Virus record (IMG/VR): IMGVR_UViG_3300017598_000787
Span: 1-56,070 of that record
DNA from: a virus
Direction: 5' to 3' (one strand)
Length of the DNA stretch: 56,070 nt
Below are positions 1 to 56,070 of this stretch, piece by piece (within the stretch, counting starts at the first letter, position 1; each line of letters starts with the position of its first letter). Made by a program: the position numbers and the translations under genes. Under the pieces are notes generated by a model. The model was not told where the DNA came from. It did no database searches and saw only the letters and a list, made by a program, of their open reading frames with translations.

Positions 1-15
1 AACAGAATCCCAGTC
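1..15. repeat. Terminal direct repeat closing the circle
   Basis: The first 15 bases (AACAGAATCCCAGTC) are identical to bases 56056-56070. Together with the terminase gene that continues in frame across the join, this shows that the two window ends are the same place on a circular, or circularly permuted, molecule. Fifteen bases is too short to be a typical terminal redundancy of a headful-packaging phage, so it is most likely an assembly overlap. Confidence 0.9.
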
Positions 16-36
16 GATGAATTTCCGTTTAGCCAT
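1..36 (-). CDS. terS: Terminase small subunit, N-terminal end (wraps to 56070)
   Basis: Reading leftward from the ATG at 36-34, the first residues are MAKRKFID; the frame then continues without interruption at base 56070 and runs to the stop at 55489. Bases 1-15 duplicate the other end, so only bases 16-36 (seven codons) add to the protein, giving 200 residues in all. A GGGGGA ribosome-binding site lies just upstream at 43-48. The start overlaps the stop of the preceding 61-residue gene (TGATG), which implies translational coupling. See the entry at 55489-56070 for the function. Confidence 0.88.
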   Translation of the reverse strand, partial: MAKRKFIDWDSV

Positions 37-221
37 CAGCATCCCCCATAAATAGGCAAACGATAACAGTCCTTGGGTTGTCCTAACATTTGCGATCCCA
101 TAGGCCTGATAGGCCGATACTGCGATTCGATCATGATTATTTGCGGTAAATACTTAATTTTGCCACCTCTCCTCAAAAATGACTCGATGCTCTCCCTTTT
201 TTGTGAGCGTCTTTTTCGCAT
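36..221 (-). CDS. Small basic protein upstream of terS
   Basis: A 61-residue, strongly basic protein that ends in a TGATG overlap with the terminase small-subunit start. The stretch SIESFLRRGGKIKYLPQ (residues 11-27) resembles a short motif, FLxxGGKIxxxP, that I recall from many small phage and bacterial proteins of unknown role. The start at 221 has no clear Shine-Dalgarno sequence, so the true start is uncertain, although the next methionine (residue 30) would remove the motif. The position suggests it heads the late leftward operon and is made together with terminase. Function unknown. Confidence 0.65.
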   Translation of the reverse strand: MRKRRSQKRESIESFLRRGGKIKYLPQIIMIESQYRPIRPMGSQMLGQPKDCYRLPIYGGC

Positions 222-306
222 TATGATTTAATTTTACATGATGATTTTGAATGTTACTCGTCAGATATGGCGAGAGTGATATTTTTTTATTTATTTGCTT
301 TTTGTC
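222..306. other. Divergent intergenic region, late operon leader
   Basis: An 85-base AT-rich gap between the leftward late operon (start at 221) and the rightward promoter at 307. It must hold the control of the small gene upstream of terS, but I see no clear sigma70 promoter on the minus strand. A loose inverted repeat, ACTCG ... CGAGAGT, lies around 256-276 and could be a regulator site. A phage late activator would explain the lack of a standard promoter. Confidence 0.35.
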
Positions 307-334
307 TTGACATTTAGCTAAAATAGCGTAGAAT
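307..334 (+). promoter_or_regulatory. Sigma70-type promoter for the 382-1857 cassette
   Basis: A perfect -35 box TTGACA (307-312) is separated by 16 bases from TAGAAT (329-334), a five-of-six match to the -10 consensus. The next gene starts at 382, with an AAGGAG ribosome-binding site at about 369-374. It faces away from the terminase operon, so this is the likely start of a rightward five-gene transcript. Confidence 0.8.
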
Positions 335-381
335 GGAGCTGTTCGACGATTTAATTAAAACCTACAAACAAGGAGAACGAA

Positions 382-666
382 ATGCCAAATCAATGGAGAA
401 TCACAAAAGACATCATCAACGAACCCCTGGGGAATTATTCTTTTCCTACAGAAATTGGAACAACCAGTTCCCGATTTGATTACGCGAAAGACTCCGCGAA
501 AGGGATGCCGGTCCGGTTCAAAATATATGATGATGATGACAACCTTTATTTTGAAGGCCGGATGGAAGAAGAAAATTTCCATCCCCTGGATGATTTCGGA
601 ATGCCGAGTTATGGATGCACCTATCTTAAATACAGCCGGAGCGGTGAGAAATTTAAACATTTATAA
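382..666 (+). CDS. Small acidic conserved phage protein
   Basis: A 94-residue protein with a good AAGGAG ribosome-binding site about 8 bases before the ATG. It has an acidic stretch DDDDNLYFEGR (residues 50-60) followed by HPLDDFGMP and a C-terminal cysteine in YGCTYLKY, a pattern I associate with small hypothetical proteins in phages and plasmids. It has no membrane segment or signal peptide. It is the first gene after the strong promoter at 307. The cassette it opens (HTH-like, zinc-ribbon and RHH proteins) looks like early accessory or host-control genes. Function unknown. Confidence 0.8.
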   Translation: MPNQWRITKDIINEPLGNYSFPTEIGTTSSRFDYAKDSAKGMPVRFKIYDDDDNLYFEGRMEEENFHPLDDFGMPSYGCTYLKYSRSGEKFKHL

Positions 667-695
667 CACTTAACCCACAGGAAAGGAGAGTGAGA

Positions 696-977
696 ATGGA
701 AAAAATCATACTTAAATCAAAAATCACTGGATTTATGGCCGGAAAGAAGCTTCAAGAAGAATACAGGATGGCAATGAAACAGCGCGGCGGGAAATGGGTT
801 CTTTTCCCAGAACAGAGTTTTAATGGTAAGTTTAACGAATATTCAAGTCTTCCAGCCTGGAATTTGTCTTCTCTCTTGCAGGGTAGAGCGAAACATGAAT
901 TATACATCGACGCGGAGCAGAGATGGAGTATTAAAGGTGTCGATTCAGCTATCAGAGAAGCTGTTAGGTATATTTAG
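696..977 (+). CDS. Hypothetical 93-residue protein
   Basis: The start is taken as the ATG at 696, which lies 7 bases after a clear AAAGGAG; an in-frame GTG at 690 is too close to that site. The product begins MEKIILKSKI, is basic in its first half and has an aromatic, mixed second half (GKWVLFPEQ, WNLSSLLQGR). No recognised domain, membrane segment or cysteine motif is visible. It follows the 382 gene by 29 bases in the same transcript. Confidence 0.75.
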   Translation: MEKIILKSKITGFMAGKKLQEEYRMAMKQRGGKWVLFPEQSFNGKFNEYSSLPAWNLSSLLQGRAKHELYIDAEQRWSIKGVDSAIREAVRYI

Positions 978-990
978 TGGTGTTCTAACC

Positions 991-1029
991 CTTATCAGGG
1001 GGCTTGACTCAATCGAGCCTCCGAATAAG
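991..1029 (+). other. Intergenic hairpin within the rightward cassette
   Basis: The 39-base sequence folds into a long hairpin: an outer stem CTTAT/ATAAG, an internal CA/GA mismatch, an inner stem GGGGGCTTGA/TCGAGCCTCC with two G-U pairs, and the loop CTCAA. No U-run follows, so a classical terminator is unlikely. It sits in the 82-base gap before the gene at 1060 and could be an RNA processing or stability element, or an attenuator. Confidence 0.55.
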
Positions 1030-1059
1030 CGTTTAAACCCACAAAAAAGGAGAGTAATC

Positions 1060-1311
1060 ATGAGTAGATGCAAAAACAAAGTCAGTCAGTTCGTACCACG
1101 CGGGTACGGATACAAAGAAATTAAATCCCCATGCGGTTCCACTTCAATCCACGGGACCGAATTAATTTGTGACGAATGCCAGAATCGTCTGGAAAAACAA
1201 TACCCGCAAGGCTGGAGAGACACCCCGGGTGATATCTGCCCCCATGGTTCTTATGTCGGTGACGCTGGTGGACCTGATTATATTTGTGGACAATGTGAAG
1301 GAGACTATTAA
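1060..1311 (+). CDS. Cysteine-rich zinc-ribbon-like small protein
   Basis: An 83-residue protein starting at the ATG that follows AAAAAGGAGAG. After a basic N-terminus it has CGSTSIHGTELICDECQ (about 25-41) and CPHGSYVGDAGG ending in CGQCE (about 60-81). These paired CxxC-type knuckles should bind one or two zinc ions. The family is common in phage genomes, often as tiny proteins thought to bind nucleic acid or host proteins, but no precise role is known. It is followed by a second cysteine-rich protein one base downstream. Confidence 0.8.
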   Translation: MSRCKNKVSQFVPRGYGYKEIKSPCGSTSIHGTELICDECQNRLEKQYPQGWRDTPGDICPHGSYVGDAGGPDYICGQCEGDY

Positions 1312-1312
1312 A

Positions 1313-1663
1313 ATGCCGAAAGAATATATCAAATTTTACGATCATGAAGGAATGGAAATCAAGCTGGAAAAAACTATTTATAAAGTTTGTCCCCGGTGTA
1401 AAGGCAAGGGCTCCCATGTCAACCCGAATGTTGACGGCCACGGACTCAGCCAGGAAAGCTTTGAGCAGGATCCAGATTTTTATGGGGATTATATGTCAGG
1501 TGTTTATGACGTTGATTGTTACGAATGCGGCGGCAAAAGGGTGATTAAGGTTGTTGACTGGTCTATCGTTGACGATGCTCTCCGAAAAGCATATGATCAG
1601 TATCGCCTTGATGAGTGGAATTATCAACAAGAATGCGAAGCAGAGAGAAGGATGGGAGCATGA
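1313..1663 (+). CDS. DnaJ-type zinc-finger phage protein
   Basis: A 116-residue protein with a GAAGGAG ribosome-binding site. It carries CPRCKGKGSH (26-35) and CYECGGKR near residue 74, the CxxCxGxG arrangement of the DnaJ zinc finger, separated by an acidic, aromatic insert (DPDFYGDYMSGVYDV). I recognise this layout from a widespread family of phage proteins of unknown role, without a J domain. Its last bases overlap the start of the next gene (ATGA), so the two are probably translated together. Confidence 0.82.
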   Translation: MPKEYIKFYDHEGMEIKLEKTIYKVCPRCKGKGSHVNPNVDGHGLSQESFEQDPDFYGDYMSGVYDVDCYECGGKRVIKVVDWSIVDDALRKAYDQYRLDEWNYQQECEAERRMGA

Positions 1664-1857
1664 CAAGAGGCGGTCCAAGAAAAGCCGGTCCAGGAAAGAA
1701 GATGGGCCGGCCAAAGGTAGAAAACCCGAGGGTGCCATTCAACACGCGTATCAGAGTTGACCTTGTGGAATGGCTCAAGACCCGAAAGAACCAAGCGGAA
1801 ACAGTCGAGAAAGCCCTTGATATTTATATCGAACTCAAGGAAGAAGATCGGTTATAA
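1660..1857 (+). CDS. Ribbon-helix-helix-like DNA-binding protein
   Basis: A 65-residue protein coupled to the previous gene by an ATGA overlap. A basic, glycine-rich N-terminus (GGPRKAGPGKKMGRPK) precedes VPFNTRIRVDLVEWLKTR (26-43), which fits a short beta strand plus first helix of a ribbon-helix-helix fold, and a second helix ETVEKALDIYIELKEE (47-62). Such proteins bind operators as dimers. It is the last gene of the rightward cassette and could regulate it or a host promoter; the target is unknown. Confidence 0.65.
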   Translation: MTRGGPRKAGPGKKMGRPKVENPRVPFNTRIRVDLVEWLKTRKNQAETVEKALDIYIELKEEDRL

Positions 1858-1874
1858 CCCACAACAACCCCACA

Positions 1875-1910
1875 AAAAAAGCCCCATCAAGTTATTTGAC
1901 AGGGCTTTTC
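1875..1910. terminator. Bidirectional hairpin terminator
   Basis: The stem AAAAGCCC (1877-1884) pairs with GGGCTTTT (1902-1909), with an inner TCAA/TTGA stem and a GTTAT loop. A-rich and T-rich edges flank it on both strands, so it can stop the rightward cassette (ending at 1857) and also the leftward early operon (ending at 1961). It lies exactly between the two convergent units. Confidence 0.85.
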
Positions 1911-1952
1911 ACGTTTATACCGATTTTAATTCAAATCTGAACTGTTTAAAAT

Positions 1953-1979
1953 TTATTTTTTCATTGGCGGTCCTCCTTT
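1953..1979 (-). other. Orphan translation start (vestigial gene)
   Basis: On the minus strand a near-perfect Shine-Dalgarno AAAGGAGGA (1979-1971) is followed 6 bases later by an ATG (1964-1962) that overlaps the stop of the 1961-2215 gene as ATGA. The reading frame then stops after only three codons (M-K-K-stop). This looks like the initiation region of a deleted gene at the distal end of the early operon. Confidence 0.5.
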
Positions 1980-2215
1980 GCATATTTGTTTAAAATTTCT
2001 ATAGCTTCAATTATTTCGAACAACTTCTCTTCCGTTCCTTTTGATGCATCTAAAATGATTGTTGAGAACATCTTGTCTATATTAATTGCCTTCTTAGCTT
2101 CTTCGTTCCCCATTTCAACCTGAAGCTCCATAACTTTCCTGGCAAATATTTCACCACCGATTTTATTCAGCTCTTTTGTTAAGACTTGTCGGGTATACAA
2201 AAAATTATCTTCCAT
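1961..2215 (-). CDS. Hypothetical helical protein
   Basis: An 84-residue protein. The ATG at 2215 (MEDNFLYTRQ) is preferred over upstream in-frame methionines because GATGAGG lies 7 bases upstream and the overlap with the previous gene shrinks to 11 bases. The sequence is charged and predicted mostly helical (IGGEIFARKVMELQVEMG; EEKLFEIIEAIEILNKYAKED), without cysteines or membrane segments. It is the last intact gene of the leftward early operon. Function unknown. Confidence 0.7.
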   Translation of the reverse strand: MEDNFLYTRQVLTKELNKIGGEIFARKVMELQVEMGNEEAKKAINIDKMFSTIILDASKGTEEKLFEIIEAIEILNKYAKEDRQ

Positions 2216-2489
2216 CGTTAACCTCATCATAAGTAGCCTTAAAGATATCCGGTTTGCATGGATAGAATTCACCAGAGATCCCCTTAATAATCCAATCCCC
2301 CTTATCTGCTCTCATATCACCCTCAAGCGTTTTAATCACCAGATAATCGATCTCGTCAACAATTACCCTATAATCGATCTCGTCAACAATTACCCTTCTT
2401 GTTGATTTTACAAAGTCATAAACACTTGAAAGATCTCCAGTATACTGGACCGCTTCAATCACTACTGGTTTTTTTCGGTATTTAGCCAT
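2205..2489 (-). CDS. Conserved phage protein with internal duplication
   Basis: A 94-residue protein starting MAKYRKKPVVIEAVQYTGD; an AAGGAT site lies about 9 bases upstream of the ATG. The start and the end (DWIIKGISGEFYPCKPDIFKATYDEV) match a small hypothetical family very frequent in phages. It contains a perfect duplication of nine residues (RVIVDEIDY twice), encoded by a 27-bp tandem repeat at 2343-2396. The duplication probably lengthens one beta strand or a loop. Function unknown; it sits among other small early genes. Confidence 0.82.
   Translation of the reverse strand: MAKYRKKPVVIEAVQYTGDLSSVYDFVKSTRRVIVDEIDYRVIVDEIDYLVIKTLEGDMRADKGDWIIKGISGEFYPCKPDIFKATYDEVNDGR
2343..2396. repeat. 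27-bp perfect tandem duplication inside a gene
   Basis: Two exact copies of a 27-base unit (2343-2369 and 2370-2396) beginning ATAATCGATCTCGTC. Because 27 is a multiple of three, the reading frame of the 2205-2489 gene is kept and nine residues are duplicated. The lack of any mismatch suggests a recent slippage event. Confidence 0.95.
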
Positions 2490-2526
2490 AGATAATTTAT
2501 CCTTTTTTTTGTTTAACATCTATAAA

Positions 2527-2784
2527 TCAACTCAACAAAAACTCCCCAGTTTTAAAAGTTTGACCACAGGCACTGCAGATACGGGTACGTGGAATACAGT
2601 AATCAATTGCTTTTAAATCCTTGTCAGTCCTGTGTACCGTTGATTCACCGCCGCAATCCGGGCAAAACTCAGGGGACCGTGACACGAATTTTGTATGCCG
2701 CCCCTGCCGGTAACAGTCTGCAACATCGGAAGGTTTACACTCACCTGTATAGTTTTTGCTGCAATGCCCACAGTCTTTTTTCAT
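2527..2784 (-). CDS. Zinc-ribbon protein, NrdR-like N-terminus
   Basis: An 85-residue protein with an N-terminal cysteine cluster (CGHCSKNYTGEC, 5-16) and a C-terminal zinc ribbon CPDCGG (41-46) ... RTRICSACGQTFKTGE (about 66-81). The second half follows the pattern of the NrdR zinc ribbon (CPxC ... RRRECxxCGxRFTTYE), but the ATP-cone domain of NrdR is absent, so it is not a full NrdR. It likely binds nucleic acid. The start overlaps the preceding stop as TAATG, so it is coupled to the 2784-3566 gene. Confidence 0.7.
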   Translation of the reverse strand: MKKDCGHCSKNYTGECKPSDVADCYRQGRHTKFVSRSPEFCPDCGGESTVHRTDKDLKAIDYCIPRTRICSACGQTFKTGEFLLS

Positions 2785-3566
2785 TATCCAGCTTCCCTTT
2801 TTGCCAGGACATCATTTTTTAGTGCGAAAATTATCTGCATGCCGGGATCCCTCATGTTATCTGCAGCCCAGTCATTCAATTTTCCCAAGATCTCCGGATA
2901 GTTTGAGAAATCCAGAAGTATCGTTTGGTCATCATGTCCCCGGAGTATTCGTTTATTCCTATTCCGGCAATCCTTGCACTGTTTTGTAAAACCTGTTTCC
3001 ATGGCAACATTCCGGTGAAAATTATCAGTATTTATTTCCAGGGTTCGATCACAAGTACTGCATGTCTGTTTCAATGGGATATTTTTTTTCGGTAATTCCT
3101 GTGTCATTTTTTTAATCCTTAACGGTTTTGTCTCGTCAACTTTAGGTTCGGATCTCAGATGATCATTGGGTTTAATTAATTTTTTAGGCTTTTCCGCAGC
3201 CTTTCTTTTGTCGTAATTATCTCTGGAAATTTTCCTTTGGCATTCCTTGCAGTAATAAGACAATCCGTCTTGAGACTTTGGCATTGAATGAAAATATTCA
3301 AGAGTTGCCGGTAATAATTTTAAGCAATCTTTTTTCGAACAGCGTTTTTTGTCTACTTCTTTCATTTTTTTACTCCCCTGGAGCGATTTCTCATACAGTT
3401 TTAAGCCGATTTTACAGTCTTGGCATACGGTCGTATTCAACCAGCTGCTTCCGTTGTTTCCCCAGTGTTTTCCGTTGCCGTGGCCATTGTTCTTGGCAAT
3501 GTTCTTTTGTCGAGCAATACACGTGCCTGATGATATTGTCGCTTTAAGCTTTTCACAGGTGATCAT
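2784..3566 (-). CDS. Double zinc-finger protein, function unknown
   Basis: A 260-residue basic protein with two similar zinc-finger modules: CSKKDCLKLLPATLEYFH ... YYCKECQRK (about 75-111) and CSTCDRTLEINTDNFHR ... KQCKDCRNR (about 169-203). Each has two CxxC-type knuckles around a Phe-rich turn, as seen next to HNH nuclease domains, but I see no HNH motif itself. An N-terminal C ... C ... CQDC cluster (14-51) may form another site. The C-terminal 55 residues are acidic/helical. It overlaps the neighbours on both sides (ATGA, TAATG), so it is part of a coupled early cluster. Probably binds DNA or RNA. Confidence 0.7.
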   Translation of the reverse strand: MITCEKLKATISSGTCIARQKNIAKNNGHGNGKHWGNNGSSWLNTTVCQDCKIGLKLYEKSLQGSKKMKEVDKKRCSKKDCLKLLPATLEYFHSMPKSQDGLSYYCKECQRKISRDNYDKRKAAEKPKKLIKPNDHLRSEPKVDETKPLRIKKMTQELPKKNIPLKQTCSTCDRTLEINTDNFHRNVAMETGFTKQCKDCRNRNKRILRGHDDQTILLDFSNYPEILGKLNDWAADNMRDPGMQIIFALKNDVLAKREAG

Positions 3567-3763
3567 ATTTTTAGCAACGCATATCTTGCGATTGTGCCCT
3601 GGTCAACCATGGCAATATCCCGCATGTGCTTCTTGTCTGCATAATACCGTAAAGCCCGTTTGAATTTTTCGTTCTCTTGAATCAATACTTGAATCTGTTT
3701 CTGCGTATTATTCATCAGGGCTTCCAGTTCTTTCAATCCGGTTCTTTCTTCATCTTTTGTCAT
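3563..3763 (-). CDS. Small coiled-coil phage protein
   Basis: A 66-residue protein. Residues 8-40 form a likely coiled coil (LKELEALMNNTQKQIQVLI). The end, RALRYYADKKH ... QGTIARYALL, matches a recurrent motif of small phage proteins (ALxFYAD ... GxxARxAL) of unknown role. The stop overlaps the next start as ATGA. No other features. Confidence 0.72.
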   Translation of the reverse strand: MTKDEERTGLKELEALMNNTQKQIQVLIQENEKFKRALRYYADKKHMRDIAMVDQGTIARYALLKI

Positions 3764-3781
3764 TGCTTATCCTTTCCATTG

Positions 3782-4579
3782 TTAAACAGATTCATATCCC
3801 GAAATATCGATTGAACCGTCCTCTGCCGCGAACTGGCAAATGTCCTTTTCTGCAGGTTTCTTTTTCTTAATCGTGATTCGTCTGCATGGCGCGTTAAACA
3901 TATCGCCTGCGGCGTCGAAGATGTCTTGCCGGACACAATCGCGAAAATCTTTTCCGTTTAGCTCCCGCAATTCCAAAACCATTCGCCTTGTCCCGTCTCC
4001 AGCTTGGACACGCTTCCACACACATTGCTTCCCTGTTTGTCTTGACTCTGTTCCGATAAGTGTCACAAACCAATTCAAATCTTTTAATGAAGTGTGATTT
4101 TGAATATAAGCCAGGAGCTCGTCGAATTCTTCGACACTGGAGAATGACCGCGTTAACACAGCATCTTCGCTATCTTTCATTTTAAGCGATATAGAATCAG
4201 AGTTTCTTTTTTTCGACTGTATTGCAGATTGATGACCAGTGCCAGTTGGCAACTCAAACGGAATATTTTTCTGGCGGGTCACTTTAGATCCTCTGATTGA
4301 AATCTTTGTGATCCGATGTCCACAATCGAACAATTCGCTTGCCCCCCAGGTAAAATTTAATTCCAGGAAACGCCCGTCAGCCTTGCATGTTTCCGGGTTT
4401 TTGCCTCCGAATTCGATCAATATTTTATCTAAATCATCCCGGTTATCACAATCTATTGTCCTGACAAGCCGCCCTTCTCGATATTTTAGCGACCATATGT
4501 TGCCTTTCTTTTTTGTGATACTGATCGGCTGCACTTTGTCCTTGCCAATAAAATCATGATAAATTTTGTCGTAATTCAT
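3782..4579 (-). CDS. Hypothetical early protein
   Basis: A 265-residue protein with a strong AAAGGAGA site upstream of the ATG at 4579. It is basic in the middle (KSKKRNSDSISLKMKD) and has no membrane segments or obvious enzyme motif. A C-terminal region reads MVLELRELNGKDFRDCVRQ. Cysteines are scattered rather than paired. Its place between the putative origin region and the zinc-finger genes suggests a replication-period role, but nothing in the sequence proves this. Confidence 0.75.
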   Translation of the reverse strand: MNYDKIYHDFIGKDKVQPISITKKKGNIWSLKYREGRLVRTIDCDNRDDLDKILIEFGGKNPETCKADGRFLELNFTWGASELFDCGHRITKISIRGSKVTRQKNIPFELPTGTGHQSAIQSKKRNSDSISLKMKDSEDAVLTRSFSSVEEFDELLAYIQNHTSLKDLNWFVTLIGTESRQTGKQCVWKRVQAGDGTRRMVLELRELNGKDFRDCVRQDIFDAAGDMFNAPCRRITIKKKKPAEKDICQFAAEDGSIDISGYESV

Positions 4580-4629
4580 TTTTTATTCTCCTTTAAAGTA
4601 GTCCATGATGTTATCCCCAGTGCATCCAT
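4576..4629 (-). CDS. Possible 17-residue peptide
   Basis: A short frame (M-D-A-L-G ... K-E-N-K-K) whose stop overlaps the ATG of the 3782-4579 gene as ATGA. The ribosome-binding site is weak (CCAGG directly before the ATG), and the Shine-Dalgarno of the next gene lies inside it. It could be a leader that couples translation, or chance. Confidence 0.3.
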   Translation of the reverse strand: MDALGITSWTTLKENKK

Positions 4630-4649
4630 CCTGGATGAGAGAACCCCTG

Positions 4650-4718
4650 TCACAATCCACAAAATGGACAGCACCCACATCCAAGATCAATTAGTTTTCC
4701 GCATCGTTGGCAAATCAT
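4650..4718 (-). CDS. 22-residue zinc-knuckle microprotein
   Basis: The frame begins MICQRCGK and ends CGCCPFCGL, giving six cysteines in 22 residues arranged as CxxC near the start and CxCCxxC near the end. An AAAGGGG site lies 7 bases before the ATG. This is enough for a minimal zinc ribbon. It lies just downstream of the repeat-rich region and is followed by the possible 17-residue peptide and the 3782-4579 gene. Tiny zinc ribbons are common in this genome, which supports it being real. Confidence 0.6.
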   Translation of the reverse strand: MICQRCGKLIDLGCGCCPFCGL

Positions 4719-4912
4719 GATGTTCCCCTTTCAATTTTTAAGTTTTAAAGTGTCCCATGGATCAAATCTTTATTTCTGTTGAAAATTTTTCAGCGAAGAT
4801 TTGTTATAAGGATCCCATGGGGAAAAGTAACCCCAGGAGGACGCTGTTCGGTTGAGAGTATGCCAGGTGTGTCACAAGTGTGTCGTGATAAGTTATTGTA
4901 ATTACTATATAT

Positions 4913-4939
4913 GTCATACTTGTCATACTTGTCATACTT
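4913..4939. repeat. Three tandem 9-bp iterons with AT palindromic flanks
   Basis: GTCATACTT occurs three times head to tail (4913, 4922, 4931). On each side are near-complementary AT blocks: TTACTATATAT on the left and ATATATAGTA on the right, so the array sits inside an inverted repeat. Related GTATGACA and GTGTGACA words lie around 5035 and 5098. Confidence 0.85.
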
Positions 4940-4966
4940 ATATATAGTATTAATATAATCTTTAAT

Positions 4967-4994
4967 TTGCGTAAATTTGAGCGAATTCACGCAA
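4967..4994. other. Hairpin in the candidate origin
   Basis: TTGCGT (4967-4972) pairs with ACGCAA (4989-4994); a second AATT/AATT pairing continues the stem after one mismatch. An A-tract follows on the plus strand, so it is not a terminator there. It could be a primer-start or regulator site. Confidence 0.5.
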
Positions 4995-5126
4995 GAAAAA
5001 AAAATATAGTAAAAAAAGTAAAATAGGTGTGCCAAGTATGACACGCTTGTATCCTTAACAAAAACAGATACTTGTAACGACACACTTAAAAATGTAGGTG
5101 TGACAAGGTGGATCGTGTGTGCCGTA

Positions 5127-7514
5127 TTAAAATGGTAGTTCTTCTTGTTCATCTTCAGTATCCCATTCTATTTTAAATTTAAATTGCTTATCGAACTCAC
5201 TCCGGCACATTGCCAACTCCTGAAATTTTCTTGTTTTTTCCCTGTGTGTTCCGCTTGTTTCTCTTCTCACTTTAATGCCAGGACATATCTTTTTAATAAA
5301 AATTCCGAATTGAGTTGGTGAAAGTGGAAAGCGTTCTTTCATTTTGTCAACGAAGATCAGGTAATCCTCATACTGCTCTTTGTTTTTGACTTCATTCCAG
5401 GAGTTCGCATAATCATTGTTATCATCCCGTTCTGACAACAGATCCCCTTCTTGCAACCGTTCGTACCAATATTGCATTTCAGTAGACATTGAATGTATTT
5501 TCTGTTCGAATAACCCTTTGGTCTGTTCAAAGGTTCCAAGATCCACATCAGAGATATCCATTTTTAACAGGTCATACAGCATTGCTTGCAAGCCTCCTTT
5601 GCGATACATCTGCTGCATGACCTGTTTAAAATATGGTTTATCCCCCTGTCTTTTATCGCTAACATCAAGGACACAAAAACGTCTTTCTGCAATATTTGCA
5701 GGGACCACCCAATCATTATTAGATGCCATAACCAGATTGATATTGTTTTTAACTCTGATAATATCAACGCCTTTCTGTTCAATTGCCAGATATGGTTCAG
5801 TGATAATGCTTTTTAAAACGCCCTCACTTTTCTTGTCACCAGCCCAGAAACCTTCATCAATAAAAACAAGTATCTTATTGGTTAGGTGAGAGTTGAACCG
5901 TCCAGCAACTTGAGACGCATGAGAAACAGGCAAAAAGTGGTCCCCGAAGAAATCACCGAGAGTATTAACAAAAACACCCTTACCTATTCCTTGGCCCCCT
6001 TTCAATACAATCGATGTTCCTGGCCTTACACCACCGGGTTGCTGAACGATCCGCGCAACCCACGCTATAATCCATTTTCCCATGGATTCATTGCCATCAG
6101 CGATTACTTCATAAATATGGTCTTTAAAATACCCCCAATCTCCCTTGGATGGTTTGACTGACAACCCTTTCCAGATGTTGTAATACCCTTCAAGTTCTGT
6201 TGTAGTCCTTTCGCTCCCGGTCGGTTCAAAAACAATGCCTTTATATTCCCTCCGACACGGGTCATTTATCCATATTTTGCTTAGTGTCTTTTTCTTTTTC
6301 GGGTCGAAAGGGTCGGTTGTTTTTTTATTGGAATACATTGTATTAAAATCAGGTACACTCAAAAATCCCAAGTCAAGCCCCCCATCCATACTCTTACCCT
6401 CGTTCATAATTCTGACCTTTGACCCGATACGGATAACAGCATGCTTTTTATTCATTTTTTTTACGATATCATTTGCATTGTCAGCGTTTTTTTTGTCGGC
6501 AGTTTTAGCGGATATTTCATCTCTGATCTTGTTCCCTGCTTTTTGGGCTTCTTCCCAAACCCCTGCTTCTTTTAAAATGTGAATTATTGTTCCTCTGGTA
6601 CTGCAATTCCTGCCGTCTTTAATGCCTTTTCCAGTTGTGAACGATTCCCACCTTTTTATAGTGTCGGCTCTGTTTTTATATTTTTTAGATTTTTGGGACC
6701 ATTTATCAAAGATTGACCACCCCTCATTAGACCCACCAGTTTCATGGTGTAGGGCAGCCCCGATGGTTATCCAATTATCCCGATCATCAACCCAGTCCGT
6801 CGGCAAAAATTTTAACCAGGATGCAAGTTCTTTAACCCCTGCCCGGTCTGCCATTTCACCGCCCATTTTAATATCTGATAGGTCGAAATCTTCTGCCCCC
6901 TCTGGGTGATTGTTTTTTTTATTTTCTCCCCTTGTCCAACCGTTTTTTTTTGCGAGAGTGTCGAATTTATCCTCAATCCCTGATAGGTCTATTCCATCCA
7001 CAACTGGCAACTCTGATTGTTCGATAGATAAAACTGAATTATTTTTCACCCACTTGTATTCCTCTTTGGTATCAGGGTGGATGCCAAAGACTAAAAAATA
7101 TTGATCCCCTGGCGATAGGAATTCTATTTCATGTTTTTCCCCGGATTGATCAAACCAAGTATTTTTCCATTTCTTTTTTATATCTGACTCAGGTGAAACC
7201 GGGATAAGAAATTTTGGTGCTAACCCAATCCTGATAGGTGTGTTGTCTTGAATGTTTTCTCTGATGTATTTTATAAGTGCGTTCGACACAGATTTCTCTT
7301 TTATATCGAAATCAAGACCACCGATCCCGGTTAAAGCAATTCCACCCGCCCCTTTACCATTTGCGGCCCATTCTTGAACTTGTTTCTCCGTGATATCGAC
7401 TTGCCAGGATTCCCCCTGGGACATAAAAGGGATCTTACTTTTTGGTCGGATAGGGATAGGCTTATATCCCTTTTTATAAAGTTTAAGAGCTAAGTCCTTG
7501 TAATATTGTACCAT
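5127..7514 (-). CDS. Primase-helicase (PrimPol, PriCT-2, SF3-like/DUF5906)
   Basis: A 795-residue replication protein. Residues 1-200 look like a bifunctional primase-polymerase (AEP) domain: GGIALTGIGGLDFDI carries the DxD metal motif (67-70), followed by IRIGLAPKFLIPV. Residues about 225-320 fit a PriCT-2 domain (WITIGAALHHETGG ... WDKWSQKSKKY-type repeats). Residues about 450-640 are an SF3-like helicase: Walker A GGQGIGKG near 507, acidic motif VFIDEG near 551, sensor ASNND near 597 and arginines AERRF near 610. Such proteins prime and unwind DNA at phage and plasmid origins; the iteron-like region directly downstream fits this. No phage DNA polymerase was found, so host polymerase is probably used. 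The stop TAA directly precedes the repeat region. Confidence 0.9.
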   Translation of the reverse strand: MVQYYKDLALKLYKKGYKPIPIRPKSKIPFMSQGESWQVDITEKQVQEWAANGKGAGGIALTGIGGLDFDIKEKSVSNALIKYIRENIQDNTPIRIGLAPKFLIPVSPESDIKKKWKNTWFDQSGEKHEIEFLSPGDQYFLVFGIHPDTKEEYKWVKNNSVLSIEQSELPVVDGIDLSGIEDKFDTLAKKNGWTRGENKKNNHPEGAEDFDLSDIKMGGEMADRAGVKELASWLKFLPTDWVDDRDNWITIGAALHHETGGSNEGWSIFDKWSQKSKKYKNRADTIKRWESFTTGKGIKDGRNCSTRGTIIHILKEAGVWEEAQKAGNKIRDEISAKTADKKNADNANDIVKKMNKKHAVIRIGSKVRIMNEGKSMDGGLDLGFLSVPDFNTMYSNKKTTDPFDPKKKKTLSKIWINDPCRREYKGIVFEPTGSERTTTELEGYYNIWKGLSVKPSKGDWGYFKDHIYEVIADGNESMGKWIIAWVARIVQQPGGVRPGTSIVLKGGQGIGKGVFVNTLGDFFGDHFLPVSHASQVAGRFNSHLTNKILVFIDEGFWAGDKKSEGVLKSIITEPYLAIEQKGVDIIRVKNNINLVMASNNDWVVPANIAERRFCVLDVSDKRQGDKPYFKQVMQQMYRKGGLQAMLYDLLKMDISDVDLGTFEQTKGLFEQKIHSMSTEMQYWYERLQEGDLLSERDDNNDYANSWNEVKNKEQYEDYLIFVDKMKERFPLSPTQFGIFIKKICPGIKVRRETSGTHREKTRKFQELAMCRSEFDKQFKFKIEWDTEDEQEELPF

Positions 7515-7555
7515 AAAGCGACACCCCTATAGGCGGCACCAAAAAACAATGGGGA

Positions 7556-7735
7556 TTAATTCGGGAATACGTCCTCATGGTCAGTATCCTTTTCAGATTC
7601 AACAGAACTATTTTTCACAAACTCATTAATAATTTTTTGAATTTGTTGTGTTACGCTTCGATATTCTGTTGCAGCAATTTTCTCCATGTTTTTTAGTTCA
7701 TCACCTTGTAGCTTGATTGTAAAAGTTTTTTTCAT
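7556..7735 (-). CDS. Ribbon-helix-helix repressor of the 31-bp array
   Basis: A 59-residue protein beginning MKKTFTIKLQGDELKNMEKI; the first strand (TFTIKL) and two helices (DELKNMEKIAATEY; VTQQIQKIINEFVKN) fit the Arc/MetJ ribbon-helix-helix fold, with an acidic tail (ESEKDTDHEDVF). Its ribosome-binding site AAAGG lies inside the first copy of a 31-bp repeat array (7739-7855) that contains palindromes, so the protein very probably binds that array and controls itself and the primase gene, which starts 42 bases beyond its stop. The role is inferred from fold and context. Confidence 0.75.
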   Translation of the reverse strand: MKKTFTIKLQGDELKNMEKIAATEYRSVTQQIQKIINEFVKNSSVESEKDTDHEDVFPN

Positions 7736-7738
7736 GAT

Positions 7739-7855
7739 TGCCTTTAAATGTTTTTCTATTATAGAACATTGCCTTTAAATGTTTTTCTATTATAGAACAT
7801 TGCCTTTAAATGTTTTCCTATTATAGAACATTGCCTTTAAATGTTTTGTCCAAGA
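7739..7855. repeat. 31-bp operator/promoter repeat array (about 3.7 copies)
   Basis: Units start at 7739, 7770, 7801 and 7832, each 31 bases apart; three are complete and the fourth is partial. Each complete unit contains the palindrome TTCTAT-T-ATAGAA, which on the minus strand gives a perfect TATAAT, plus flanking AATG/CATT and the word AAAGGCAAT, which serves as Shine-Dalgarno for the RHH gene at 7735. The 31-bp period is close to three helical turns, so sites face one side of the DNA. The fourth copy overlaps the stop of the 7837-8034 gene. Confidence 0.9.
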
Positions 7856-8034
7856 TTAACTATGTTTTTGTTATCTTTAATCATGTTTAACTGTATTAAA
7901 TATCGTTCTTCTATTGCCGAGATAAATTTGATATATTTTCCACACTCTTCGCAGGTAAGTTTCTTGTGTGGCCCTGATTGAGAAACACTAAAAACTGTTC
8001 CGGCACAATGGTTGCTTTTTCTGGTAAACTTCAT
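7837..8034 (-). CDS. Small zinc-binding phage protein
   Basis: A 65-residue protein with HCAGTVFSVSQSGPHKKLTCEECGKYIKF spanning residues 9-37 (written in parts: HCAG, SGPHKKLTC, CEECGKYIKF). The pattern H/C ... SGPHxxLxCxxCGKxIKW/F is a well-known tiny phage family of unknown function. Its start overlaps the helicase stop (ATGA). The last codons lie inside the fourth copy of the 31-bp repeat, which suggests the array grew from this gene's 3' end and the next gene's leader. Confidence 0.8.
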   Translation of the reverse strand: MKFTRKSNHCAGTVFSVSQSGPHKKLTCEECGKYIKFISAIEERYLIQLNMIKDNKNIVNLGQNI

Positions 8035-9395
8035 ACCTTCCCTTTTATTTTTATATATCGTTTTAAGGCATCAATAGTGGCGTTCTGCCCGTCTGATTTA
8101 TGTTTAAGTGCATCAATCACAGCTAAATCAACCGTATTTTTACAGGCGATAGTATGGATAAAAACTTTTTTTTTCTGGCCTTGCCGATACACCCTGGCAT
8201 TCATTTGTAATGTTCTTTCCAGGGACCAATCCGGTGATATCCAAACCAGGACGTTGCCACCAGATTGTAAATTCAAACCATGCCCCACGCTCATCGGGTT
8301 TGCACATAAAAGGCAAATTTTTTTAGCATTCCATTTTTTGATGATTTTTTGACTGTCTTTTGCCGTGGTTGAACCATCTATAAATTCAGCATCAGGAAAC
8401 GCCCGGCTAAGTAATGACCGTTCAAATTTAAACTGGAAAGCACAAAGGATATTGGAGTTTGTGCCATCAACTATTTCTTTTAATGCTTCTATTTTTTCCT
8501 GGTGTAAAAGTTTATATTCCTTGCCATCCTCAAGATATAATGCGCCTGCTGTAACCTGTCTTAATTTTGATGATAGAACAGCGGCATTGGCAGCGGTTAT
8601 AAAATCGTCATTGATTTGCAAAATAAATTCTTTTTCAAGCTCAATGTATTGATCTCTAATTTTTTTTGGCAGATCGACTATAATAGTGTTTTGAATACAC
8701 GCTGGGAGTTTTAAATAATCCTTTGATTTTAAAACTATGGCTAAATTTTTAACCCTGCTTTCTATCTCTTTTCTTGCTCCGGGTTTTAGATCCCAATTAT
8801 ACCCCATGTAATCACTATCGTAATATTGCCGTTGGAATTTCCAAAATGATGTCCCGAATCGTTTCCCCTGATCGAGTATAAACGTCTGAGAAAATAATTC
8901 TGTGAGGTTACCAGATGGGGAGGGGGTTCCTGTAAGCAGAATTACTTTTTTGAACGACTTGATAATCTTTTTAAGCATCTTAAATCGTTTAGTTTTGTGA
9001 TTCTTAATCATACTGGATTCATCTAAAACTAAAACTTCACATGGTTTATGTAGTTTCTTATCTATTATATAAGGTAGGGATTCGTAGTTGGAAAAATAAA
9101 AAGGTACTTTCGGGAGGAAGGGTTGTTTACCTTTGCCATGAATAATGTGGTATTTAGTACCTGTTAAATGCTCCCATTTTTCAAGTTCATCCGGCCAGGA
9201 GTTATAAACTACTCTGAGTGGTGCTAAAACGAGAGCTGATTTAAACCCTTTCTCTTTTTGCAGATAATTAATAGCCGATAAGGTTGATACTGTTTTTCCT
9301 AGACCCATCTCAGCTACAACAAAAGCACTTTGTTTTTTTAATATAAAATTTGCTATATCTTTTTGGTATTGATGCAAGTGAGATAAGTTAAGCAT
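8031..9395 (-). CDS. SNF2-family DNA helicase/translocase
   Basis: A 454-residue SF2 protein. Motif I is AEMGLGKT (28-35), motif II LDESSMIKN (124-132), motif III LLTGTPSPSG (about 153-162), and the second RecA domain has MSVGHGLNLQSGG and the arginine-finger motif NARVYRQGQ near the C-terminus. The compact form without extra domains is common in phage replication modules next to a VRR-NUC nuclease, as here (9388-9675, overlapping by 8 bases). It probably remodels recombination or replication intermediates in the cytoplasm. Confidence 0.93.
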   Translation of the reverse strand: MLNLSHLHQYQKDIANFILKKQSAFVVAEMGLGKTVSTLSAINYLQKEKGFKSALVLAPLRVVYNSWPDELEKWEHLTGTKYHIIHGKGKQPFLPKVPFYFSNYESLPYIIDKKLHKPCEVLVLDESSMIKNHKTKRFKMLKKIIKSFKKVILLTGTPSPSGNLTELFSQTFILDQGKRFGTSFWKFQRQYYDSDYMGYNWDLKPGARKEIESRVKNLAIVLKSKDYLKLPACIQNTIIVDLPKKIRDQYIELEKEFILQINDDFITAANAAVLSSKLRQVTAGALYLEDGKEYKLLHQEKIEALKEIVDGTNSNILCAFQFKFERSLLSRAFPDAEFIDGSTTAKDSQKIIKKWNAKKICLLCANPMSVGHGLNLQSGGNVLVWISPDWSLERTLQMNARVYRQGQKKKVFIHTIACKNTVDLAVIDALKHKSDGQNATIDALKRYIKIKGKV

Positions 9396-9675
9396 TTAAT
9401 AATTCCCTTAAAAATTTATCAACTTTTTCTTTTGTATCTGCAAATCCTGTTTTAAAACCCATATCGGAAAGTAAAGTTAACCAATGGCTTTGTAGTTTTC
9501 TTGGTTTTTTACCCTCTGATTTAAGTTCTAAAAATCCAATCAAACCACCTGGAAGGTGGATAACACGGTCCGGGTATCCTTTAGAGTTGACCGTGTTACC
9601 CTTTACAGCAAGACCACCTAATAGTTTGACGGCCTTGCTCAGATATCTTTCTATGGTTTTTTCAGATTGTTTCAT
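9388..9675 (-). CDS. VRR-NUC domain nuclease
   Basis: A 95-residue single-domain protein of the PD-(D/E)XK-like VRR-NUC family. The catalytic pattern is visible: N-terminal helix with KTIERYLSKAVK, GYPDRVIHLPGG (33-44, metal-binding D), FLELKSEGKKP (48-58, ExK) and Q63 in LQSHWL. These phage nucleases are usually partnered with an SNF2 helicase, and its stop overlaps that gene. Likely a structure-specific DNA nuclease for recombination or replication. Full family length. Confidence 0.93.
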   Translation of the reverse strand: MKQSEKTIERYLSKAVKLLGGLAVKGNTVNSKGYPDRVIHLPGGLIGFLELKSEGKKPRKLQSHWLTLLSDMGFKTGFADTKEKVDKFLRELLNA

Positions 9676-10257
9676 TTAGAATACTGTTTCTTCTTCTGCT
9701 TCTGTTTTTTCAGAAAAAGTGTCATCGTCTGCATACTCCGCAAAGTCGGATTCTGCACTTGACTTGCCGCCGATCTGTTCACCGTCTTTAATTTTCATGA
9801 CATTATTTAAACCGCAGGCAACACCCTTTTTGCCCTTAAAATCATAGGCATAAAAATTCACTGAGGCTCGGATAATACATCCTGGGTATATTTCATCAAT
9901 ATCCATAATCGGTTCAAGATCGGGACCAATAACGCCCGGTTTTTTGTCTGCCGAATTGGCAGAAAAGAAAATAGAATCACGATAAAGTTCATCATCCGCT
10001 TTTTCTTTTGTACCGTCACGTAATGGGCTGGCAATCTTTTTTCCAACTTCTGCTCTTGCTTTTTTGCCCCATTTATTTTCTGCGGCGTTACCAATCATGG
10101 TACGGATTTTTTTAATTGCTGCTTTTGCATCGGTTTTGATTGGAATAGATAACCCATATTTTTCCGTATAATCGGATTTTTCGAAAAGATAAGGGAAAGA
10201 GCATACTATTTCGGGTGTGATGTATTTCGTGATAAGTTTTTCGTTTTTTTCTGTCAT
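9676..10257 (-). CDS. DUF2815 single-stranded DNA-binding-like protein
   Basis: A 193-residue protein matching the DUF2815 family: ITKYITPEIVCSFPYLFEK near the start, DELYRDSIFFSANS, and IYPGCIIRASVNFYAYDF in the second half. The acidic tail (AEYADDDTFSEKTEAEEE) is like that of ssDNA-binding proteins, which this family is thought to resemble. It is adjacent to the DUF2800 gene, its usual partner in phage genomes, and the two presumably act in recombination or replication of phage DNA. Confidence 0.88.
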   Translation of the reverse strand: MTEKNEKLITKYITPEIVCSFPYLFEKSDYTEKYGLSIPIKTDAKAAIKKIRTMIGNAAENKWGKKARAEVGKKIASPLRDGTKEKADDELYRDSIFFSANSADKKPGVIGPDLEPIMDIDEIYPGCIIRASVNFYAYDFKGKKGVACGLNNVMKIKDGEQIGGKSSAESDFAEYADDDTFSEKTEAEEETVF

Positions 10258-10261
10258 CGTT

Positions 10262-11446
10262 TTAATCCTTTTTAAATTGTTTAAAATCGTCTTTTGCCGT
10301 TGTAATGGCTTCTCGTTTATCGGTTTCTTTTACAATTGAAGGTTTCCCCTCGCTTACTGAAATAAGGCGTTTGACCTCCTTCTTGCCGTCCTTATCCAAT
10401 TGTTTTTCTGCTTTTGCAGGGGTTAAAAGTTTCATTTCATACGGATCAATATTTAACTGCCTCAAGGTCTTTACTGCTTTGATTTCATCACCCCAGGATC
10501 TTGACCGCCTACCCTTAACCAACTTGAACCCTTTCACAGGATCACCAACAGACAAGGTATTGAATACCCTTGCTTCAACGGCTTTGATGAATTGTTTCAA
10601 TAGCGGTAATTGGGAGTATACTTTTGCGACTTGTTCAATTGGGGTAGATCCAACAACCTGATCAGGCTTGAAATCTGCAAAGTCTTTAAAATCTTCTTGT
10701 GCAATAGTCATTGCTTTTTTCGCCAACACTGGACAAATATCTTTAGCTCGGCACCATTGACACTGTTTACTACCTGGGTTAAGTGGGGCATTATCGGATA
10801 ATGCAAGATTAACGGTTGGGGTTAAAACATCGTTGGCCCAGGCAAGCAAATCTTTTGGTGTGGTTTCCCAAACTTTAATGGGTTCACCGTCACGGGTCCT
10901 TGGTTGGACAATCCCCATGTTGATTTTATCATAGGTTTCAATCATTTCCTGCCCAGCAATAAGGGCGTATGCCATCAGTTGTGGATTTCCTTCTGCTTCA
11001 ACCATAACACCCGAACCATGTTTGTAGTCCCTTATATATAAGGTATGAAACGGGATGGATAACGAATAATCAGCCGTACCGAATACCTCTGGCAGACCAA
11101 GAAATGCCAAGGAGTTTGATGTTTCAATTGATTCCGTGTAATGAAGATCCATCCCTTTTTTTAAAGAATTGATATGGTTGACGTAGACTTTTACGGCATC
11201 GATCATATCTTTTTCAATATCGATTTCATGCCCATCTTGGATTTTAGAGATTCCGACTTTAGGATAGCGTTTACCTTTGAGTTTTTTCTCTCCGATCTCA
11301 TGTGCTACTGTGCCTTGAGCCGCAGCGAAAGAGGTTGTGTCTTTAATACCTTCAGACATTCGAACCCTGCCAGGACAAAGGATAATAGCGGCTAAACTTG
11401 AAGGGCCGACCGGCGAATGTTCAAGATCCATTTGCTGATCGTTCAT
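10262..11446 (-). CDS. DUF2800 protein, Cas4/RecB-like nuclease
   Basis: A 394-residue protein of the DUF2800 family. A first cysteine lies in LCPGRVRMSEG (23-33); HEIGE, FGTADYSL, RDYKHG and NPQLMAYAL give the H ... D ... DxK ... QxxxY pattern of RecB-type PD-(D/E)XK nucleases. CQWCRAKDICPVLA in the second half supplies three further cysteines, the arrangement that holds a 4Fe-4S cluster in Cas4/AddB-type nucleases. It likely acts with the DUF2815 protein that follows 4 bases later. Its start overlaps the previous stop (ATGA). Confidence 0.88.
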   Translation of the reverse strand: MNDQQMDLEHSPVGPSSLAAIILCPGRVRMSEGIKDTTSFAAAQGTVAHEIGEKKLKGKRYPKVGISKIQDGHEIDIEKDMIDAVKVYVNHINSLKKGMDLHYTESIETSNSLAFLGLPEVFGTADYSLSIPFHTLYIRDYKHGSGVMVEAEGNPQLMAYALIAGQEMIETYDKINMGIVQPRTRDGEPIKVWETTPKDLLAWANDVLTPTVNLALSDNAPLNPGSKQCQWCRAKDICPVLAKKAMTIAQEDFKDFADFKPDQVVGSTPIEQVAKVYSQLPLLKQFIKAVEARVFNTLSVGDPVKGFKLVKGRRSRSWGDEIKAVKTLRQLNIDPYEMKLLTPAKAEKQLDKDGKKEVKRLISVSEGKPSIVKETDKREAITTAKDDFKQFKKD

Positions 11447-11808
11447 GCGGCCTCCTTATTTGCATCCTTTTTCAATTCGATCTCGATCTCACCAATTGCG
11501 TCTAAAAGGTCATTATATTTTTCAACCGGGATATCTACAGGGTTCTTGCTCCCACCAGTGAAAGACTTGACCAGTTCAATTGCATCGGTAGGTCCAACCT
11601 TTTTGGCGTATGCGTTCAAAACCGCCCTGAGTGCTTCCATGTCAATTTTTTTTGCCACTTCAGGTTCGATATCAAGCTGCTCAACGGCCTTAACACCTTC
11701 CTTTGCCGCTAATGAGATATTAACTGCGACTGCCATACCCGGCAGAACGATTTCAATAGATTTTTGCAGTAATGTTATTGCTTCCTGTATTGTTTTTGGT
11801 TCTTTCAT
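11443..11808 (-). CDS. Hypothetical early protein
   Basis: A 121-residue, largely helical protein with an alternating acidic pattern (TIQEAITLLQKSIEIVLPGM; KIDMEALRAVLNAYAKKVG; PVEKYNDLLDAIGEIEIELKK). No cysteines, no membrane segment. It overlaps both neighbours by four bases (ATGA) and sits directly before the DUF2800 nuclease-like gene, suggesting a recombination or replication helper. I do not recognise the family. Confidence 0.75.
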   Translation of the reverse strand: MKEPKTIQEAITLLQKSIEIVLPGMAVAVNISLAAKEGVKAVEQLDIEPEVAKKIDMEALRAVLNAYAKKVGPTDAIELVKSFTGGSKNPVDIPVEKYNDLLDAIGEIEIELKKDANKEAA

Positions 11809-11987
11809 ATTTTCTCCTTTTCAGTCTGACATTCTTTACACAACCCATCATCAAGATCAGATGAGTCGAAGATTTCAAGACATTCGTCACATTCTTCTGC
11901 ATCCGGTGGGCATATCCACCCGGTGGGGTAACTACCTTTTGTACAGTCACCGTGATAATTTTCGTGTTGGCAATTTTGGTAACACAT
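11805..11987 (-). CDS. Cysteine-rich zinc-binding small protein
   Basis: A 60-residue acidic protein with at least eight cysteines: MCYQNCQHENYHGDCTKG, WICPPDAEECDECLE and GLCKECQ. The spacing suggests one or two zinc sites. The GGGGG site upstream lies inside the end of the preceding membrane-protein gene. It resembles other small cysteine-rich proteins in this genome but does not match one I can name. Confidence 0.75.
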   Translation of the reverse strand: MCYQNCQHENYHGDCTKGSYPTGWICPPDAEECDECLEIFDSSDLDDGLCKECQTEKEKI

Positions 11988-11989
11988 AC

Positions 11990-12160
11990 TTACCCCCTAC
12001 GGTTATTAACAATCAGCCCCCGCCCACCGAGACACAGCAAGCCGAAACCTAAAAATACAATCCAAAACAGTTGACCGGGTGTGTTAGTATCGCAGCACAT
12101 AATCAGCATTAAACCGATTATTGTTATCATGCCCATGACTGCGTCTTTTGCCTGTTTCAT
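11990..12160 (-). CDS. Small two-helix membrane protein
   Basis: A 56-residue protein with an excellent AAGGAGAAAAACT leader before the ATG. Two hydrophobic segments are visible: AVMGMITIIGLMLIMC (about 7-22) and FWIVFLGFGLLCLGG (about 32-46), separated by a short polar loop (CDTNTPGQ) and followed by a basic end (NNRRG). Likely an inner-membrane protein. It lies in the early operon right after the CII-like gene, so it is not an obvious holin; exclusion or host-membrane functions are possible. Confidence 0.7.
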   Translation of the reverse strand: MKQAKDAVMGMITIIGLMLIMCCDTNTPGQLFWIVFLGFGLLCLGGRGLIVNNRRG

Positions 12161-12182
12161 AGTTTTTCTCCTTTTGAACTTG

Positions 12183-12210
12183 AACCCTCGTCCAAAAAAT
12201 CCAAGTTCGT
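12183..12210. repeat. Copy 1 of a 28-bp repeated intergenic element
   Basis: This element matches 14146-14173 at 24 of 28 positions, in the same orientation, and all four differences are transitions. The shared core is CCTCGTCCAAA. Around this copy the wider inverted repeat GAACTTG ... CAAGTTC can form a hairpin. It lies between the CII-like gene and the small membrane-protein gene. Confidence 0.8.
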
Positions 12211-12214
12211 TTAG

Positions 12215-12457
12215 TTATTGTTTGTGTTTATACAAATCAGCAAAGGTAAGTGCGGCGTTAATCAACCCGTCTTTTTCCCGCTGGCTTGTGACAGTCAATC
12301 CGGAGATCTTAAAAAGTTTTTTTAAATGATGGATTTTTAACGCCCCATCTCCGGATCTAAATTTAGATAATTCAGATGGTGATGACCCTATTTCTTCTGC
12401 CAAAACGCTTGCTGTGCCGCAGTTTTCAAGGGCGGCGTTTAAAATCGTATCCATCAT
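12215..12457 (-). CDS. CII-like transcriptional activator
   Basis: An 80-residue DNA-binding protein. TASVLAEEIGSSPSELSKFRSG (16-37) is a clear helix-turn-helix, followed by LKKLFKISGL and a helical tail GLINAALTFADLYK, the size and layout of lambda CII-type regulators. It directly follows the cro-like gene in the leftward early operon, as cII follows cro in lambda. It would be expected to activate repressor and integrase promoters; candidate target boxes lie at 15564 and 17482. A GGAG site lies upstream of the double ATG start. Confidence 0.7.
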   Translation of the reverse strand: MMDTILNAALENCGTASVLAEEIGSSPSELSKFRSGDGALKIHHLKKLFKISGLTVTSQREKDGLINAALTFADLYKHKQ

Positions 12458-12530
12458 TTACAAAACTCCGAAATATTATTTTCTGTTTTTTTATTCCCGC
12501 TTGGTTGATAATGGTAGGCATGGAAAAGGC

Positions 12531-12740
12531 TCATATTACTTCTACCTCATCTAATTGTTCAAATGCTTGCCTTAGTTCTTTTGGAGTTGCCCGTTTCCAC
12601 TGTGAAATTGATTTGCCTGGGAATATATCTGAAAGTTTCTCTGCTATTGGCCAGGACACTTTTCTTTCGCCGTTGAGCAACATTGAAAGGTATTGTTCAG
12701 TGATTCCGAATGTGTTTGATATGAATTGCCTGTTAGTCAT
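12531..12740 (-). CDS. Cro-like HTH repressor
   Basis: A 69-residue protein. FISNTFGITEQYLSMLLNGER (6-26) is a Cro/CI-type helix-turn-helix; the rest (SWPIAEKLSDIFPGKSISQW) completes a single compact XRE domain. It is the first gene of the leftward early operon and faces the divergent repressor at 12862. No Shine-Dalgarno precedes the ATG; the promoter at 12748-12776 places the predicted transcript start at or next to the start codon, so translation may be leaderless. It probably binds the GTTAAA operators. Confidence 0.82.
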   Translation of the reverse strand: MTNRQFISNTFGITEQYLSMLLNGERKVSWPIAEKLSDIFPGKSISQWKRATPKELRQAFEQLDEVEVI

Positions 12741-12747
12741 GTTGCTA

Positions 12748-12776
12748 ATTTTAGGTTAAACTTTAACCTAAGTCAA
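12748..12776 (-). promoter_or_regulatory. Early leftward promoter with operator in the spacer
   Basis: On the minus strand TTGACT (12776-12771) is 17 bases from TAAAAT (12753-12748). The spacer is filled by the inverted repeat GGTTAAA-G-TTTAACC, so a bound repressor would block both boxes. Only seven bases separate the -10 box from the ATG of the Cro-like gene at 12740. Confidence 0.8.
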
Positions 12777-12848
12777 GTTTTTTTAACAAAAAGTTAAACA
12801 ATGCCTAAGACACGGTAATTATTAGCCTTTTTTAACCTTGTCGTTAAA
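12751..12848. promoter_or_regulatory. Three-part operator of the lysis-lysogeny switch
   Basis: Three inverted repeats share the half-site GTTAAA: TTAGGTTAAA-C-TTTAACCTAA (12751-12771, perfect), TTTAAC-N5-GTTAAA (12782-12798) and TTTAAC-N6-GTTAAA (12831-12848). Further single half-sites lie at 12864, 12906 and 12919, inside the repressor gene. The layout recalls the three operators of lambda OR between cI and cro. Confidence 0.75.
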
Positions 12849-12861
12849 GAGAAGATAAACT

Positions 12862-13443
12862 ATGTTAAAAATTATGGAAAATGAAGAAGAAATATTTAGG
12901 GCCTGGTTAAAAAAACACGTTAAATATGATCGTGTTATAACAGGAACTAAACTGGCAAAATTAATTGGTGTCCCTGGGCCAACAATCACGGCATATCATT
13001 CTGGAAGAATGAATGATAACGGAGAACGTAAATTCACACGGATTCCGTACAGTGTGCGTAAAAAAATATCAGAGGTCACAAACACGCCATACGAAGAAAT
13101 CCTAAAAGCCGGTCGTGCAGAACTCGCCCCATACACCACGCCGGATGTGCTGTCAGAAAAAGTATCAGACATGGAGGATGCCCTTAAAAAATTAACGGCA
13201 GAATCAAAAAACCGCGCGATTAACGACCTGGAAGGGCACCATATATCAAAGCATCAGAAGTTGGTTTTAGAATTCTCTCAAGCAGAACTTGCTTTCGACA
13301 TTAACCACAAATTAGTGGAATTAGAGAGACTCGCCCCAACGGAGTTAGAAGAAATCAACGATATTATTGATATAAAACTCCGTAAGTTTCGGAGGCTGCC
13401 AGGAAAGGCGTTGGGGGAAGAGGAAGACACTCGATCAGCTTAG
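12862..13443 (+). CDS. HTH repressor-like protein (CI analogue)
   Basis: A 193-residue protein divergent from the Cro-like gene. Residues about 27-50 (GTKLAKLIGVPGPTITAYHSG) form a helix-turn-helix; a second helical region, HHISKHQKLVLEFSQAELAFD and ELERLAPTELEEINDII, resembles the C-terminal helices of prophage HTH regulators that lack a self-cleaving peptidase domain. I see no Ser-Lys LexA-type dyad, so induction would not follow the RecA route. The start has only a weak GAGAAG site. GTTAAA half-sites extend into its first codons, consistent with autoregulation. The next frame downstream (from 13386) may once have been joined to it. Confidence 0.75.
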   Translation: MLKIMENEEEIFRAWLKKHVKYDRVITGTKLAKLIGVPGPTITAYHSGRMNDNGERKFTRIPYSVRKKISEVTNTPYEEILKAGRAELAPYTTPDVLSEKVSDMEDALKKLTAESKNRAINDLEGHHISKHQKLVLEFSQAELAFDINHKLVELERLAPTELEEINDIIDIKLRKFRRLPGKALGEEEDTRSA

Positions 13444-13502
13444 ATCGGGAGCCTGATAATGTTGTAATAATAGACCGACATGGGTATGTTACACAATCCA
13501 GG

Positions 13503-14096
13503 ATGCCCGAAGATCTCAAAAAAACATACCATATTCTAGGCCCGGAAAATGCCCGATTGATAAAATCAGTGCTGCCTCATGTTGACTATGACAAACCAGC
13601 TATTTTAAATCTATCACCATATTTGTTAAACGGTAGCACAAAAATTTTAAAAGCAGAAATGCACATCAGCAAACATAAAACCGGCTATAAATTAACAATT
13701 TGGCGCAAGCAGCAGCAGCAGCAGCAGCAGCAGCAGGGTGATAAAATTATAAAATACCCTGTGTCAAGTTCTCGTAATGTTTTTCAGCTTGATCAGTGGG
13801 GAACCGTTTTGAAAGTTCGTGACAACTCAAAAACAATCGCAGATCCGGTGGGAGTTAATCTTTTCAGTTGCTTGTTGTTTGGTTATCATTTCCCAGTGCG
13901 GCGAGCCATGAATAAGGTTTTATTTTCCGTCAAACACGAACCGAAACCCATCGAGTATAAATTCAAGCTAAAAAATCACAAAGGCGAATGGGAAATCAGA
14001 CACAAAACAGGAACTATATATTATAATAGTATTGATGGCACATTAATATTCGATGTGAGGCGAATCACGCCCCAGGAAAAACGAAAAAGCGGTTAA
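13503..14096 (+). CDS. Possible PAS-like regulator with polyglutamine tract
   Basis: From the ATG at 13503 the protein has 197 residues. The same frame is open back to 13386 and encodes a plausible continuation (EPDNVVIIDRHGYVTQSRM) typical of a PAS-like strand-turn-strand, but no ATG, GTG or TTG is found there, and the ATG at 13503 has no spaced Shine-Dalgarno. The frame is -1 relative to the repressor, which it overlaps by 58 bases. Later features are TGYKLTIWRK, nine consecutive glutamines (near residues 70-78) and a basic C-terminus. Either translation is frameshifted from the repressor, the start is unusual, or a mutation has split an HTH-PAS protein. Confidence 0.55.
   Translation: MPEDLKKTYHILGPENARLIKSVLPHVDYDKPAILNLSPYLLNGSTKILKAEMHISKHKTGYKLTIWRKQQQQQQQQQGDKIIKYPVSSSRNVFQLDQWGTVLKVRDNSKTIADPVGVNLFSCLLFGYHFPVRRAMNKVLFSVKHEPKPIEYKFKLKNHKGEWEIRHKTGTIYYNSIDGTLIFDVRRITPQEKRKSG
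13710..13736 (+). repeat. (CAG)9 trinucleotide repeat
   Basis: Nine uninterrupted CAG codons encode nine glutamines in the 13503-14096 gene. The tract is perfect and in frame, so changes in copy number would alter the protein length without a frameshift. Pure trinucleotide tracts of this length are unusual in compact phage genomes. Confidence 0.97.
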
Positions 14097-14108
14097 AAAA
14101 AATAATCG

Positions 14109-14140
14109 TTGACAGTGAAATAATATCCATGCAATATTTA
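14109..14140 (+). promoter_or_regulatory. Candidate promoter before the 14194 gene
   Basis: A perfect TTGACA (14109-14114) lies upstream of an AT-rich block (CAATATTTATA, 14132-14142), but no hexamer there is a close TATAAT match at 17 bases. Placement upstream of an AAGGAG ribosome-binding site and the 14194-14899 genes supports a promoter that may need an activator. Confidence 0.45.
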
Positions 14141-14145
14141 TAGCG

Positions 14146-14173
14146 AATCCTCGTCCAAAGAATTCAGGTTCGT
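14146..14173 (+). repeat. Copy 2 of the 28-bp repeated element
   Basis: Matches 12183-12210 at 24 of 28 positions, all differences being transitions. Here CGAATC (14144-14149) can pair with GGTTCG (14167-14172) allowing one G-U, giving a hairpin with the CTCGTCCAAA core in the loop. It lies in the leader of the 14194 gene, directly before the hairpin that covers the ribosome-binding site. Confidence 0.8.
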
Positions 14174-14189
14174 ACTCACAAGGAGTATG
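14171..14189 (+). promoter_or_regulatory. Hairpin masking a ribosome-binding site
   Basis: CGTACTC (14171-14177) pairs with GAGTATG (14183-14189), one pair being G-U, around an ACAAG loop. The right arm contains the GAG of the Shine-Dalgarno AAGGAG of the gene starting at 14194, so folding could limit its translation. Confidence 0.45.
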
Positions 14190-14193
14190 AGCC

Positions 14194-14388
14194 ATGCAGA
14201 AAAAATCGATTAAAAAAACCGGTCAATCCACAACGGATATGCAGCCGGTTTTTTGTTTTCATACCAGTTCAAATAAAAATCAAATCATAGATTCTTTTTC
14301 CCGACCTGTGCAAATCGACCAGACTATGAGGTCTTTTGCCTGGATTGCCGGCCTGCGTAATCTAAAAATGGGAGTCGTAAAAAAATGA
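14194..14388 (+). CDS. Hypothetical 64-residue protein
   Basis: Starts 7 bases after AAGGAG and begins MQKKSIKKTGQSTTDMQ. It is basic at the N-terminus, with a central polar part (HTSSNKNQIIDSFSRPVQ) and a more hydrophobic C-terminal third (SFAWIAGLRNLKMGVV). No family recognised. Its stop overlaps the next start (ATGA at 14385), so it is coupled to the 139-residue gene that follows. Confidence 0.6.
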   Translation: MQKKSIKKTGQSTTDMQPVFCFHTSSNKNQIIDSFSRPVQIDQTMRSFAWIAGLRNLKMGVVKK

Positions 14389-14804
14389 ACTCTTCCACAA
14401 AAGTATTTTCCATCCTGAGCCTTTCTGCAGCAATCGGCAACATCTTGGCAAACTCAAATGGAGACGATCGGATTAAATGGCGTGGCCAAAAACTTCATGA
14501 GGCAGGATTCGAAGCAACTCAGCGATACCCGTTCCCTCCCCTGACTACCAGCAAAATTCGTCAAATTGAAAAAAAAGTTGACGAAGTTTGTCAGCATGAA
14601 CGAGATATTAATATCATTGAGACATTGGCTTTCCTGATCGCCGGTCTCGTTGATATCCGGGCATATATCAAACCTGATAAATGGTTTTTTCTTGATCCAG
14701 TTTTAACACGGGCAACGTGGTGCTTGGATCTCGTTGATTCGAAGTGTGAGCAAGAGGAAATTTATGCGAAGGCTTTTGAGGATTTTGAGAGGTGGGCAAT
14801 ATGA
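14385..14804 (+). CDS. Hypothetical helical protein
   Basis: A 139-residue protein, mostly helical, with a hydrophobic N-terminal stretch (VFSILSLSAAIGNILANS, 7-24) too polar at the ends to be a sure signal, and an aromatic second half (YIKPDKWFFLDPVLTRATW). It overlaps both neighbours by 4 bases. No domain recognised. The three-gene run 14194-14899 ends with a tiny membrane protein, which suggests a small accessory unit. Confidence 0.7.
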   Translation: MNSSTKVFSILSLSAAIGNILANSNGDDRIKWRGQKLHEAGFEATQRYPFPPLTTSKIRQIEKKVDEVCQHERDINIIETLAFLIAGLVDIRAYIKPDKWFFLDPVLTRATWCLDLVDSKCEQEEIYAKAFEDFERWAI

Positions 14805-14899
14805 CAATCCATATCACAGTAGCAGCAATCCTGATTATACTTGCAATGTCTGTGGGTGTATGTGTCGGTTGGTGTATGGATCGGGATTCAGATTTATAA
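14801..14899 (+). CDS. 32-residue single-pass membrane microprotein
   Basis: The ATG overlaps the previous stop (ATGA), with GAGGTGGG just upstream. Residues 4-24 (HITVAAILIILAMSVGVCVG) are one hydrophobic helix; the end (CMDRDSDL) is acidic, predicting an N-out or N-in single-pass peptide. Its coupling to the gene before argues that it is translated. Function unknown. Confidence 0.55.
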   Translation: MTIHITVAAILIILAMSVGVCVGWCMDRDSDL

Positions 14900-14926
14900 A
14901 AGATAAAGATTAGAGGGGAGAACAGC

Positions 14927-15568
14927 GTGGAACAGATAAAAGTCTTAAATCTATATGCTGGGATCGGGGGTAATCGAAAGCTTTGGGATAATGTCCAGGT
15001 GACTGCTGTTGAGTTCGATCCAAAAATTGCTGAAGTATACCACCACTATTACCCTAATGATAAGTTGATAGTTGGTGATGCTCATCAATATCTTTTAGAA
15101 CATTACAAAGAATTTGATTATATCTGGGCAAGTCCACCATGTCCAAGCCATAGCGACATTAGGCGAATGGCAGCGATTCAAGGTCAATATCCAGCTGTAT
15201 ATCCAGATATAAGGCTTTGGGAAGAGATAACTCTTCTGAAGCATTATGCAAAGAAACAAATATGGACAGTGGAAAACGTAATCCCATATTATGACCCAAT
15301 TGTTGAACCTTCTTTCAAATTGGATAGACATCAATTTTGGGCTAATTTTTATACACCACCCAAAAAATTTAAAGGTCGTGGAGTTGCTCATAATCAGATC
15401 CACGGAGCTAAAAATGTAATTTTTGGATATGATATTTCTTCGTTTGATGTGCCAGACAAACGAAAGCTTTTAAGAAATATGGTTAATCCAGAAGTCGGCG
15501 AATATATATTCAAAACAGCAATGAAAAACCAAAAGGTTGAAGAAGAACAATTAGGGCTTTTTGCGTGA
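14927..15568 (+). CDS. DNA cytosine-C5 methyltransferase
   Basis: A 213-residue enzyme starting at a GTG behind GAGGGGAG. Motif I is LYAGIGG (9-15, SAM binding), motif IV SPPCPSHS (69-76, catalytic Cys72), motif VI ENV (116-118), and RHQFWANF gives the later RxxFW-type motif. It is short for the family (usually over 300 residues), with a minimal target-recognition region, as in other phage versions. No partner restriction enzyme is nearby, so protection of phage DNA from host restriction is the likely role. Confidence 0.9.
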   Translation: MEQIKVLNLYAGIGGNRKLWDNVQVTAVEFDPKIAEVYHHYYPNDKLIVGDAHQYLLEHYKEFDYIWASPPCPSHSDIRRMAAIQGQYPAVYPDIRLWEEITLLKHYAKKQIWTVENVIPYYDPIVEPSFKLDRHQFWANFYTPPKKFKGRGVAHNQIHGAKNVIFGYDISSFDVPDKRKLLRNMVNPEVGEYIFKTAMKNQKVEEEQLGLFA

Positions 15569-15608
15569 AACATGAATAATAATTTAAGCAACTTTATGAT
15601 GTAAAAAA
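15564..15608 (+). repeat. Copy A of a conserved intergenic box
   Basis: Starting at the stop of the methyltransferase gene, CGTGAAACATGAATAATAAT and the following bases up to TATGATGTAAAA closely match 17482-17527. The shared end TATGAT (15595-15600) resembles a -10 box, but no -35 box is present. It may be an activator-dependent promoter for the 15621 gene. Confidence 0.7.
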
Positions 15609-15620
15609 CAGAGGGGAATA

Positions 15621-15962
15621 ATGGAACATAGAGCATATAAAACTGGTGAAAGATCTGAATTTAAGAATGGATATAAATACGGCAATTTAAACCTTGCAAG
15701 CGAAATTAAAATTTGTTTTACAGCTGGATTTTTAGGGTGCAATTTTAAAGAGATCTTTCCAAAAGAAACGGCCTATATTGAGTCATACTTAAATATTGAT
15801 GCTTCTGACTGTTCTGATGAAGATATCCATATTAGCTTAACGATTATTCCAATAACAGAAGACGCAGAAGAACTCCGTGAGGCGAAAAAAATGATTTCTC
15901 TTGGTCAATTTTCACGGGCAGAAACTAAAGAGATTTTTATAAAGGCAGTCGCAAATTTATAA
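15621..15962 (+). CDS. Hypothetical 113-residue protein
   Basis: Starts 8 bases after GAGGGGA. The N-terminal 35 residues are basic and aromatic (YKTGERSEFKNGYKYG), the middle is acidic (NIDASDCSDEDIHIS) and the end is helical (ELREAKKMISLGQFSRAETKEIF). No membrane segment or recognised domain. It lies between the methyltransferase and a zinc-binding protein. Confidence 0.65.
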   Translation: MEHRAYKTGERSEFKNGYKYGNLNLASEIKICFTAGFLGCNFKEIFPKETAYIESYLNIDASDCSDEDIHISLTIIPITEDAEELREAKKMISLGQFSRAETKEIFIKAVANL

Positions 15963-15986
15963 CATATAATCATTCACGGTGAAAAA

Positions 15987-16166
15987 ATGGAAGAATGGGA
16001 AAAGAGGGATCAAGATAAAGATTTTATTGATTGTATTGGTAAGGATGGAAAGCAGCATGTCTGTTATCCATGGAAGAATAATTGTTACTGTGGGGAACCA
16101 GTATTACGGAAGAAATTATTAAGGGATGATTGGAAAAAAAATAGTTGTTACGAGTGTTCTTACTAA
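15987..16166 (+). CDS. Small cysteine-rich phage protein
   Basis: A 59-residue protein with cysteines in FIDCIGKDGKQHVCYPWK, NNCYCGEPVL and SCYECSY, enough for one zinc site. The ribosome-binding site is weak (GGTG 8 bases upstream). The pattern CxxxxxxHxVCxPWK ... CxCG is one I associate with small phage hypothetical proteins. It precedes the structured RNA candidate by only a few bases. Function unknown. Confidence 0.65.
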   Translation: MEEWEKRDQDKDFIDCIGKDGKQHVCYPWKNNCYCGEPVLRKKLLRDDWKKNSCYECSY

Positions 16167-16172
16167 TACATT

Positions 16173-16241
16173 ATGTGGGGTGATACCAGGCCATCAGGTA
16201 TCCGCTGCCTGGACTCTGTTGAGTGCGGACCTGCCCCACAT
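16173..16241 (+). ncRNA. Structured RNA candidate with possible pseudoknot
   Basis: A 69-base element closed by the perfect 8-bp stem ATGTGGGG/CCCCACAT (16173-16180, 16234-16241). Inside are GATACC/GGTATC (16182-16187, 16197-16202), CCGC/GCGG (16202-16205, 16225-16228) and ACTC/GAGT with a TGTT loop (16213-16224). The loop AGGC (16188-16191) can pair with GCCT (16207-16210), making a pseudoknot. It sits 8 bases before the ribosome-binding site of the 16259 gene, so it may be a riboswitch, protein-binding leader or self-cleaving element. I could not match it to a known class. Confidence 0.6.
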
Positions 16242-16258
16242 TAGATAAGGAATAGATC

Positions 16259-16480
16259 ATGAACTGGTCAGAAAAAGCAAATACAGATAACCCGTTTTGT
16301 CAAAATTATTTATTCAGTGAAAATGATTTGAATAGAGCGAAAATTAAAAAATGGCAGTATCCATTATTGTTTTTTCTGCCGACCTACGTTCAATTATCAG
16401 ATGGATATGAGATTCATTTCAAGCTTTGGCAGGGCCGAATATTTCTTATGAAAATGGTCAAGATCAGGAATAGATCATGA
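16259..16480 (+). CDS. Hypothetical 73-residue protein
   Basis: Starts 8 bases after TAAGG, right behind the structured RNA. It is basic and aromatic (KWQYPLLFFLPTYVQLSDGYEIHF, split here: KWQYPLLFFLPTYV, QLSDGYEIHF). One moderately hydrophobic stretch is too short for a sure membrane segment. Its end overlaps the next start as ATGA, and the last 15 bases repeat its own start region (AGGAATAGATCATGA at 16248 and 16466). Confidence 0.6.
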   Translation: MNWSEKANTDNPFCQNYLFSENDLNRAKIKKWQYPLLFFLPTYVQLSDGYEIHFKLWQGRIFLMKMVKIRNRS

Positions 16481-16725
16481 TATTGTCAAGCCACACCAAT
16501 CAGTGTCTTTTCACCATTGATGATGAATTTAAACCCGAACTTGATGCAGCATTTAAGGATGTTGAAGAAGATGATCCATTTAACCAAGAATACTCTATTG
16601 TTGGCAAGGAGGTTGAGATTGGTTTTATTATCCCATCTAAAATAAAACCAGGAGAATCAACACCTATGCGAGATATAAAAGGTAAAATTAATGACAGAAT
16701 TAGTGAAATGCTTGATTTTGCTTAA
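16477..16725 (+). CDS. Hypothetical acidic protein
   Basis: An 82-residue acidic protein (DDEFKPELDAAFKDVEEDDP, 15-34) with a beta-like middle (EVEIGFIIPSK). It overlaps the previous gene by four bases and uses the duplicated AGGAATAGATC leader. Its size and acidity would fit a DNA-mimic or inhibitor protein, but nothing in the sequence shows this directly. Confidence 0.6.
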   Translation: MILSSHTNQCLFTIDDEFKPELDAAFKDVEEDDPFNQEYSIVGKEVEIGFIIPSKIKPGESTPMRDIKGKINDRISEMLDFA

Positions 16726-16734
16726 TGATGCGCC

Positions 16735-16762
16735 ATGTTCCCGAAACGTATTTCGGGAACAT
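16735..16762 (+). other. Perfect 12-bp hairpin before the metalloprotease gene
   Basis: ATGTTCCCGAAA (16735-16746) and TTTCGGGAACAT (16751-16762) are perfect complements around the loop CGTA. No U-run follows. As DNA it is a 28-bp operator-like palindrome; as RNA it is a very stable hairpin 19 bases before the Shine-Dalgarno of the 16792 gene. Confidence 0.8.
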
Positions 16763-16791
16763 CAGGTTTCCACAGGATAGGGGAGTTAAAA

Positions 16792-17238
16792 ATGGAAAGG
16801 ATTGGGGTAAGCTTTAACGACAATTATTCAAGCAATTTAACAAAAATACCAAAAATATATGATGTTGTTTTATATGATTCGGCAGAAAGTGTGTGGGAGG
16901 CATATTGGGGTAGTGATTTTGAAGATAATGGTGGATTTGGGGGGTTCGATGGTAAGGGAAATGAAATTGAAATGTCTCAAAAAGAGGTCATAAATAATAT
17001 TAAGCAAGCTGGCTTATGGGGGTTTGTGTCTGGGAAGGATGAGTTGCATATCTGGATTGATTTTAAAACAGCCGATACTATTGATATCCTCTCAATGTTC
17101 AGTCATGAACTTGGGCATTTTCAGCGGCCCCATAAGCGCGATGTGATGCAGGAAGAAATGAAAGCAGAGCATTATTCTGACATGACGAGATGTGCTTATT
17201 CATTATTCGAAACAATAAGGGCTAAATTGAATTCATGA
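16792..17238 (+). CDS. HELGH zinc metalloprotease-like protein
   Basis: The ATG at 16792, after AGGGGAG, is chosen over an upstream start that would include the hairpin. The 148-residue protein has the zincin motif HELGH (105-109) in DILSMFSHELGHFQ, and a likely third ligand in EEMKAEHYSD (121-130). The overall size fits ImmA/IrrE-type or minigluzincin-like proteases, which in phages and mobile elements cleave repressors or antitoxins. No export signal, so it should act in the cytoplasm. It overlaps the PTH2-like gene (ATGA). Confidence 0.72.
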   Translation: MERIGVSFNDNYSSNLTKIPKIYDVVLYDSAESVWEAYWGSDFEDNGGFGGFDGKGNEIEMSQKEVINNIKQAGLWGFVSGKDELHIWIDFKTADTIDILSMFSHELGHFQRPHKRDVMQEEMKAEHYSDMTRCAYSLFETIRAKLNS

Positions 17239-17486
17239 CAAAATTAAGAGTATTATACCGGAAAAATTTAAAAATGAGTATTGGCAAGCTTGTCGCTCAA
17301 GCGGTACACGCTGCTATCGGATGTCGGGTCACTAACCCCTCCATAACAATAATTGTCCTTGGCTTGAGTGATAAGAAATATAAGGAAGAAGTGGGGAAAA
17401 ATATTAATGCCTTCCGAGTTTTTGATGCTGGATATACAGAGGTGGACCCAGGAACAGAAACTTGCTGTGGGTACCTAATCTCGTGA
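17235..17486 (+). CDS. Miniature PTH2-family (peptidyl-tRNA hydrolase-like) protein
   Basis: An 83-residue protein that keeps the signature of the archaeal/eukaryotic PTH2 family: LYRKNLKMSIGKLVAQAVHA (7-26, with GKxxAQxxHA), then VFDAGYTEVDPGTET (62-76; DAGxTxxxPGT). Typical family members are about 115 residues, so the helical middle is shortened. PTH2 enzymes cut peptidyl-tRNA; activity here is not assured, since the family-typical lysine-rich loop is reduced. It overlaps the metalloprotease gene by 4 bases, which suggests joint function. Bacterial hosts normally use the unrelated Pth1. Confidence 0.7.
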   Translation: MTKLRVLYRKNLKMSIGKLVAQAVHAAIGCRVTNPSITIIVLGLSDKKYKEEVGKNINAFRVFDAGYTEVDPGTETCCGYLIS

Positions 17487-17527
17487 AACATGAACAATAA
17501 TTCAGACAAGATTATATGATATAAAAA
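17482..17527 (+). repeat. Copy B of a conserved intergenic box
   Basis: Matches 15564-15608: CGTGAAACATGAACAATAAT begins at the stop of the PTH2-like gene and the box ends in TATGATATAAAA. As in copy A, a -10-like TATGAT (17515-17520) has no -35 partner. It is just upstream of the excisionase-integrase genes, where a CII-type activated integrase promoter would be expected. Confidence 0.7.
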
Positions 17528-17536
17528 GGAAACCCC

Positions 17537-17869
17537 TTGACCGGACCCAGACCAAATAAATTATTAACCCCCGAAGATGTTTCTTCACTGTTGCGAATTT
17601 CCGTAAAAACAGTGTACAAACATCAAAGAAAGCTATATGGCTTTCATCCAGCAGGATTAGGAGTCTTACGATTCAGGAGGGAAATAATATATGGGATTAT
17701 GGAAGGACAAGACCCGAAAACATTGGTGTTATCGTTTCCAGTATCAGGGTCAGGGATATTACGGTCGGGGCTACAAAGACCGGCGAAGCGCAGAGGTAGC
17801 AAGGTCAAAAAGAAGAAAACAGGTAAAAACACCGATCCAAACAGGCATGGCTTATTCGGAGGCGGTTAA
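17537..17869 (+). CDS. Excisionase-like HTH protein
   Basis: Starts at a TTG, 8 bases after AAAAAGGA; no better start is available. LLTPEDVSSLLRISVKTVYKH (9-29) is a MerR/excisionase-type winged helix start, with a strand RFRREIIYGIM (46-56). The 110-residue frame runs 179 bases into the integrase gene in another frame, giving a basic C-terminal tail (KRRGSKVKKKKTGK) that may be only a by-product of the overlap. Xis and Int genes often overlap, so it is probably the directionality factor. Confidence 0.7.
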   Translation: MTGPRPNKLLTPEDVSSLLRISVKTVYKHQRKLYGFHPAGLGVLRFRREIIYGIMEGQDPKTLVLSFPVSGSGILRSGLQRPAKRRGSKVKKKKTGKNTDPNRHGLFGGG

Positions 17870-18770
17870 TAAATATCTCGATCATGCAGAAAGAAGATTT
17901 GTTAAAGCAGTATATAAATATAAAAAGTATGTCTACCAGCAATTTTTTATCTTTTTGGAAAATGATTTCCAGATAGATGAACTGACAACACCAACGATAA
18001 AGGCGTATCTTGAAACACGGCACAGCAATAATAATTATAATGTTCACAGAAGGGACTTATCAGCATTTTTTACATATGCAAAAGATATTTTGGAAGTTAT
18101 TGACCGTAACCCAATAAAGAAAATAGAGAAGATGCCACACACACCAAAAAAGAAAGTTATCCCCCAGGAATCAGATGTAATTAAACTGGTGCTGGCAGCA
18201 GACCCGAAAACAGATGAAAGGGATTTGTTGCTTGTCCTATTAAACACTCTGGCAAGAATTGATGAGGTTTTAAGACTGACCTGGGATGATGTGAATTTTG
18301 ATAAAAGGATCCTAACAAAGACAACTAGAAAAACCAAAGACGGATCCTGGAAAGAAGTGCCTGTAAAAATTAATGATGAGTTATATGATATATTGTGGAA
18401 AAGATGGGAACACCGAGAACAAGATATTTGGGTTTTTTATAATAAGAGATATGATGATCGATATCAGCACAGACCAAAATTCATGAAAGGTTTATGTAAA
18501 CGAGCTGGAATTATCCCACATTTTGGTTTCCATACACTCAGGCATTTAATGGCCTCTTTATTAAATGATAACCCCAAAATATCATATAAGACAATTCAGA
18601 ATATGTTGGGCCATGCCGACCAGAAAACAACAGAAATTTATTTACATGAATTAAAGGATGCTGACACGGTTGCAGTAGACTCAATTTCGGGAAAATTTAC
18701 ACAAAAAAATGAAAAGGTGCCGCCAAAAAGTGCTACCAAAGACAAAAAAAGGATTCCAACGAAACGCTGA
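17691..18770 (+). CDS. int: Tyrosine integrase
   Basis: A 359-residue phage integrase with AGGAGG 9 bases before the ATG. The N-terminus (GLWKDKTRKHWCYRFQYQG) is an arm-binding domain, residues about 50-140 a SAM-like core-binding domain, and the catalytic residues are R189 (LARIDEVLRL), K214 (TTRKTKDG), H281 and R284 (HTLRH), H308 (LGHAD) and Y317 (TTEIYLH). All are present, so it should be active. It would insert the phage at a tRNA-Pro gene through attP at 19394-19619. The C-terminal tail is unusually basic (KDKKRIPTKR). Confidence 0.95.
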   Translation: MGLWKDKTRKHWCYRFQYQGQGYYGRGYKDRRSAEVARSKRRKQVKTPIQTGMAYSEAVNKYLDHAERRFVKAVYKYKKYVYQQFFIFLENDFQIDELTTPTIKAYLETRHSNNNYNVHRRDLSAFFTYAKDILEVIDRNPIKKIEKMPHTPKKKVIPQESDVIKLVLAADPKTDERDLLLVLLNTLARIDEVLRLTWDDVNFDKRILTKTTRKTKDGSWKEVPVKINDELYDILWKRWEHREQDIWVFYNKRYDDRYQHRPKFMKGLCKRAGIIPHFGFHTLRHLMASLLNDNPKISYKTIQNMLGHADQKTTEIYLHELKDADTVAVDSISGKFTQKNEKVPPKSATKDKKRIPTKR

Positions 18771-18948
18771 AACCCTTGGTATTAAATGGTCGGGACGGCA
18801 AGATTTGAACTTGCGACCACTTGTCCCCCAGACTTACGGTCGGGTTTTGAATAGCCTTGTATATAGGCTTTATATGGGGTGTTCATTCTACCCGGTGCCC
18901 TGTTTTTTGCACATTTACCATAAAAGCCGCCGCCAAAAAGTGCTACCA
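18719..18948. repeat. 20-bp direct repeat bracketing the int-int2 junction
   Basis: GCCGCCAAAAAGTGCTACCA occurs at 18719-18738, inside the tail of the intact integrase, and again at 18929-18948, where it joins the truncated second integrase. The exact match, 210 bases apart, suggests recombination or duplication produced the junction. Confidence 0.85.
18787..18831 (-). other. tRNA-Pro(GGG)-like 3' remnant
   Basis: Read on the minus strand this gives an anticodon loop CTGGGGG (anticodon GGG), a 3' anticodon arm ACAAG, variable loop TGGTC, a perfect T-arm (GCAAG-TTCAAAT-CTTGC), CGTCCCG and ACCA. The 5' half is absent and the anticodon stem breaks, so it is not a tRNA gene. It is an old integration-site remnant, or a second attachment core, located just 3' of the integrase and opposite in orientation to the one at 19504. 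Confidence 0.75.
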
Positions 18949-19398
18949 GAAATATTAAGATTGAAATGGCAGGACGTTAATTTTACAAAAAAAACAGTTA
19001 CAAGGTGGACCAGAAAAAGGAGTTCCGGTGCGTATGAACCGATTACTTGCCATATGAATGAAGGATTGTATAGATTATTGAAAGCGCGATGGAATAATAG
19101 GAAAAACGAAAAGTATGTGTATTTTAATACAAAAACTAACAATAGATTTAAGCACCGTCCTAAATTAATGAAAGGACTTTGTAAGAGAGCAAAAATAAAT
19201 CCTGCTTTTGGATTCCATAATATCCGTCATTTTGTTGCAACATATCTGGCAGATGCAGAAAAGATATCAAAAAAATCCATAGGCGGTTTGCTCGGTCATA
19301 AAGCATTGCAGACAACAGAGATATATTTACATTCGACACCTAGTTCAGAAGTAACTGCGCTTGATAAATTATATAAAAAATTCGGTGGTAAAATTTGA
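18946..19398 (+). pseudogene. Truncated second tyrosine integrase
   Basis: The C-terminal 150 residues of an integrase related to the intact one: EILRLKWQDVNF, HNIRHFVATYL, GLLGHKALQTTEIYLH carry His, Arg, His and Tyr of the catalytic set, but the N-terminal domains and the first arginine are missing. Shared stretches such as HRPK(F/L)MKGLCKRA show close relationship. The frame is open upstream to 18709, but that part is the integrase tail in another frame plus the tRNA remnant. It is not expected to recombine by itself. Confidence 0.85.
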
Positions 19399-19619
19399 GA
19401 CACTTATTTGAGAACTTTTGGGTATAATTGAGATACTATATAGTATTCAGTAGAAAACAACCTCCTGTATTATAGGCTGTTGTGGGCTTTCAAAACTATA
19501 CCGCTTGCTTTGGGAGCAAGATGTCGCAGGTTCAAATCCTGCCGCCCCGACCAGTAATGGCAACCCTTTCCAGACTTCCAAAAAAACCGGAATAAAATTT
19601 TGAGTGGGTGTTTTGAGTG
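19394..19619 (+). other. Phage attachment site attP with arm sites
   Basis: The core is the tRNA-Pro(TGG) 3' half at 19504-19553. Left of it, TTTGAGA occurs at 19394 and 19407 (13 bases apart) and ATTGAGA at 19427; right of it TTTTGAGTG occurs at 19598 and 19611 (again 13 apart). These look like paired arm-type integrase sites. The palindrome ATACTATATAGTAT (19433-19446) may bind IHF-like or Xis proteins. Confidence 0.75.
19504..19553 (+). other. tRNA-Pro(TGG) 3' half, attP core
   Basis: CTTGC-TTTGGGA-GCAAG forms a complete anticodon arm (anticodon TGG), followed by ATGTC, a perfect T-arm GCAGG-TTCAAAT-CCTGC, CGCCCCG and ACCA. The D-arm and the 5' acceptor strand are missing, so it cannot be a working tRNA. 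It would restore the 3' end of the host tRNA-Pro gene after integration, which points to that gene as attB. Confidence 0.85.
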
Positions 19620-19643
19620 CTTTTGCTTTTTTTTCTGACTTTT

Positions 19644-20111
19644 TTACCCGACACGACGCTGATCAAAAACAATATGTACTGGGAAATGATATTCATCAAA
19701 GCTATTGTTTAACTTGCAAAGTGAATATAACAGCATAATTTTTTTAATATCCTCATCGCTGTTATCCCATGCAGCACCACCACCGATCCTGACAGCCTGA
19801 TACATTAATTTCGCCTTGGTTTTATTTGCACCATTCAGAATCATCAAATCATATAGTATCTGATCTGCCATGCCCCGGGTAAGCTGATGATTAACGTATA
19901 GCCAGTCGTGGATCAAAGCGGGTGCCATGATGTCTGGGTGAAACGGTGTATATGTAACCAACCACCCGAACGACGGTATCGATGCACCATCATAAATAAA
20001 GAATTCAGGGACCGTTATTTTCGTGTTTCCATATTTAATCGAATAATCATCCAATAATGCATATTGATCATTCATTGGGACCGGGCTCAAATTTGGTTGA
20101 AGAAGTGTCAT
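19644..20111 (-). CDS. DUF1353 phage protein
   Basis: A 155-residue protein matching DUF1353: ITVPEFFIYDGASIPSFGW (32-50), ALIHDWLYVNHQLTRGMADQ (64-83) and RIGGGAAWDN. This family is found in late and lysis regions of many phages; its conserved His-Asp and Asp residues suggest a hydrolase-like or metal-binding fold, but the role is unknown. It overlaps the small membrane protein upstream (ATGA) and is the last gene of the late operon before attP. Confidence 0.88.
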   Translation of the reverse strand: MTLLQPNLSPVPMNDQYALLDDYSIKYGNTKITVPEFFIYDGASIPSFGWLVTYTPFHPDIMAPALIHDWLYVNHQLTRGMADQILYDLMILNGANKTKAKLMYQAVRIGGGAAWDNSDEDIKKIMLLYSLCKLNNSFDEYHFPVHIVFDQRRVG

Positions 20112-20233
20112 TTTACCAATGCTACCAATTGATCAAATACACCGAAATACATAGATGCAATAACAACGACACCGATAACAGCTACGGCAACTTGCCTTGT
20201 CCTTGGGGTTAGCCCATTCCAAAAATCTTTCAT
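20108..20233 (-). CDS. 41-residue membrane protein of the lysis region
   Basis: A short protein starting MKDFWNGLTPRTRQ, followed by a single hydrophobic helix VAVAVIGVVVIASMYFGV (15-32) and a short tail. A GGATGGG site precedes the ATG. Position between the M15 endolysin and the DUF1353 gene and the basic-before-membrane pattern suggest a pinholin- or lysis-accessory-type peptide. The overlap with the next gene is ATGA. Confidence 0.7.
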   Translation of the reverse strand: MKDFWNGLTPRTRQVAVAVIGVVVIASMYFGVFDQLVALVK

Positions 20234-20244
20234 TTTCCCATCCT

Positions 20245-20610
20245 TTAATATACCCACATTAATTCTTTTGGTTTATCTGGATCCTTATCCGCATGGACAA
20301 AATTCTTCCCTATTCCAATTCGATTAAACCCGGCTTTTCTGAGTCCATAAATAATCTTGTACCTGGCATAAGAAGTTTTACACTCTATATCTGCAGCCAG
20401 GCCTTTGGGATGACTTGAGGTTTTTGAGCCACCAACTTCTGGTTTGAGGTTGTGTGCCATGCATCGGATGGTTGAATTCAATTTAAAAGGAACTTCCGCG
20501 TACCCCCTGGCCCGGTCAAGATCCAAAACAATATCTTCGTCCATGTCCTCAAAATCAAGGTCACATTCACCGCATGGACAATAGAATTCATCTTCTTTAA
20601 AATTGATCAT
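20245..20610 (-). CDS. Endolysin, peptidase M15 family
   Basis: A 121-residue zinc peptidase of the M15 (D-Ala-D-Ala carboxypeptidase) type. Zinc ligands are visible as H67 and D74 in SSHPKGLAADI (65-75) and H106 in NFVHADKDP (103-111); RCMAHNLKPEVGG is also typical. It would cleave the peptide part of murein at lysis. A cysteine pair CPCGEC near the N-terminus may be structural. There is no signal peptide, so release depends on a holin, presumably one of the neighbouring membrane proteins. Confidence 0.92.
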   Translation of the reverse strand: MINFKEDEFYCPCGECDLDFEDMDEDIVLDLDRARGYAEVPFKLNSTIRCMAHNLKPEVGGSKTSSHPKGLAADIECKTSYARYKIIYGLRKAGFNRIGIGKNFVHADKDPDKPKELMWVY

Positions 20611-20915
20611 AACACCCCAAAGGCTTTAAGCAGGCATCCGGTAACAACCGTTGACAACAGCAATAGAACTTTCCATTGTTTCGACAGATCATTTTTGATT
20701 TGATCGCGGGGGCAAGATGCCTGGAAATTTTTAACCTGATTAAGAATTCCTTCCGGGCTGAAAGCCTCGTCATACTTAGACCACAAGCTATTTACTTGTC
20801 CTGAGATATTATTTATCCTCTCAGTTTGAACCGCAATGAGTCCAACCGCTGTTTCGATTTTATCAACCTTCTTTTCCATCTGATCGAGTTTTTCCAGTAT
20901 CAGTTTTTCAGTCAT
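20607..20915 (-). CDS. Coiled-coil protein with C-terminal membrane anchor (holin candidate)
   Basis: A 102-residue protein. Residues 1-50 are coiled-coil (EKLDQMEKKVDKIETAV), the middle is polar and the end, WKVLLLLSTVVTGCLLKAFGVL, split as WKVLLLLSTVV and TGCLLKAFGVL (81-102), is a single membrane helix. This is the layout of XhlA-like or holin-associated proteins. It overlaps the endolysin start (ATGA), which fits a lysis cassette. Confidence 0.7.
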   Translation of the reverse strand: MTEKLILEKLDQMEKKVDKIETAVGLIAVQTERINNISGQVNSLWSKYDEAFSPEGILNQVKNFQASCPRDQIKNDLSKQWKVLLLLSTVVTGCLLKAFGVL

Positions 20916-20927
20916 TGCAGTCCCTTT

Positions 20928-21446
20928 TTATTGATTAACGGCGGCGATTTCTTCTTTTTCAGCAAGAATGATTTCTTCTTTCTTAATCATTCTCTTTATC
21001 CACTTGGTCCGTACAGAAAATTCACTAAGTTTTATTTTCTTGCTCGCTTTGATTGTTACTCTACGCTTTGCAGGTAATGCCGGACTGACAACAAAGTAAC
21101 CAGTGGTATGAGGCGATCCTTTGCTATTCCATCTGTGAGGCATTAGTTTAGGAACTTCAACATCATCAATTAAAGTAGTTCCTTTAAGTCCCGGATAAGT
21201 AGCGAACAGTTCTTTTTTAGTAAACCCACGAAATCCAGCTAAACCGATATTTTTAACCCCGTCAGTAGTTAGGAGTTCGTCTTTATTACAGGATCTAAGA
21301 CGCTTGAGCAGATATTTGGGAAATAATACATGCAGCACTTTATACCCATTAGCCAGAGTCCCAACCTGCACAGAGCTGATATTGAATTCAGGTGTTACTT
21401 CAGTGATTTCAACATCTTCAACTTTTGCTTTAACAAGGTCTACCAT
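20928..21446 (-). CDS. Hypothetical late protein after the tail fibre
   Basis: A 172-residue mixed alpha/beta protein with a conserved-looking middle (GLAGFRGFTKKELFATYPGL) and a basic C-terminal part (KRRVTIKASKKIKLSEF; WIKRMIKKEE). No domain recognised. It overlaps the tail-fibre stop by seven bases, so a fibre chaperone, baseplate or host-contact role is possible. Confidence 0.65.
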   Translation of the reverse strand: MVDLVKAKVEDVEITEVTPEFNISSVQVGTLANGYKVLHVLFPKYLLKRLRSCNKDELLTTDGVKNIGLAGFRGFTKKELFATYPGLKGTTLIDDVEVPKLMPHRWNSKGSPHTTGYFVVSPALPAKRRVTIKASKKIKLSEFSVRTKWIKRMIKKEEIILAEKEEIAAVNQ

Positions 21447-23791
21447 GATTGAGGTTCCTTATATATTTTAATTGATCCAAATTCCTGAAAATACTCATTC
21501 TCCCAGGCCAGTGATAAATTATTATCTGCGTTAGGATCAGTAAGGAATGATCCATCAAAGTCAACAACAGAGCTTTCCCATGGGCCTGTTGCACCGGATT
21601 TGTCTTCTACTATTAATTGCATCTTGGGTTGATTGACTCTTTTGATTGAATTGATAGTTACCGTTGCTGTATGGCCTGCCTCTGAGGCTATTTTGACATA
21701 TGTTGTAACTGATGGGGTATAATCATACTCATATGTACCATTAGCACTGACCACAGCACCTACTGTTATAGCTTGTGTAGCGCCACCATCAAATGGTAAA
21801 GTAATATCCCCACTACCTGAATAATTTGAAACTGTTGCATTGACTGTATAAGTGTAGCCTAATACCCAGTAAGATGTGTCAACAACGCTACTTTCTTCAT
21901 CTATAAAATCAATCACATCCCCGTTAATCGTTGGAGAGCCAGAATTAATAGCAAACGTTCTATCAATATCAGCACTCAGCGTATCGTCTGCCTTGTGACC
22001 GTAGATTGCCTTGATTAGATAGTTTGTGTTTGCTACGTATCCGATGCTAGTAAAAGTATAGTTAGGCACCCCAGTATCATACAAAAGGATATTACCAGAG
22101 TTACCATGCATTATAAATCCATCACCAGCACCCGTCTCATTCAGATCCAAAATACTTTGATTATTATCTGTCATCTCATCAGCATCAAACTTCGGAGTCC
22201 AATCCACGTGGATTTCGCCTTGTGCATCATCAACTACTTGCATTGAAAAATTATCGGCTACAATAGTTCCAGAACTTGCACCAACCAATCTAAAATATAA
22301 ATCACCTGTTGCTGTTGCTTGAACTCTAAAAATCTGAGGCCCAACAGTTGACGGTATAGTTACCGAACCAGTAGTAAACCCACCTGAATATAGCACAAAA
22401 TTACCACTCACCTGCGTAGTAGATATTATATCATATGTTAAGTATAAATAATCACCAGTGGATACCCCTGCATTTTGCATTAGTCTTGGGTTAGCGTTTA
22501 ATGCAGTATCAAATACAACTTGATTACTTCCATTAATTGTACAACCGTCATTATTCGACCATCCTGTGAAATCACCTGTCGAAAAATCACCATTACCAAT
22601 CAGCTCCGTTCCATCAGGCTCACCGTCCAAACTATCCTGAAGGTTGCTTGCACAGTTTTGCCAGGCTGTTGAGGGTTCTATTTGTTTTACAGTAATATTA
22701 TCCCAATATAGTATACTACCTGCATCTGCATTTGATGTACTTCTAAGGTACACCCTTCCATATATATCAGAACCTACAGTTATAATGGTAGTAACAGTTT
22801 GCCACTGGTCTAACAAAGATATGCTTGCCTTTGATATTACTTCACTACTACCTGTAAATGTGCCTGCCTCTGTTATGTAAGGGGCACCTCCGCCAGAATA
22901 TCCAGTCGGAATATAAACCCTACCAACCATTTTGTATATTGACCCAGCTTTTAAAGTTAAATCATCTGATGTTCGCGCAAACCACTGATTGCCGCCATCT
23001 ACATTGATACATTTCATTGCACCAGCAGAGCTTAAATCAGTAATGGTTGTTTCATGTTCCGCTGTTGTAGTACTAGTATAACCTGACCATCCTGTTATGT
23101 TCGTTTCGAAATCACCATTAGTAACCAGTTCAACCCCATCAACCTCCTGCCAATAATCAGAATCAATATCAGGCAGCACAGAACCAATAGGCCACTTGTA
23201 CCCCTCGTCATCGTCTGAGTAATTGAGAGGTACGGTTATTGTGTCTGTGGTTGTTTTGACGTATGGCAATTTATATGTTGATTTAGTCAATTGTGCTTTA
23301 GGGTCTGCCGTATCAGTGCTTATAGTAACTGTACCCGTACCAGAAACCACAAACTGATCTGGACTACCATAGGTTGCACTCGCACCGGCATCTATTGTAG
23401 CTGTTCCTGCGGTCACTGTTACAGTAGCGCCGTTCAGGTCAGTCGATACCGTGTAAGTTCCAGTAGATGTGATATTGACGCTTTGTGTCCACGGGCCTGA
23501 GCCTGTCCAGTTGCTTGTATCTTCTGATCGGATAATCAAATTAGTAAACGATCCGCCAGTGAGTAGCTTACCACCATCAATCACAGGTTCGTTCGCACCG
23601 TAGGTGTTACCGGAATAATCAACACGACCCGAATCAAGAGCTGTCACCATGGGTTGTGTTGATACTATATCTGCAAATGAGCTGTTCAGATAAAAGTTAT
23701 AGTCCGTGTAATTATTGGGTGAAGAAATTGAAATTCCTTTGCCAATTGTCAACATTTGGTTTCCTGTGAAGCCATTTCCGATTCTAAGCAT
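21440..23791 (-). CDS. Tail fibre/adhesin with carbohydrate-binding-like modules
   Basis: The ATG at 23791 (MLRIGNGFTGNQ), 5 bases after GGTGGAG, is preferred over an upstream start that would overlap the next gene. The 783-residue protein is rich in Thr, Ser, Gly and Asn. At least two CBM4/9-like beta-sandwich modules are visible, each opening with a GDFE/S ... GW signature: VTNGDFETNITGW near 235 and LIGNGDFSTGDFTGW near 405; a third part (FDGSFLTDPNADNNL) may be another sandwich. It probably recognises a host surface polysaccharide. The small protein at 23805 precedes it. Confidence 0.8.
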   Translation of the reverse strand: MLRIGNGFTGNQMLTIGKGISISSPNNYTDYNFYLNSSFADIVSTQPMVTALDSGRVDYSGNTYGANEPVIDGGKLLTGGSFTNLIIRSEDTSNWTGSGPWTQSVNITSTGTYTVSTDLNGATVTVTAGTATIDAGASATYGSPDQFVVSGTGTVTISTDTADPKAQLTKSTYKLPYVKTTTDTITVPLNYSDDDEGYKWPIGSVLPDIDSDYWQEVDGVELVTNGDFETNITGWSGYTSTTTAEHETTITDLSSAGAMKCINVDGGNQWFARTSDDLTLKAGSIYKMVGRVYIPTGYSGGGAPYITEAGTFTGSSEVISKASISLLDQWQTVTTIITVGSDIYGRVYLRSTSNADAGSILYWDNITVKQIEPSTAWQNCASNLQDSLDGEPDGTELIGNGDFSTGDFTGWSNNDGCTINGSNQVVFDTALNANPRLMQNAGVSTGDYLYLTYDIISTTQVSGNFVLYSGGFTTGSVTIPSTVGPQIFRVQATATGDLYFRLVGASSGTIVADNFSMQVVDDAQGEIHVDWTPKFDADEMTDNNQSILDLNETGAGDGFIMHGNSGNILLYDTGVPNYTFTSIGYVANTNYLIKAIYGHKADDTLSADIDRTFAINSGSPTINGDVIDFIDEESSVVDTSYWVLGYTYTVNATVSNYSGSGDITLPFDGGATQAITVGAVVSANGTYEYDYTPSVTTYVKIASEAGHTATVTINSIKRVNQPKMQLIVEDKSGATGPWESSVVDFDGSFLTDPNADNNLSLAWENEYFQEFGSIKIYKEPQSW

Positions 23792-23804
23792 AGATCTCCA
23801 CCCT

Positions 23805-24095
23805 TTACCTATTTCGATGTCTTCGAAGTGGTAAGATTTCGACTGTATCTTCCGTTGACTTTGACTCAGCCCAGAAAAAAGCCGCTCCTTTTCCCAAGGC
23901 TTCATTTAATGATTGGGATGAGTTCGCCTTGACAGTGAAATAAGTTGTAAGCTCCTCCACATTGGATATTTTCATATCAACAGCCCCTCTTGCCTGTATT
24001 GCATAATCTTCACAATCCTGTGCAGCTCCAAGTGAAATTTTTGCTGCCCCTGCTCCGGTTGCGGGTAAGGTTTCATTAATCGGTGCTAAAATCAT
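23805..24095 (-). CDS. Small virion or fibre-associated protein
   Basis: A 96-residue protein with an AAAGGA site before the ATG. The first half is small-residue rich (LPATGAGAAKISLGAAQDCED), the rest beta-like (VDMKISNVEELTTYFTVKA). No named family. It lies between the double terminator at 24118 and the tail fibre and is the first gene of that unit. Confidence 0.65.
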   Translation of the reverse strand: MILAPINETLPATGAGAAKISLGAAQDCEDYAIQARGAVDMKISNVEELTTYFTVKANSSQSLNEALGKGAAFFWAESKSTEDTVEILPLRRHRNR

Positions 24096-24117
24096 TTTTC
24101 AAATCCTTTCAAAATAG

Positions 24118-24169
24118 AAAAGGGGCAATACAATGTTTTAGACACCGTATTGCCCCTTTAGTTTTTTTG
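24118..24169. terminator. Strong bidirectional terminator (copy 1 of a repeated hairpin)
   Basis: AAAGGGGCAATAC pairs with GTATTGCCCCTTT (24147-24159). A T-run (AGTTTTTTTG) follows on the plus strand, and TTTTCTATTTT on the minus strand. It separates the giant gene from the tail-fibre unit and resembles the hairpin at 50588-50632. Confidence 0.85.
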
Positions 24170-24171
24170 TT

Positions 24172-24201
24172 TAGATCCCGGGTTGGCCGACTCGGGATCT
24201 A
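24172..24201. other. Second hairpin beside the terminator
   Basis: TAGATCCCG (24172-24180) and CGGGATCTA (24193-24201) pair perfectly around a GC-rich loop. It lies directly after the terminator, facing the lone rightward gene at 24242. It could be a promoter-proximal operator or the second half of a double terminator. Confidence 0.65.
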
Positions 24202-24241
24202 AGTATTTAGTTATTAAAAGTATATCATATTTTTATTAATA

Positions 24242-24529
24242 GTGTTATCGTTAATCTTAGGGCTCAAACAATTCAGAGGGGATACCATCAATTTAATTTT
24301 AGAAATATTATTCATCGCTATCCTATTCGGTTCGTTCCCTGTCGCATTCATTTTGCATTCTGATGAAGAATACAAAATTCTCGCTTTTGTAATAGTTGCA
24401 ATAGCAGTATATGGATTACTGGGTGCCATTGGGCATATCTGGCCCCTGCTATTCCTTGTTCCTTGTGCCTGGTACTTTGCACTGTCACCTTTGTTTAGTA
24501 AAAAACTCAAGAAGCCCTCCGTAAGATAA
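24242..24529 (+). CDS. Membrane protein on the opposite strand (moron candidate)
   Basis: A 95-residue protein with three hydrophobic segments: LILEILFIAILFGSFPVAFI (about 18-37), ILAFVIVAIAVYGLLGAIG (46-64) and WPLLFLVPCAWYFAL (67-81), then a basic end (KKLKKPS). The start is uncertain: GTG at 24242 lacks a Shine-Dalgarno, while AGAGGGG (24276-24282) precedes an ATC 6 bases later. It is the only rightward gene in the late half, between hairpins and the 3' end of the giant gene. Morons of this type often alter the host envelope or block superinfection. Confidence 0.6.
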   Translation: MLSLILGLKQFRGDTINLILEILFIAILFGSFPVAFILHSDEEYKILAFVIVAIAVYGLLGAIGHIWPLLFLVPCAWYFALSPLFSKKLKKPSVR

Positions 24530-27500
24530 CCTTTTTATTGAATGCCCGTTTTAACTTTTCTATCCGTTTTTTAATTTTCTCTTTTCCTTTTTCGGTTTTT
24601 GCCCGTTTTAAAAGGGTGTTCAGTTTTTTTATTCTCGATTCATATTTTTTCGCAGATGTATAAAGCGTGTACACTTTATTCTTGCGTAATTTCTTTTTCT
24701 TTGCCGGATACTCTTTTGCCTGTTCATGCAATCTATATATATAGGTTATGTTAGATCTATAATCAGTTGTGACTTTATATTCTGATTGAGAGCCCAAAAC
24801 TCTTCTAAGCCCAGGTATTTTTGAAGTCTTTAGATCCCCGGACAACGCCCTGATTGGCAGGGAAACTGTATCCGATAGGAATCGTCCGGCCCCGCCTGTA
24901 AAAGTGTCCCAGACTAAATCAAGCGTTTCGGGAGACACATCAACCATGCCGGGTTTTACTTTATTTCCACCGCTGATTGTATTCGCAGCTTTGGCCAGCA
25001 TCTTAGATGTTGGTCTGACAGATCCCCAGTATTTTTCAGAGTCTGGTTCTGGTGTTCGTGAAAACGGGTTGCCCTCTGGCATTAATGGAGAACCAAAAAA
25101 TGTTTTGTTTTCACCAACCTGGACAAACGGATCTCCGACGGTTGGCGATAAAGTTTGCAGGACAGTAGCAGATTGCAACGGGTTAAATGCATCCAGGGCA
25201 GTTGCTAACATTCGGCTTGCACCATCCAGTGGGCTATAATCATCTTTTATCGCAAGATCACCAATCTCAGTACCTAACGCCCAGAATACATTATATCCCC
25301 AGGGCAATGGTATTTTAGCATACTTACCCTTAGTCCCGGGTATCATAAAGATCATGTTTCTTGCTTTCAGGTAATCGTCAACCTGATCATAGTATGGTAT
25401 ATCGTCTTCATCATCGCCGCCCAGTGACCTATTCGCAATGGCCAATATGGTTGCCAGCCCCATGGTGCCACCCAAAATTTTAGCCATTTTCTTAGGGTTA
25501 TTTTTAATCGTTTTAAAAATCCGGGTTGATCCCTGGATGCCTGCATTTGCAAAAAGGTAAAGACTATTTATGACAGGGCCGTAAGCACCTTTCTGGTTAA
25601 AGTTTACAGTCAAACCCTTTGCCATGATTGCGGCCTTTGCCTCTGACATACCAGAATCAATACCGGCCTTAAATGTGGACAGCCTGACCGCATTTTCAAC
25701 AATCGAGTTATAGTCCTCGACAAGCTCAACCAATTTAGCGGCCGCTTTTTTGGTCTTATGTCCTTCCCGGAATAAATCTATCTGGCTTTCAAGTTTCGCG
25801 GCCTTTGTTTCAATATCCTTACCGTAATCGATCCAGCCTATCTTTGCCCCGGATGATTCGTATCGCTTGACTATACTCACCCACTCATGGGAGCCGTCAC
25901 CCTGCATGGAACTGTAAAGACCCTTCATAGCTTTTGGGACATTCTTAAATATCGTTTTCCTCATGTTCGATACTTCTGTATCGGTCAAATTAAAAGCAGC
26001 GGTTTGAAGGTCACGCGCAAGGTTAGAGAAAATAAATTCAGGGTTCCATGTGGTGTTTACTGCGGCAAGTCTTCGGTTTAATTTACCCAAAGCATTTACA
26101 ATCGGACCTGAATTGTGATCATTCCCCTGGATAATATCAAGTATCCGCATGGCATGTATATTGTTTGGACTGGCTGAGACTATATAAACCTTACCATCAG
26201 TTTTAACTTTTATCTTTGGTTCGTCCTTACCAATAAAAAACGCTGGCCTTCTTTCGATATTACCTGACCCGTCATATGTAGCGACTGTTTTGGGTTCTTC
26301 AAAACTCAGGAAGTCTTTGTTCGGGTTCATTTTTATGAACTTGATAAAAGCCGATGCGACCTCTGCTTTTTTGGCATTTATGATTTTTTTCTCATGATTC
26401 ACAAAACCATTCGCCAGAAGATGGACCGCTCTTTTTGTGGACCCGCCCCTGGGATTTACATCAGAACCTAAATTTGTGACACCACCCCCGATACCTTTAA
26501 AAGCGCGTTTCTTTTCATACCCTTCCCTGAACAGTGGAGCATAATAATCGAAAGTACCCTTGATAGCATTATATTCTTCATCTGACAGTCGGCCTGCATC
26601 ATGGGATATTTCAAGACCTTCAGCGTTCATTGCGTCGTACAGCTTTGCAATTTTAGCCATGGTTTTGTTGTCTTTCCACTTGTCAGAAATCTCTTTGGCT
26701 TCATTGTCTCTTGGGTCAATGTGGCCGTCAGTCATGCCTGAAGGTTTCGCGCTAAAAGTTTCCCATTTGTCTCTGACATCGAATTCTCTATCGATCTTAT
26801 CAACTATCTTTTTATGATATGCTATCGATTTTTCAGCTTTTTCAATCTGGCTTTCAGATAGTGGAGAATCAAGCTTTGATTCAGCCCTCATTAATTTTTG
26901 GTTGGCAGCTGCAAAGGTTTCTTCAATTGTACCCAATTCAGATTCTAGGAGGTCTAAATAACTCTCCTGAATCTCATTGGTTGGGAATTGCATCAACTCA
27001 AAATCAGCGTCCATTTCTGCAATCTTATTTTTGAGGCTGTCCCCTCTTTGTGCATCTGCCAGCTTTCTCAGGTAATGCCGCGCATTGGTCAACCTTAACC
27101 TGGCATTGGCCTCTGGTGCATGACGGGCATAAAGGAACTCGTCAACCAACTCCACGGTTAGTTTCCCAAGGCCAATAAGTTGCTTGATTGGCTTGAAATA
27201 TTTTTCTTCTGCTTTATCGATATCACCCTTGGCTTTACTGACTCTTAATTGTTCCTTTAATCTAAAGTCTGCGGCTTCTGGGATATCCTTTTTAATTGCT
27301 TTGTAAAGCTTTGATACCGGACTAAGCTCATCAACAATATTATGCTTGAAATCTTCAACAAAGCTTGAATTGTCCTCTATTGAAAAACCATCGTGTCCAA
27401 GATCTTCGGAGGTTTGATACCTGATATCAGGGTTGTTTTTATCCCATGTGCCTTTGTTGTGGATGGATTTTATTTGGGCGTTATTCGCTGCATCTGGACG

Positions 27501-30500
27501 TACAATTATCCATTTGTCTTCTCCTGATAAATATTCTTTAGCAGACTCGTCTACACTTAACCCTTTGAAGATGTCATTTTTATTTATTATCTTAAAATTT
27601 TCCCTCACGACATCTGGGAGTTCATCTGCTCTTTCTTTTTCCATCCATTGATGGAAAATATGATCTACCATTTCTAAATGTTTCTGTTGCTTAATAGATG
27701 CTTTTTCATACGCCTTTTGCATCACTTTTATATTTTTATCGTAAGCTTCTTTGTATAATATCTTAGCTGATGGAGACTTGTCAGACCAGACCACTATGAC
27801 ACCATCATGACCACCATTATCCAATACAGAGATAAGGCTATCTACATCTTTTGTTTTTCCCTCAACAAATTTAGAAAACTTTTTACCAGAAATAACATAA
27901 GGGTTGTCGAGCCTGATGTGCGCATCTATAATCCCAGCACCTTCAACAATCTCTCCATCTAAAATACTATCATGAAGAAATTCGTCATATTCATCTTCTT
28001 GATTCAGATTTTCTACATCGTAACCTGTCGCATATTCAGATGCAATATACCGATCTGTTGTGAAATAATGCCCGATTCTATTATTTTCAGCACTCCCGTA
28101 TATCCCACTTCCGGTCATTTCTGCACTAAACTTGTTTAAACCACCTGCTGAAAAACTTCCATGAGATGCTTTTAATAAAACCGGTTCTCCTGTTTTATAT
28201 TTGCCATTATCTTTAAGCCCTTTACTCCATTTTTTAAATGCCTTGGTTGCTGTGTTCTTGACTGTTTGGAAGGAGGAGGTACTACTTTGCACACCTGCGC
28301 CCGGTGTGCTGGATGGTTTAGGGGATAGAAATTTATCTCTTGTTTTTTTAGATGCACCAGTGAGGATGATGTTTATATCTTTATTGTCGCCAATACTACC
28401 AGAATAAAGCGTTATTGGGTTATCTTCTTTCCATATTTTTCCACTGTCGCTTGATGAACCAAAAGACCAAGAAGCATATGAATCTTTTTCTAAATTAGTT
28501 ATAATATCGCTTAATGTTGAACCATATTTTCCAGCATCTAGATCAAAACCTGCAACACCGTCATGGTCAACGTGAACCCATTCTTTGGTATGTGGGTCTT
28601 TTCTGACTTCTCCTAGCTTTTCACCACCTTCCCCAAAAAAATGATATAAATCTTCGTGAATTTCTTCAAATTTTAAACTTTGCCCGAAATCTTGTTGAAC
28701 TGCACCCTCAGGGGAATTGTCTGCTCTCTCCCCCATAAATCCAGACCAACCCCTTTCTAAATCATCGCTTATCCTATCTGAAAAACGAATGTGAATTTGG
28801 CCGTCCTCTATAGGGATGTCTTTTATTTTCTTGAATTTCACTCCACCAGCGGGCGTAACGGGGTTTGATTCAGTGGATATGTTGCCCTTCCCCTTTTTAT
28901 CTGTCACTGAAAACTTGCTACCACTATTCGGCTTAGTTTTCAAGCCATTTCCACGATTAATAGCCTCACTCATAGCATGAGCAATAGCACCTTGAGCCTT
29001 ATCAATATCAACCACATACTGTTCCGCTCTGGTTATAAATGATTTGATTTTAGCCACAACTTTTTTAATTGCGCTGAATAACTTCTGAGACATTGAAGGA
29101 GATTTTTGATTTAACTTTGACCAGAATTCAGGACGTTGAAAGCTATCCCCTGCAAAATCGCCTATAAATTCCTCAAGCAAATCCGCTTCTGATAATTTGG
29201 GCAGGTTCGCAAGTTCACGATTGGTTTGTTCTGTAGCAGCGTAAAGGAAATAATCTTTTTTATTATTTTCAAATTCGCTAACAAGATAATCGTAAAGGTC
29301 AGGGTGATTGTTCTTTATCTGGTGGGTTACTTCATGACCGAGTATACCAATTTCTGGAACACCGGATGAAAGATTGATAAATAATTGATCTGTGCCGGGG
29401 TAGGTAAATCCTGTTATATTGGTATCTGGATCAGAGGTTTTAAAGAATACTGTTTTTAATCCGAGTGCTTTTCCAAGTTTGTTAAGGGTTTTTTGTTTTC
29501 GGTTGGCAGGGATTGTGATTTTTGCTTTTGAGGCATCCCCGATGTTTTCAATCGCTGCATAAAGTCTTTGTCTTGTAATGCTTCCGGTTTTAGATAATAC
29601 CTTATCCCGTTTACTTTTACGCAGGGCATCTTTCTTATCCTTCTTTGATTGAAATAGGGCTTTTAGTTTTTCTTTGCCTGATAGTTTAGCATTTTCCCCA
29701 GTTTTGTCAATTGACTTGCCTTGGAATAAGGGCATGCCTTCTTTCAGGGATTTGGATTTCATTTCTTTGGTTATTTCTAAAGCATGTAGAGTTTCAAGCT
29801 CCCCTTTTTCTTTAGCAATTTTCCTTGTCAAATCATCTAATTCTGCATAATCTGAGTCTTCATATGCCTCATTTGTAAAAACATCAATCTCCCCGACCCG
29901 AGACTTACCCCATGCTTTTTTATTGAAGAATTTATTTACTTCGGCGGGTAGGATCTTGTCATAGAAGGCAAGCATTCCTTCGCCGCCTACTTTGAGATCG
30001 ATACCTGACAAAGATCTCTCCCCATGGCGTTTTTTGTCACCTTCACTATTCTGCATTTTTTGAACAATTTCTTTACCAACAACATCTTCAGCTTCTTCAA
30101 AAGTCATTAGTTCATCGAAAGAGTTTATGCGTTCCCCGTCAATAGTTTGAATATCCATTCTAACTTTACCGGGTCCCGGGGTGAAATATAAAATTTCCTC
30201 TATGTGCTTACTCAAATCATACCGATCAGCCTGTTCTGTACCTTGAGTCCAAGCAATAGTATCAAACCCGTTCTCCGCTGCGTATCTGACCATCCGTTTA
30301 AAAGCGAGCATGGGCCATGTTTTTTTGAATGGGGCGTTGGGTGTAGATTGTGAAATGTTATAGTCATTTACATTTTTAAGAGCATCTTTTACTGCTTCAT
30401 TCTCACTCCTACCCCTACCTATAATGACATCACCGGCAGAATCTATCAAACTTCTACTACCCCGTGAATATTTGCCTGGGCCTTTAACAAACCATTTTTT

Positions 30501-33500
30501 AGTCTTTCTAACTGGATTTATAAACTCGTCTGAGAATGTCCCTGGTTTGACTTTGTTTGCCCATTCAACAAATAGTATTGGGTCCCCTACATTTTCAGTA
30601 TTTGGATCTTTATCAAAATAATCTTGAACAGCATCATCAAGTTTTTCTATCTTTTTTTGCTCGGATTCTGACAATCCGTCATACACTTTACTCAACCCAT
30701 CAATTACAGTGTCATAGTGTTTTTTGAAGTTATTACGGATTGTCTTGGCATTAATCGCCATATTTTTTGAATAGACACGGGTATCTTTTGGTAGTTCAGC
30801 TAATGGTCCTGACGCATACCCTTTCTCCCTACCTCTTTGGTGCCAGTCACTTTGGATTTCCTCAACATGCAGGACTTTTTTACCATCAATCTCACGCTCT
30901 GACATTCGGACATGGGCTAATACATTTGGTTCGTCCCAATGGGGGGATTTGTAATCTTGTTTTAATTTTTCTGCTCTTTTACTTGCTTCTGATATGCTAT
31001 TAAAGCCTGTGAGTTTTTTTAATCCGGATTTAGATGGCAACGTCAGTAAAATCTCTTTGTATTTTTTGCCTCCGGGGAGTTGGTAGTCTGAGAATTTTGT
31101 TTGTTCTTCCGGGGTTCTTATTTCTAAATTTAAGCTTTCGGCAATTTCGTCTGCATAACCTTCATGGACTACTTCTCCAAGGTTACCATCTTTATCTTCT
31201 TCAATTATGTAACTATACCCTTCTGGCCCTCTATCATCAAAATAAAGACCGTCTCCAAGTTCATCGTTAACGTATAGTGATATTTCTTCATGTGCTAAAG
31301 ATCTTTCACTCAAATTTTCACCCTTAACAACTTCCTCAACCTGAACCTGATTCTGATCAAGATAATCAAGAGCTTCTTGTTTTGTGACCTTACCTTTTTT
31401 AGAATCAAGCCATTCATTCAATCCAGACCATTCAAGTTCTTCTTTCTTGAACATGCCCTTTTTAGCCCATGAATTAACTTGAGATTTCATCATTTTTGCA
31501 GGGGCATTATTGAGTTTTTTACTAAGGGTTTCCCGCATTTTGGAATACCACGGGGAATGGTTTTCAGGGGATTGGTTCAAGGTTTGGTATTGAGGTCTTG
31601 TCCCATCTTTTCGATATAAAGTCAAAGCCCCAACAGAAGAACCAGATGTAAATGTATCAAGATGGGCGTTGATCGCGTGATACATCTTGACAACAGCATC
31701 TTTTACCTTTTTGTATGCGCTACCAAGTTTACCAGCAACTTTTCCTGAAAAATCTTTAAGGGACATCCCTGCTTTGTAAATACCTGTAACAAGATCTTCA
31801 AGAATATATGCCCTACCGTCTTCTGATGTTACCTTGGTATTTGTCTTCCCTATTGCTTCCCGGATTGTTGTCTTCTCACCCCGACCATCCCCAGACGCAT
31901 CCTCAAACTCCTTCGCTAACCCTGGTATATCTCCCTTAACCGTCGCGCCCATGTCTTTCATGCGTTGGGTTACACGCGATGCCAAATCGTTGTCAAACTC
32001 TATATTCTTGGCATAAATCCAAACGGTTTTGGGTTTCCCAACAACCCCATATCGGGCTGATCTACCGGAAACCTGGGCAACACCGCTTGCTTTCCATGGG
32101 AGATTTAAATTTATTTGGGTTGTAGGATGATCACCGACTGTGTCATGAAGACTGAGCCCAGTGCCGCCTTTTGCCATAGTTGCAACCAAAACCTTTTTGT
32201 TCCCCTTACGCCATTGTGATAAGTTCTTATGAGCCTTGATATCACTAACCGCGCCAGTGTATATAGCTACATTTTCTTCACCGAATGCTTCAACAATTTT
32301 TGATTGTGTTGGTTCTAAGGTAAGGACATCAAACCCTGCATCTTGGATTGCCTTCGCTGCGTTATATGTTACTTTGCTATATGGAGGTTTTTTATCTCGC
32401 AAATCCCGTGGTGTTTGTTCCCACATATCATATGCTGTAATAATACTGTCCGTATCAATCCGCCGTTCAGCTTTAGTTTCAACAAAAATAATTGGGTTTC
32501 GGCCTTCCTTTATTGCAGATTTAGCAGCGGCGATAGCCTGGTCAAGTTTACTTGCCTCAAGTATCCGTTTTCTAAGGTTCACACCATAAGCTGCCAATTG
32601 CCCCTTTTGTTTACCAGGGAGATTATCCATCGCATAATCAAAAGCATTTGTTATGCTGGTATACATACTCACATAATCAGCATCAACCGAGACTTTACTT
32701 ACTTTGACTTCTGATGTTTTAGGATCAAGTTGCATGTCTCGCTGAGTCATCACACCTTTATCTATAAGCCAGTTCCTTGCATCAATAGCGTTTTGTTCAG
32801 AACCCTGACCAGGCCAAACCAAAAACTTGTTGTTTCTGAACTGGCTGGTGTATGCACCATGGTCAATTGCCCAGTCCCAATGACCACTAAAAAAAATATT
32901 TGTCGGTTCAAGGTATGCGGCCTCAACTGGGTTTTCAAATGGTGTGGCTGAAGCAAATATTGAAAATTTTGACTGTTCAATGAAAAGGTTTGCTCTTTTC
33001 CCGACAGCGGATTTCACATTTTTAATATTTTGACTCTCATCAAAAATCAATGCGTCATACGATGCTGGAGTCGTTTTGCGTAGTTTCGCGTATGTGATGA
33101 ATTCAACATTTTTTATATCAAATGCGGAAAGATCTTTCTTGAGTTGGTTGACCAATCCATTATTCATCGTCACATAGAGTATCTTTTTTGCACCATTGCG
33201 CTGCAATTCCTGCATAGCACCACCAAGTACAAATGACTTTCCTGTACCAGCCTCATTCGCAAGGAGAAAAATGCCGGTCTTTTCATTATGCGCTTTTACT
33301 ATCCTTGCAATATCATCGACTTGTTCGTTTAAAACTTTTTGGGGAATTCCGAATTCTTTCCCTTTGTTGATCGCAGCTATTGTGTCTGTTTGGACATACC
33401 TTTCAGGATCATCAAGAGTTCCCATTTTGTGGGTTCCCTTTTTTCTAACAGATCCGGCCACCCCGGGTGATCGTCCATCCAGATTTTCATCACTTGTTCC

Positions 33501-36500
33501 TCGATCTCCGGGTGTTTTTTCACTATCTGGTTGTAATATTCCATGTTTATCTCTGAGTGCCTTGGCGATATTTTTTGTTGGGTCATGATCAAACCTCCAT
33601 TGTTTTTGTTTCCACCTTGCACCAACCCCTTTTAACAAATCTTTATTTTCAAAGGTTCCTTTTCCAGACCCTTTGTCGTACCATTTTTTTTTCTGAGAAA
33701 CACCCCATGTAAGTCCATCCTGTTCTACAAACAGACCGAAATCAGAAAGGATTTTAACATCGCCATCATCTGTCTTATCATCTGTTTTGTCTGAGGCCGT
33801 GTCAACCTCTTTAATGTCCTTGCCATCTGTCATACCAGAGGCATCAAACCCAGGATAATATCTTGCTGCCTCATACCATGATCTAAGATATGGTTTAACG
33901 ACATCACCGATATCCTTTATCATTGCCTTGGAATATGCAGTAAAACTTCTGGCACCTGATTCAATATGATAGCCAGCGATCTGAATGCCAGCCTGGACAA
34001 TCTCAGGATCAAGGCCGGAATTTAACTGATTCCCTGACAGTTTCTGTCTGAGGATTTCCCTGGCTTTATCTGCGGCCTCTTTAGTGAAGACCTTGTTGTT
34101 AGATCCGTAATCACTTGAGAATTTTTCTGTTTTCTTTGGGGATTTTTTAATTGTCCTTTTTTTACTATCACGCTTATCAAGAGTCTTTTGAATTTTCCCT
34201 TTCAGGGATATTGACTCTTCCCAAAAATCTGAAGGAGATTTAAACCCAGCCTCTTCCATTTGCCTTATAGACTGGTCAACGGTCACAGCACCGCTTTCTG
34301 GCATAAGACGCAGTAAATTTTCTTCAAATCCCTCTGCTGATTCATGCTCCCATGCTGATTTTGCCAACCATTTTAGATGGATAGGAATTTTTGTTTTTGG
34401 GTTCGGGTAGTTGTATTCCTTTTTAGGAGTGGATTCAGATTTTTGTTCTTCCGTAGCTTCTGTGAATCCATTCTTTTGAGCATAATCAGCAAGAGCGGTT
34501 TCCGCCTCTTCTTTGGTATCATACCAATATCTTTGGTCTGTTTTCCCCCTGATATTCCTTCCACGTTTCTTTAAGTCATCTGTCTTAAAGAAGGTATATC
34601 CACCGTCTTTCTGCCATCCTTTTTGAACATGGACAAGTTTTCCTGATTGTGGGTCGTGGTAAATTTTAGGTTCACCGGTGGTTTGTTCAGTGGATATGTC
34701 GCCCTTCCCCTTTTTATCTGTCACTGTTTCTGGAATAACAGAATCTTGATTTTCTAACAACACTTTATCAGCGTTTTGTCTTATCTGGATGTTTTTAACA
34801 GGGTGCCATTGATCTTTATACTTGAATTCCCAATTGCCGACCTTAACACCGTTATAACTATTCTCACCACTGACCCTGCGATATTGTTTTCCGTCTATCT
34901 CTACCTCACCCTTCTCCACCACTTGCTCTTGAGGTATTTCTTCAAGTTCTGCTTTAACATCTTCAAGGGAAACTGTTTCTTCTCCGCTTGCCTCAAATTC
35001 CTCTTGGGCTTTCTGAGCATCTTGTATGTCTTCTATGTCTTCTTGGGTTGGATTGTCTTCAATATTTAAGCTTTCCTGAGTACCATCAACAGCACTATCG
35101 GGTAATGTCTCTGTATCGGGTTGTTTTGCCCCTTCAACGGTCTGGCTCAAAATCCCAGGCTCTGGACCTTTTTTAATAGCCTCAACGTCAATCTGTTCAA
35201 AAACATCAACAGTTTTAGTCACACCATCTTTTAGTACAACATCACCAAATGGTGTATCAGCTTCTTGGACCGTAAATTCGTCTTTAACACCATCGACAGT
35301 AGCAATAATTTTATCGCCTATATCCAGATCGCCGGCTGGGATCTTTTGTGATCCTAATAAATCAAATCCTTTTTTCTCAAGGTCGTCAGCTTCTTCTTGC
35401 GCTACAAATTCTCCTGTTTCGCCTGCATTTTCATTCGCTGCTTTTTCGATATGCCTGTATAAGTCTTCCTGGTTAGGATTTAATTTTTTCCCGCTTTTAA
35501 TGTTATTAAATACAGCATTTAGTTGTACTCTTGAATAGACTCTTTTTTTACCGTTTTTATCTAAATAAGTAGGCAGATCCTGCATCCATTTTGGTGAATT
35601 CGCACCATACGGAATTGTTTCATACTGTTCACCATGTTCTTGAGTAACACCTTTAGTTTCAGTGGTATTTACTTCGTTTTGCATGGTATCTAATTTTTGT
35701 GAAAAAAGAGCTGACTCCTGGTCTATTTTTTGCTGCTGTTTCTTATACTCATCTTGATTTGTTTCAGGCACATCAACTTTACGGGCTTGCCACTTATCTA
35801 TTAGTTCAATTTTTGTCGGCTGGCCATAATGTGCATTCCATTCATCTTCTGTTGTGGTTGTTTCAGGCACTTCAATAGGTGGTCCTAAAATCCCCTGTTC
35901 TTTTTTCATATCAGATATTAAGCCACCAACGTATTCAGATTCTGTCATTGGCGGTAAATCTTCGGTCAACTCTGCAGCATTCTGGAATGGATCAGATGGA
36001 GTATCACCCACATCAAGATCTAATGGTAATTCCCCTGGCATCGTGTAGCCTGGAGTGGATACCTTGCCCAGGATGCCATCTATTTGCTTGTTGGCCTCGT
36101 CTATGGCATCATCCGCGGTCTTGGCTTTTAAAATCCCGGTTGCAGTACCGGCGACAGCACCACCGCCAGCACCCAAGGAAGTTAAGACAACAGTTTGGGG
36201 TGCAACCTCTTTAAAAGATTCAAGCATATCACCCGGAGAAGTAAAGGACCGCTTATCACCATCTGACAACCCGGCTTCAATTTCAGTATTGTGCTGCCCG
36301 GTCTGGGTTATGGTTTCGGTTCCAAGCTCTGTACCGTACATTCCCGCTATTGCACCAAAAATCTTTGTACCAATGGTTTTCCCCAGTGCGGCCTTGAAGA
36401 TGGCCCCGATCCCGGTCATTTGTGCAACATTACCGATTGATTCCGGTATGGCTTCCCACAAACCATGTTTGTTAATTAATGGTTGAGATTGTTCAACAAA

Positions 36501-37148
36501 GGCATCAATTTCTTCGGGTGTTGCATCAGGGTTTACATTCTGCCGATAGGCCCCTATCAGTTGCCGTGTAAACATGGTCCTGTCCATATTGTATGCGGCT
36601 TTACCCGATCCTGCCAAGGCAAGTGGTACACCGGCAATCGGAGTCGCATAGGAACTAGCTAAGATACCAGGGAGTCCTGCTCCCATAGCAGTAAGAGAAA
36701 ACCCGGTACTTGCCCCGGCATCCCTGATTGCCTGACGTTTTATGCCTGGAACAACATACTCATCACCACCGGGCTCAGAAGACCGCTCAAGATTCCTTTC
36801 TTCCTGGGCTTCAATGGCCTTATCTTTCCAGTCGTATTCCTGTTCCGGGTTTTTATCTTCTAATAATGCAGCGATTGACGCCTTTGTATTAATAGGGACA
36901 TCATACAAGAGCTTGCCGACATCCTTAACACCACCCAAGAAATTGTATTTTTTCTCTGGTTCCGGACCTGGCCCCCGATCAGGCATCTTGACCCGCCTTG
37001 AATCAAAGAAATAGTCAATGATTTCGGCTGATGTAGCACCATCGGCTGTGGCCGTATCATAATCAAAACCAAGCTTGCCAGACAAGAACCTTGCAATCTC
37101 GTCCTGACTCCCGACTTCCAAGGCACCTAAGTAATCAAATTCAAACAT
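24507..37148 (-). CDS. Giant polyvalent (ejected) protein, 4,213 residues
   Basis: This gene takes 22% of the genome. Visible regions, in order: hydrophobic ejection-like segments (about 165-215, 250-345); acidic low-complexity linker; domain with LNSGLDPEIVQAGIQIAGYH (about 1020-1105); WKQKQWRF domain (about 1140-1185); SF2 helicase (about 1245-1740; NEAGTGKS near 1298, IFDESQN near 1370, SATPFENP, QVSGRSARYG near 1690); EIQSDWHQ and GGEGMLAFYD domain (about 2070-2400); zincin HEVTH at 2605 with LLEEFIGDF; ADP-ribosyltransferase-like part (HGSFSAGG near 2995, DIRYQ near 3240); LPD38-type region (about 3500-4130); basic coiled tail. Polyvalent proteins are carried in the virion and ejected with the DNA to protect it from host defences. 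Confidence 0.88.
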   Translation of the reverse strand: MFEFDYLGALEVGSQDEIARFLSGKLGFDYDTATADGATSAEIIDYFFDSRRVKMPDRGPGPEPEKKYNFLGGVKDVGKLLYDVPINTKASIAALLEDKNPEQEYDWKDKAIEAQEERNLERSSEPGGDEYVVPGIKRQAIRDAGASTGFSLTAMGAGLPGILASSYATPIAGVPLALAGSGKAAYNMDRTMFTRQLIGAYRQNVNPDATPEEIDAFVEQSQPLINKHGLWEAIPESIGNVAQMTGIGAIFKAALGKTIGTKIFGAIAGMYGTELGTETITQTGQHNTEIEAGLSDGDKRSFTSPGDMLESFKEVAPQTVVLTSLGAGGGAVAGTATGILKAKTADDAIDEANKQIDGILGKVSTPGYTMPGELPLDLDVGDTPSDPFQNAAELTEDLPPMTESEYVGGLISDMKKEQGILGPPIEVPETTTTEDEWNAHYGQPTKIELIDKWQARKVDVPETNQDEYKKQQQKIDQESALFSQKLDTMQNEVNTTETKGVTQEHGEQYETIPYGANSPKWMQDLPTYLDKNGKKRVYSRVQLNAVFNNIKSGKKLNPNQEDLYRHIEKAANENAGETGEFVAQEEADDLEKKGFDLLGSQKIPAGDLDIGDKIIATVDGVKDEFTVQEADTPFGDVVLKDGVTKTVDVFEQIDVEAIKKGPEPGILSQTVEGAKQPDTETLPDSAVDGTQESLNIEDNPTQEDIEDIQDAQKAQEEFEASGEETVSLEDVKAELEEIPQEQVVEKGEVEIDGKQYRRVSGENSYNGVKVGNWEFKYKDQWHPVKNIQIRQNADKVLLENQDSVIPETVTDKKGKGDISTEQTTGEPKIYHDPQSGKLVHVQKGWQKDGGYTFFKTDDLKKRGRNIRGKTDQRYWYDTKEEAETALADYAQKNGFTEATEEQKSESTPKKEYNYPNPKTKIPIHLKWLAKSAWEHESAEGFEENLLRLMPESGAVTVDQSIRQMEEAGFKSPSDFWEESISLKGKIQKTLDKRDSKKRTIKKSPKKTEKFSSDYGSNNKVFTKEAADKAREILRQKLSGNQLNSGLDPEIVQAGIQIAGYHIESGARSFTAYSKAMIKDIGDVVKPYLRSWYEAARYYPGFDASGMTDGKDIKEVDTASDKTDDKTDDGDVKILSDFGLFVEQDGLTWGVSQKKKWYDKGSGKGTFENKDLLKGVGARWKQKQWRFDHDPTKNIAKALRDKHGILQPDSEKTPGDRGTSDENLDGRSPGVAGSVRKKGTHKMGTLDDPERYVQTDTIAAINKGKEFGIPQKVLNEQVDDIARIVKAHNEKTGIFLLANEAGTGKSFVLGGAMQELQRNGAKKILYVTMNNGLVNQLKKDLSAFDIKNVEFITYAKLRKTTPASYDALIFDESQNIKNVKSAVGKRANLFIEQSKFSIFASATPFENPVEAAYLEPTNIFFSGHWDWAIDHGAYTSQFRNNKFLVWPGQGSEQNAIDARNWLIDKGVMTQRDMQLDPKTSEVKVSKVSVDADYVSMYTSITNAFDYAMDNLPGKQKGQLAAYGVNLRKRILEASKLDQAIAAAKSAIKEGRNPIIFVETKAERRIDTDSIITAYDMWEQTPRDLRDKKPPYSKVTYNAAKAIQDAGFDVLTLEPTQSKIVEAFGEENVAIYTGAVSDIKAHKNLSQWRKGNKKVLVATMAKGGTGLSLHDTVGDHPTTQINLNLPWKASGVAQVSGRSARYGVVGKPKTVWIYAKNIEFDNDLASRVTQRMKDMGATVKGDIPGLAKEFEDASGDGRGEKTTIREAIGKTNTKVTSEDGRAYILEDLVTGIYKAGMSLKDFSGKVAGKLGSAYKKVKDAVVKMYHAINAHLDTFTSGSSVGALTLYRKDGTRPQYQTLNQSPENHSPWYSKMRETLSKKLNNAPAKMMKSQVNSWAKKGMFKKEELEWSGLNEWLDSKKGKVTKQEALDYLDQNQVQVEEVVKGENLSERSLAHEEISLYVNDELGDGLYFDDRGPEGYSYIIEEDKDGNLGEVVHEGYADEIAESLNLEIRTPEEQTKFSDYQLPGGKKYKEILLTLPSKSGLKKLTGFNSISEASKRAEKLKQDYKSPHWDEPNVLAHVRMSEREIDGKKVLHVEEIQSDWHQRGREKGYASGPLAELPKDTRVYSKNMAINAKTIRNNFKKHYDTVIDGLSKVYDGLSESEQKKIEKLDDAVQDYFDKDPNTENVGDPILFVEWANKVKPGTFSDEFINPVRKTKKWFVKGPGKYSRGSRSLIDSAGDVIIGRGRSENEAVKDALKNVNDYNISQSTPNAPFKKTWPMLAFKRMVRYAAENGFDTIAWTQGTEQADRYDLSKHIEEILYFTPGPGKVRMDIQTIDGERINSFDELMTFEEAEDVVGKEIVQKMQNSEGDKKRHGERSLSGIDLKVGGEGMLAFYDKILPAEVNKFFNKKAWGKSRVGEIDVFTNEAYEDSDYAELDDLTRKIAKEKGELETLHALEITKEMKSKSLKEGMPLFQGKSIDKTGENAKLSGKEKLKALFQSKKDKKDALRKSKRDKVLSKTGSITRQRLYAAIENIGDASKAKITIPANRKQKTLNKLGKALGLKTVFFKTSDPDTNITGFTYPGTDQLFINLSSGVPEIGILGHEVTHQIKNNHPDLYDYLVSEFENNKKDYFLYAATEQTNRELANLPKLSEADLLEEFIGDFAGDSFQRPEFWSKLNQKSPSMSQKLFSAIKKVVAKIKSFITRAEQYVVDIDKAQGAIAHAMSEAINRGNGLKTKPNSGSKFSVTDKKGKGNISTESNPVTPAGGVKFKKIKDIPIEDGQIHIRFSDRISDDLERGWSGFMGERADNSPEGAVQQDFGQSLKFEEIHEDLYHFFGEGGEKLGEVRKDPHTKEWVHVDHDGVAGFDLDAGKYGSTLSDIITNLEKDSYASWSFGSSSDSGKIWKEDNPITLYSGSIGDNKDINIILTGASKKTRDKFLSPKPSSTPGAGVQSSTSSFQTVKNTATKAFKKWSKGLKDNGKYKTGEPVLLKASHGSFSAGGLNKFSAEMTGSGIYGSAENNRIGHYFTTDRYIASEYATGYDVENLNQEDEYDEFLHDSILDGEIVEGAGIIDAHIRLDNPYVISGKKFSKFVEGKTKDVDSLISVLDNGGHDGVIVVWSDKSPSAKILYKEAYDKNIKVMQKAYEKASIKQQKHLEMVDHIFHQWMEKERADELPDVVRENFKIINKNDIFKGLSVDESAKEYLSGEDKWIIVRPDAANNAQIKSIHNKGTWDKNNPDIRYQTSEDLGHDGFSIEDNSSFVEDFKHNIVDELSPVSKLYKAIKKDIPEAADFRLKEQLRVSKAKGDIDKAEEKYFKPIKQLIGLGKLTVELVDEFLYARHAPEANARLRLTNARHYLRKLADAQRGDSLKNKIAEMDADFELMQFPTNEIQESYLDLLESELGTIEETFAAANQKLMRAESKLDSPLSESQIEKAEKSIAYHKKIVDKIDREFDVRDKWETFSAKPSGMTDGHIDPRDNEAKEISDKWKDNKTMAKIAKLYDAMNAEGLEISHDAGRLSDEEYNAIKGTFDYYAPLFREGYEKKRAFKGIGGGVTNLGSDVNPRGGSTKRAVHLLANGFVNHEKKIINAKKAEVASAFIKFIKMNPNKDFLSFEEPKTVATYDGSGNIERRPAFFIGKDEPKIKVKTDGKVYIVSASPNNIHAMRILDIIQGNDHNSGPIVNALGKLNRRLAAVNTTWNPEFIFSNLARDLQTAAFNLTDTEVSNMRKTIFKNVPKAMKGLYSSMQGDGSHEWVSIVKRYESSGAKIGWIDYGKDIETKAAKLESQIDLFREGHKTKKAAAKLVELVEDYNSIVENAVRLSTFKAGIDSGMSEAKAAIMAKGLTVNFNQKGAYGPVINSLYLFANAGIQGSTRIFKTIKNNPKKMAKILGGTMGLATILAIANRSLGGDDEDDIPYYDQVDDYLKARNMIFMIPGTKGKYAKIPLPWGYNVFWALGTEIGDLAIKDDYSPLDGASRMLATALDAFNPLQSATVLQTLSPTVGDPFVQVGENKTFFGSPLMPEGNPFSRTPEPDSEKYWGSVRPTSKMLAKAANTISGGNKVKPGMVDVSPETLDLVWDTFTGGAGRFLSDTVSLPIRALSGDLKTSKIPGLRRVLGSQSEYKVTTDYRSNITYIYRLHEQAKEYPAKKKKLRKNKVYTLYTSAKKYESRIKKLNTLLKRAKTEKGKEKIKKRIEKLKRAFNKKVILRRAS
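28869..28909 (-). repeat. 41-bp repeat, copy 2, in the giant gene
   Basis: Identical to 34686-34726 except for one base (C/T). It encodes VTDKKGKGNISTES (residues 2748-2761) at the border between the zincin domain and the next module. Together the two copies bracket residues 809-2748. Confidence 0.93.
34686..34726 (-). repeat. 41-bp repeat, copy 1, in the giant gene
   Basis: Encodes VTDKKGKGDISTEQ at residues 809-822, at the end of the acidic linker. Forty of 41 bases match 28869-28909 in the same orientation, 5.8 kb apart. Confidence 0.93.
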
Positions 37149-38374
37149 TATTTTCTTCTCTCAAGCATGTTAATAATCTCAGCATCAGTCATCTCCGAGT
37201 ATTCTTTACGCAGAATTTCCGCTATGTTTTTACGTTTTCTCAACTCAAGGGATGACCCCATTTGACGTAATACAGCCGTGATTTTGTCTTCACCTGTTTT
37301 AACCATTCCGTCTGGTTGTGAACTATAAAGTTTTTCTTGAACATTGGACTTGATGGTAGATAACAGACTCGGTGCCTTATCCTTGTTAGAATATTTAGAA
37401 CCATATTCAACTTTATCTAACTTTTCCCTGACTGCTTTGGGCAGAAAGTACAATTCATCTTTTTTGGGTTCTTCTACTTTAACTTTCTTATTTTTTGGAT
37501 TTAATATTGGTTCTTTGATTTTGCTCGTATCCTTGAAATAATCTTCAAGACCACTCTTATCTCCCCCTTTAGGTGGTGGTGCTACCAACCCTTTAGGTGA
37601 ATATTTTCTTGCCTCTATATTAAAGTCATTAATTGCCGCAAGATCTGATATGGCGTCTTTGTTACCAGCATCGGCTTGTTGTTTTAACGCAATCATTGCG
37701 GGGATAAGTTCACCCGTTTCCTTGTCTGTGTACCCTTCATAATTAGACAGAATATATAATGCTTTACGAGAAATAATAGTCCATTCTTTTGTCCGGGTAT
37801 CAACACTATTCTCACCCTTTCTTCGCTGATAAGTTTTTTCTTCTTTTGCCACCCGACGATCATGAGTGGTTTGTTCGTCACCCTTTCTGCGCTGGTAGAG
37901 TTTTTCTTCCCTGTCTATTTCTGCGGCCTTTTCTTTTTTGGCGGCGGCTATCCTACGTTGATAAGTAATCTCATCCTCACCTATTCGACGTTTATATGTA
38001 ATCTCATCATTTTTGTATTCTTCTGCTATCCTACGTTGATAAGTGATTTCATCCTCACCCTTCCTGCGCTGATAAGTTTTTTCTTCCTTGACGATATCGG
38101 CGGCTTTTTCTTCATCAGCCACCTTTTTTCTACGGTTGTATTTATCAGTTTCTACTTTTTCGAGACGATCATTTTCAGATTTTTTAAATTTTTGGCTGTC
38201 ATCTTGCAATGCCATATTATTCGTATGACGCAATTCCTCAAGCCGGATCTGCCTTTTTTCCAGGGCATCAGCTTTTTGTTTATCCCGCTTGTCTGTAATA
38301 CGGTCCTCGATATTGGCTTGCCAGCCTTGACCGGCCCCCTTAACAAAACCTAAAAGCGCTTTGCCTAAACTCAT
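37148..38374 (-). CDS. Ejection-module protein with YQRR repeats
   Basis: A 408-residue, highly charged, probably fully helical protein. From about 95 to 205 it carries repeated EEKTYQRR, EITYQRRI, EITYKRRI and KLYQRR units. A start overlapping the next gene as TAATG couples it to the giant protein. Charged coiled-coil proteins here resemble internal virion proteins of podophages that form a channel or sheath for the DNA. The C-terminal third (LPKAVREKLDKVEYG; EMTDAEIINML) is unrelated to the repeats. Exact role not known. Confidence 0.65.
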   Translation of the reverse strand: MSLGKALLGFVKGAGQGWQANIEDRITDKRDKQKADALEKRQIRLEELRHTNNMALQDDSQKFKKSENDRLEKVETDKYNRRKKVADEEKAADIVKEEKTYQRRKGEDEITYQRRIAEEYKNDEITYKRRIGEDEITYQRRIAAAKKEKAAEIDREEKLYQRRKGDEQTTHDRRVAKEEKTYQRRKGENSVDTRTKEWTIISRKALYILSNYEGYTDKETGELIPAMIALKQQADAGNKDAISDLAAINDFNIEARKYSPKGLVAPPPKGGDKSGLEDYFKDTSKIKEPILNPKNKKVKVEEPKKDELYFLPKAVREKLDKVEYGSKYSNKDKAPSLLSTIKSNVQEKLYSSQPDGMVKTGEDKITAVLRQMGSSLELRKRKNIAEILRKEYSEMTDAEIINMLERRK

Positions 38375-38967
38375 GCGGCACCCCCTTGAGCAAGTATTCC
38401 CCCTGGTTGTTCAGGCGGGATCGGCTGTTCCGGTGAAGGTGCTGGGCCCTGTCCACCCTGTTCCTGCATAGTCTGGACAATCTGCTGACCCTCTGGGGTT
38501 TGTTGGGCCTGTTCAGACATCTGGACCAGTTGATCTTTTGACATATTCCCAGATTCAACAGATGAATTTATAAATATTGCTGTTGCTCTCTGAAAAGCTT
38601 CATTCTTCTGTTCATCAGTTAGCTTCTGCATCCCGGCTGCTTCTGCCATGGTAATTATCTCACCCAGAACAGCATTCCCACCATGGACAAGGACTTCATT
38701 TGATATTTGGAGGCCTTCACCCTCTGCTGAGTCTGCAAGGCGCATCGTGATATCAACGGTTGCCTCTGCAATTGCTTCAAGGCGATTCTCATTGTGAAGT
38801 ATCCTTGTCAAAATCCCCTCTGATACAGTTTTATCATGAACAACATTGATCGCATTGATTACAAATAAATCAAACTGTTCCTGCATTTCAGGCGGGACTT
38901 GAGTCTCTTGCCCTGGCTGATCCATTGGCATCTGCTCCATTGGCGGGGCTTGCTGATTCGGGTTCAT
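38371..38967 (-). CDS. Internal virion protein with Gln/Pro-rich ends
   Basis: A 198-residue protein: a Pro/Gln/Met-rich N-terminus, a helical core (LFVINAINVVHDKTVSEGIL; EAIAEATVDITMRLADSAEG) and a Gln/Pro/Gly-rich tail. The core pattern is common in podophages next to ejection proteins. It overlaps its neighbours by four and one bases. Function inferred only from position. Confidence 0.65.
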   Translation of the reverse strand: MNPNQQAPPMEQMPMDQPGQETQVPPEMQEQFDLFVINAINVVHDKTVSEGILTRILHNENRLEAIAEATVDITMRLADSAEGEGLQISNEVLVHGGNAVLGEIITMAEAAGMQKLTDEQKNEAFQRATAIFINSSVESGNMSKDQLVQMSEQAQQTPEGQQIVQTMQEQGGQGPAPSPEQPIPPEQPGGILAQGGAA

Positions 38968-39728
38968 TATGCGGTCCCTCCTGCTGCTAATAGTCCGGGA
39001 TTTGATGCTTTGGGGCTAACCAATTTATATGAGTTTTCCCAGAAATCAGGTATTTTGATGTTTGACGTTGCCTGTGAATATGTTGGTATACCTTCCTCGA
39101 CATACGGAGCGGTTCTGTTAAGTTCTTGTAATTTTTTTGCATACTCTGAGTTGGTTTCAGGTTCTTTTTCCAGCAACGCCCCTGCAGCGCCTGTCACACC
39201 ACCGGCAAGTATTCTGGATGTTCCATCGCTCATACCGCCTTCACCAAATACTGAGCTGAAGACACCCGGTTTTTTAACAGGTGGTGCTTCCGCTGGAATT
39301 GGAGTTGATCCACCACCGCCACCGCCGCCCCCACCGCCCCCACCGCCACCGGTTGCGGGTATTATTGGTGTTGCTGCCTCAATTGGGGCTGTAGCTCCTG
39401 CATTTAACGGACCTTGAACAGTCTCAACAAATGGCGGTCCGCTCGTTGGTGCGCCCAACCCCACACCCATATCGGCCAATTGTGCCGACGCGCTGCTCAT
39501 TCCTGTGGCTATTTGCAAGCCACTCATCACCCCCCCGGCAAGCCCACCAAAAAGCGCCCCTTTCAGCGCCCCCTGTAGAATATCACCGCCTGTAATGGCA
39601 GATGTAGCGGCACCGATTAAGGCACCATACACCGCCCCGACAACGGCCTTAGTTACAACAGCACCGATTACACCTGTGCCGACTATACCTGTCACAAAAC
39701 TTGCGATAGGAGCTACTATCATTGGCAT
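38967..39728 (-). CDS. Glycine-zipper ejection protein with 14-Gly linker
   Basis: A 253-residue protein. Residues 1-75 are hydrophobic and glycine/alanine-rich (SFVTGIVGTGVIGAVVTKAVVG; LFGGLAGGVMSGLQIATG), like membrane-inserting ejection proteins. A run of 14 glycines near 125-139 links this to a soluble half, ending LLAAGGTA. It lies with the other ejection-type genes before the giant protein and would help form the trans-envelope channel. Confidence 0.7.
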   Translation of the reverse strand: MPMIVAPIASFVTGIVGTGVIGAVVTKAVVGAVYGALIGAATSAITGGDILQGALKGALFGGLAGGVMSGLQIATGMSSASAQLADMGVGLGAPTSGPPFVETVQGPLNAGATAPIEAATPIIPATGGGGGGGGGGGGGGSTPIPAEAPPVKKPGVFSSVFGEGGMSDGTSRILAGGVTGAAGALLEKEPETNSEYAKKLQELNRTAPYVEEGIPTYSQATSNIKIPDFWENSYKLVSPKASNPGLLAAGGTA

Positions 39729-40171
39729 GGCACATCTCCTTTATTTAAACAAAATATAAGTTGGTCATGGAGTTTCCAGCGTTTCAGGAATGATTTTGTG
39801 ATCATCCCTTCTTGCTTAAACCCCAAGTCTTTTACTAATTTTATTACCCGGTCATTATATCCCGGGATAATTCCCACTACCTTTTGGTAGAGAGTATTTT
39901 TAAACCCCCACTTCATGACATCTTTTGCAAATTGATGACCTCTTCCCCACATTTCAGGCCTGGTGGCAATATGGACCGAACAGGTAACACTATTCATTGG
40001 GTCAAGCCGTATTACGCCCGTGTGATCCTCATCTATTAAATAAACTATCTGAGGATGAATCACGGTTTGATAATCTTGAGGGGAATTATCATCCGTCAAC
40101 CAGTCCCGGACCTCTGGATGGGTTAAAATCCCATCTATAATATGTGCGTCGTAGCATCGCTTTATGTCCAT
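39719..40171 (-). CDS. GNAT-like virion-region protein (DUF2824-type)
   Basis: A 150-residue protein with GNAT-fold features: beta strands IVYLIDEDHTGVIRLDPM, an acyl-CoA-binding-loop-like RPEMWGRGHQFAKD (91-104), and VKDLGFKQEGM. A similar GNAT-like protein is common next to ejection proteins in P22-related phages. Whether it acetylates anything is unknown. It overlaps both neighbours by 10 bases. Confidence 0.75.
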   Translation of the reverse strand: MDIKRCYDAHIIDGILTHPEVRDWLTDDNSPQDYQTVIHPQIVYLIDEDHTGVIRLDPMNSVTCSVHIATRPEMWGRGHQFAKDVMKWGFKNTLYQKVVGIIPGYNDRVIKLVKDLGFKQEGMITKSFLKRWKLHDQLIFCLNKGDVPCQ

Positions 40172-41400
40172 GTGAGCGTCACCCCATAAATACCGGCTAC
40201 ACCTTGCATACTCGCCTGATATTTTTCTTTTAGACTTTTAATTAGATCGGGTTTGTCTTCAGACTTTGTTGTGGTACTCATTTGGATTTCTAAGTATTTA
40301 GCCTGATAATTATTGCCAAGACTTGTCACTTGAGCCGCCCTGGTGTTGTTTTCAGATGTTGAAAGTTCTGCATTTAAAAGAGTAGTTTTTAAATCCCTTT
40401 CGGCTTTCGCTCTGATATCTGCATGCTCCTGCTGCTGTTTATCAAGTGCAAGTTTCTGTGTGGCGTCCTGGGAAGACAGCCATCGTTTGTAAGAAGCATC
40501 CAATTCCAGGTATTTAAGCTTTTGAGCGGCGTCGGCTGCCGATAACCCAAGTTTTTGCGCGGCATCCTGTGAAGATAGCCCAGATTCTATCAAGCCCTTT
40601 AATTCAGCCAATCCCCTGTCTTGGATATATGATTGTGCTGACAATCTTGAACTCGCTGTTTCCTGGGCAGAAATGATACCTACATCCGTTTGATATTTTT
40701 GATGTGCCGTTCCTGCATCGATCAACGATTTTGAATCCTGCTGTGCAATAGGAAGAGCGGCTTTTATTGCTGCTTCCTCGGAATGCTGACCCGCAAGACT
40801 GGAGTTCAACAGCCCCCTTGAATGAGCGACCCTTTCGCCAGCTTTCCTGGCACTGGTCATATAAGTGCCTCCCTTGGCAAGTAGTCCATTTAGCCGACCT
40901 TGCACCAAGTCTTTTTCTGGCGGTACGTACGGGGTCACATTTTTCAAGGTCGGGGTGCCGTTCCCACTATTTGCTGAAAACATCGATTGAACAATCGGAG
41001 TCGTGCCGGTTTTTGCATAGGGAGAAACGCCCTCAGCCCGGCCAAACTTTTCATAATGTTGTAATGAATTCATTCCACCAGACTTCATGGCCTCGTTCAG
41101 ATTAGTTGTATTCCAGCCCCCTTTTGTAACGCCAAGGTTTGTATTTACAACACCAGTATCATTGGCCTGGACAACCTTATTTGCATCATAAACATTTTTA
41201 TTCCAATCCGCATAAGGGGCAACGCCTTCTTTCATACCGTGCTGTTGATAATGTGATTGTGCGGTATGACCTACCTCACCAAATACCCTTTTAAGATTAT
41301 CAACAGTCCATTGCTTTGCCTTGACTCCGTGGTGGGCTTCCGTCCCTGCATTGAGTCGCGCGACCTGATTTTTGTAATATACATCTTCATTGAATTGCAT
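40162..41400 (-). CDS. Virion protein with HYxxFGxxEG repeats and coiled coil
   Basis: A 412-residue protein. The N-terminal 130 residues contain two repeats, SHYQQHGMKEGVAPYADW (about 48-65) and QHYEKFGRAEGVSPYAK (about 112-128), shared with the next protein (41410-42339). Residues about 180-370 form a long Ala/Gln-rich coiled coil (SSQDAAQKLGLSAADAAQKL). It looks like an internal virion protein built to go through the tail. Function unknown. Confidence 0.65.
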   Translation of the reverse strand: MQFNEDVYYKNQVARLNAGTEAHHGVKAKQWTVDNLKRVFGEVGHTAQSHYQQHGMKEGVAPYADWNKNVYDANKVVQANDTGVVNTNLGVTKGGWNTTNLNEAMKSGGMNSLQHYEKFGRAEGVSPYAKTGTTPIVQSMFSANSGNGTPTLKNVTPYVPPEKDLVQGRLNGLLAKGGTYMTSARKAGERVAHSRGLLNSSLAGQHSEEAAIKAALPIAQQDSKSLIDAGTAHQKYQTDVGIISAQETASSRLSAQSYIQDRGLAELKGLIESGLSSQDAAQKLGLSAADAAQKLKYLELDASYKRWLSSQDATQKLALDKQQQEHADIRAKAERDLKTTLLNAELSTSENNTRAAQVTSLGNNYQAKYLEIQMSTTTKSEDKPDLIKSLKEKYQASMQGVAGIYGVTLTWT

Positions 41401-41409
41401 CGCATCCCC

Positions 41410-42339
41410 TTATCTCTGCAACAAATTTATGTGCATGTGTGTGTGGTGGTTCCAATGGACACCCTCATCAAAGGTCGAAATAACCCGAAGTTCGTTTAAT
41501 TGTGTTTGAGTGATATGTTTGCCGATAAAATCAAAAACTTTTTCATGAACGATGAATTGAGTTTGATGGCTATGGAACGCTACTTTAAGCCGTGTTAAAA
41601 GCTGCCAGATTACCCACCAGTTGACTTTATCCTCGTCCAGAATCATGTTTGCTGGATCAGTACTTAACCACATCTGTTCGACTGGGCTTCCATACTGTGT
41701 CGCACCCCCGGAATATAAAGGATAATCAATATCAACTTCTGTCAATTTGTTATGTGTCGGATGTCCTGGGCATTCCCCATACTTTGGACAGGCGTCCCCC
41801 AGGATCAAAGGTTTCATCAAAGGATTGTCTTTCATCAAACTTTTGATGACGTTTTCAAACGGCCCTATTAAAAAATTCAAGAGGAATGGACAATCACCGT
41901 TTCCGGCATATTCATAGAAATGAGCGTCCAAGATGCTTGGCACCCATATATCTTTAGGTAGAAATGATATCCCCTCTGCCCTGCCATATCGTTCATAATG
42001 GATAAGTGGCGTCATGCCATATCGTGCCAGGACAGACCTTAAATTGCCTTCATGCCAGCAATAGGCAGGAACACCAGAATGAGTTTCTCCAATCGAATTG
42101 AGCTGGTTCTTTTTGTTTGTCAGATAAATGTATTCGTCCCAATCCTGATACGGGGATACATTCTCTTTCATGCCAAACTTTTGATAGTGCTGTCTGGGGG
42201 TTATGTTCCATTCACTGATCACTTCCAAAAACTCTTTTGCTGTCCATGGGCCCTGGTATTTTTTTAGAAACGTCTGGCCTTTTTCATTCAGCCAATCAGC
42301 TTTATTTTGTGAATATGTTGGGGTGTGAAAAGCTACCAT
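41410..42339 (-). CDS. Virion murein endopeptidase with HYxxFG repeats
   Basis: A 309-residue protein. The N-terminus has the same HYQKFGMKENVSPYQDW and HYERYGRAEGIS repeats as its neighbour. The C-terminal half resembles a LAS-type (MepA/M74-like) metallopeptidase: LGDACPKYGEC (about 181-191), HPTHNKLTEVDIDYP (about 194-208; metal-binding His and Asp) and VHWNHHTHMHINL (about 292-304). It is likely carried in the virion to open the murein layer during DNA entry, distinct from the lysis enzyme at 20245. Confidence 0.75.
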   Translation of the reverse strand: MVAFHTPTYSQNKADWLNEKGQTFLKKYQGPWTAKEFLEVISEWNITPRQHYQKFGMKENVSPYQDWDEYIYLTNKKNQLNSIGETHSGVPAYCWHEGNLRSVLARYGMTPLIHYERYGRAEGISFLPKDIWVPSILDAHFYEYAGNGDCPFLLNFLIGPFENVIKSLMKDNPLMKPLILGDACPKYGECPGHPTHNKLTEVDIDYPLYSGGATQYGSPVEQMWLSTDPANMILDEDKVNWWVIWQLLTRLKVAFHSHQTQFIVHEKVFDFIGKHITQTQLNELRVISTFDEGVHWNHHTHMHINLLQR

Positions 42340-42521
42340 TATTCAGCCTCAGTAATTTCCCCGGTTTCAGGGTTATAAATCTTGCCCGGTTCAGCCTGTG
42401 CAAAAAGGCTTTCAGTGATTTCAACAAATTCAGGCTTAACAATCCCAATAGATCCGTGACATGATGCTGTACCTGTTATTTCATTACTGCCGTTTACTTT
42501 GATGTAATATTTATCAGCCAT
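42339..42521 (-). CDS. Small tail-fibre-region protein
   Basis: A 60-residue, beta-rich, acidic protein (YYIKVNGSNEITG; NPETGEITEAE). Small proteins of this kind are common between fibre and connector genes. It overlaps both neighbours by one base (TAATG and ATGA-type junctions). No domain recognised. Confidence 0.65.
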   Translation of the reverse strand: MADKYYIKVNGSNEITGTASCHGSIGIVKPEFVEITESLFAQAEPGKIYNPETGEITEAE

Positions 42522-42793
42522 TAATAGACCTCCAAAAGTTCAATTGAAATAGTAACAGCGAAATCACTTCCTCCCTTAACGGTTACAGTTATAGTGTCAC
42601 CATCTGTAAAAACCGGGTGATAAGTTACGACTGCTAGCCCAGATACCCATACATTCATGGTTGTTTTGGCCTTTACAACTGTGGTTGGGATAGTTACAGC
42701 CTTGACAAGTGATCCAGCCGAAAGCGTCCCGGTATCTGTTATGTTCTGTTTTAGTTTTAATGACCCGGGTTCAGGGTAAATTGTTGCTCCCAT
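42521..42793 (-). CDS. Small beta-rich virion protein
   Basis: A 90-residue protein, threonine- and valine-rich (VKAVTIPTTVVKAKTTMNVW; DTITVTVKGGSDFAVTISIE), which predicts a beta sandwich such as a fibre or decoration domain. Junctions with neighbours overlap by one base. Family unknown. Confidence 0.65.
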   Translation of the reverse strand: MGATIYPEPGSLKLKQNITDTGTLSAGSLVKAVTIPTTVVKAKTTMNVWVSGLAVVTYHPVFTDGDTITVTVKGGSDFAVTISIELLEVY

Positions 42794-43140
42794 TATTCTT
42801 CTCCCCCTGTAATCTCAACACTGACCTTTGATGCTGTAGTCGTTTCTCCCTGGATTGAATCATTTTCAGCTATCATCATCCTCCCAGGAATGGCGAACTC
42901 AATAATCGCATCACCTCCAGCCTCTATCGACCTGTTGAGTATTTCATTTGCTGCACTCGCTGTACCAACTGCCCCACCATTATTGGGCACCTTGTACAGC
43001 TTTACTGTCTCTGCTGTGGTATTCCCATTGTGAATTGATACCAAACGGATATATCCCGTTTTCGATGCCCCATTTGTACAAAGTGTACCAACCGACGATG
43101 GCAATGTTGTTTCGCAAAACTGTTTGTAAATAAAAGCCAT
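42793..43140 (-). CDS. Small beta-rich virion protein
   Basis: A 115-residue protein with a beta-rich pattern (GYIRLVSIHNGNTTAETVKL; DAIIEFAIPGRMMIAENDS). It is similar in style and size to the 42521-42793 product and probably acts with it in the tail or head-tail structure. Seven bases separate it from the fibre gene upstream. Family unknown. Confidence 0.65.
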   Translation of the reverse strand: MAFIYKQFCETTLPSSVGTLCTNGASKTGYIRLVSIHNGNTTAETVKLYKVPNNGGAVGTASAANEILNRSIEAGGDAIIEFAIPGRMMIAENDSIQGETTTASKVSVEITGGEE

Positions 43141-43147
43141 GTATCAC

Positions 43148-43684
43148 CTATAATAAAAATGCTTGTCTAAGAGTTTCTTTTTGGTCGAGCCTAAAAGATT
43201 CCATCGTTACTTTTTTTAGGGCATTAGAATCCTCAGAATCGACAAGGCCAATTTTATCCCCACCAACAAGGGTTGTTTTCGCTGTAGCCCCGTTTATTCC
43301 TTCTGCAATACTTGAATCAACCAAGGCCTGTGCTGCTGCTGCGGAAGCCGCTGAATTGGTGGCATATCCAGACGACTCTGTTGCACTGGCCGCAGAGTCA
43401 CTCGCACTTGAACTGGATGATGTAGCAGAATTGGCCGATGCTGTCGCGCTGGCTGCTGCTGCTGTAGCACTGGCTCCGGCCCCGGTTTCAGCGGTTGATA
43501 TCCTTGTATCTAAATCGGTTTCCCCGTCCCTGGCTGCGACTATTTCAGCTTTTAAGGCAGACATACTAGTAGGAATATTATCAAATGCCGCATCGATGGC
43601 CGCATCCATATCGTTTATCTGGGATGACCTGACCTTTCCTGCTGGGGCTATGTCAGTTGGAGAAGTATAATATTCATTACTCAT
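43148..43684 (-). CDS. Short tail-fibre protein with Ala/Ser repeats
   Basis: A 178-residue protein. After an N-terminal polar part comes an Ala/Ser/Thr-rich stretch of near-heptad repeats (ASATAAAASATASANSATSS; SAASATESSGYATN, about 74-118) typical of fibre shafts, then KIGLVDSEDSNALKKVTMESF near the end, a segment often seen at fibre tips in phages. It overlaps the next stop by four bases (ATGA). Confidence 0.75.
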   Translation of the reverse strand: MSNEYYTSPTDIAPAGKVRSSQINDMDAAIDAAFDNIPTSMSALKAEIVAARDGETDLDTRISTAETGAGASATAAAASATASANSATSSSSSASDSAASATESSGYATNSAASAAAAQALVDSSIAEGINGATAKTTLVGGDKIGLVDSEDSNALKKVTMESFRLDQKETLRQAFLL

Positions 43685-45714
43685 CTTTCTAATCTCCTCG
43701 GAATATAATGGATAATGGCCCCGTCAAGCTTGTGGCCTAAATCTGTTGCGCTCGTTGAATAAACTATCAAACCTAAGTTTTTTCCTGCTCCTTCAATCCT
43801 GAAACTGGGTTCAGCCACGATTGAAGCGTCATAAAATATTTCATCCCAGTTATCGATATCCCAATACCCGCCGGCCCCCTGTGCTTCCACCGTGGATGAA
43901 ACATGAGCCGGGATATTTTCATCGCCATAAGAAAAATCAGGTAAAAACTTTAGTTGTGTGTACACTTCGGCTGACATTTCAATGGTTGCTTTTTTGTAAG
44001 TCTTTTTTAATGATGGAGACTTGGAATTGTTAAAAGGGAGCCTGATATATGATTCGATTTCTTCACCGTCGAATGAGGATCCTTTGTCTGCCTGGTAGAC
44101 CATTCCTGCATCGTCACCAAAGAAAACAACGTCCTTGCCCGTTGAATCCTCGCCTGATATGACGCAAGCCACGTTATCCGGATACTGAAACTGGGTAAAA
44201 GCGACACCCTCATTTAAGATTGTCATGCAGACCCCGGACCCGTCAGAACCATATAGCCTGTATTGGTTCCTCGTTTTGTATACCGTTGATGCAACGACAA
44301 CCTTACGCATATTATTAATCAACGGCTGAACCAAACGACTGATCGTATTCTGTTCGAAATTACCGTACTTATCAGATGGCGTAATTGATATTATGCCGCG
44401 GTCATCCATACAAAATGCATATCCGATTTTTTGCGCTGTCCTGGGAATACAACCGACTTCATCAGAGATAGAATCAAGTTTCCAGTCGTCGCTATTATTG
44501 CCAATAAGCTGTTCTGAAAGGTTCCTTGCCAGAATTCCAAGTGCTTTGCCAGGTAATGACACATATCCGGTAATGTCATCTCCCAGTGCGGTTTCTGCAC
44601 TACCTGAAACCGCTGTCCACTCATAGGGGAACCCTGGGCCTGAATTTTGGGATGATCCCTTAAAAGAAAAGCAGAGTTGTTTTTTATGGACCTTGCAATA
44701 TTCAGGGGTATCGGTTGTCATGCCAGTATCAATGGGAACATAAACAGACCCATCAAATTCAAATCCCCGGTTAACACCATCACAGCCATACATCCTTTTT
44801 GTATCCAGGCTGGCATAAAAATTATGCTCCAGGGTTTCGTATCTGCCGCCCGGGTCAATCGTGATCTCAGTTGCAAGGCTGGTAGCTGTCATCTTGGTTA
44901 CAGAAGAAACTTGTATTTCCCCGGTTGCGTCGAACGTCCCATCGTCTACAGAAATAATCAGTCTGCCGACACCATCACTATCATCCCACGCACCGGATTC
45001 TAAAACCGTCCTTTTTACGGTCCCTTCTGCGGCGCTAACGGTCTGAGTGATTGCGGTCCCGTCTGCAATGGACTCAAGGCCAGTATTAAAGCTGATCTCA
45101 TGATAAAGGGTTATTTCCGACCAACCACTTGAAGTGGCTTTATAAATAAGTCCAGCCGTACCACCGGCATTGTCCCTAAAACTATAAAGAGTACCTTTTA
45201 ACAGGCCCAACCCTCTCAACGCCCCGGACCCGGTTGGTGCTGAAATGTCAGATCGATAGAGACTTGCGGCCAGGTTTAACGCTGTGGCGTGAAGTGGCCC
45301 GGTCGTTTCCCCGGCAAGAGAAGGCGTAACCGATATCGCACCAACAGGACTACCCCCAACCGTGATATTCTCAGCGGCAAATGTGCCGGTCACTTTAGAT
45401 ACGCAAAGATAAGCGCCTCCCGCAACAATCACGACACCAGTCGCGCTGCTGGTCACGCCGGTTATGGTATCATCAACGCTGACAGTGGCGGTCAATGAAA
45501 CAGGACAATAATAATATGTGCCAGCCGAAGGAGAAGTCCTGCCGTCGTATCGTTCATACCCATCAATACGCATGTACCCGCCGTCTGTCCCTGCCTCATA
45601 ATTCATGCCAGCCATTAACGCCCCGGGACTAACCGACATGGTCGGTGTCTTCAGGTCAAGACCGCCACCAAATTTGGTGTATTCAGGAACAGTTCTTACT
45701 TTTGCTATTCTCAT
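43681..45714 (-). CDS. Tail hub/nozzle protein (P22 gp10-like)
   Basis: A 677-residue beta-rich protein. The start (GGGLDLKTPTMSVSPGALMA, 16-35) and repeated blades (RMYGCDGVNRGFEFDG; LIGNNSDDWKLDSIS; AQKIGYAFCMDDRGI) match packaged-DNA-stabilising or nozzle proteins of podophages, which form a beta propeller below the adaptor. The middle part (90-170) looks like an inserted beta domain. It follows the adaptor protein by one base. Length is above that of P22 gp10 (about 470). Confidence 0.75.
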   Translation of the reverse strand: MRIAKVRTVPEYTKFGGGLDLKTPTMSVSPGALMAGMNYEAGTDGGYMRIDGYERYDGRTSPSAGTYYYCPVSLTATVSVDDTITGVTSSATGVVIVAGGAYLCVSKVTGTFAAENITVGGSPVGAISVTPSLAGETTGPLHATALNLAASLYRSDISAPTGSGALRGLGLLKGTLYSFRDNAGGTAGLIYKATSSGWSEITLYHEISFNTGLESIADGTAITQTVSAAEGTVKRTVLESGAWDDSDGVGRLIISVDDGTFDATGEIQVSSVTKMTATSLATEITIDPGGRYETLEHNFYASLDTKRMYGCDGVNRGFEFDGSVYVPIDTGMTTDTPEYCKVHKKQLCFSFKGSSQNSGPGFPYEWTAVSGSAETALGDDITGYVSLPGKALGILARNLSEQLIGNNSDDWKLDSISDEVGCIPRTAQKIGYAFCMDDRGIISITPSDKYGNFEQNTISRLVQPLINNMRKVVVASTVYKTRNQYRLYGSDGSGVCMTILNEGVAFTQFQYPDNVACVISGEDSTGKDVVFFGDDAGMVYQADKGSSFDGEEIESYIRLPFNNSKSPSLKKTYKKATIEMSAEVYTQLKFLPDFSYGDENIPAHVSSTVEAQGAGGYWDIDNWDEIFYDASIVAEPSFRIEGAGKNLGLIVYSTSATDLGHKLDGAIIHYIPRRLER

Positions 45715-45715
45715 T

Positions 45716-46381
45716 CTATCCCCAAGTTATCTGCGGCATCTGGTCACGCTTCAAAGCGGTCAAAATACGCAAGTATTCATTTTGGCCATGGGTGTATCGC
45801 TCGTCCGCTGCATCGTATGCCCCGTAAAGTGTCAACGCTCTCCAAACCAAAATCATGTGGAATTGACTTGGAAATTGTGGGTCTGCCGTATTGGTTGCCA
45901 TTGTCACGGCTTTGCCATAGAACTCTCCATTGCAATTAAAGACAGCGTTCGGTATCGGATGAAAAATGATTGAGTTGTTCGGCTTAATACTGAACACTGT
46001 GGGCCTGCCCGTTTGACTTCTGGATGATCCAAACAGATATGTGCTTTTAAATTCCTGCCACGGCATATAAACCAAATATGATTCATCTAAGACAGAAGAA
46101 TAAATCCTTACATCCCCACGCTCATTGACTTTCCAATTTGCAAGGGTTGATTCTCCCGCCTGTGTTGGCGTATATGACTGTTGCGCGGCGATAGTCGAAA
46201 AACTGAAATCATCCCGCAAAAATTCCCAGTCCGGATACATATTCTGGATATCTTCATCAGCCGCCTGGACCCATTCGACAATCTTTTTCGATTCACCCGT
46301 CTGACTGATGACAGAAGCAGGTCCAGTCCCACTCAACCCTGCCTCGCTTCTGAGCCGTTTGCAAATTTCAAGAAAAGTCAT
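45716..46381 (-). CDS. Head-tail adaptor protein
   Basis: A 221-residue protein. The N-terminus, FLEICKRLRSEAGLSGTGPA (3-22) with QTGESKKIVEWVQAADEDIQ (27-46) and DWEFLRDDF, is a signature I associate with podophage adaptor proteins that bind under the portal. It precedes the nozzle protein, as expected for a connector. Start at 46381 overlaps nothing and ends one base before the next gene. Confidence 0.78.
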   Translation of the reverse strand: MTFLEICKRLRSEAGLSGTGPASVISQTGESKKIVEWVQAADEDIQNMYPDWEFLRDDFSFSTIAAQQSYTPTQAGESTLANWKVNERGDVRIYSSVLDESYLVYMPWQEFKSTYLFGSSRSQTGRPTVFSIKPNNSIIFHPIPNAVFNCNGEFYGKAVTMATNTADPQFPSQFHMILVWRALTLYGAYDAADERYTHGQNEYLRILTALKRDQMPQITWG

Positions 46382-46384
46382 TGG

Positions 46385-46840
46385 TTAGGCCGCTTTCAGG
46401 ATGTCTTTCAGCCATTCACGACCGTTTGGATGCGGATCGTGCAAAACTGAAAACGGATAAACCAAACTGATTCTTTCGATCATCTGGATCTTGTCTGGCT
46501 TGCTCGGATCTGGCGTTTTTTGCTCGTATCGTGTGTATGTGCATCTTGCCAGTGCCTCGACGTATTTGCGTTTAATTTGTGATTCAACACCCCGTACAAT
46601 CGGTTGATTGACACCATTAACGCTGGGAGTCACAATTGTTAAATCTTCTTTATCGTTGCTTGTCGCAATGACAATTGTCAGCATCTGGTTTGCAAAAACC
46701 TCATCATCGATGGCCTTTGCATGATCGTTTTCAGACACTGGATCAATTCCGGCACTGTCCTTCCCGATTTCACCGATGGGAATAGACTCGCCTTTTCGAA
46801 GATCACCTGAGTGCGCTTCCGTTACTTTTTTTTTTGTCAT
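46385..46840 (-). CDS. Structural hypothetical protein
   Basis: A 151-residue protein with a basic N-terminus (TKKKVTEAHSGDLRKGES) and a later part rich in polar residues (QIKRKYVEALARCTYTRYEQ; SVLHDPHPNGREWLKDIL). Located between the adaptor and two capsid-region proteins, so a connector or head-completion role is probable. I do not recognise a named family. A strong hairpin lies just upstream (46857-46877). Confidence 0.6.
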   Translation of the reverse strand: MTKKKVTEAHSGDLRKGESIPIGEIGKDSAGIDPVSENDHAKAIDDEVFANQMLTIVIATSNDKEDLTIVTPSVNGVNQPIVRGVESQIKRKYVEALARCTYTRYEQKTPDPSKPDKIQMIERISLVYPFSVLHDPHPNGREWLKDILKAA

Positions 46841-46856
46841 GTGTTTAAATCTCCGG

Positions 46857-46877
46857 AGGGGGGAGTTTCACCCCCCT
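46857..46877 (-). other. GC-rich hairpin in the late operon
   Basis: AGGGGGG (46857-46863) pairs with CCCCCCT (46871-46877) around a seven-base loop. No T-run follows on either strand. It sits in the 63-base gap between structural genes and may set relative expression or mRNA stability of the capsid part. Confidence 0.65.
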
Positions 46878-46903
46878 GATTACTTAGGTTGATTAAAATC
46901 CCC

Positions 46904-47365
46904 TTATGATGTTATTGGGGTTGTAGGCCTGGCGAAAAAATTGTATGCAGTGAAAGTGATATCACTTGCATCCAGTAGTGTTGAACCGCCTGTAAATACG
47001 GAAGCAGAACCGTTTTTGAGTTTTATTCCTGCAATCGGGCATGTATTTGCGGTCGGCTCTGGCCAGTGTAAGACCTTACTCCCGGCTGTAATGTCCGCAT
47101 TCGCCACCTCAGTGCTTTTTGTGACGGTAATAGTCCCAGAACTATCAACACAAACAGTAAAGAGTGCTGTGTAAAGAGTAGTTACCGTGAACCCGTCAAG
47201 CTGGATATCCCCATCACCGGAACTCAATGTATACATCAACCCCTTGATGCAGTATGGAATATCGTCCAGTGTCTCAGCGTCAGCTTTTGCGTTGGCATCA
47301 ATGATTACTCCTGTATTGCCAAGGCAGAAAGTCCCGCCTCTCGCGTCATGATTTAAATTGTCCAT
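46904..47365 (-). CDS. Capsid-region protein (decoration candidate)
   Basis: A 153-residue, Thr/Ala-rich beta protein (DGFTVTTLYTALFTVCVDSS; GTITVTKSTEVANADITAGS). Placed just after the capsid genes and next to another beta protein at 47414, it is a good candidate for a head decoration or fibre protein. Not recognised as a named family. Confidence 0.6.
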   Translation of the reverse strand: MDNLNHDARGGTFCLGNTGVIIDANAKADAETLDDIPYCIKGLMYTLSSGDGDIQLDGFTVTTLYTALFTVCVDSSGTITVTKSTEVANADITAGSKVLHWPEPTANTCPIAGIKLKNGSASVFTGGSTLLDASDITFTAYNFFARPTTPITS

Positions 47366-47413
47366 TTGTTTACCTCGTATCTTTTGAATTAAAAAAAATT
47401 AAAAAAAATATGT

Positions 47414-48448
47414 TTAGTATGCCCGTAAGAGCATGTATGAAAACGCACTGGTTGTACTGGGATCGCTACCGAATTGAACCGTCAACGTCCCGGCGGTTGA
47501 GACTTGAGCCCTGGCAATCTCGATAGTTCCACCTTGAGTGTGGATGACTGCAAAAGCGACATCCGTTGTAAGGGCTCCGCTGATAGTGACATCATTGGTA
47601 GCAACACCTGTCGCATCGGCTGTAGTTGCAACGGCACTGTCTGCCGCGCAAATATAGTGACTGGGCTTAAACGCTCCCCGTGGTCGTAAAACAACGTAAC
47701 CGATTGTATGACCTGTGCTGGATGTGGCAGAATGACTTACGGTTATAGTATTGGCTGAACACACCGTTTTCTCAATTGCGTCGGTGTCATCCGTCACCTG
47801 ATAACAGGCAAGTGCAATATCGGTCGCTAAAACACCGGCAACTGTGATAGCCGTTGTAGTCGCTGCCGTCGAAACAGCCGTACCAGCATAGGCAATATCC
47901 CATCCAGGAGCGCATTGATTCCTGAGTGCTGCCCACAGGTATCCATGAGCGGTTAACGGATCAGCGTCTGCCGTGATCAGCATCTCTGCCTCATCGTCTG
48001 TCATTGCAACACTGGCTATGTAATCGTCATCATTTGATTTAATGTGACCTGCAATAGCGATATCAGTGTTTGCAAATCCTTCGCCACTGATAATTTCCGT
48101 GGTAGACCCGTTTGACGCGCCTCTGGCACCAGCAGCGTAAATGCCATAGCCGGTAACTGGCCCAGTTGGTACAAATAGGCACGATGTGACCGACCCTTGA
48201 TTAATCCATCTGGGACACTGTCCTGTAGACGCATTGGTCAACTTGAATTCACATCCAACCGAATAACCAGCCGTACCCGCTGCCGGGATACTGGTCCCAT
48301 CTGCAAGGGTAATTTTCCCGCTGGCGTCTTTGATCTGCAAATTGCTCGCTGCCGAATCATCAAACACCATGCTCATTAAACCCCGGATTGCTCTCTGGGT
48401 TCTTCCGCCTGGTATTGCATTAATAAAGTTTTGAATTTTATTTCCCAT
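47414..48448 (-). CDS. Beta-repeat capsid-region protein
   Basis: A 344-residue protein made of repeated beta modules: ATDIALACYQVTDD ... GHTIGYVVLR (about 213-264) and TTDVAFAVIHTQ ... AFSYMLLR (about 292-343) align, each ending in a YxxLR motif. Cysteines are few. It follows the major capsid protein (48552) and may be a decoration or head fibre protein. A hairpin-rich gap separates the two. Confidence 0.65.
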   Translation of the reverse strand: MGNKIQNFINAIPGGRTQRAIRGLMSMVFDDSAASNLQIKDASGKITLADGTSIPAAGTAGYSVGCEFKLTNASTGQCPRWINQGSVTSCLFVPTGPVTGYGIYAAGARGASNGSTTEIISGEGFANTDIAIAGHIKSNDDDYIASVAMTDDEAEMLITADADPLTAHGYLWAALRNQCAPGWDIAYAGTAVSTAATTTAITVAGVLATDIALACYQVTDDTDAIEKTVCSANTITVSHSATSSTGHTIGYVVLRPRGAFKPSHYICAADSAVATTADATGVATNDVTISGALTTDVAFAVIHTQGGTIEIARAQVSTAGTLTVQFGSDPSTTSAFSYMLLRAY

Positions 48449-48492
48449 ATCTTTTTACTCCTGCCCCTGCTTACTCAAGAGGTCTTTGTGGC

Positions 48493-48546
48493 GTGGGGAT
48501 AAAAAGACTTACCCCCACATTATTTTTAGAGGCGGTTTAAAACCTC
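48493..48546. other. Two hairpins downstream of the capsid gene
   Basis: GTGGGG (48493-48498) pairs with CCCCAC (48512-48517), followed on the plus strand by ATTATTTTT. A second small inverted repeat GAGG-N10-CCTC around GGTTTAAAACC lies at 48529-48546. They fill the 103-base gap between the major capsid gene and the next leftward gene and may protect or attenuate the abundant capsid mRNA. Confidence 0.5.
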
Positions 48547-48551
48547 ATGTA

Positions 48552-49586
48552 TTAAAGGTCAGTGACACAAACCTCGATGCGATACATCCAATTCTCGTTC
48601 AGTCGAGCGCTGGCATACCAGAAATCCGCGCCCACATATCCAAACATGCCGGATGGGTTGGCGTGGTTTTTGTCGCCTGCTCTGATGATTGTTGGAGAAA
48701 TAGAAGTCTGACCGTGGCCTTTAAGACTGACATGGCCAAAAGCTTCGTCGCCCATAATGATCATGGGGTAAACGTCGCAATTGGACGTGCCAGCACTTAC
48801 CATGCCGGTATTCGTCGAACTCGCGCCACCCGCCAGGTAAGGCGCGAACAACGGAGAAGAAACAAACCTGAACTCTTCACACGAACCAATCTCACGCGGA
48901 TGAACAGCCTTGATAGCCGATCCATAATCAACACGCTTGGTGAATCCGGGCAGATCTCTAATATCGCTGTTGCAATCAGAATGATGGAAAACAACATACC
49001 CGGGTTCAACACTTGAAGTGCCGAAATTTGGGCCAGGTTTAATGGTGGATGTAACCAGATGCGCCCTGTTTTTTTCCATTGATCTTGCGGCTGATCTCAG
49101 TTTCTGCAGGGTAATGGTGGTATTTACGGAAGCTCTTGCGGAGCCATTGGCATAGATCACGCTTGAACCGGCTTTAATGCCACCGTATGCCACCAACTCG
49201 GCCACTTCGCCAAGAGTTTCACCAGTCAGCTTACACATATCTTCAGGAATGTTGTCCTCGTACATCAATTCAGATTTAGAACTGTATTTAAACAGCACTG
49301 CATACTGATCAAGGGTGACACTCACATCGGTGTAATCGATAGTGTTTGCATCTGGAGTCTGGCCCTCAGTTGTTACAAAGTTTGCCGCTGTAATGTTCGG
49401 CACTTCTGCGTTGGTCGCGTTAAAGGGTTTCAACCGACGAAAAACAACAGTATCGGTCTTTTTTAAAGGCTGCTCTTTCTGAGCACCAAATTTTCCGATA
49501 ACCTGGATAGGTTCGGCATGTTTCAGCATCTTCATTTCGGCCCGGATGGTATTCCTGGCTGCTACTGGAGAACTATATTTTTGCAT
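48552..49586 (-). CDS. Major capsid protein (N4-gp56 family)
   Basis: A 344-residue HK97-fold capsid protein of the N4-gp56 type. Family features: VVFRRLKPFNA (47-57), EGQTPDANTIDYTDVSVTLD (74-93), QYAVLFKYSSKSELMYEDN and FHHSDCNSDIRDLPGF (201-216). It lies between the scaffold-like protein and the decoration candidates, behind a clean 17-base gap. Length is normal for the family (about 330-400). Confidence 0.92.
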   Translation of the reverse strand: MQKYSSPVAARNTIRAEMKMLKHAEPIQVIGKFGAQKEQPLKKTDTVVFRRLKPFNATNAEVPNITAANFVTTEGQTPDANTIDYTDVSVTLDQYAVLFKYSSKSELMYEDNIPEDMCKLTGETLGEVAELVAYGGIKAGSSVIYANGSARASVNTTITLQKLRSAARSMEKNRAHLVTSTIKPGPNFGTSSVEPGYVVFHHSDCNSDIRDLPGFTKRVDYGSAIKAVHPREIGSCEEFRFVSSPLFAPYLAGGASSTNTGMVSAGTSNCDVYPMIIMGDEAFGHVSLKGHGQTSISPTIIRAGDKNHANPSGMFGYVGADFWYASARLNENWMYRIEVCVTDL

Positions 49587-49603
49587 CTTTTATTACCTCA
49601 TTT

Positions 49604-50500
49604 TTATTCGTAATTATCGCCAAATTCCTCTTTTGCAATGGTTTGACGGAGTTCCTGCTCGCTCATGTCAGCCTCGGACTTGGGAGGCCGACTTTTGGGA
49701 CCGGATGGCGTGGAAATAGAGTTCTCCAACCGTTTGTCCCGGGCTGCAGCAATTTCCTCTGGGGTTTTCTGATGGGTGACTGTCGATTGTTTAAACAGAT
49801 TAAGAACGTGAACCGCGTCATCGGCGGTTGTGCCATAGTTCGCTTTTTGCTGAACGTCTTCGGGCTGCTTAGTTATCCAGTCCGTGTACTCAGGTGATTG
49901 GATCGTTTGCTCGTAGCCAGGGTGCATCAGATTCACAAGTCTCTTTTCAAAGACCTCACTCGTGACCATACTATCCTTGACTGATGAAAGGTTTTCCCTT
50001 ATATCACTGACATCCGGCTGCTTAAAACCGGCGCTGGCTGCGGCGATCTTATTTTCAACTGCGGTTGCCCATTCGGGAAAATCCTCTTTCAACTCATCCC
50101 AGGCTTTGTCATCTTCTGCGGCTGCGGCCATTTCTGCTTTGCTGGGCGCATCCTCAACTTCTTTTGCTGCCTGGTTCGCGTTGTGGAACTCATTTTGAAT
50201 CGATCCGATTCGACGTTCGGTTTGCTTTAAGCGACCTTCCATAGCATCAAGGGTGCCGACCTTTTGAGAAATAGTTTCCAGTTGCTTACGCACGGCGGGA
50301 TTTACCCCGGCCCACTCGTCAACATCTTTCTCGGCTGCGGCGCCATCTTGATCAGGCGTTGCAACATCATTAGTGCCTTCAGGCTGCGTTGAGGCGGGAG
50401 TCTCATCAACCACCGGCTCTTTGCCATCAAACACTTCTGCCCTTGCCTCTTCCCTGATCTTTTGTTCTTCTGCTTCTGTTAGCTCGATTGTCTCATCCAT
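49604..50500 (-). CDS. Scaffolding protein
   Basis: A 298-residue acidic protein; the ATG at 50500 (MDETIELTEAEEQKIREEAR) lies behind AAGGAG, while the longer frame begins in the terminator region. Acidic N-terminus, coiled-coil middle (TISQKVGTLDAMEGRLKQTE; RRIGSIQNEF), basic or polar C-terminus ending MSEQELRQTIAKEEFGDNYE. Gene order (portal, scaffold, capsid) and composition fit a head scaffold that is removed during assembly. No protease domain, so it may leave intact as in P22. Confidence 0.8.
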   Translation of the reverse strand: MDETIELTEAEEQKIREEARAEVFDGKEPVVDETPASTQPEGTNDVATPDQDGAAAEKDVDEWAGVNPAVRKQLETISQKVGTLDAMEGRLKQTERRIGSIQNEFHNANQAAKEVEDAPSKAEMAAAAEDDKAWDELKEDFPEWATAVENKIAAASAGFKQPDVSDIRENLSSVKDSMVTSEVFEKRLVNLMHPGYEQTIQSPEYTDWITKQPEDVQQKANYGTTADDAVHVLNLFKQSTVTHQKTPEEIAAARDKRLENSISTPSGPKSRPPKSEADMSEQELRQTIAKEEFGDNYE

Positions 50501-50587
50501 CTTTGGTTTTTCTCCTTCACCCGGGTATTGCGGGTGAGCTTGAGGCGGTTTCCCGGCTCGGTTTGATATTTGGGTTAGGGCATAAAA

Positions 50588-50632
50588 AAAGAGGGCGAAT
50601 ACGATGTATACGGACACCGTATTGCCCCCTTC
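50588..50632 (-). terminator. Terminator/attenuator before the scaffold-capsid unit (copy 2)
   Basis: On the minus strand AAGGGGGCAATACG pairs with CGTATTCGCCCTCTT (one bulge) and is followed by TTTTTTTA, a typical Rho-independent terminator in the late direction. The word ACACCGTATTGCCCC is shared with the hairpin at 24118-24169. It separates portal-side genes from the scaffold gene, perhaps to set capsid dosage. Confidence 0.85.
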
Positions 50633-50695
50633 TTAAATCTTGCGTCAGCTATCAGTCTGGCCGGACTTCCTGCTTCACCCTAATTGTTGGTTAAA

Positions 50696-51016
50696 TTATC
50701 TGCTCAATATCCCCCTTATAATTGTACTGTCTGCGTCTGGCAGGCCTTTTAAACTCTTTAGCGTTTTTATCTGACCTCGCAAATTGGCAGTATCCCTCTC
50801 GGATAATGTCGGATTATCATTTTGAGTTCTGCATTTTTCAATCCGCTCATCTGCCCAGGCCGCAACGAACGCCCAGGTGCTTGAATTGACGTTCAACTCA
50901 CCAGTGCCATGGCTGTCTTCATTGTCCGGTAATGTCGCTTCAAATGCTTCCTGCTGCTCGGGTTGTTCCGCTTCAGTACCGCCCATATGGAATGCTTCTC
51001 TTATTTTCCGAATCAA
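50696..51016 (-). CDS. Structural-region hypothetical protein
   Basis: A 106-residue protein with an acidic N-terminal half (EAEQPEQQEAFEATLPDNED) and a helical second half (WAFVAAWADERIEKCRTQN; LRGQIKTLKSLKGLPDADST). This position between portal and scaffold genes is usual for small head proteins. It overlaps the next gene by four bases. Family unknown. Confidence 0.65.
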   Translation of the reverse strand: MIRKIREAFHMGGTEAEQPEQQEAFEATLPDNEDSHGTGELNVNSSTWAFVAAWADERIEKCRTQNDNPTLSERDTANLRGQIKTLKSLKGLPDADSTIIRGILSR

Positions 51017-51288
51017 TTTAACACTCTCCCATCATTCTCCGTGACCTCTTCAACCGCTGCATTAGGGTCTTTTTTCGTGTTGAAGTGCTGGATGAACTCA
51101 GTCTCACCTATCTCAGTCCAGGTGTCTGCATCAGAATGATTAACGGTCACGCAGCTGATAGAATGGCCGGTCATGTCCGTTTCCTCGATAACCAGCATCA
51201 AACCCCATGCAAAAGTTTTAACGGTCCCTAAAACAGCAATTGCCCTGCCCTGGTCGTGCAAATAAAATTTTCTGGGTGCGAATTTCAT
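51013..51288 (-). CDS. Hypothetical protein near the portal
   Basis: A 91-residue beta-rich protein (KFYLHDQGRAIAVLGTVKTF; WGLMLVIEETD) with a C-terminal acidic tail (PNAAVEEVTENDG). It overlaps its neighbours at both ends by four bases (ATGA). No domain recognised. Confidence 0.65.
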   Translation of the reverse strand: MKFAPRKFYLHDQGRAIAVLGTVKTFAWGLMLVIEETDMTGHSISCVTVNHSDADTWTEIGETEFIQHFNTKKDPNAAVEEVTENDGRVLN

Positions 51289-51911
51289 ATTACATCCCCA
51301 AAGTTAATGTTTGTAAATTGTTCTTCCAGGGCATCTACTCGTTCGGAAAGTAGATGAATCGGTGAAGTAAATTTGTCGTGGAGTTCTTTGCATGTCCACC
51401 GATGGCCATCAAGGAGGTTTCTCTGGAGAAATTTGAAGTTTCCCACATCAATTTCTTCTAATCTATCAACTTCACCCCTCAATTGTTCAATTGTTTTTTT
51501 ATGATTTTTGATAGCATCGCTTTGTTTGTATATTATTCTTTCATGATGCTTCAGTAGCCGTTGGTTTCCAGCTGCTTCTTTTTTCAGTTCCGTGATCTCT
51601 TCCTGTGGACTTATCGCGCTAAAAGGTTTCAGCCTGCGAAAGGTCTGTGTTTCACCTTCCTTTTTTCGCTCTTTCAAAAGTTTGATGACAACGGCATCGC
51701 TCTCAAGAAGTTCTCTCTGTTTAGTGACAACTTCAATCAAACGTTCATTATCCTTTGTTAAATGTTCGATCTTTCTTTCCATTTCATACACATCACTTGG
51801 TTGTGTCATTTTCTCACATCCTCCCCCGGCATCACTGGCGGGTTTTATTGCAGCGGATTGCTCCGGTGCGGGTTTCTGTGCTTTGTCTCTATTTTGTCTT
51901 TCAAATATCAT
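51285..51911 (-). CDS. Coiled-coil protein with a capsid-like motif
   Basis: A 208-residue protein, mostly coiled coil (YEMERKIEHLTKDNERLIEV; KKTIEQLRGEVDRLEE). In the middle it has QTFRRLKPFSAIS (about 88-100), nearly identical to VVFRRLKPFNATN (47-59) in the major capsid protein. Its role could be a scaffold partner or head chaperone that copies a capsid segment. It overlaps the portal and next genes by four bases. Confidence 0.6.
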   Translation of the reverse strand: MIFERQNRDKAQKPAPEQSAAIKPASDAGGGCEKMTQPSDVYEMERKIEHLTKDNERLIEVVTKQRELLESDAVVIKLLKERKKEGETQTFRRLKPFSAISPQEEITELKKEAAGNQRLLKHHERIIYKQSDAIKNHKKTIEQLRGEVDRLEEIDVGNFKFLQRNLLDGHRWTCKELHDKFTSPIHLLSERVDALEEQFTNINFGDVI

Positions 51912-54199
51912 GCTTGATAAGCCATTCCGTCAGGTGCCCGGCCCTCTGGTTCAACGACCGGCGTGGCAACCTGCGGCCCTTTTTTATCGGGACCAGCAAG
52001 TGCAACCTGAGTCTTTAGTTTCATTGTATCCCCGGCCAGCTTCGCCTTAATCTGCTCAAGGGAAATTCCCTCTCTTGATGCGAACTCCATCATCTTTATC
52101 TGGAGGTCCATCTGTTTCATAGTACGTTCGTGTTCCCTGTCGGCCGCTGCGTCCGCTGACCTTATTTGCCTATCCTCAAGGGTTGAATTGCTCTTTGCCT
52201 GGATTTCTGCCATGTCAGCGTTATTAACCATTTCAGCTTTGGCCATGTCACCATCAAGCTTCATCTTTGCGATCTCAAGTTTCGGGTCCATCGGTGCCGG
52301 CTGCTGTGCCATGGCTTCTTTGGCTTTTTTCAAATCTTCAGGAGATTTAAGAATATCAAGCCTCATTGACGTAAACATCTGCTTTGTGGCCTTTTCCCAG
52401 TCAACAAGCAGATTGACATCCGGATCCTGTTTAGCGGCCATGACCTGCATCAGTGTCTGTGCTTTCTGATCCTTCTCCAGCAATACAGACGTACCCCGGG
52501 CATCAACCTTATAATCGCCTTTGATCTCCGGGTTTTTGTTGTACTGCATGTTCCAATTGTAATATCGGGTCAAGTGCGGTCGAGTCACCAAATCATCATA
52601 GAGTTTGACCCTGGTTCGCAATGCAACGTTATTAGCATCGACCATTATATTTGTGGCACCCAGTGTGTCCGGTGCGCTTTCATGCTCACCCTGAAACATG
52701 GCCGGCAATGACGTTTCCATGTCAATAAACCTCAATGCCAGTTCAATAACCGCCTGTATCTGTTCCTGGTTGTTGCCAATCTGGAATTGAGAAAAAGCTT
52801 TCCTTACATCAGCATCGAGTTCATCATTCAGCCGCCAAATCTTTTTGCCGCGCAACTCCCATTTACCATCTGCCGGATAAATCCCGGGACCGATAACAAC
52901 ATTGGCACCGGATGAATCAGATTGATTGTCCATTAGTGCGCGGAATGACCCGATAATTATCCGCTGCCACCACTTGAGCATCTGAGCAAGGCCCAAACCC
53001 CATGGTGAGCCTGGTATCTGTGTCCAGGGGAAGAAATCATATGGTATTTCACCAGTATCCAATGTATTCAACTCGCACTTGATAGGCCGATCATTAACGA
53101 AAACAACAACAGCCGAAAAGCTTTGGGACATCATGTCATGACTGATATCAACTTCAAGCGCTTCCAGGTCATCACGGTTTAAATCACCGTAATATTCCCA
53201 TTTCTCGTACAGGCTGCCATGGCTTACAGTTGACTGCCGGATTGTATATTTGTTTGATTTTTTGCCAATTCTGGCAGCGTTCCGAATGGGTTGCTCTTCG
53301 AATATTTTCAGGATCTGATCGGAGAAATATCCGTCAACATTAATTAGTGCCCGCAACTCTCTAGGCAAGATCATGTCTCGTTCCCAGATGTAAGCTGCTC
53401 GTTGAATATCTTCTTCAACGTCCGGATCAGGGAATATGTTCCATTTGTCAACGTATTTTGATGAAGGCTTGTTTTCTTCTTCGGTTTTCAGGACATGGAC
53501 AGTTTGCGGTCCTTCGCCTTGCGGCTCCCATGTCTTTTTGACTGTTTTAACGACGTTCGGGCCTTTTAGGATGCCAGTACCACCTCTGGATGATGCTCTG
53601 ATAACTTTCCGCTGTTCACCGTTATAACTGCACTCGGTCAGCTGGTCGTCAATCTCGGTTTCCATCTCCTTCATTTTTTCCTTGATTGCATCATGGTCAG
53701 ACTTTGCGACATCCGCAATCGTCATCGGAGTCTCATCATCATTAAAAAGCGGGTTCCCTTCCAGGTCTGCTGCCTGGGTATCATCTTTCATTGCTGTCTT
53801 GATTTCTGGCTTTGGTGTTACTTTCAGTCCCCAATTTTTATCGTCAACCGGCAATTGGATATCGGAAAAACGCCCTTCGGCTGTCTCGCATTTGCCCCGG
53901 ATGATATTGACTTCAACAACAGATCTTGCAGGGCCATTGTTATTTCTAATCGGAGCGGCACCGGTCGCGTGGTCAAGCATTGATGTGCGGTTACGTTGAT
54001 TAAGAACATCCCCGAACGCTATTTCATCTTCTAACCATATCGATTCGATACCAGAAGCGGCCCTGAACTCAACAGCGATATCTCGTTTGGCCAGCAAATT
54101 TTCAGCAAGCGCATCAATCAGGCGCATCTTCTCTTGATTCTGAGATTCTTCCTCGCTCTGATGCTCATCCTCGTTGTAAAATTTTTCTCTTTCGTCCAT
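51908..54199 (-). CDS. Portal protein
   Basis: A 763-residue portal of the long (P22/N4-like) type. Acidic N-terminus (NEDEHQSEEESQNQEKM), body with WNIFPDPDVEEDIQRAAYI and PLTFPWTQIPGSPWGLGL-like motif (PYDFFPWTQIPGSPWGLG, about 376-393), LKWWQRIIIGSFRALMDN, and a coiled-coil C-terminus (MDPKLEIAKMKLDGDMAKAE). It follows terminase and precedes the scaffold, the standard head order. Portal forms the ring through which DNA enters and leaves the head. Confidence 0.92.
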   Translation of the reverse strand: MDEREKFYNEDEHQSEEESQNQEKMRLIDALAENLLAKRDIAVEFRAASGIESIWLEDEIAFGDVLNQRNRTSMLDHATGAAPIRNNNGPARSVVEVNIIRGKCETAEGRFSDIQLPVDDKNWGLKVTPKPEIKTAMKDDTQAADLEGNPLFNDDETPMTIADVAKSDHDAIKEKMKEMETEIDDQLTECSYNGEQRKVIRASSRGGTGILKGPNVVKTVKKTWEPQGEGPQTVHVLKTEEENKPSSKYVDKWNIFPDPDVEEDIQRAAYIWERDMILPRELRALINVDGYFSDQILKIFEEQPIRNAARIGKKSNKYTIRQSTVSHGSLYEKWEYYGDLNRDDLEALEVDISHDMMSQSFSAVVVFVNDRPIKCELNTLDTGEIPYDFFPWTQIPGSPWGLGLAQMLKWWQRIIIGSFRALMDNQSDSSGANVVIGPGIYPADGKWELRGKKIWRLNDELDADVRKAFSQFQIGNNQEQIQAVIELALRFIDMETSLPAMFQGEHESAPDTLGATNIMVDANNVALRTRVKLYDDLVTRPHLTRYYNWNMQYNKNPEIKGDYKVDARGTSVLLEKDQKAQTLMQVMAAKQDPDVNLLVDWEKATKQMFTSMRLDILKSPEDLKKAKEAMAQQPAPMDPKLEIAKMKLDGDMAKAEMVNNADMAEIQAKSNSTLEDRQIRSADAAADREHERTMKQMDLQIKMMEFASREGISLEQIKAKLAGDTMKLKTQVALAGPDKKGPQVATPVVEPEGRAPDGMAYQA

Positions 54200-54211
54200 A
54201 GTGTTTTTGCC

Positions 54212-55492
54212 CTAATAATTAATCGCCGCGTCCATCGGTCCATAACCTTGTATTATCTCAACGGGTCTTTGGTCTTCATTTGTCATTTTGTCTGCATTTA
54301 CGGAAATATATCTCAGGTTGTCTGCACCATGAGAGAACTCATCATGCACCGGGGCCCCAGGTTCACCAGTCTGTTTATTAATATGCCTTCGGTATCTTTT
54401 AATACACTCAACCAGCCTGGCCGCTTTAACCTTATCAAACACCATCCTGCCAAATGCCATTCTCGTAATTTTGATACCCTCCTCAACTCCGACCTTGACA
54501 ATCTCTTCCTTTTTTGGGACACGCCACCCAAACTTTTTCATGATTTGCGCTGTTGTTTTCCCAGTTTTATAATCTCCGGAATATCCATCATGTGGCAACC
54601 AAACCTTGCCCCAGTTGAGATTTTTCTTTTTTAACTCGGCTGAATAGTGATCAAGCGTTTTGTGAGAGTCTTCTATATATTCGATGATTCTGATTTCTGA
54701 ATAATGCCGTTGGACTAACGAAATCCCCATTGAATCGTTCCATCCGAGATCAAACACAACATGAACCTTTAAATATGGGTCATATGGGACATTGCACACA
54801 CGTTTATTATTTTCGGCTTTTTGGATTCCATCATGATATATAGCGCCCTCGACCGCTGGCCGACATTCACCTTCCCATATATTTGGATATCCTTTCGGAT
54901 CGTTCTTTTGGCACTCAATACGCTCTTTTTCCATTACGGTGTTAAAAAATGGATTGTCGCTGTAGTTCATCTTAACAACCACCGCATCCTGCGGCTGTTT
55001 GGTGACAAATCGGTCATGCGTGGGATCAGTCTCAAGCTCTGGGTTATATGATACCCAAATTTCAGAATCATCTTTTCGAATAGTCGGTACAAGAATTTTC
55101 CAGGATCTTTCAGTGATTACCTGCCCCTCTTCGACCCAAACAATATCAACACCCTCGAAAGATTTTATTGAATCAACTGTCAATGTAGACAACCCAGTAA
55201 ACATGATCTCAGTGCCGTTCTTTCCACGAATTATAGTGTCTAAAACTTGATACCGGCTACTGATTTTTAATAACTCAATCTGATCACCCAGGAGTTTATG
55301 TACTGATTGCTTAATTGAATCCTGGACTTCTCGAGCGCAGAGTATTCTCAATTTTTTCTTTATTCCCAAAATCAACAATGCCCGGGCAAAACCCCAGGAC
55401 TTTCCACTTCCTCGGCCACCATAAGCAACTTTGTACCTATGCGGCTTAAATAAGAACTTTAATTTTTCAGGAAATTGGGCCTTGGATTTCAT
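54212..55492 (-). CDS. terL: Terminase large subunit (PBSX family)
   Basis: A 426-residue packaging ATPase-nuclease. Walker A GGRGSGKS (25-32), Walker B region VDIVWVEEGQ (about 113-122), motif III WVSYNPE (about 147-153), and nuclease motifs VVFDLGWNDS (about 245-254) and HDGYSGDY. The set and size fit the PBSX-type family. It overlaps the small subunit stop by 4 bases. With a closed circular genome of about 56 kb, headful packaging is the simplest reading. Confidence 0.95.
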   Translation of the reverse strand: MKSKAQFPEKLKFLFKPHRYKVAYGGRGSGKSWGFARALLILGIKKKLRILCAREVQDSIKQSVHKLLGDQIELLKISSRYQVLDTIIRGKNGTEIMFTGLSTLTVDSIKSFEGVDIVWVEEGQVITERSWKILVPTIRKDDSEIWVSYNPELETDPTHDRFVTKQPQDAVVVKMNYSDNPFFNTVMEKERIECQKNDPKGYPNIWEGECRPAVEGAIYHDGIQKAENNKRVCNVPYDPYLKVHVVFDLGWNDSMGISLVQRHYSEIRIIEYIEDSHKTLDHYSAELKKKNLNWGKVWLPHDGYSGDYKTGKTTAQIMKKFGWRVPKKEEIVKVGVEEGIKITRMAFGRMVFDKVKAARLVECIKRYRRHINKQTGEPGAPVHDEFSHGADNLRYISVNADKMTNEDQRPVEIIQGYGPMDAAINY

Positions 55493-56070
55493 GGCTTAAC
55501 CCCCACAAACTCAATAACAACGCCCTCGAGGTCTTCATCCGGATTAGAATTATCATTGAGATTATACGCCTGCCGTTCAAGAGTGACTCTTTGCGCCCGG
55601 ACCGCAGCTAAATCCTTTAAAGTCGCGGACTTCTCTTTAACCGTCAAACTGACTTCTTTTTCAAGAATTTCCCCCTGGAACGTCGATAGATAGAGTTTTT
55701 TAGGACCATTTGATAGTTCTTCCAATAATGCATTTTCAATATTAAGAAGGGCTTTGATTTCTTCCCTGTGACGTAAAACAACATCAGCTGCAATCTCCGC
55801 AGCTTTGTCAATGATCTCTTGATCAGAAAGTTGTTTTTCTTGATTCGAGTCTCGAAGCGGAGTTCGAACTAAATTTTCTTTGACTTTAGTCCTGACCCTG
55901 TCGGCAAGATTTCTTTCCCACCCTTTTGCTTTTGCTCTTAAACGAATTGCAGCTTCAGTTACAGTAGTTTTCCAGGTTTGGGAATGTTCGTGATCTGCAG
56001 CATATTGCCTGCAGATTTCACAATTAGAAAGTTTTCCTAACCGATATAACGGTTCAACAGAATCCCAGTC
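55489..56070 (-). CDS. terS: Terminase small subunit, main part
   Basis: This continues the gene that starts at base 36; together 200 residues. NCEICRQYAADHEHSQTWKT and TVTEAAIRLRAKAKGWERNL include an N-terminal helix-turn-helix-like part; a coiled-coil middle (EEIKALLNIENALLEELSNG; SLTVKEKSATLKDLAAVRAQ) would form the oligomer ring. Its job is to recognise the packaging start and activate TerL, whose gene follows with a 4-base overlap. A shorter start (ATG at 55725) would lose the DNA-binding part and is not supported. Confidence 0.9.
   Translation of the reverse strand, partial: DWDSVEPLYRLGKLSNCEICRQYAADHEHSQTWKTTVTEAAIRLRAKAKGWERNLADRVRTKVKENLVRTPLRDSNQEKQLSDQEIIDKAAEIAADVVLRHREEIKALLNIENALLEELSNGPKKLYLSTFQGEILEKEVSLTVKEKSATLKDLAAVRAQRVTLERQAYNLNDNSNPDEDLEGVVIEFVGVKP

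Follow-up and report, generated by a model that had tools for sequence, protein, structure and literature searches.

A 31-bp tandem array upstream of a ribbon-helix-helix gene in a phage replication cluster, and its possible role as an autorepressor operator

The window, by which we mean the whole stretch of DNA that was analysed, consists of one virus record of 56,070 bp. An early gene cluster on its minus strand starts with the genes for a 121-aa protein, a DUF2800 protein, an Enc34-type ssDNA-binding protein and a VRR-NUC-like nuclease. It continues with a SNF2-type helicase gene (8031-9395), ORF65 (7837-8034), a tandem array, a gene for a 59-aa ribbon-helix-helix (RHH) protein, and the gene for a 795-aa primase-polymerase/PriCT-2/D5-type helicase (DUF5906; 5127-7514). 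ORF65 encodes a small CxxC protein and overlaps the SNF2 stop in an ATGA; searches for its relatives yielded only insignificant phage matches. The primase matched PF08707, PF19263, PF05272 and PHROG 1156 (DNA primase), and scored just below the cut-off of family PF09250. The RHH gene (7735-7556) and the primase gene (7514-5127) are codirectional and 41 bp apart, the RHH gene being located immediately upstream. The first-pass annotation placed the array upstream of the primase gene. It is not directly upstream: the RHH gene intervenes, and the array lies inside the cluster, with ORF65 ending in its first block.

Several other features of the window were observed. Two adjacent ORFs at 17691-19398, the longer of 359 aa and the other of 229 aa, are tyrosine-recombinase-like as judged from their sequence, possibly representing one integrase and part of another beside an attachment site. 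An (AGC)9.7 microsatellite (13708-13736) encodes nine glutamines in a 197-aa ORF (13503-14096). Among the structural genes, a single ORF of 4,213 residues (24507-37148, minus strand) contains helicase-like stretches, recognised by eye. A perfect 27-bp tandem duplication, in two copies, is present at 2343-2396.

The array itself was confirmed, at slightly corrected coordinates (7737-7847 on the minus strand instead of 7739-7855). It has a period of 31 bp and 3.6 copies, with 98% matches and no indels, and the minus-strand sequence of its unit is GTTCTATAATAGAAAAACATTTAAAGGCAAT. Four 18-bp blocks, ATTGCCTTTAAATGTTTT (7737-7754, 7768-7785, 7799-7816 and 7830-7847), are interleaved with three 13-bp blocks, and AAAGGCAAT is common to all four 18-bp blocks. 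The first of these contains the TAA stop of ORF65 (7837-7839) and the last the Shine-Dalgarno sequence of the RHH gene. The array is non-coding; no open frame runs through it on either strand, and its period is not a multiple of three. The array is far beyond chance: four copies of the 18-bp block were found against 0.22 expected, even with 3 mismatches allowed, and all four exact copies in the record fall within the array. In the 231 sequences examined (2.1 Mb), it was the sole array with a period of at least 12 and at least 2.5 copies to be non-coding and to end at a start codon; the remaining arrays were mostly open in several frames.

Each unit had been reported to carry a palindrome, a -10 box on the minus strand and a Shine-Dalgarno sequence for the RHH gene, and this was partly confirmed. 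The 13-bp palindrome TTCTATTATAGAA, a candidate operator, is perfect in two units, namely the copy closest to the RHH gene (7754-7766) and the middle copy (7785-7797). One arm position is mismatched in the third copy, TCCTATTATAGAA (7816-7828), and the fourth 18-bp block is without a palindrome. TATAAT is present on the minus strand at all three palindromes (7763-7758, 7794-7789 and 7825-7820), but the fourth block has only the Shine-Dalgarno sequence and no -10 box. AAAGG is repeated along the array, yet only its last copy (7741-7745), which the last block places 5 nt ahead of the ATG at 7735, serves a gene. Use of the internal copies found no support; they lie 2 nt from the ATG of mini-frames of 13-22 codons. 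A second dyad, AACATT-N7-AATGTT, spans the Shine-Dalgarno-like AAAGG at 7765-7783, 7796-7814 and 7827-7845.

Since one unit was copied, its contents count once and not three times. Among 31-mers of equal AT content or shuffles, 3-4% are expected to contain a 6 + 6 palindrome with a gap of 0-1; if gaps up to 7 are permitted, the expectation is 8-13% of AT-rich 31-mers. TATAAT is expected in 4-8% of shuffled units. In a unit this AT-rich, the palindrome and the -10 box are thus each barely or modestly above chance. Two separate dyads in one unit are expected in just 0.2-0.8% (AT-rich 31-mers or shuffles). Elsewhere in the window the palindrome motif does not occur beyond chance, which fits a private operator.

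The 59-residue protein (7556-7735) had been called an RHH protein, and this assignment, to the Arc/CopG type, holds on sequence comparison. The protein aligns without gaps to CopG (41 residues, end to end) and to Arc over most of its length, in both cases beating nearly all shuffles, and its residues 2-47 match PHROG 582 (Arc-like repressor, E = 0.0014). A profile made from the protein and weak genomic hits found the PDB structures of Mnt (E 8e-8), a CopG-family protein, SvtR, pArc/Arc and AvtR. The genomic sequences in this profile are themselves Arc, RHH_1 or antitoxin RHH proteins; as the profile is dominated by these other five sequences, it supports the assignment and does not prove it. 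Pfam and single-sequence searches left the protein without a name, no RHH model being matched in Pfam, and the single-sequence AlphaFold2 model, one long helix (residues 11-42) with a pTM of 0.46, was uninformative as to the beta-strand and two helices of an RHH fold. With the protein as query, no relative was found in the viral contigs or the eight records searched, and a search of 389 genomes of one bacterial class gave weak RHH-type matches only.

That every unit is a promoter, as had also been suggested, was not supported, the -10 boxes lacking a -35. A consensus scan of 7400-8200, which asked for 4/6 or better in each hexamer, revealed no sigma-70 site, and no promoter-like match in the 41-bp gap between the RHH and primase genes. 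The best -35 for the array -10 is AAAACA with a 16-nt spacer, and approximately 0.6% of the window positions (about 650) score as well. Scored with a sigma-70 matrix based on published hexamer frequencies, the sites in the array reached 7.0, versus 12.5 at the best early-operon site. The last unit does have the layout of a compact promoter-RBS (-10, leader of about 20 nt, Shine-Dalgarno, ATG). The best minus-strand promoter match of the early region, TTGACT-17-TAAAAT at 12753, overlaps the palindrome AGGTTAAACTTTAACCT and is likely to be the early promoter; the cluster containing the array is likely polycistronic and driven from this site, which makes a local promoter in the array optional. 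At 12740-12862, divergent cro-like and repressor-like genes are found, with GTTAAA/TTTAAC dyads (AGGTTAAACTTTAACCT) over the 12753 promoter match; judged by this arrangement, the region is a probable lysogeny switch.

Using a profile of primases, two contigs with an equivalent module were found, L015 (56% identity to the window for the primase, 64% for SNF2) and L016 (48% and 61%, respectively). Their gene order matches that of the window up to SNF2, after which the primase gene follows directly, without ORF65, the array and the RHH gene. No RHH match was present elsewhere in these two records, of which L016 is a fragment only. Because it is absent from the two closest relatives, we regard the ORF65-array-RHH segment as accessory and not as a core origin. 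An exact search for the unit in 2.9 million viral contigs gave no other record, a DNA similarity search of phage records gave no match, and no relative carrying a homologous array was found. The SNF2 protein had no match in the 389 genomes at a strict cut-off.

At more distantly related primase loci, small DNA-binding genes are often located just 5' of the primase gene. HTH_17 was found in 20 of 57 upstream ORFs, and two upstream ORFs, at loci L018 and L019, matched RHH families. In the phage contig L019 the RHH gene adjoins the primase gene, and in front of it a palindrome whose arms measure 11 bp overlaps a consensus-like TTGACA promoter. Pamexvirus-like phages have a conserved PHROG 19009 gene (unknown function, RHH-like by eye) just upstream of the primase gene.

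Given the precedents for RHH genes beside primase or replicase genes and the cooperative binding of RHH proteins (see below), we judge the array most likely to be a multiplied RHH operator. We give about an even chance to the explanation that it is an array of operators for an autorepressor, effective through weak local promoters or as a roadblock inside the operon. The array would have arisen when a single intergenic unit of 31 bp was duplicated in tandem, and would serve as a multiplied cis-acting site for the Arc/CopG-type RHH autorepressor encoded with the primase gene. RHH dimers would bind the 13-bp AT-rich dyads that recur every 31 bp, and since 31 bp is approximately three helical turns, the dyads would be on one face of the helix, where the dimers could cooperate along the array. 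Transcription into the RHH and primase genes would be lowered because RHH covers the weak -10 elements in the array; alternatively, the RHH-bound array would block polymerase reading through from the upstream early promoter. The outcome in both cases would be negative feedback on the primase level. The copying of the Shine-Dalgarno sequence would be a by-product, with the last copy alone used.

The two dyads per unit count for this explanation, as do the small DNA-binding genes 5' of other primases and the palindrome-promoter combination of L019. The absent -35, a dyad that alone is not significant at this AT content (3-10%) and the one broken palindrome count against it. The same applies to the nearest relatives, which manage without RHH and array, and to conservation, for which no homologous array was found; in addition, a cluster that is likely polycistronic from 12753 does not need a local promoter. 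The first-pass interpretation of cooperative autorepression is partly supported; neither variation in array length nor the suggested tuning of replication by it found support. A further elaboration, in which the array is an intra-operon rheostat whose unit number sets the read-through block and hence the amount of primase, with slippage allowing quick heritable tuning, is in our view unlikely.

The main rival is neutral duplication: an AT-rich intergenic unit, reaching from the ORF65 stop to the RHH Shine-Dalgarno sequence, would have been multiplied by slipped-strand replication, with -10 box and palindrome being incidental. We regard this as a possible explanation, tentatively held. The copies are 98% identical, as in a young duplication, the dyad and TATAAT are near chance for the base composition, the relatives are without the array, and the window contains other short tandem duplications (2343-2396). 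Against this, the array is placed exactly between ORF65 and the Shine-Dalgarno sequence of a DNA-binding gene, it has two dyads per unit, and it is the only non-coding array of its kind ending at a start codon in the sequences examined.

It is rather improbable that the array binds another phage or host regulator, e.g. the CI/Cro-type proteins encoded at 12.2-13.4 kb. The phage does encode several small HTH proteins; however, the cro/CI intergenic dyads (12745-12860) are of the GTTAAA/TTTAAC type (AGGTTAAACTTTAACCT) and unlike TTCTATTATAGAA, and no second copy of the array motif is present near the cro/CI genes. That the array motif represents copies of a CI/Cro operator was rejected, as the motif differs.

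We also considered a leader function, in which ribosomes that have finished ORF65 would reinitiate on chained ATG...TAA mini-ORFs (MFYNRKTFKGNVL) and be passed to the RHH start, so that the number of units would set RHH translation. An ATG accompanies AAAGG in each block, and the ends of two successive mini-ORFs are about 10 nt or less from the next ATG. However, the spacing between Shine-Dalgarno sequence and ATG is only 2 nt for the mini-ORFs, the third mini-ORF extends 35 nt into the RHH gene out of frame, the RHH gene has its own well-spaced Shine-Dalgarno sequence, and the RNA of the array region folds no better than shuffles (z -1.3), all of which makes this explanation very unlikely. 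A conserved RNA structure at the array was not convincing at this z score.

A candidate origin is located 3' of the primase gene (minus strand, from 5126 down). In the window, AAGTATGAC is present three times at 4912-4939, with an inverted copy at 5034-5043; longer inverted arms are present too, and the segment folds better than shuffles (z -3.2). The segment 3' of the L015 primase has a z of -4.5. Three 9-bp direct repeats lie 190, 193 and 186 nt past the primase stop in the window, L015 and L016, respectively, at an equal place and with an equal period, and their sequences are different. The candidate origin, consisting of these tandem repeats and inverted arms around an AT-rich stretch, runs from 4876-5090 in the window, 6480-6650 in L015 and 6545-6700 in L016. 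Among 123 non-redundant primase loci, 34 have triple repeats (three copies of 9-11 bp, with a period identity of 88% or more) 3' of the primase, and none has them 5'. The count for random control windows, some of which may overlap a primase 3' region, is 14 of 615; AGGTTGGAC, three times 3' of another primase, is an example of such repeats. The comparison points to a feature of wider occurrence, in that direct repeats of 9 bp following the primase-polymerase gene are a candidate origin in many phages and prophages. Their position fits that of the stem-loop origin proposed for pRN1 and BIP-1 (PMC4234260), which argues against the 31-bp array as origin, and we consider the three 9-bp repeats the better origin candidate. 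That the array itself is an iteron-type origin is suggested by its AT-rich direct repeats adjoining a replication gene, but was rejected as highly improbable, since L015 and L016 have equivalent replication genes (SNF2 61-64%, primase 48-56%) without the array and the conserved candidate origin is located 3' of the primase instead.

Returning to the array as a putative RHH operator, three groups of known systems can be compared with the window. In plasmid pMV158, as in the window, an RHH gene lies upstream of a replication gene, and copG and repB are cotranscribed. The pMV158 operator has another sequence and is not arrayed, and binding of CopG has been shown, whereas that in the window is a candidate. 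RepB is a rolling-circle initiator, unrelated to the primase of the window. CopG acts as an autorepressor on the entire copG-repB operon (PMC5717011).

The phage repressors Arc and Mnt and the archaeal-virus regulators SvtR, AvtR and F55 are virus-encoded RHH proteins, like that of the window. They bind cooperatively to imperfect AT-rich repeats, inverted or tandem, of which several lie near their own promoters (PMC5569661). More generally, cooperative binding of dimers to several operator sites is typical of RHH proteins (PMC5569661). None of these viral systems has an operator with the sequence of the window or a 31-bp unit, and the regulated genes are others.

The gene order of the window matches that of the orf56-orf904 pair of the Sulfolobus plasmid pRN1, which together with copG-repB is the best precedent; here too, a small RHH repressor gene immediately precedes the gene for a multidomain primase-polymerase/helicase. 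The two pRN1 genes are cotranscribed, and Orf56 has been proposed to bind its own promoter and to control copy number (PMC3869888, PMC4234260); it has been described as a negative regulator of the replicase (PMC3543421). The arrangement initially proposed for the window, in which the gene of an RHH autorepressor precedes that of a primase-polymerase, is known from experiments (PMC3869888, PMC3543421). In both cases repeats or a stem-loop 3' of the replication gene form the putative origin, proposed as a stem-loop for the replication genes of pRN1 and BIP-1 (PMC4234260). The window differs from pRN1 in that its three palindromes belong to a tandem array of 31-bp units and that this array is part of a phage replication cluster of greater length. 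Moreover, close relatives lack the RHH segment of the window, whereas orf56 is essential in pRN1 and conserved across the pRN family. We would class the window as a variant of the RHH-autorepressor/replication-gene operon, in which the operator array is a putative feature. If this is true, the copy-control logic of plasmids, an RHH autorepressor acting on a replication gene, would operate in the replication cluster of a temperate phage, where the operator, having been multiplied by tandem duplication, could rapidly change in copy number.

Follow-up and report, generated by a model that had tools for sequence, protein, structure and literature searches.

DarB of phage P1, about half the size of the protein described here (250 kDa) and built around a methylase-helicase dyad, guards P1 DNA from type I restriction. 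Its SF2 helicase belongs to the SWI2/SNF2 group and the protein is virion-borne (PMC5512222), and it is believed to enter the cell (PMC9024508). Among the DarB-like giants of the Lessieviruses, JC1 gp69 (4,515 aa, 22.1% of the genome) joins a lytic transglycosylase, a methylase, a HepA helicase, LPD3 and LPD38, and was recovered from purified virions by mass spectrometry with 51 unique peptides (PMC9144972). In gp69 the transglycosylase is N-terminal and the adenine methylase precedes the helicase; BcepIL02 gp70 (4,667 aa) is of similar size and genome share (22%). Erwinia phage Pavtok gp27 (5,007 aa), cited as a putative ejection protein and, as of 2021, as the longest known protein of any phage (PMC8402733), carries an annotated methylase, helicase and lytic transglycosylase. 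Phage-type polyvalent proteins are encoded among virion genes, often with zincins proposed to process them (PMC5512222). In the literature, we found no experiment in which restriction was blocked by a podovirus giant of this class.

The window analysed here, the whole 56,070-nt stretch of one IMG/VR record, comes from a short-tailed phage, and 12,642 nt of it (22.5%) are taken up by a single uninterrupted minus-strand ORF with an ATG start, 4,213 codons and zero internal stops, the plus strand over the same interval being stop-ridden. The parts of the giant are as follows:

24507..37148, minus strand: giant polyvalent protein, 4,213 aa; its ATG overlaps the upstream gene's stop by 1 nt (TAATG)
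35856..36956, minus strand: residues 65-431, Gly/Ala-rich domain at the N-terminus, a probable ejection/membrane domain with identity to L162 and L143
34676..34726, minus strand: residues 808-824, linker copy 1 of a 51-nt direct repeat, TVTDKKGKGDISTE
33819..34109, minus strand: residues 1014-1110, conserved helical module of DarB-like giants, from sequence comparison, without a Pfam model
31914..33329, minus strand: residues 1274-1745, SF2 helicase/translocase of the SNF2/strawberry-notch type, in which motifs I, II, III, V and VI are intact
29721..31553, minus strand: residues 1866-2476, EIQSDW...GGEGM domain, unnamed, possibly GNAT-like, from alignment and structure model
28944..29501, minus strand: residues 2550-2735, HEVTH...E putative zincin metallopeptidase, from its conserved motif
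28859..28909, minus strand: residues 2747-2763, linker copy 2 of the 51-nt direct repeat, SVTDKKGKGNISTE
28269..28856, minus strand: residues 2765-2960, uncharacterised cassette, 58% identical to the L142 cassette
27444..28238, minus strand: residues 2971-3235, ADP-ribosyltransferase (ART), ART-PolyVal family, Pfam family via alignment
25392..27377, minus strand: residues 3258-3919, conserved C-terminal region before LPD38 (phrog_14770 / phrog_616)
24822..25391, minus strand: LPD38 (E=2.5e-41)

The first-pass annotation of this DNA had described, with no strand given, a polyvalent protein of 4,213 residues covering 22% of the genome, and its by-eye domain calls were good: a helicase, an ART, an HExxH motif and LPD38, several unrelated domains, lie within one ORF, as is characteristic of polyvalent proteins (Iyer et al. 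2017, PMC5512222). HMM searches matched the helicase and LPD38 in Pfam, the latter agreeing with the LPD38-type region proposed earlier. Its suggestion that this was an unusually complete entry package cannot be upheld, since neither size, genome share nor combination stands out beside giants such as JC1 gp69, BcepIL02 gp70 and Pavtok gp27; the 62 complete giants with the shared helical module have a median length of 4,667 aa, and 41 of them equal or exceed this protein in length. The protein is one of the DarB-like polyvalent proteins, giant virion proteins that dozens of phages are known to possess. With size and class already known, what is new here is the loss of the methylase and an EIQSDW domain without a family model. 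A pattern scan of viral contigs with the whole protein found no close relatives.

The helical module is common to annotated DarB-like giants of Burkholderia, Erwinia, Klebsiella, Agrobacterium, Bacteroides and other phages, occurs in 90 ORFs among the fetched loci, and is 52% identical to its BcepIL02 counterpart over the aligned 117 residues. Its position agrees with that of LPD36 (Iyer et al.); the GXGU motif described for LPD36 was not seen. With the Lessievirus giants our protein also has in common an SNF2/HepA-type helicase and the C-terminal region with LPD38 (PMC9144972), as well as a GNAT gene 2-5 kb upstream and virion-associated genes. It differs from JC1 gp69 in having neither methylase nor transglycosylase (none of the latter was found in whole-protein or slice searches), and in possessing the EIQSDW domain and the ART. 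Pavtok gp27 agrees with it in class and neighbourhood, but the EIQSDW domain was not found there.

Comparison of about 90 relatives shows that the ends of these proteins are constant and that the middle domains are exchanged. In 20 of 22 giants LPD38 ends 93-118 aa short of the C-terminus; cassette or helicase matches fall between the module and the C-terminal region in all 15 cases (15/15). Packaging signals are known at either end in other systems, being N-terminal in P1 DarB (PMC9024508), whereas the C-terminus is required for packaging of the N4 vRNAP (PMC5512222). The N-terminal domain of our giant is 31% identical to L162 (E 1e-27) and 32% to L143 (E 9e-27), and ORF maps place its counterpart in an 863-aa gene of its own in L162 and in a fusion in L143. 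The ejection-like hydrophobic segments reported earlier do correspond to this Gly/Ala-rich N-terminus, yet none qualifies as a canonical transmembrane segment, the best 19-residue hydropathy (1.37, residues 162-180) lying under the usual threshold.

The giant shares its strand and gene block with the portal, major capsid and tail genes, the position typical of phage-type polyvalent proteins, and is preceded by the following genes:

37148..38374, minus strand: 408-aa coiled-coil-like protein with repeated (D)EITYQRRI/EKTYQRRK units, in the position of JC1 gp68 / BcepIL02 gp69
38371..38967, minus strand: 198-aa protein, 50% identical to its L142 counterpart
38967..39728, minus strand: 253-aa glycine-zipper protein, probable ejection protein (weak match)
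39719..40171, minus strand: GNAT acetyltransferase, with a homologue near the giant in relatives
41410..42339, minus strand: putative virion murein peptidase with a metal-ligand-like HHTHMH motif

Family searches with the 408-aa protein gave no match, while JC1 gp68 and BcepIL02 gp69, whose position it takes, are virion proteins. Both the GNAT neighbour and its distance to the giant are conserved, the gene lying 2.6 kb upstream of the giant here and 2.3-4.8 kb upstream, on the same strand, in 19 relatives. The virion murein peptidase that the earlier annotation placed nearby shows an HHTHMH motif, but found no match in family or PDB searches.

We consider it probable (about 0.72) that the giant is a late-gene product of the DarB class that is packaged in the virus particle and injected along with its DNA. 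This reading is favoured because the helical module is common to annotated DarB-like giants in the same position and with the same neighbours, because JC1 gp69, which also carries LPD38, and P1 DarB are both found in virions, and because the ends are fixed, the middle is swapped, and the N-terminal domain forms a separate gene in L162.

The complete SF2 helicase of strawberry-notch/SNF2-like type seen in the first pass is borne out by its motifs (GTGKS at residue 1301, DESQ at 1370, SATP at 1400, GGTGLSL at 1661 and QVSGRSAR at 1692) and by Pfam matches to ResIII (1.9e-6), Helicase_C_4, the strawberry notch C-terminus (2.7e-7), and AAA_34 (3.1e-5). The giant possesses the SWI2/SNF2-type SF2 helicase of the DarB class, but not the adenine methylase (NPPF/Y) fused to it: neither an NPP[FY] motif nor a methylase HMM match was found in the protein. 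By comparison, 83 of the 90 module proteins have a methylase HMM match, and this giant alone among 69 module-plus-helicase proteins has no adenine methylase, so that the helicase-methylase dyad that defines DarB is broken here. This absence, the unusual trait of the protein, had gone unremarked in the earlier annotation. L141, an IMG/VR giant of 4,892 aa, has the same order of module, helicase, EIQSDW domain, (HExxH), C-terminal region and LPD38. It, L209 and L145 combine a helicase of this type with an NPPF methylase motif that follows Walker A by 683-720 aa; the motif is absent from our protein, in which the EIQSDW domain occupies the slot where a methylase would sit.

A decaying DarB relative, its methylase deleted and the remainder surviving solely in a structural or ejection role, might be expected to look like this, given that all 13 relatives with this helicase have the NPP[FY] motif and that the EIQSDW domain follows the helicase after only about 105 aa, compared with about 470 in L141. 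However, the 4,213-codon frame is open, the helicase motifs are intact and the key residues of HExxH, ART and EIQSDW are kept, so that we consider decay unlikely. Less likely still is a deletion or collapse during assembly; although this is a single metagenome-derived virus record, and a scan of viral contigs with the helicase slice found no close relatives, the reading frame continues through the join, and the two ends of the contig have 15 bp in common, as a circular assembly would. Similarly improbable is protection by methylation in trans, for which the phage does encode a candidate:

14927-15568, plus strand: stand-alone C5-cytosine methylase-like protein, outside the virion gene block

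Such an enzyme would mark DNA before packaging; moreover, no plausible gene in the window has the amino-methylase motif [NDS]PP[YFW], and methylase HMMs match only the C5 enzyme, weakly.

Turning to the cassettes of the packed and injected giant, the EIQSDW/GGEGM domain named earlier (EIQSDW at residue 2097, GGEGM at residue 2388) proves to be a conserved domain of residues 1866-2476, found in at least 120 viral and at least 127 bacterial-genome loci and absent from Pfam. Its structure model has a confident core and most top PDB matches are GNATs, at an insignificant E of 0.19 or worse; a BFVD search with the model likewise gave GNATs as the first named non-homologues, the resemblance again insignificant. 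None of 61 members matched Pfam GNAT models, hhalign against a phage GNAT profile gave no signal and did no better than controls, and a PDB sequence search was empty. We raise as a tentative possibility, more doubtful than not, that the domain is an unrecognised enzyme family, perhaps a GNAT-fold acyltransferase with a long insertion, acting as a common virion-borne effector and replacing the methylase beside the SNF2 translocase in a methylation-free entry package.

The HEVTH zincin (residue 2605) stands as a motif, HExxH and a downstream E being invariant in 8 sequences (H76, E77, H80 and E131 of the slice). As to the fold, the slice has no Pfam model, and the best PDB match of its structure model, which is of middling confidence (pLDDT 73), is ZMPSTE24 and not significant (E 0.36). 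The small cassette and the ART are in reversed order in L142, where the cassette follows the ART. The ADP-ribosyltransferase-like part is supported as a member of ART-PolyVal (PF18760), which all 19 aligned sequences match (best 3.6e-26), the giant's own match being below the cut-off (E 0.0057, score 17.9 against 31.2); its motifs are SHG (H-G), YFTT (F-[ST]) and AQIKS (C-terminal Q-[IV]-K-S block). The two copies of the linker repeat are 90% identical. A general processing site was considered and rejected; the repeat looks like a local duplication, because the encoded peptide is in no other IMG/VR contig.

The sequence itself shows the ORF, the domains, the synteny, the exchange of cassettes and the absence of the methylase; for this giant we infer packaging, injection, self-cleavage and targets. 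It is laid out as a Gly/Ala-rich N-terminal domain, probably for ejection, then helical module, SNF2-type translocase, a series of effector cassettes open to exchange (EIQSDW domain, putative metallopeptidase, small cassette and ADP-ribosyltransferase) and fixed LPD38 C-terminus, and may pass the envelope unfolded, together with the DNA. The metallopeptidase could then release separate enzymes by cutting the chain within disordered linkers. The translocase would remain on the entering DNA, and the ART, and perhaps also the EIQSDW domain, would modify host proteins. In contrast to P1 DarB and to every helicase-bearing relative sampled, the giant would itself be unable to methylate incoming DNA, and any antirestriction effect would therefore come from translocation, occlusion or effector action.

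Many podoviruses devote between a fifth and a quarter of their genome to a DarB-like giant. The EIQSDW domain, widespread and without a family model, marks a class of probable injected effectors, and a natural helicase-plus, methylase-minus giant offers a ready-made test of whether a translocase can protect DNA without methylation.

The giant polyvalent protein is encoded by 4,213 open codons on the minus strand (24507-37148), or 22.5% of the 56,070-nt record, and no competing reading was found on the plus strand over this interval, upholding the single gene covering 22% of the genome described in the first-pass annotation. Its start overlaps the stop codon of the preceding gene (TAATG), and it is the final gene of a tightly overlapping block starting at 41400, on the same strand as the terminase, portal, major capsid and tail genes. 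A strong terminator-like hairpin (24119-24159, minus strand) lies about 350 nt downstream of its stop. The record carries a 15-bp direct terminal repeat, AACAGAATCCCAGTC, at 1-15 and 56056-56070, and, given these shared ends, is probably a complete circular assembly.

Domain layout of the giant (24507-37148, minus strand)
Residues 65-431: N-terminal Gly/Ala-rich region
Residues 1014-1110 (33819-34109, minus strand): helical module
Between module and EIQSDW domain: SF2 helicase, motifs I, II, III, V and VI intact
Residues 1866-2476: EIQSDW...GGEGM domain
Residues 2550-2735: HEVTH...E region
Residues 2765-2960: small cassette
Residues 2971-3235: ADP-ribosyltransferase (ART)
C-terminal: conserved region, then LPD38, ending about 108 residues short of the C-terminus

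The complete helicase and the LPD38-type region noticed initially are both present, the former with all five motifs (GTGKS, DESQ, SATP, GGTGLSL, QVSGRSAR) and Pfam matches to ResIII and both strawberry-notch models. The suspected ART is likewise supported: ART-PolyVal is matched by 19/19 members of its alignment, although the giant's own copy alone scores below the Pfam cut-off. For the proposed zincin, the H, E, H and downstream E are invariant in 8 sequences, but no PDB entry resembles the AlphaFold model (pLDDT 73) significantly (ZMPSTE24 comes closest, E 0.36), and the identity is consequently putative, based on motif and context. A second SNF2-type helicase in the replication region (8031-9395, minus strand; PHROG 62, E 2.4e-133) is only weakly similar to that of the giant.

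The module, for which no Pfam model was found, occurs at 40-56% identity (tblastn) in phages annotated as encoding "DarB-like antirestriction" proteins, and ranks with the best-conserved parts of these giants, reaching up to 56% identity to phages of distant hosts. Whole giant genes of 4,369-5,553 aa are present in SopranoGao, BcepIL02, Y7, Atu_ph08, USP_25, Mwe-JY07, Pavtok and BKO1-TP3, and a profile scan of IMG/VR supplied 80 further relatives; 62 complete giants have a median length of 4,667 aa, and 41 of them equal or exceed the 4,213 residues found here. Pavtok gp27 has been cited as the longest phage protein (PMC8402733). JC1 gp69 occupies 22.1% of its genome and yielded 51 unique peptides from purified virions (PMC9144972). 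A GNAT gene lies 2.6 kb upstream of the giant (39719-40171), and 19 relatives have a similar gene 2.3-4.8 kb upstream, also on the giant's strand. Because relatives' lengths, the genome share of JC1 gp69 and the upstream GNAT gene agree, the size, place and neighbourhood of the giant are, by sequence comparison, those of a known class, and the earlier description of an "unusually complete" entry package is not supported.

What sets the giant apart within this class is the absence of a domain. DarB proteins fuse an adenine methylase to an SF2 helicase (PMC5512222), and 13/13 relatives with the giant's type of helicase carry an NPP[FY] motif 657-720 residues after Walker A. In a sample collected via the module and not via the methylase, methylase profiles, themselves built from members of that sample, hit 83 of the 90 module proteins; the remaining seven lack a full helicase signature within the ORF, and several of them are short, split or cut off. 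The giant alone (1/69 proteins) combines module and helicase signature without a methylase, and its helicase-to-EIQSDW gap is about 105 residues, versus about 470 in the IMG/VR relative L141. An amino-methylase motif is absent from every plausible gene of the window, which does encode a stand-alone C5-cytosine methyltransferase-like protein (14927-15568, plus strand; SPPC motif, PDB DNMT2-type match at E 1e-4). On this evidence the giant is a new, apparently methylase-free variant within the DarB-like class. The giant of Sinorhizobium phage PBC5 has been annotated as a pair of ORFs (9094-15651 and 16308-24857) with the break between module and methylase part, either because the gene is naturally split or because of a frameshift in sequencing. 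Elsewhere in the window, 2784-3566 (minus strand) matches endonuclease VII and Lar-like restriction alleviation families, and two overlapping integrase-like ORFs (17691-18770 and 18709-19398, plus strand) may indicate a temperate phage and, possibly, a frameshifted or duplicated integrase.

Across the relatives the ends of the giants are fixed and the middle is exchanged. In 20/22 complete giants, 93-118 residues separate the end of LPD38 from the C-terminus, and cassette or helicase matches fall between module and C-terminal region in all 15 cases. The EIQSDW domain precedes the zincin here and in one relative (L138) and follows it in two others (L137, L067); the ART stands immediately ahead of the EIQSDW domain in about 10 ORFs; and the 2765-2960 cassette, before the ART here, lies after it in L142 (58% identical). 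The two copies of a 51-nt direct repeat are 90% identical; they encode the linker TDKKGKG[DN]ISTE, once at residues 808-824 and once directly ahead of the cassette at 2765. The linker was found in no other IMG/VR contig, and the repeat may record a recent movement of cassettes. In L162 the N-terminal domain is encoded upstream of the giant by its own 863-aa gene, and in L143 it is fused; this supports a separable ejection role.

While the parts of the giant and their exchange can be read from these comparisons, its virion residence is probable by analogy with JC1 and P1 (PMC9144972, PMC9024508). We infer that it would be made late, packed together with the small ejection proteins encoded nearby, moved in unfolded form through tail and periplasm, and cut by its own putative metallopeptidase, and that it would act at once on DNA, through the translocase, and on host proteins, through the ART and perhaps the EIQSDW domain. 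The packaging end differs between known systems, P1 DarB using its first 30 residues (PMC9024508) whereas N4 vRNAP uses its C-terminus (PMC5512222).

The EIQSDW domain extends well beyond this virus. One degenerate pattern recovers at least 120 viral loci, and a genome scan confirmed 127 genome loci in Proteobacteria, Bacteroidota, Verrucomicrobia and other MAGs; a relevant Pfam model was matched by 0/61 members, and no mention of the motif string was found in the literature searched. Its invariant residues (slice numbering) include E183, H221, R232, E248, Q250, S251, D252, W253, Q255 and Y547, a set such as an enzyme would have. The model (pLDDT >90 at 293 residues) has the order beta-alpha-alpha-beta-beta-[insertion]-alpha-beta-alpha-beta-beta, resembling GNAT. 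Most of the best PDB hits are GNATs, as are the first non-homologues with a name in BFVD, but none of these is significant; profile comparison with GNAT gave no signal. A GNAT-like fold is thus a lead from modelling, and the domain, widespread and unnamed, is worth following.
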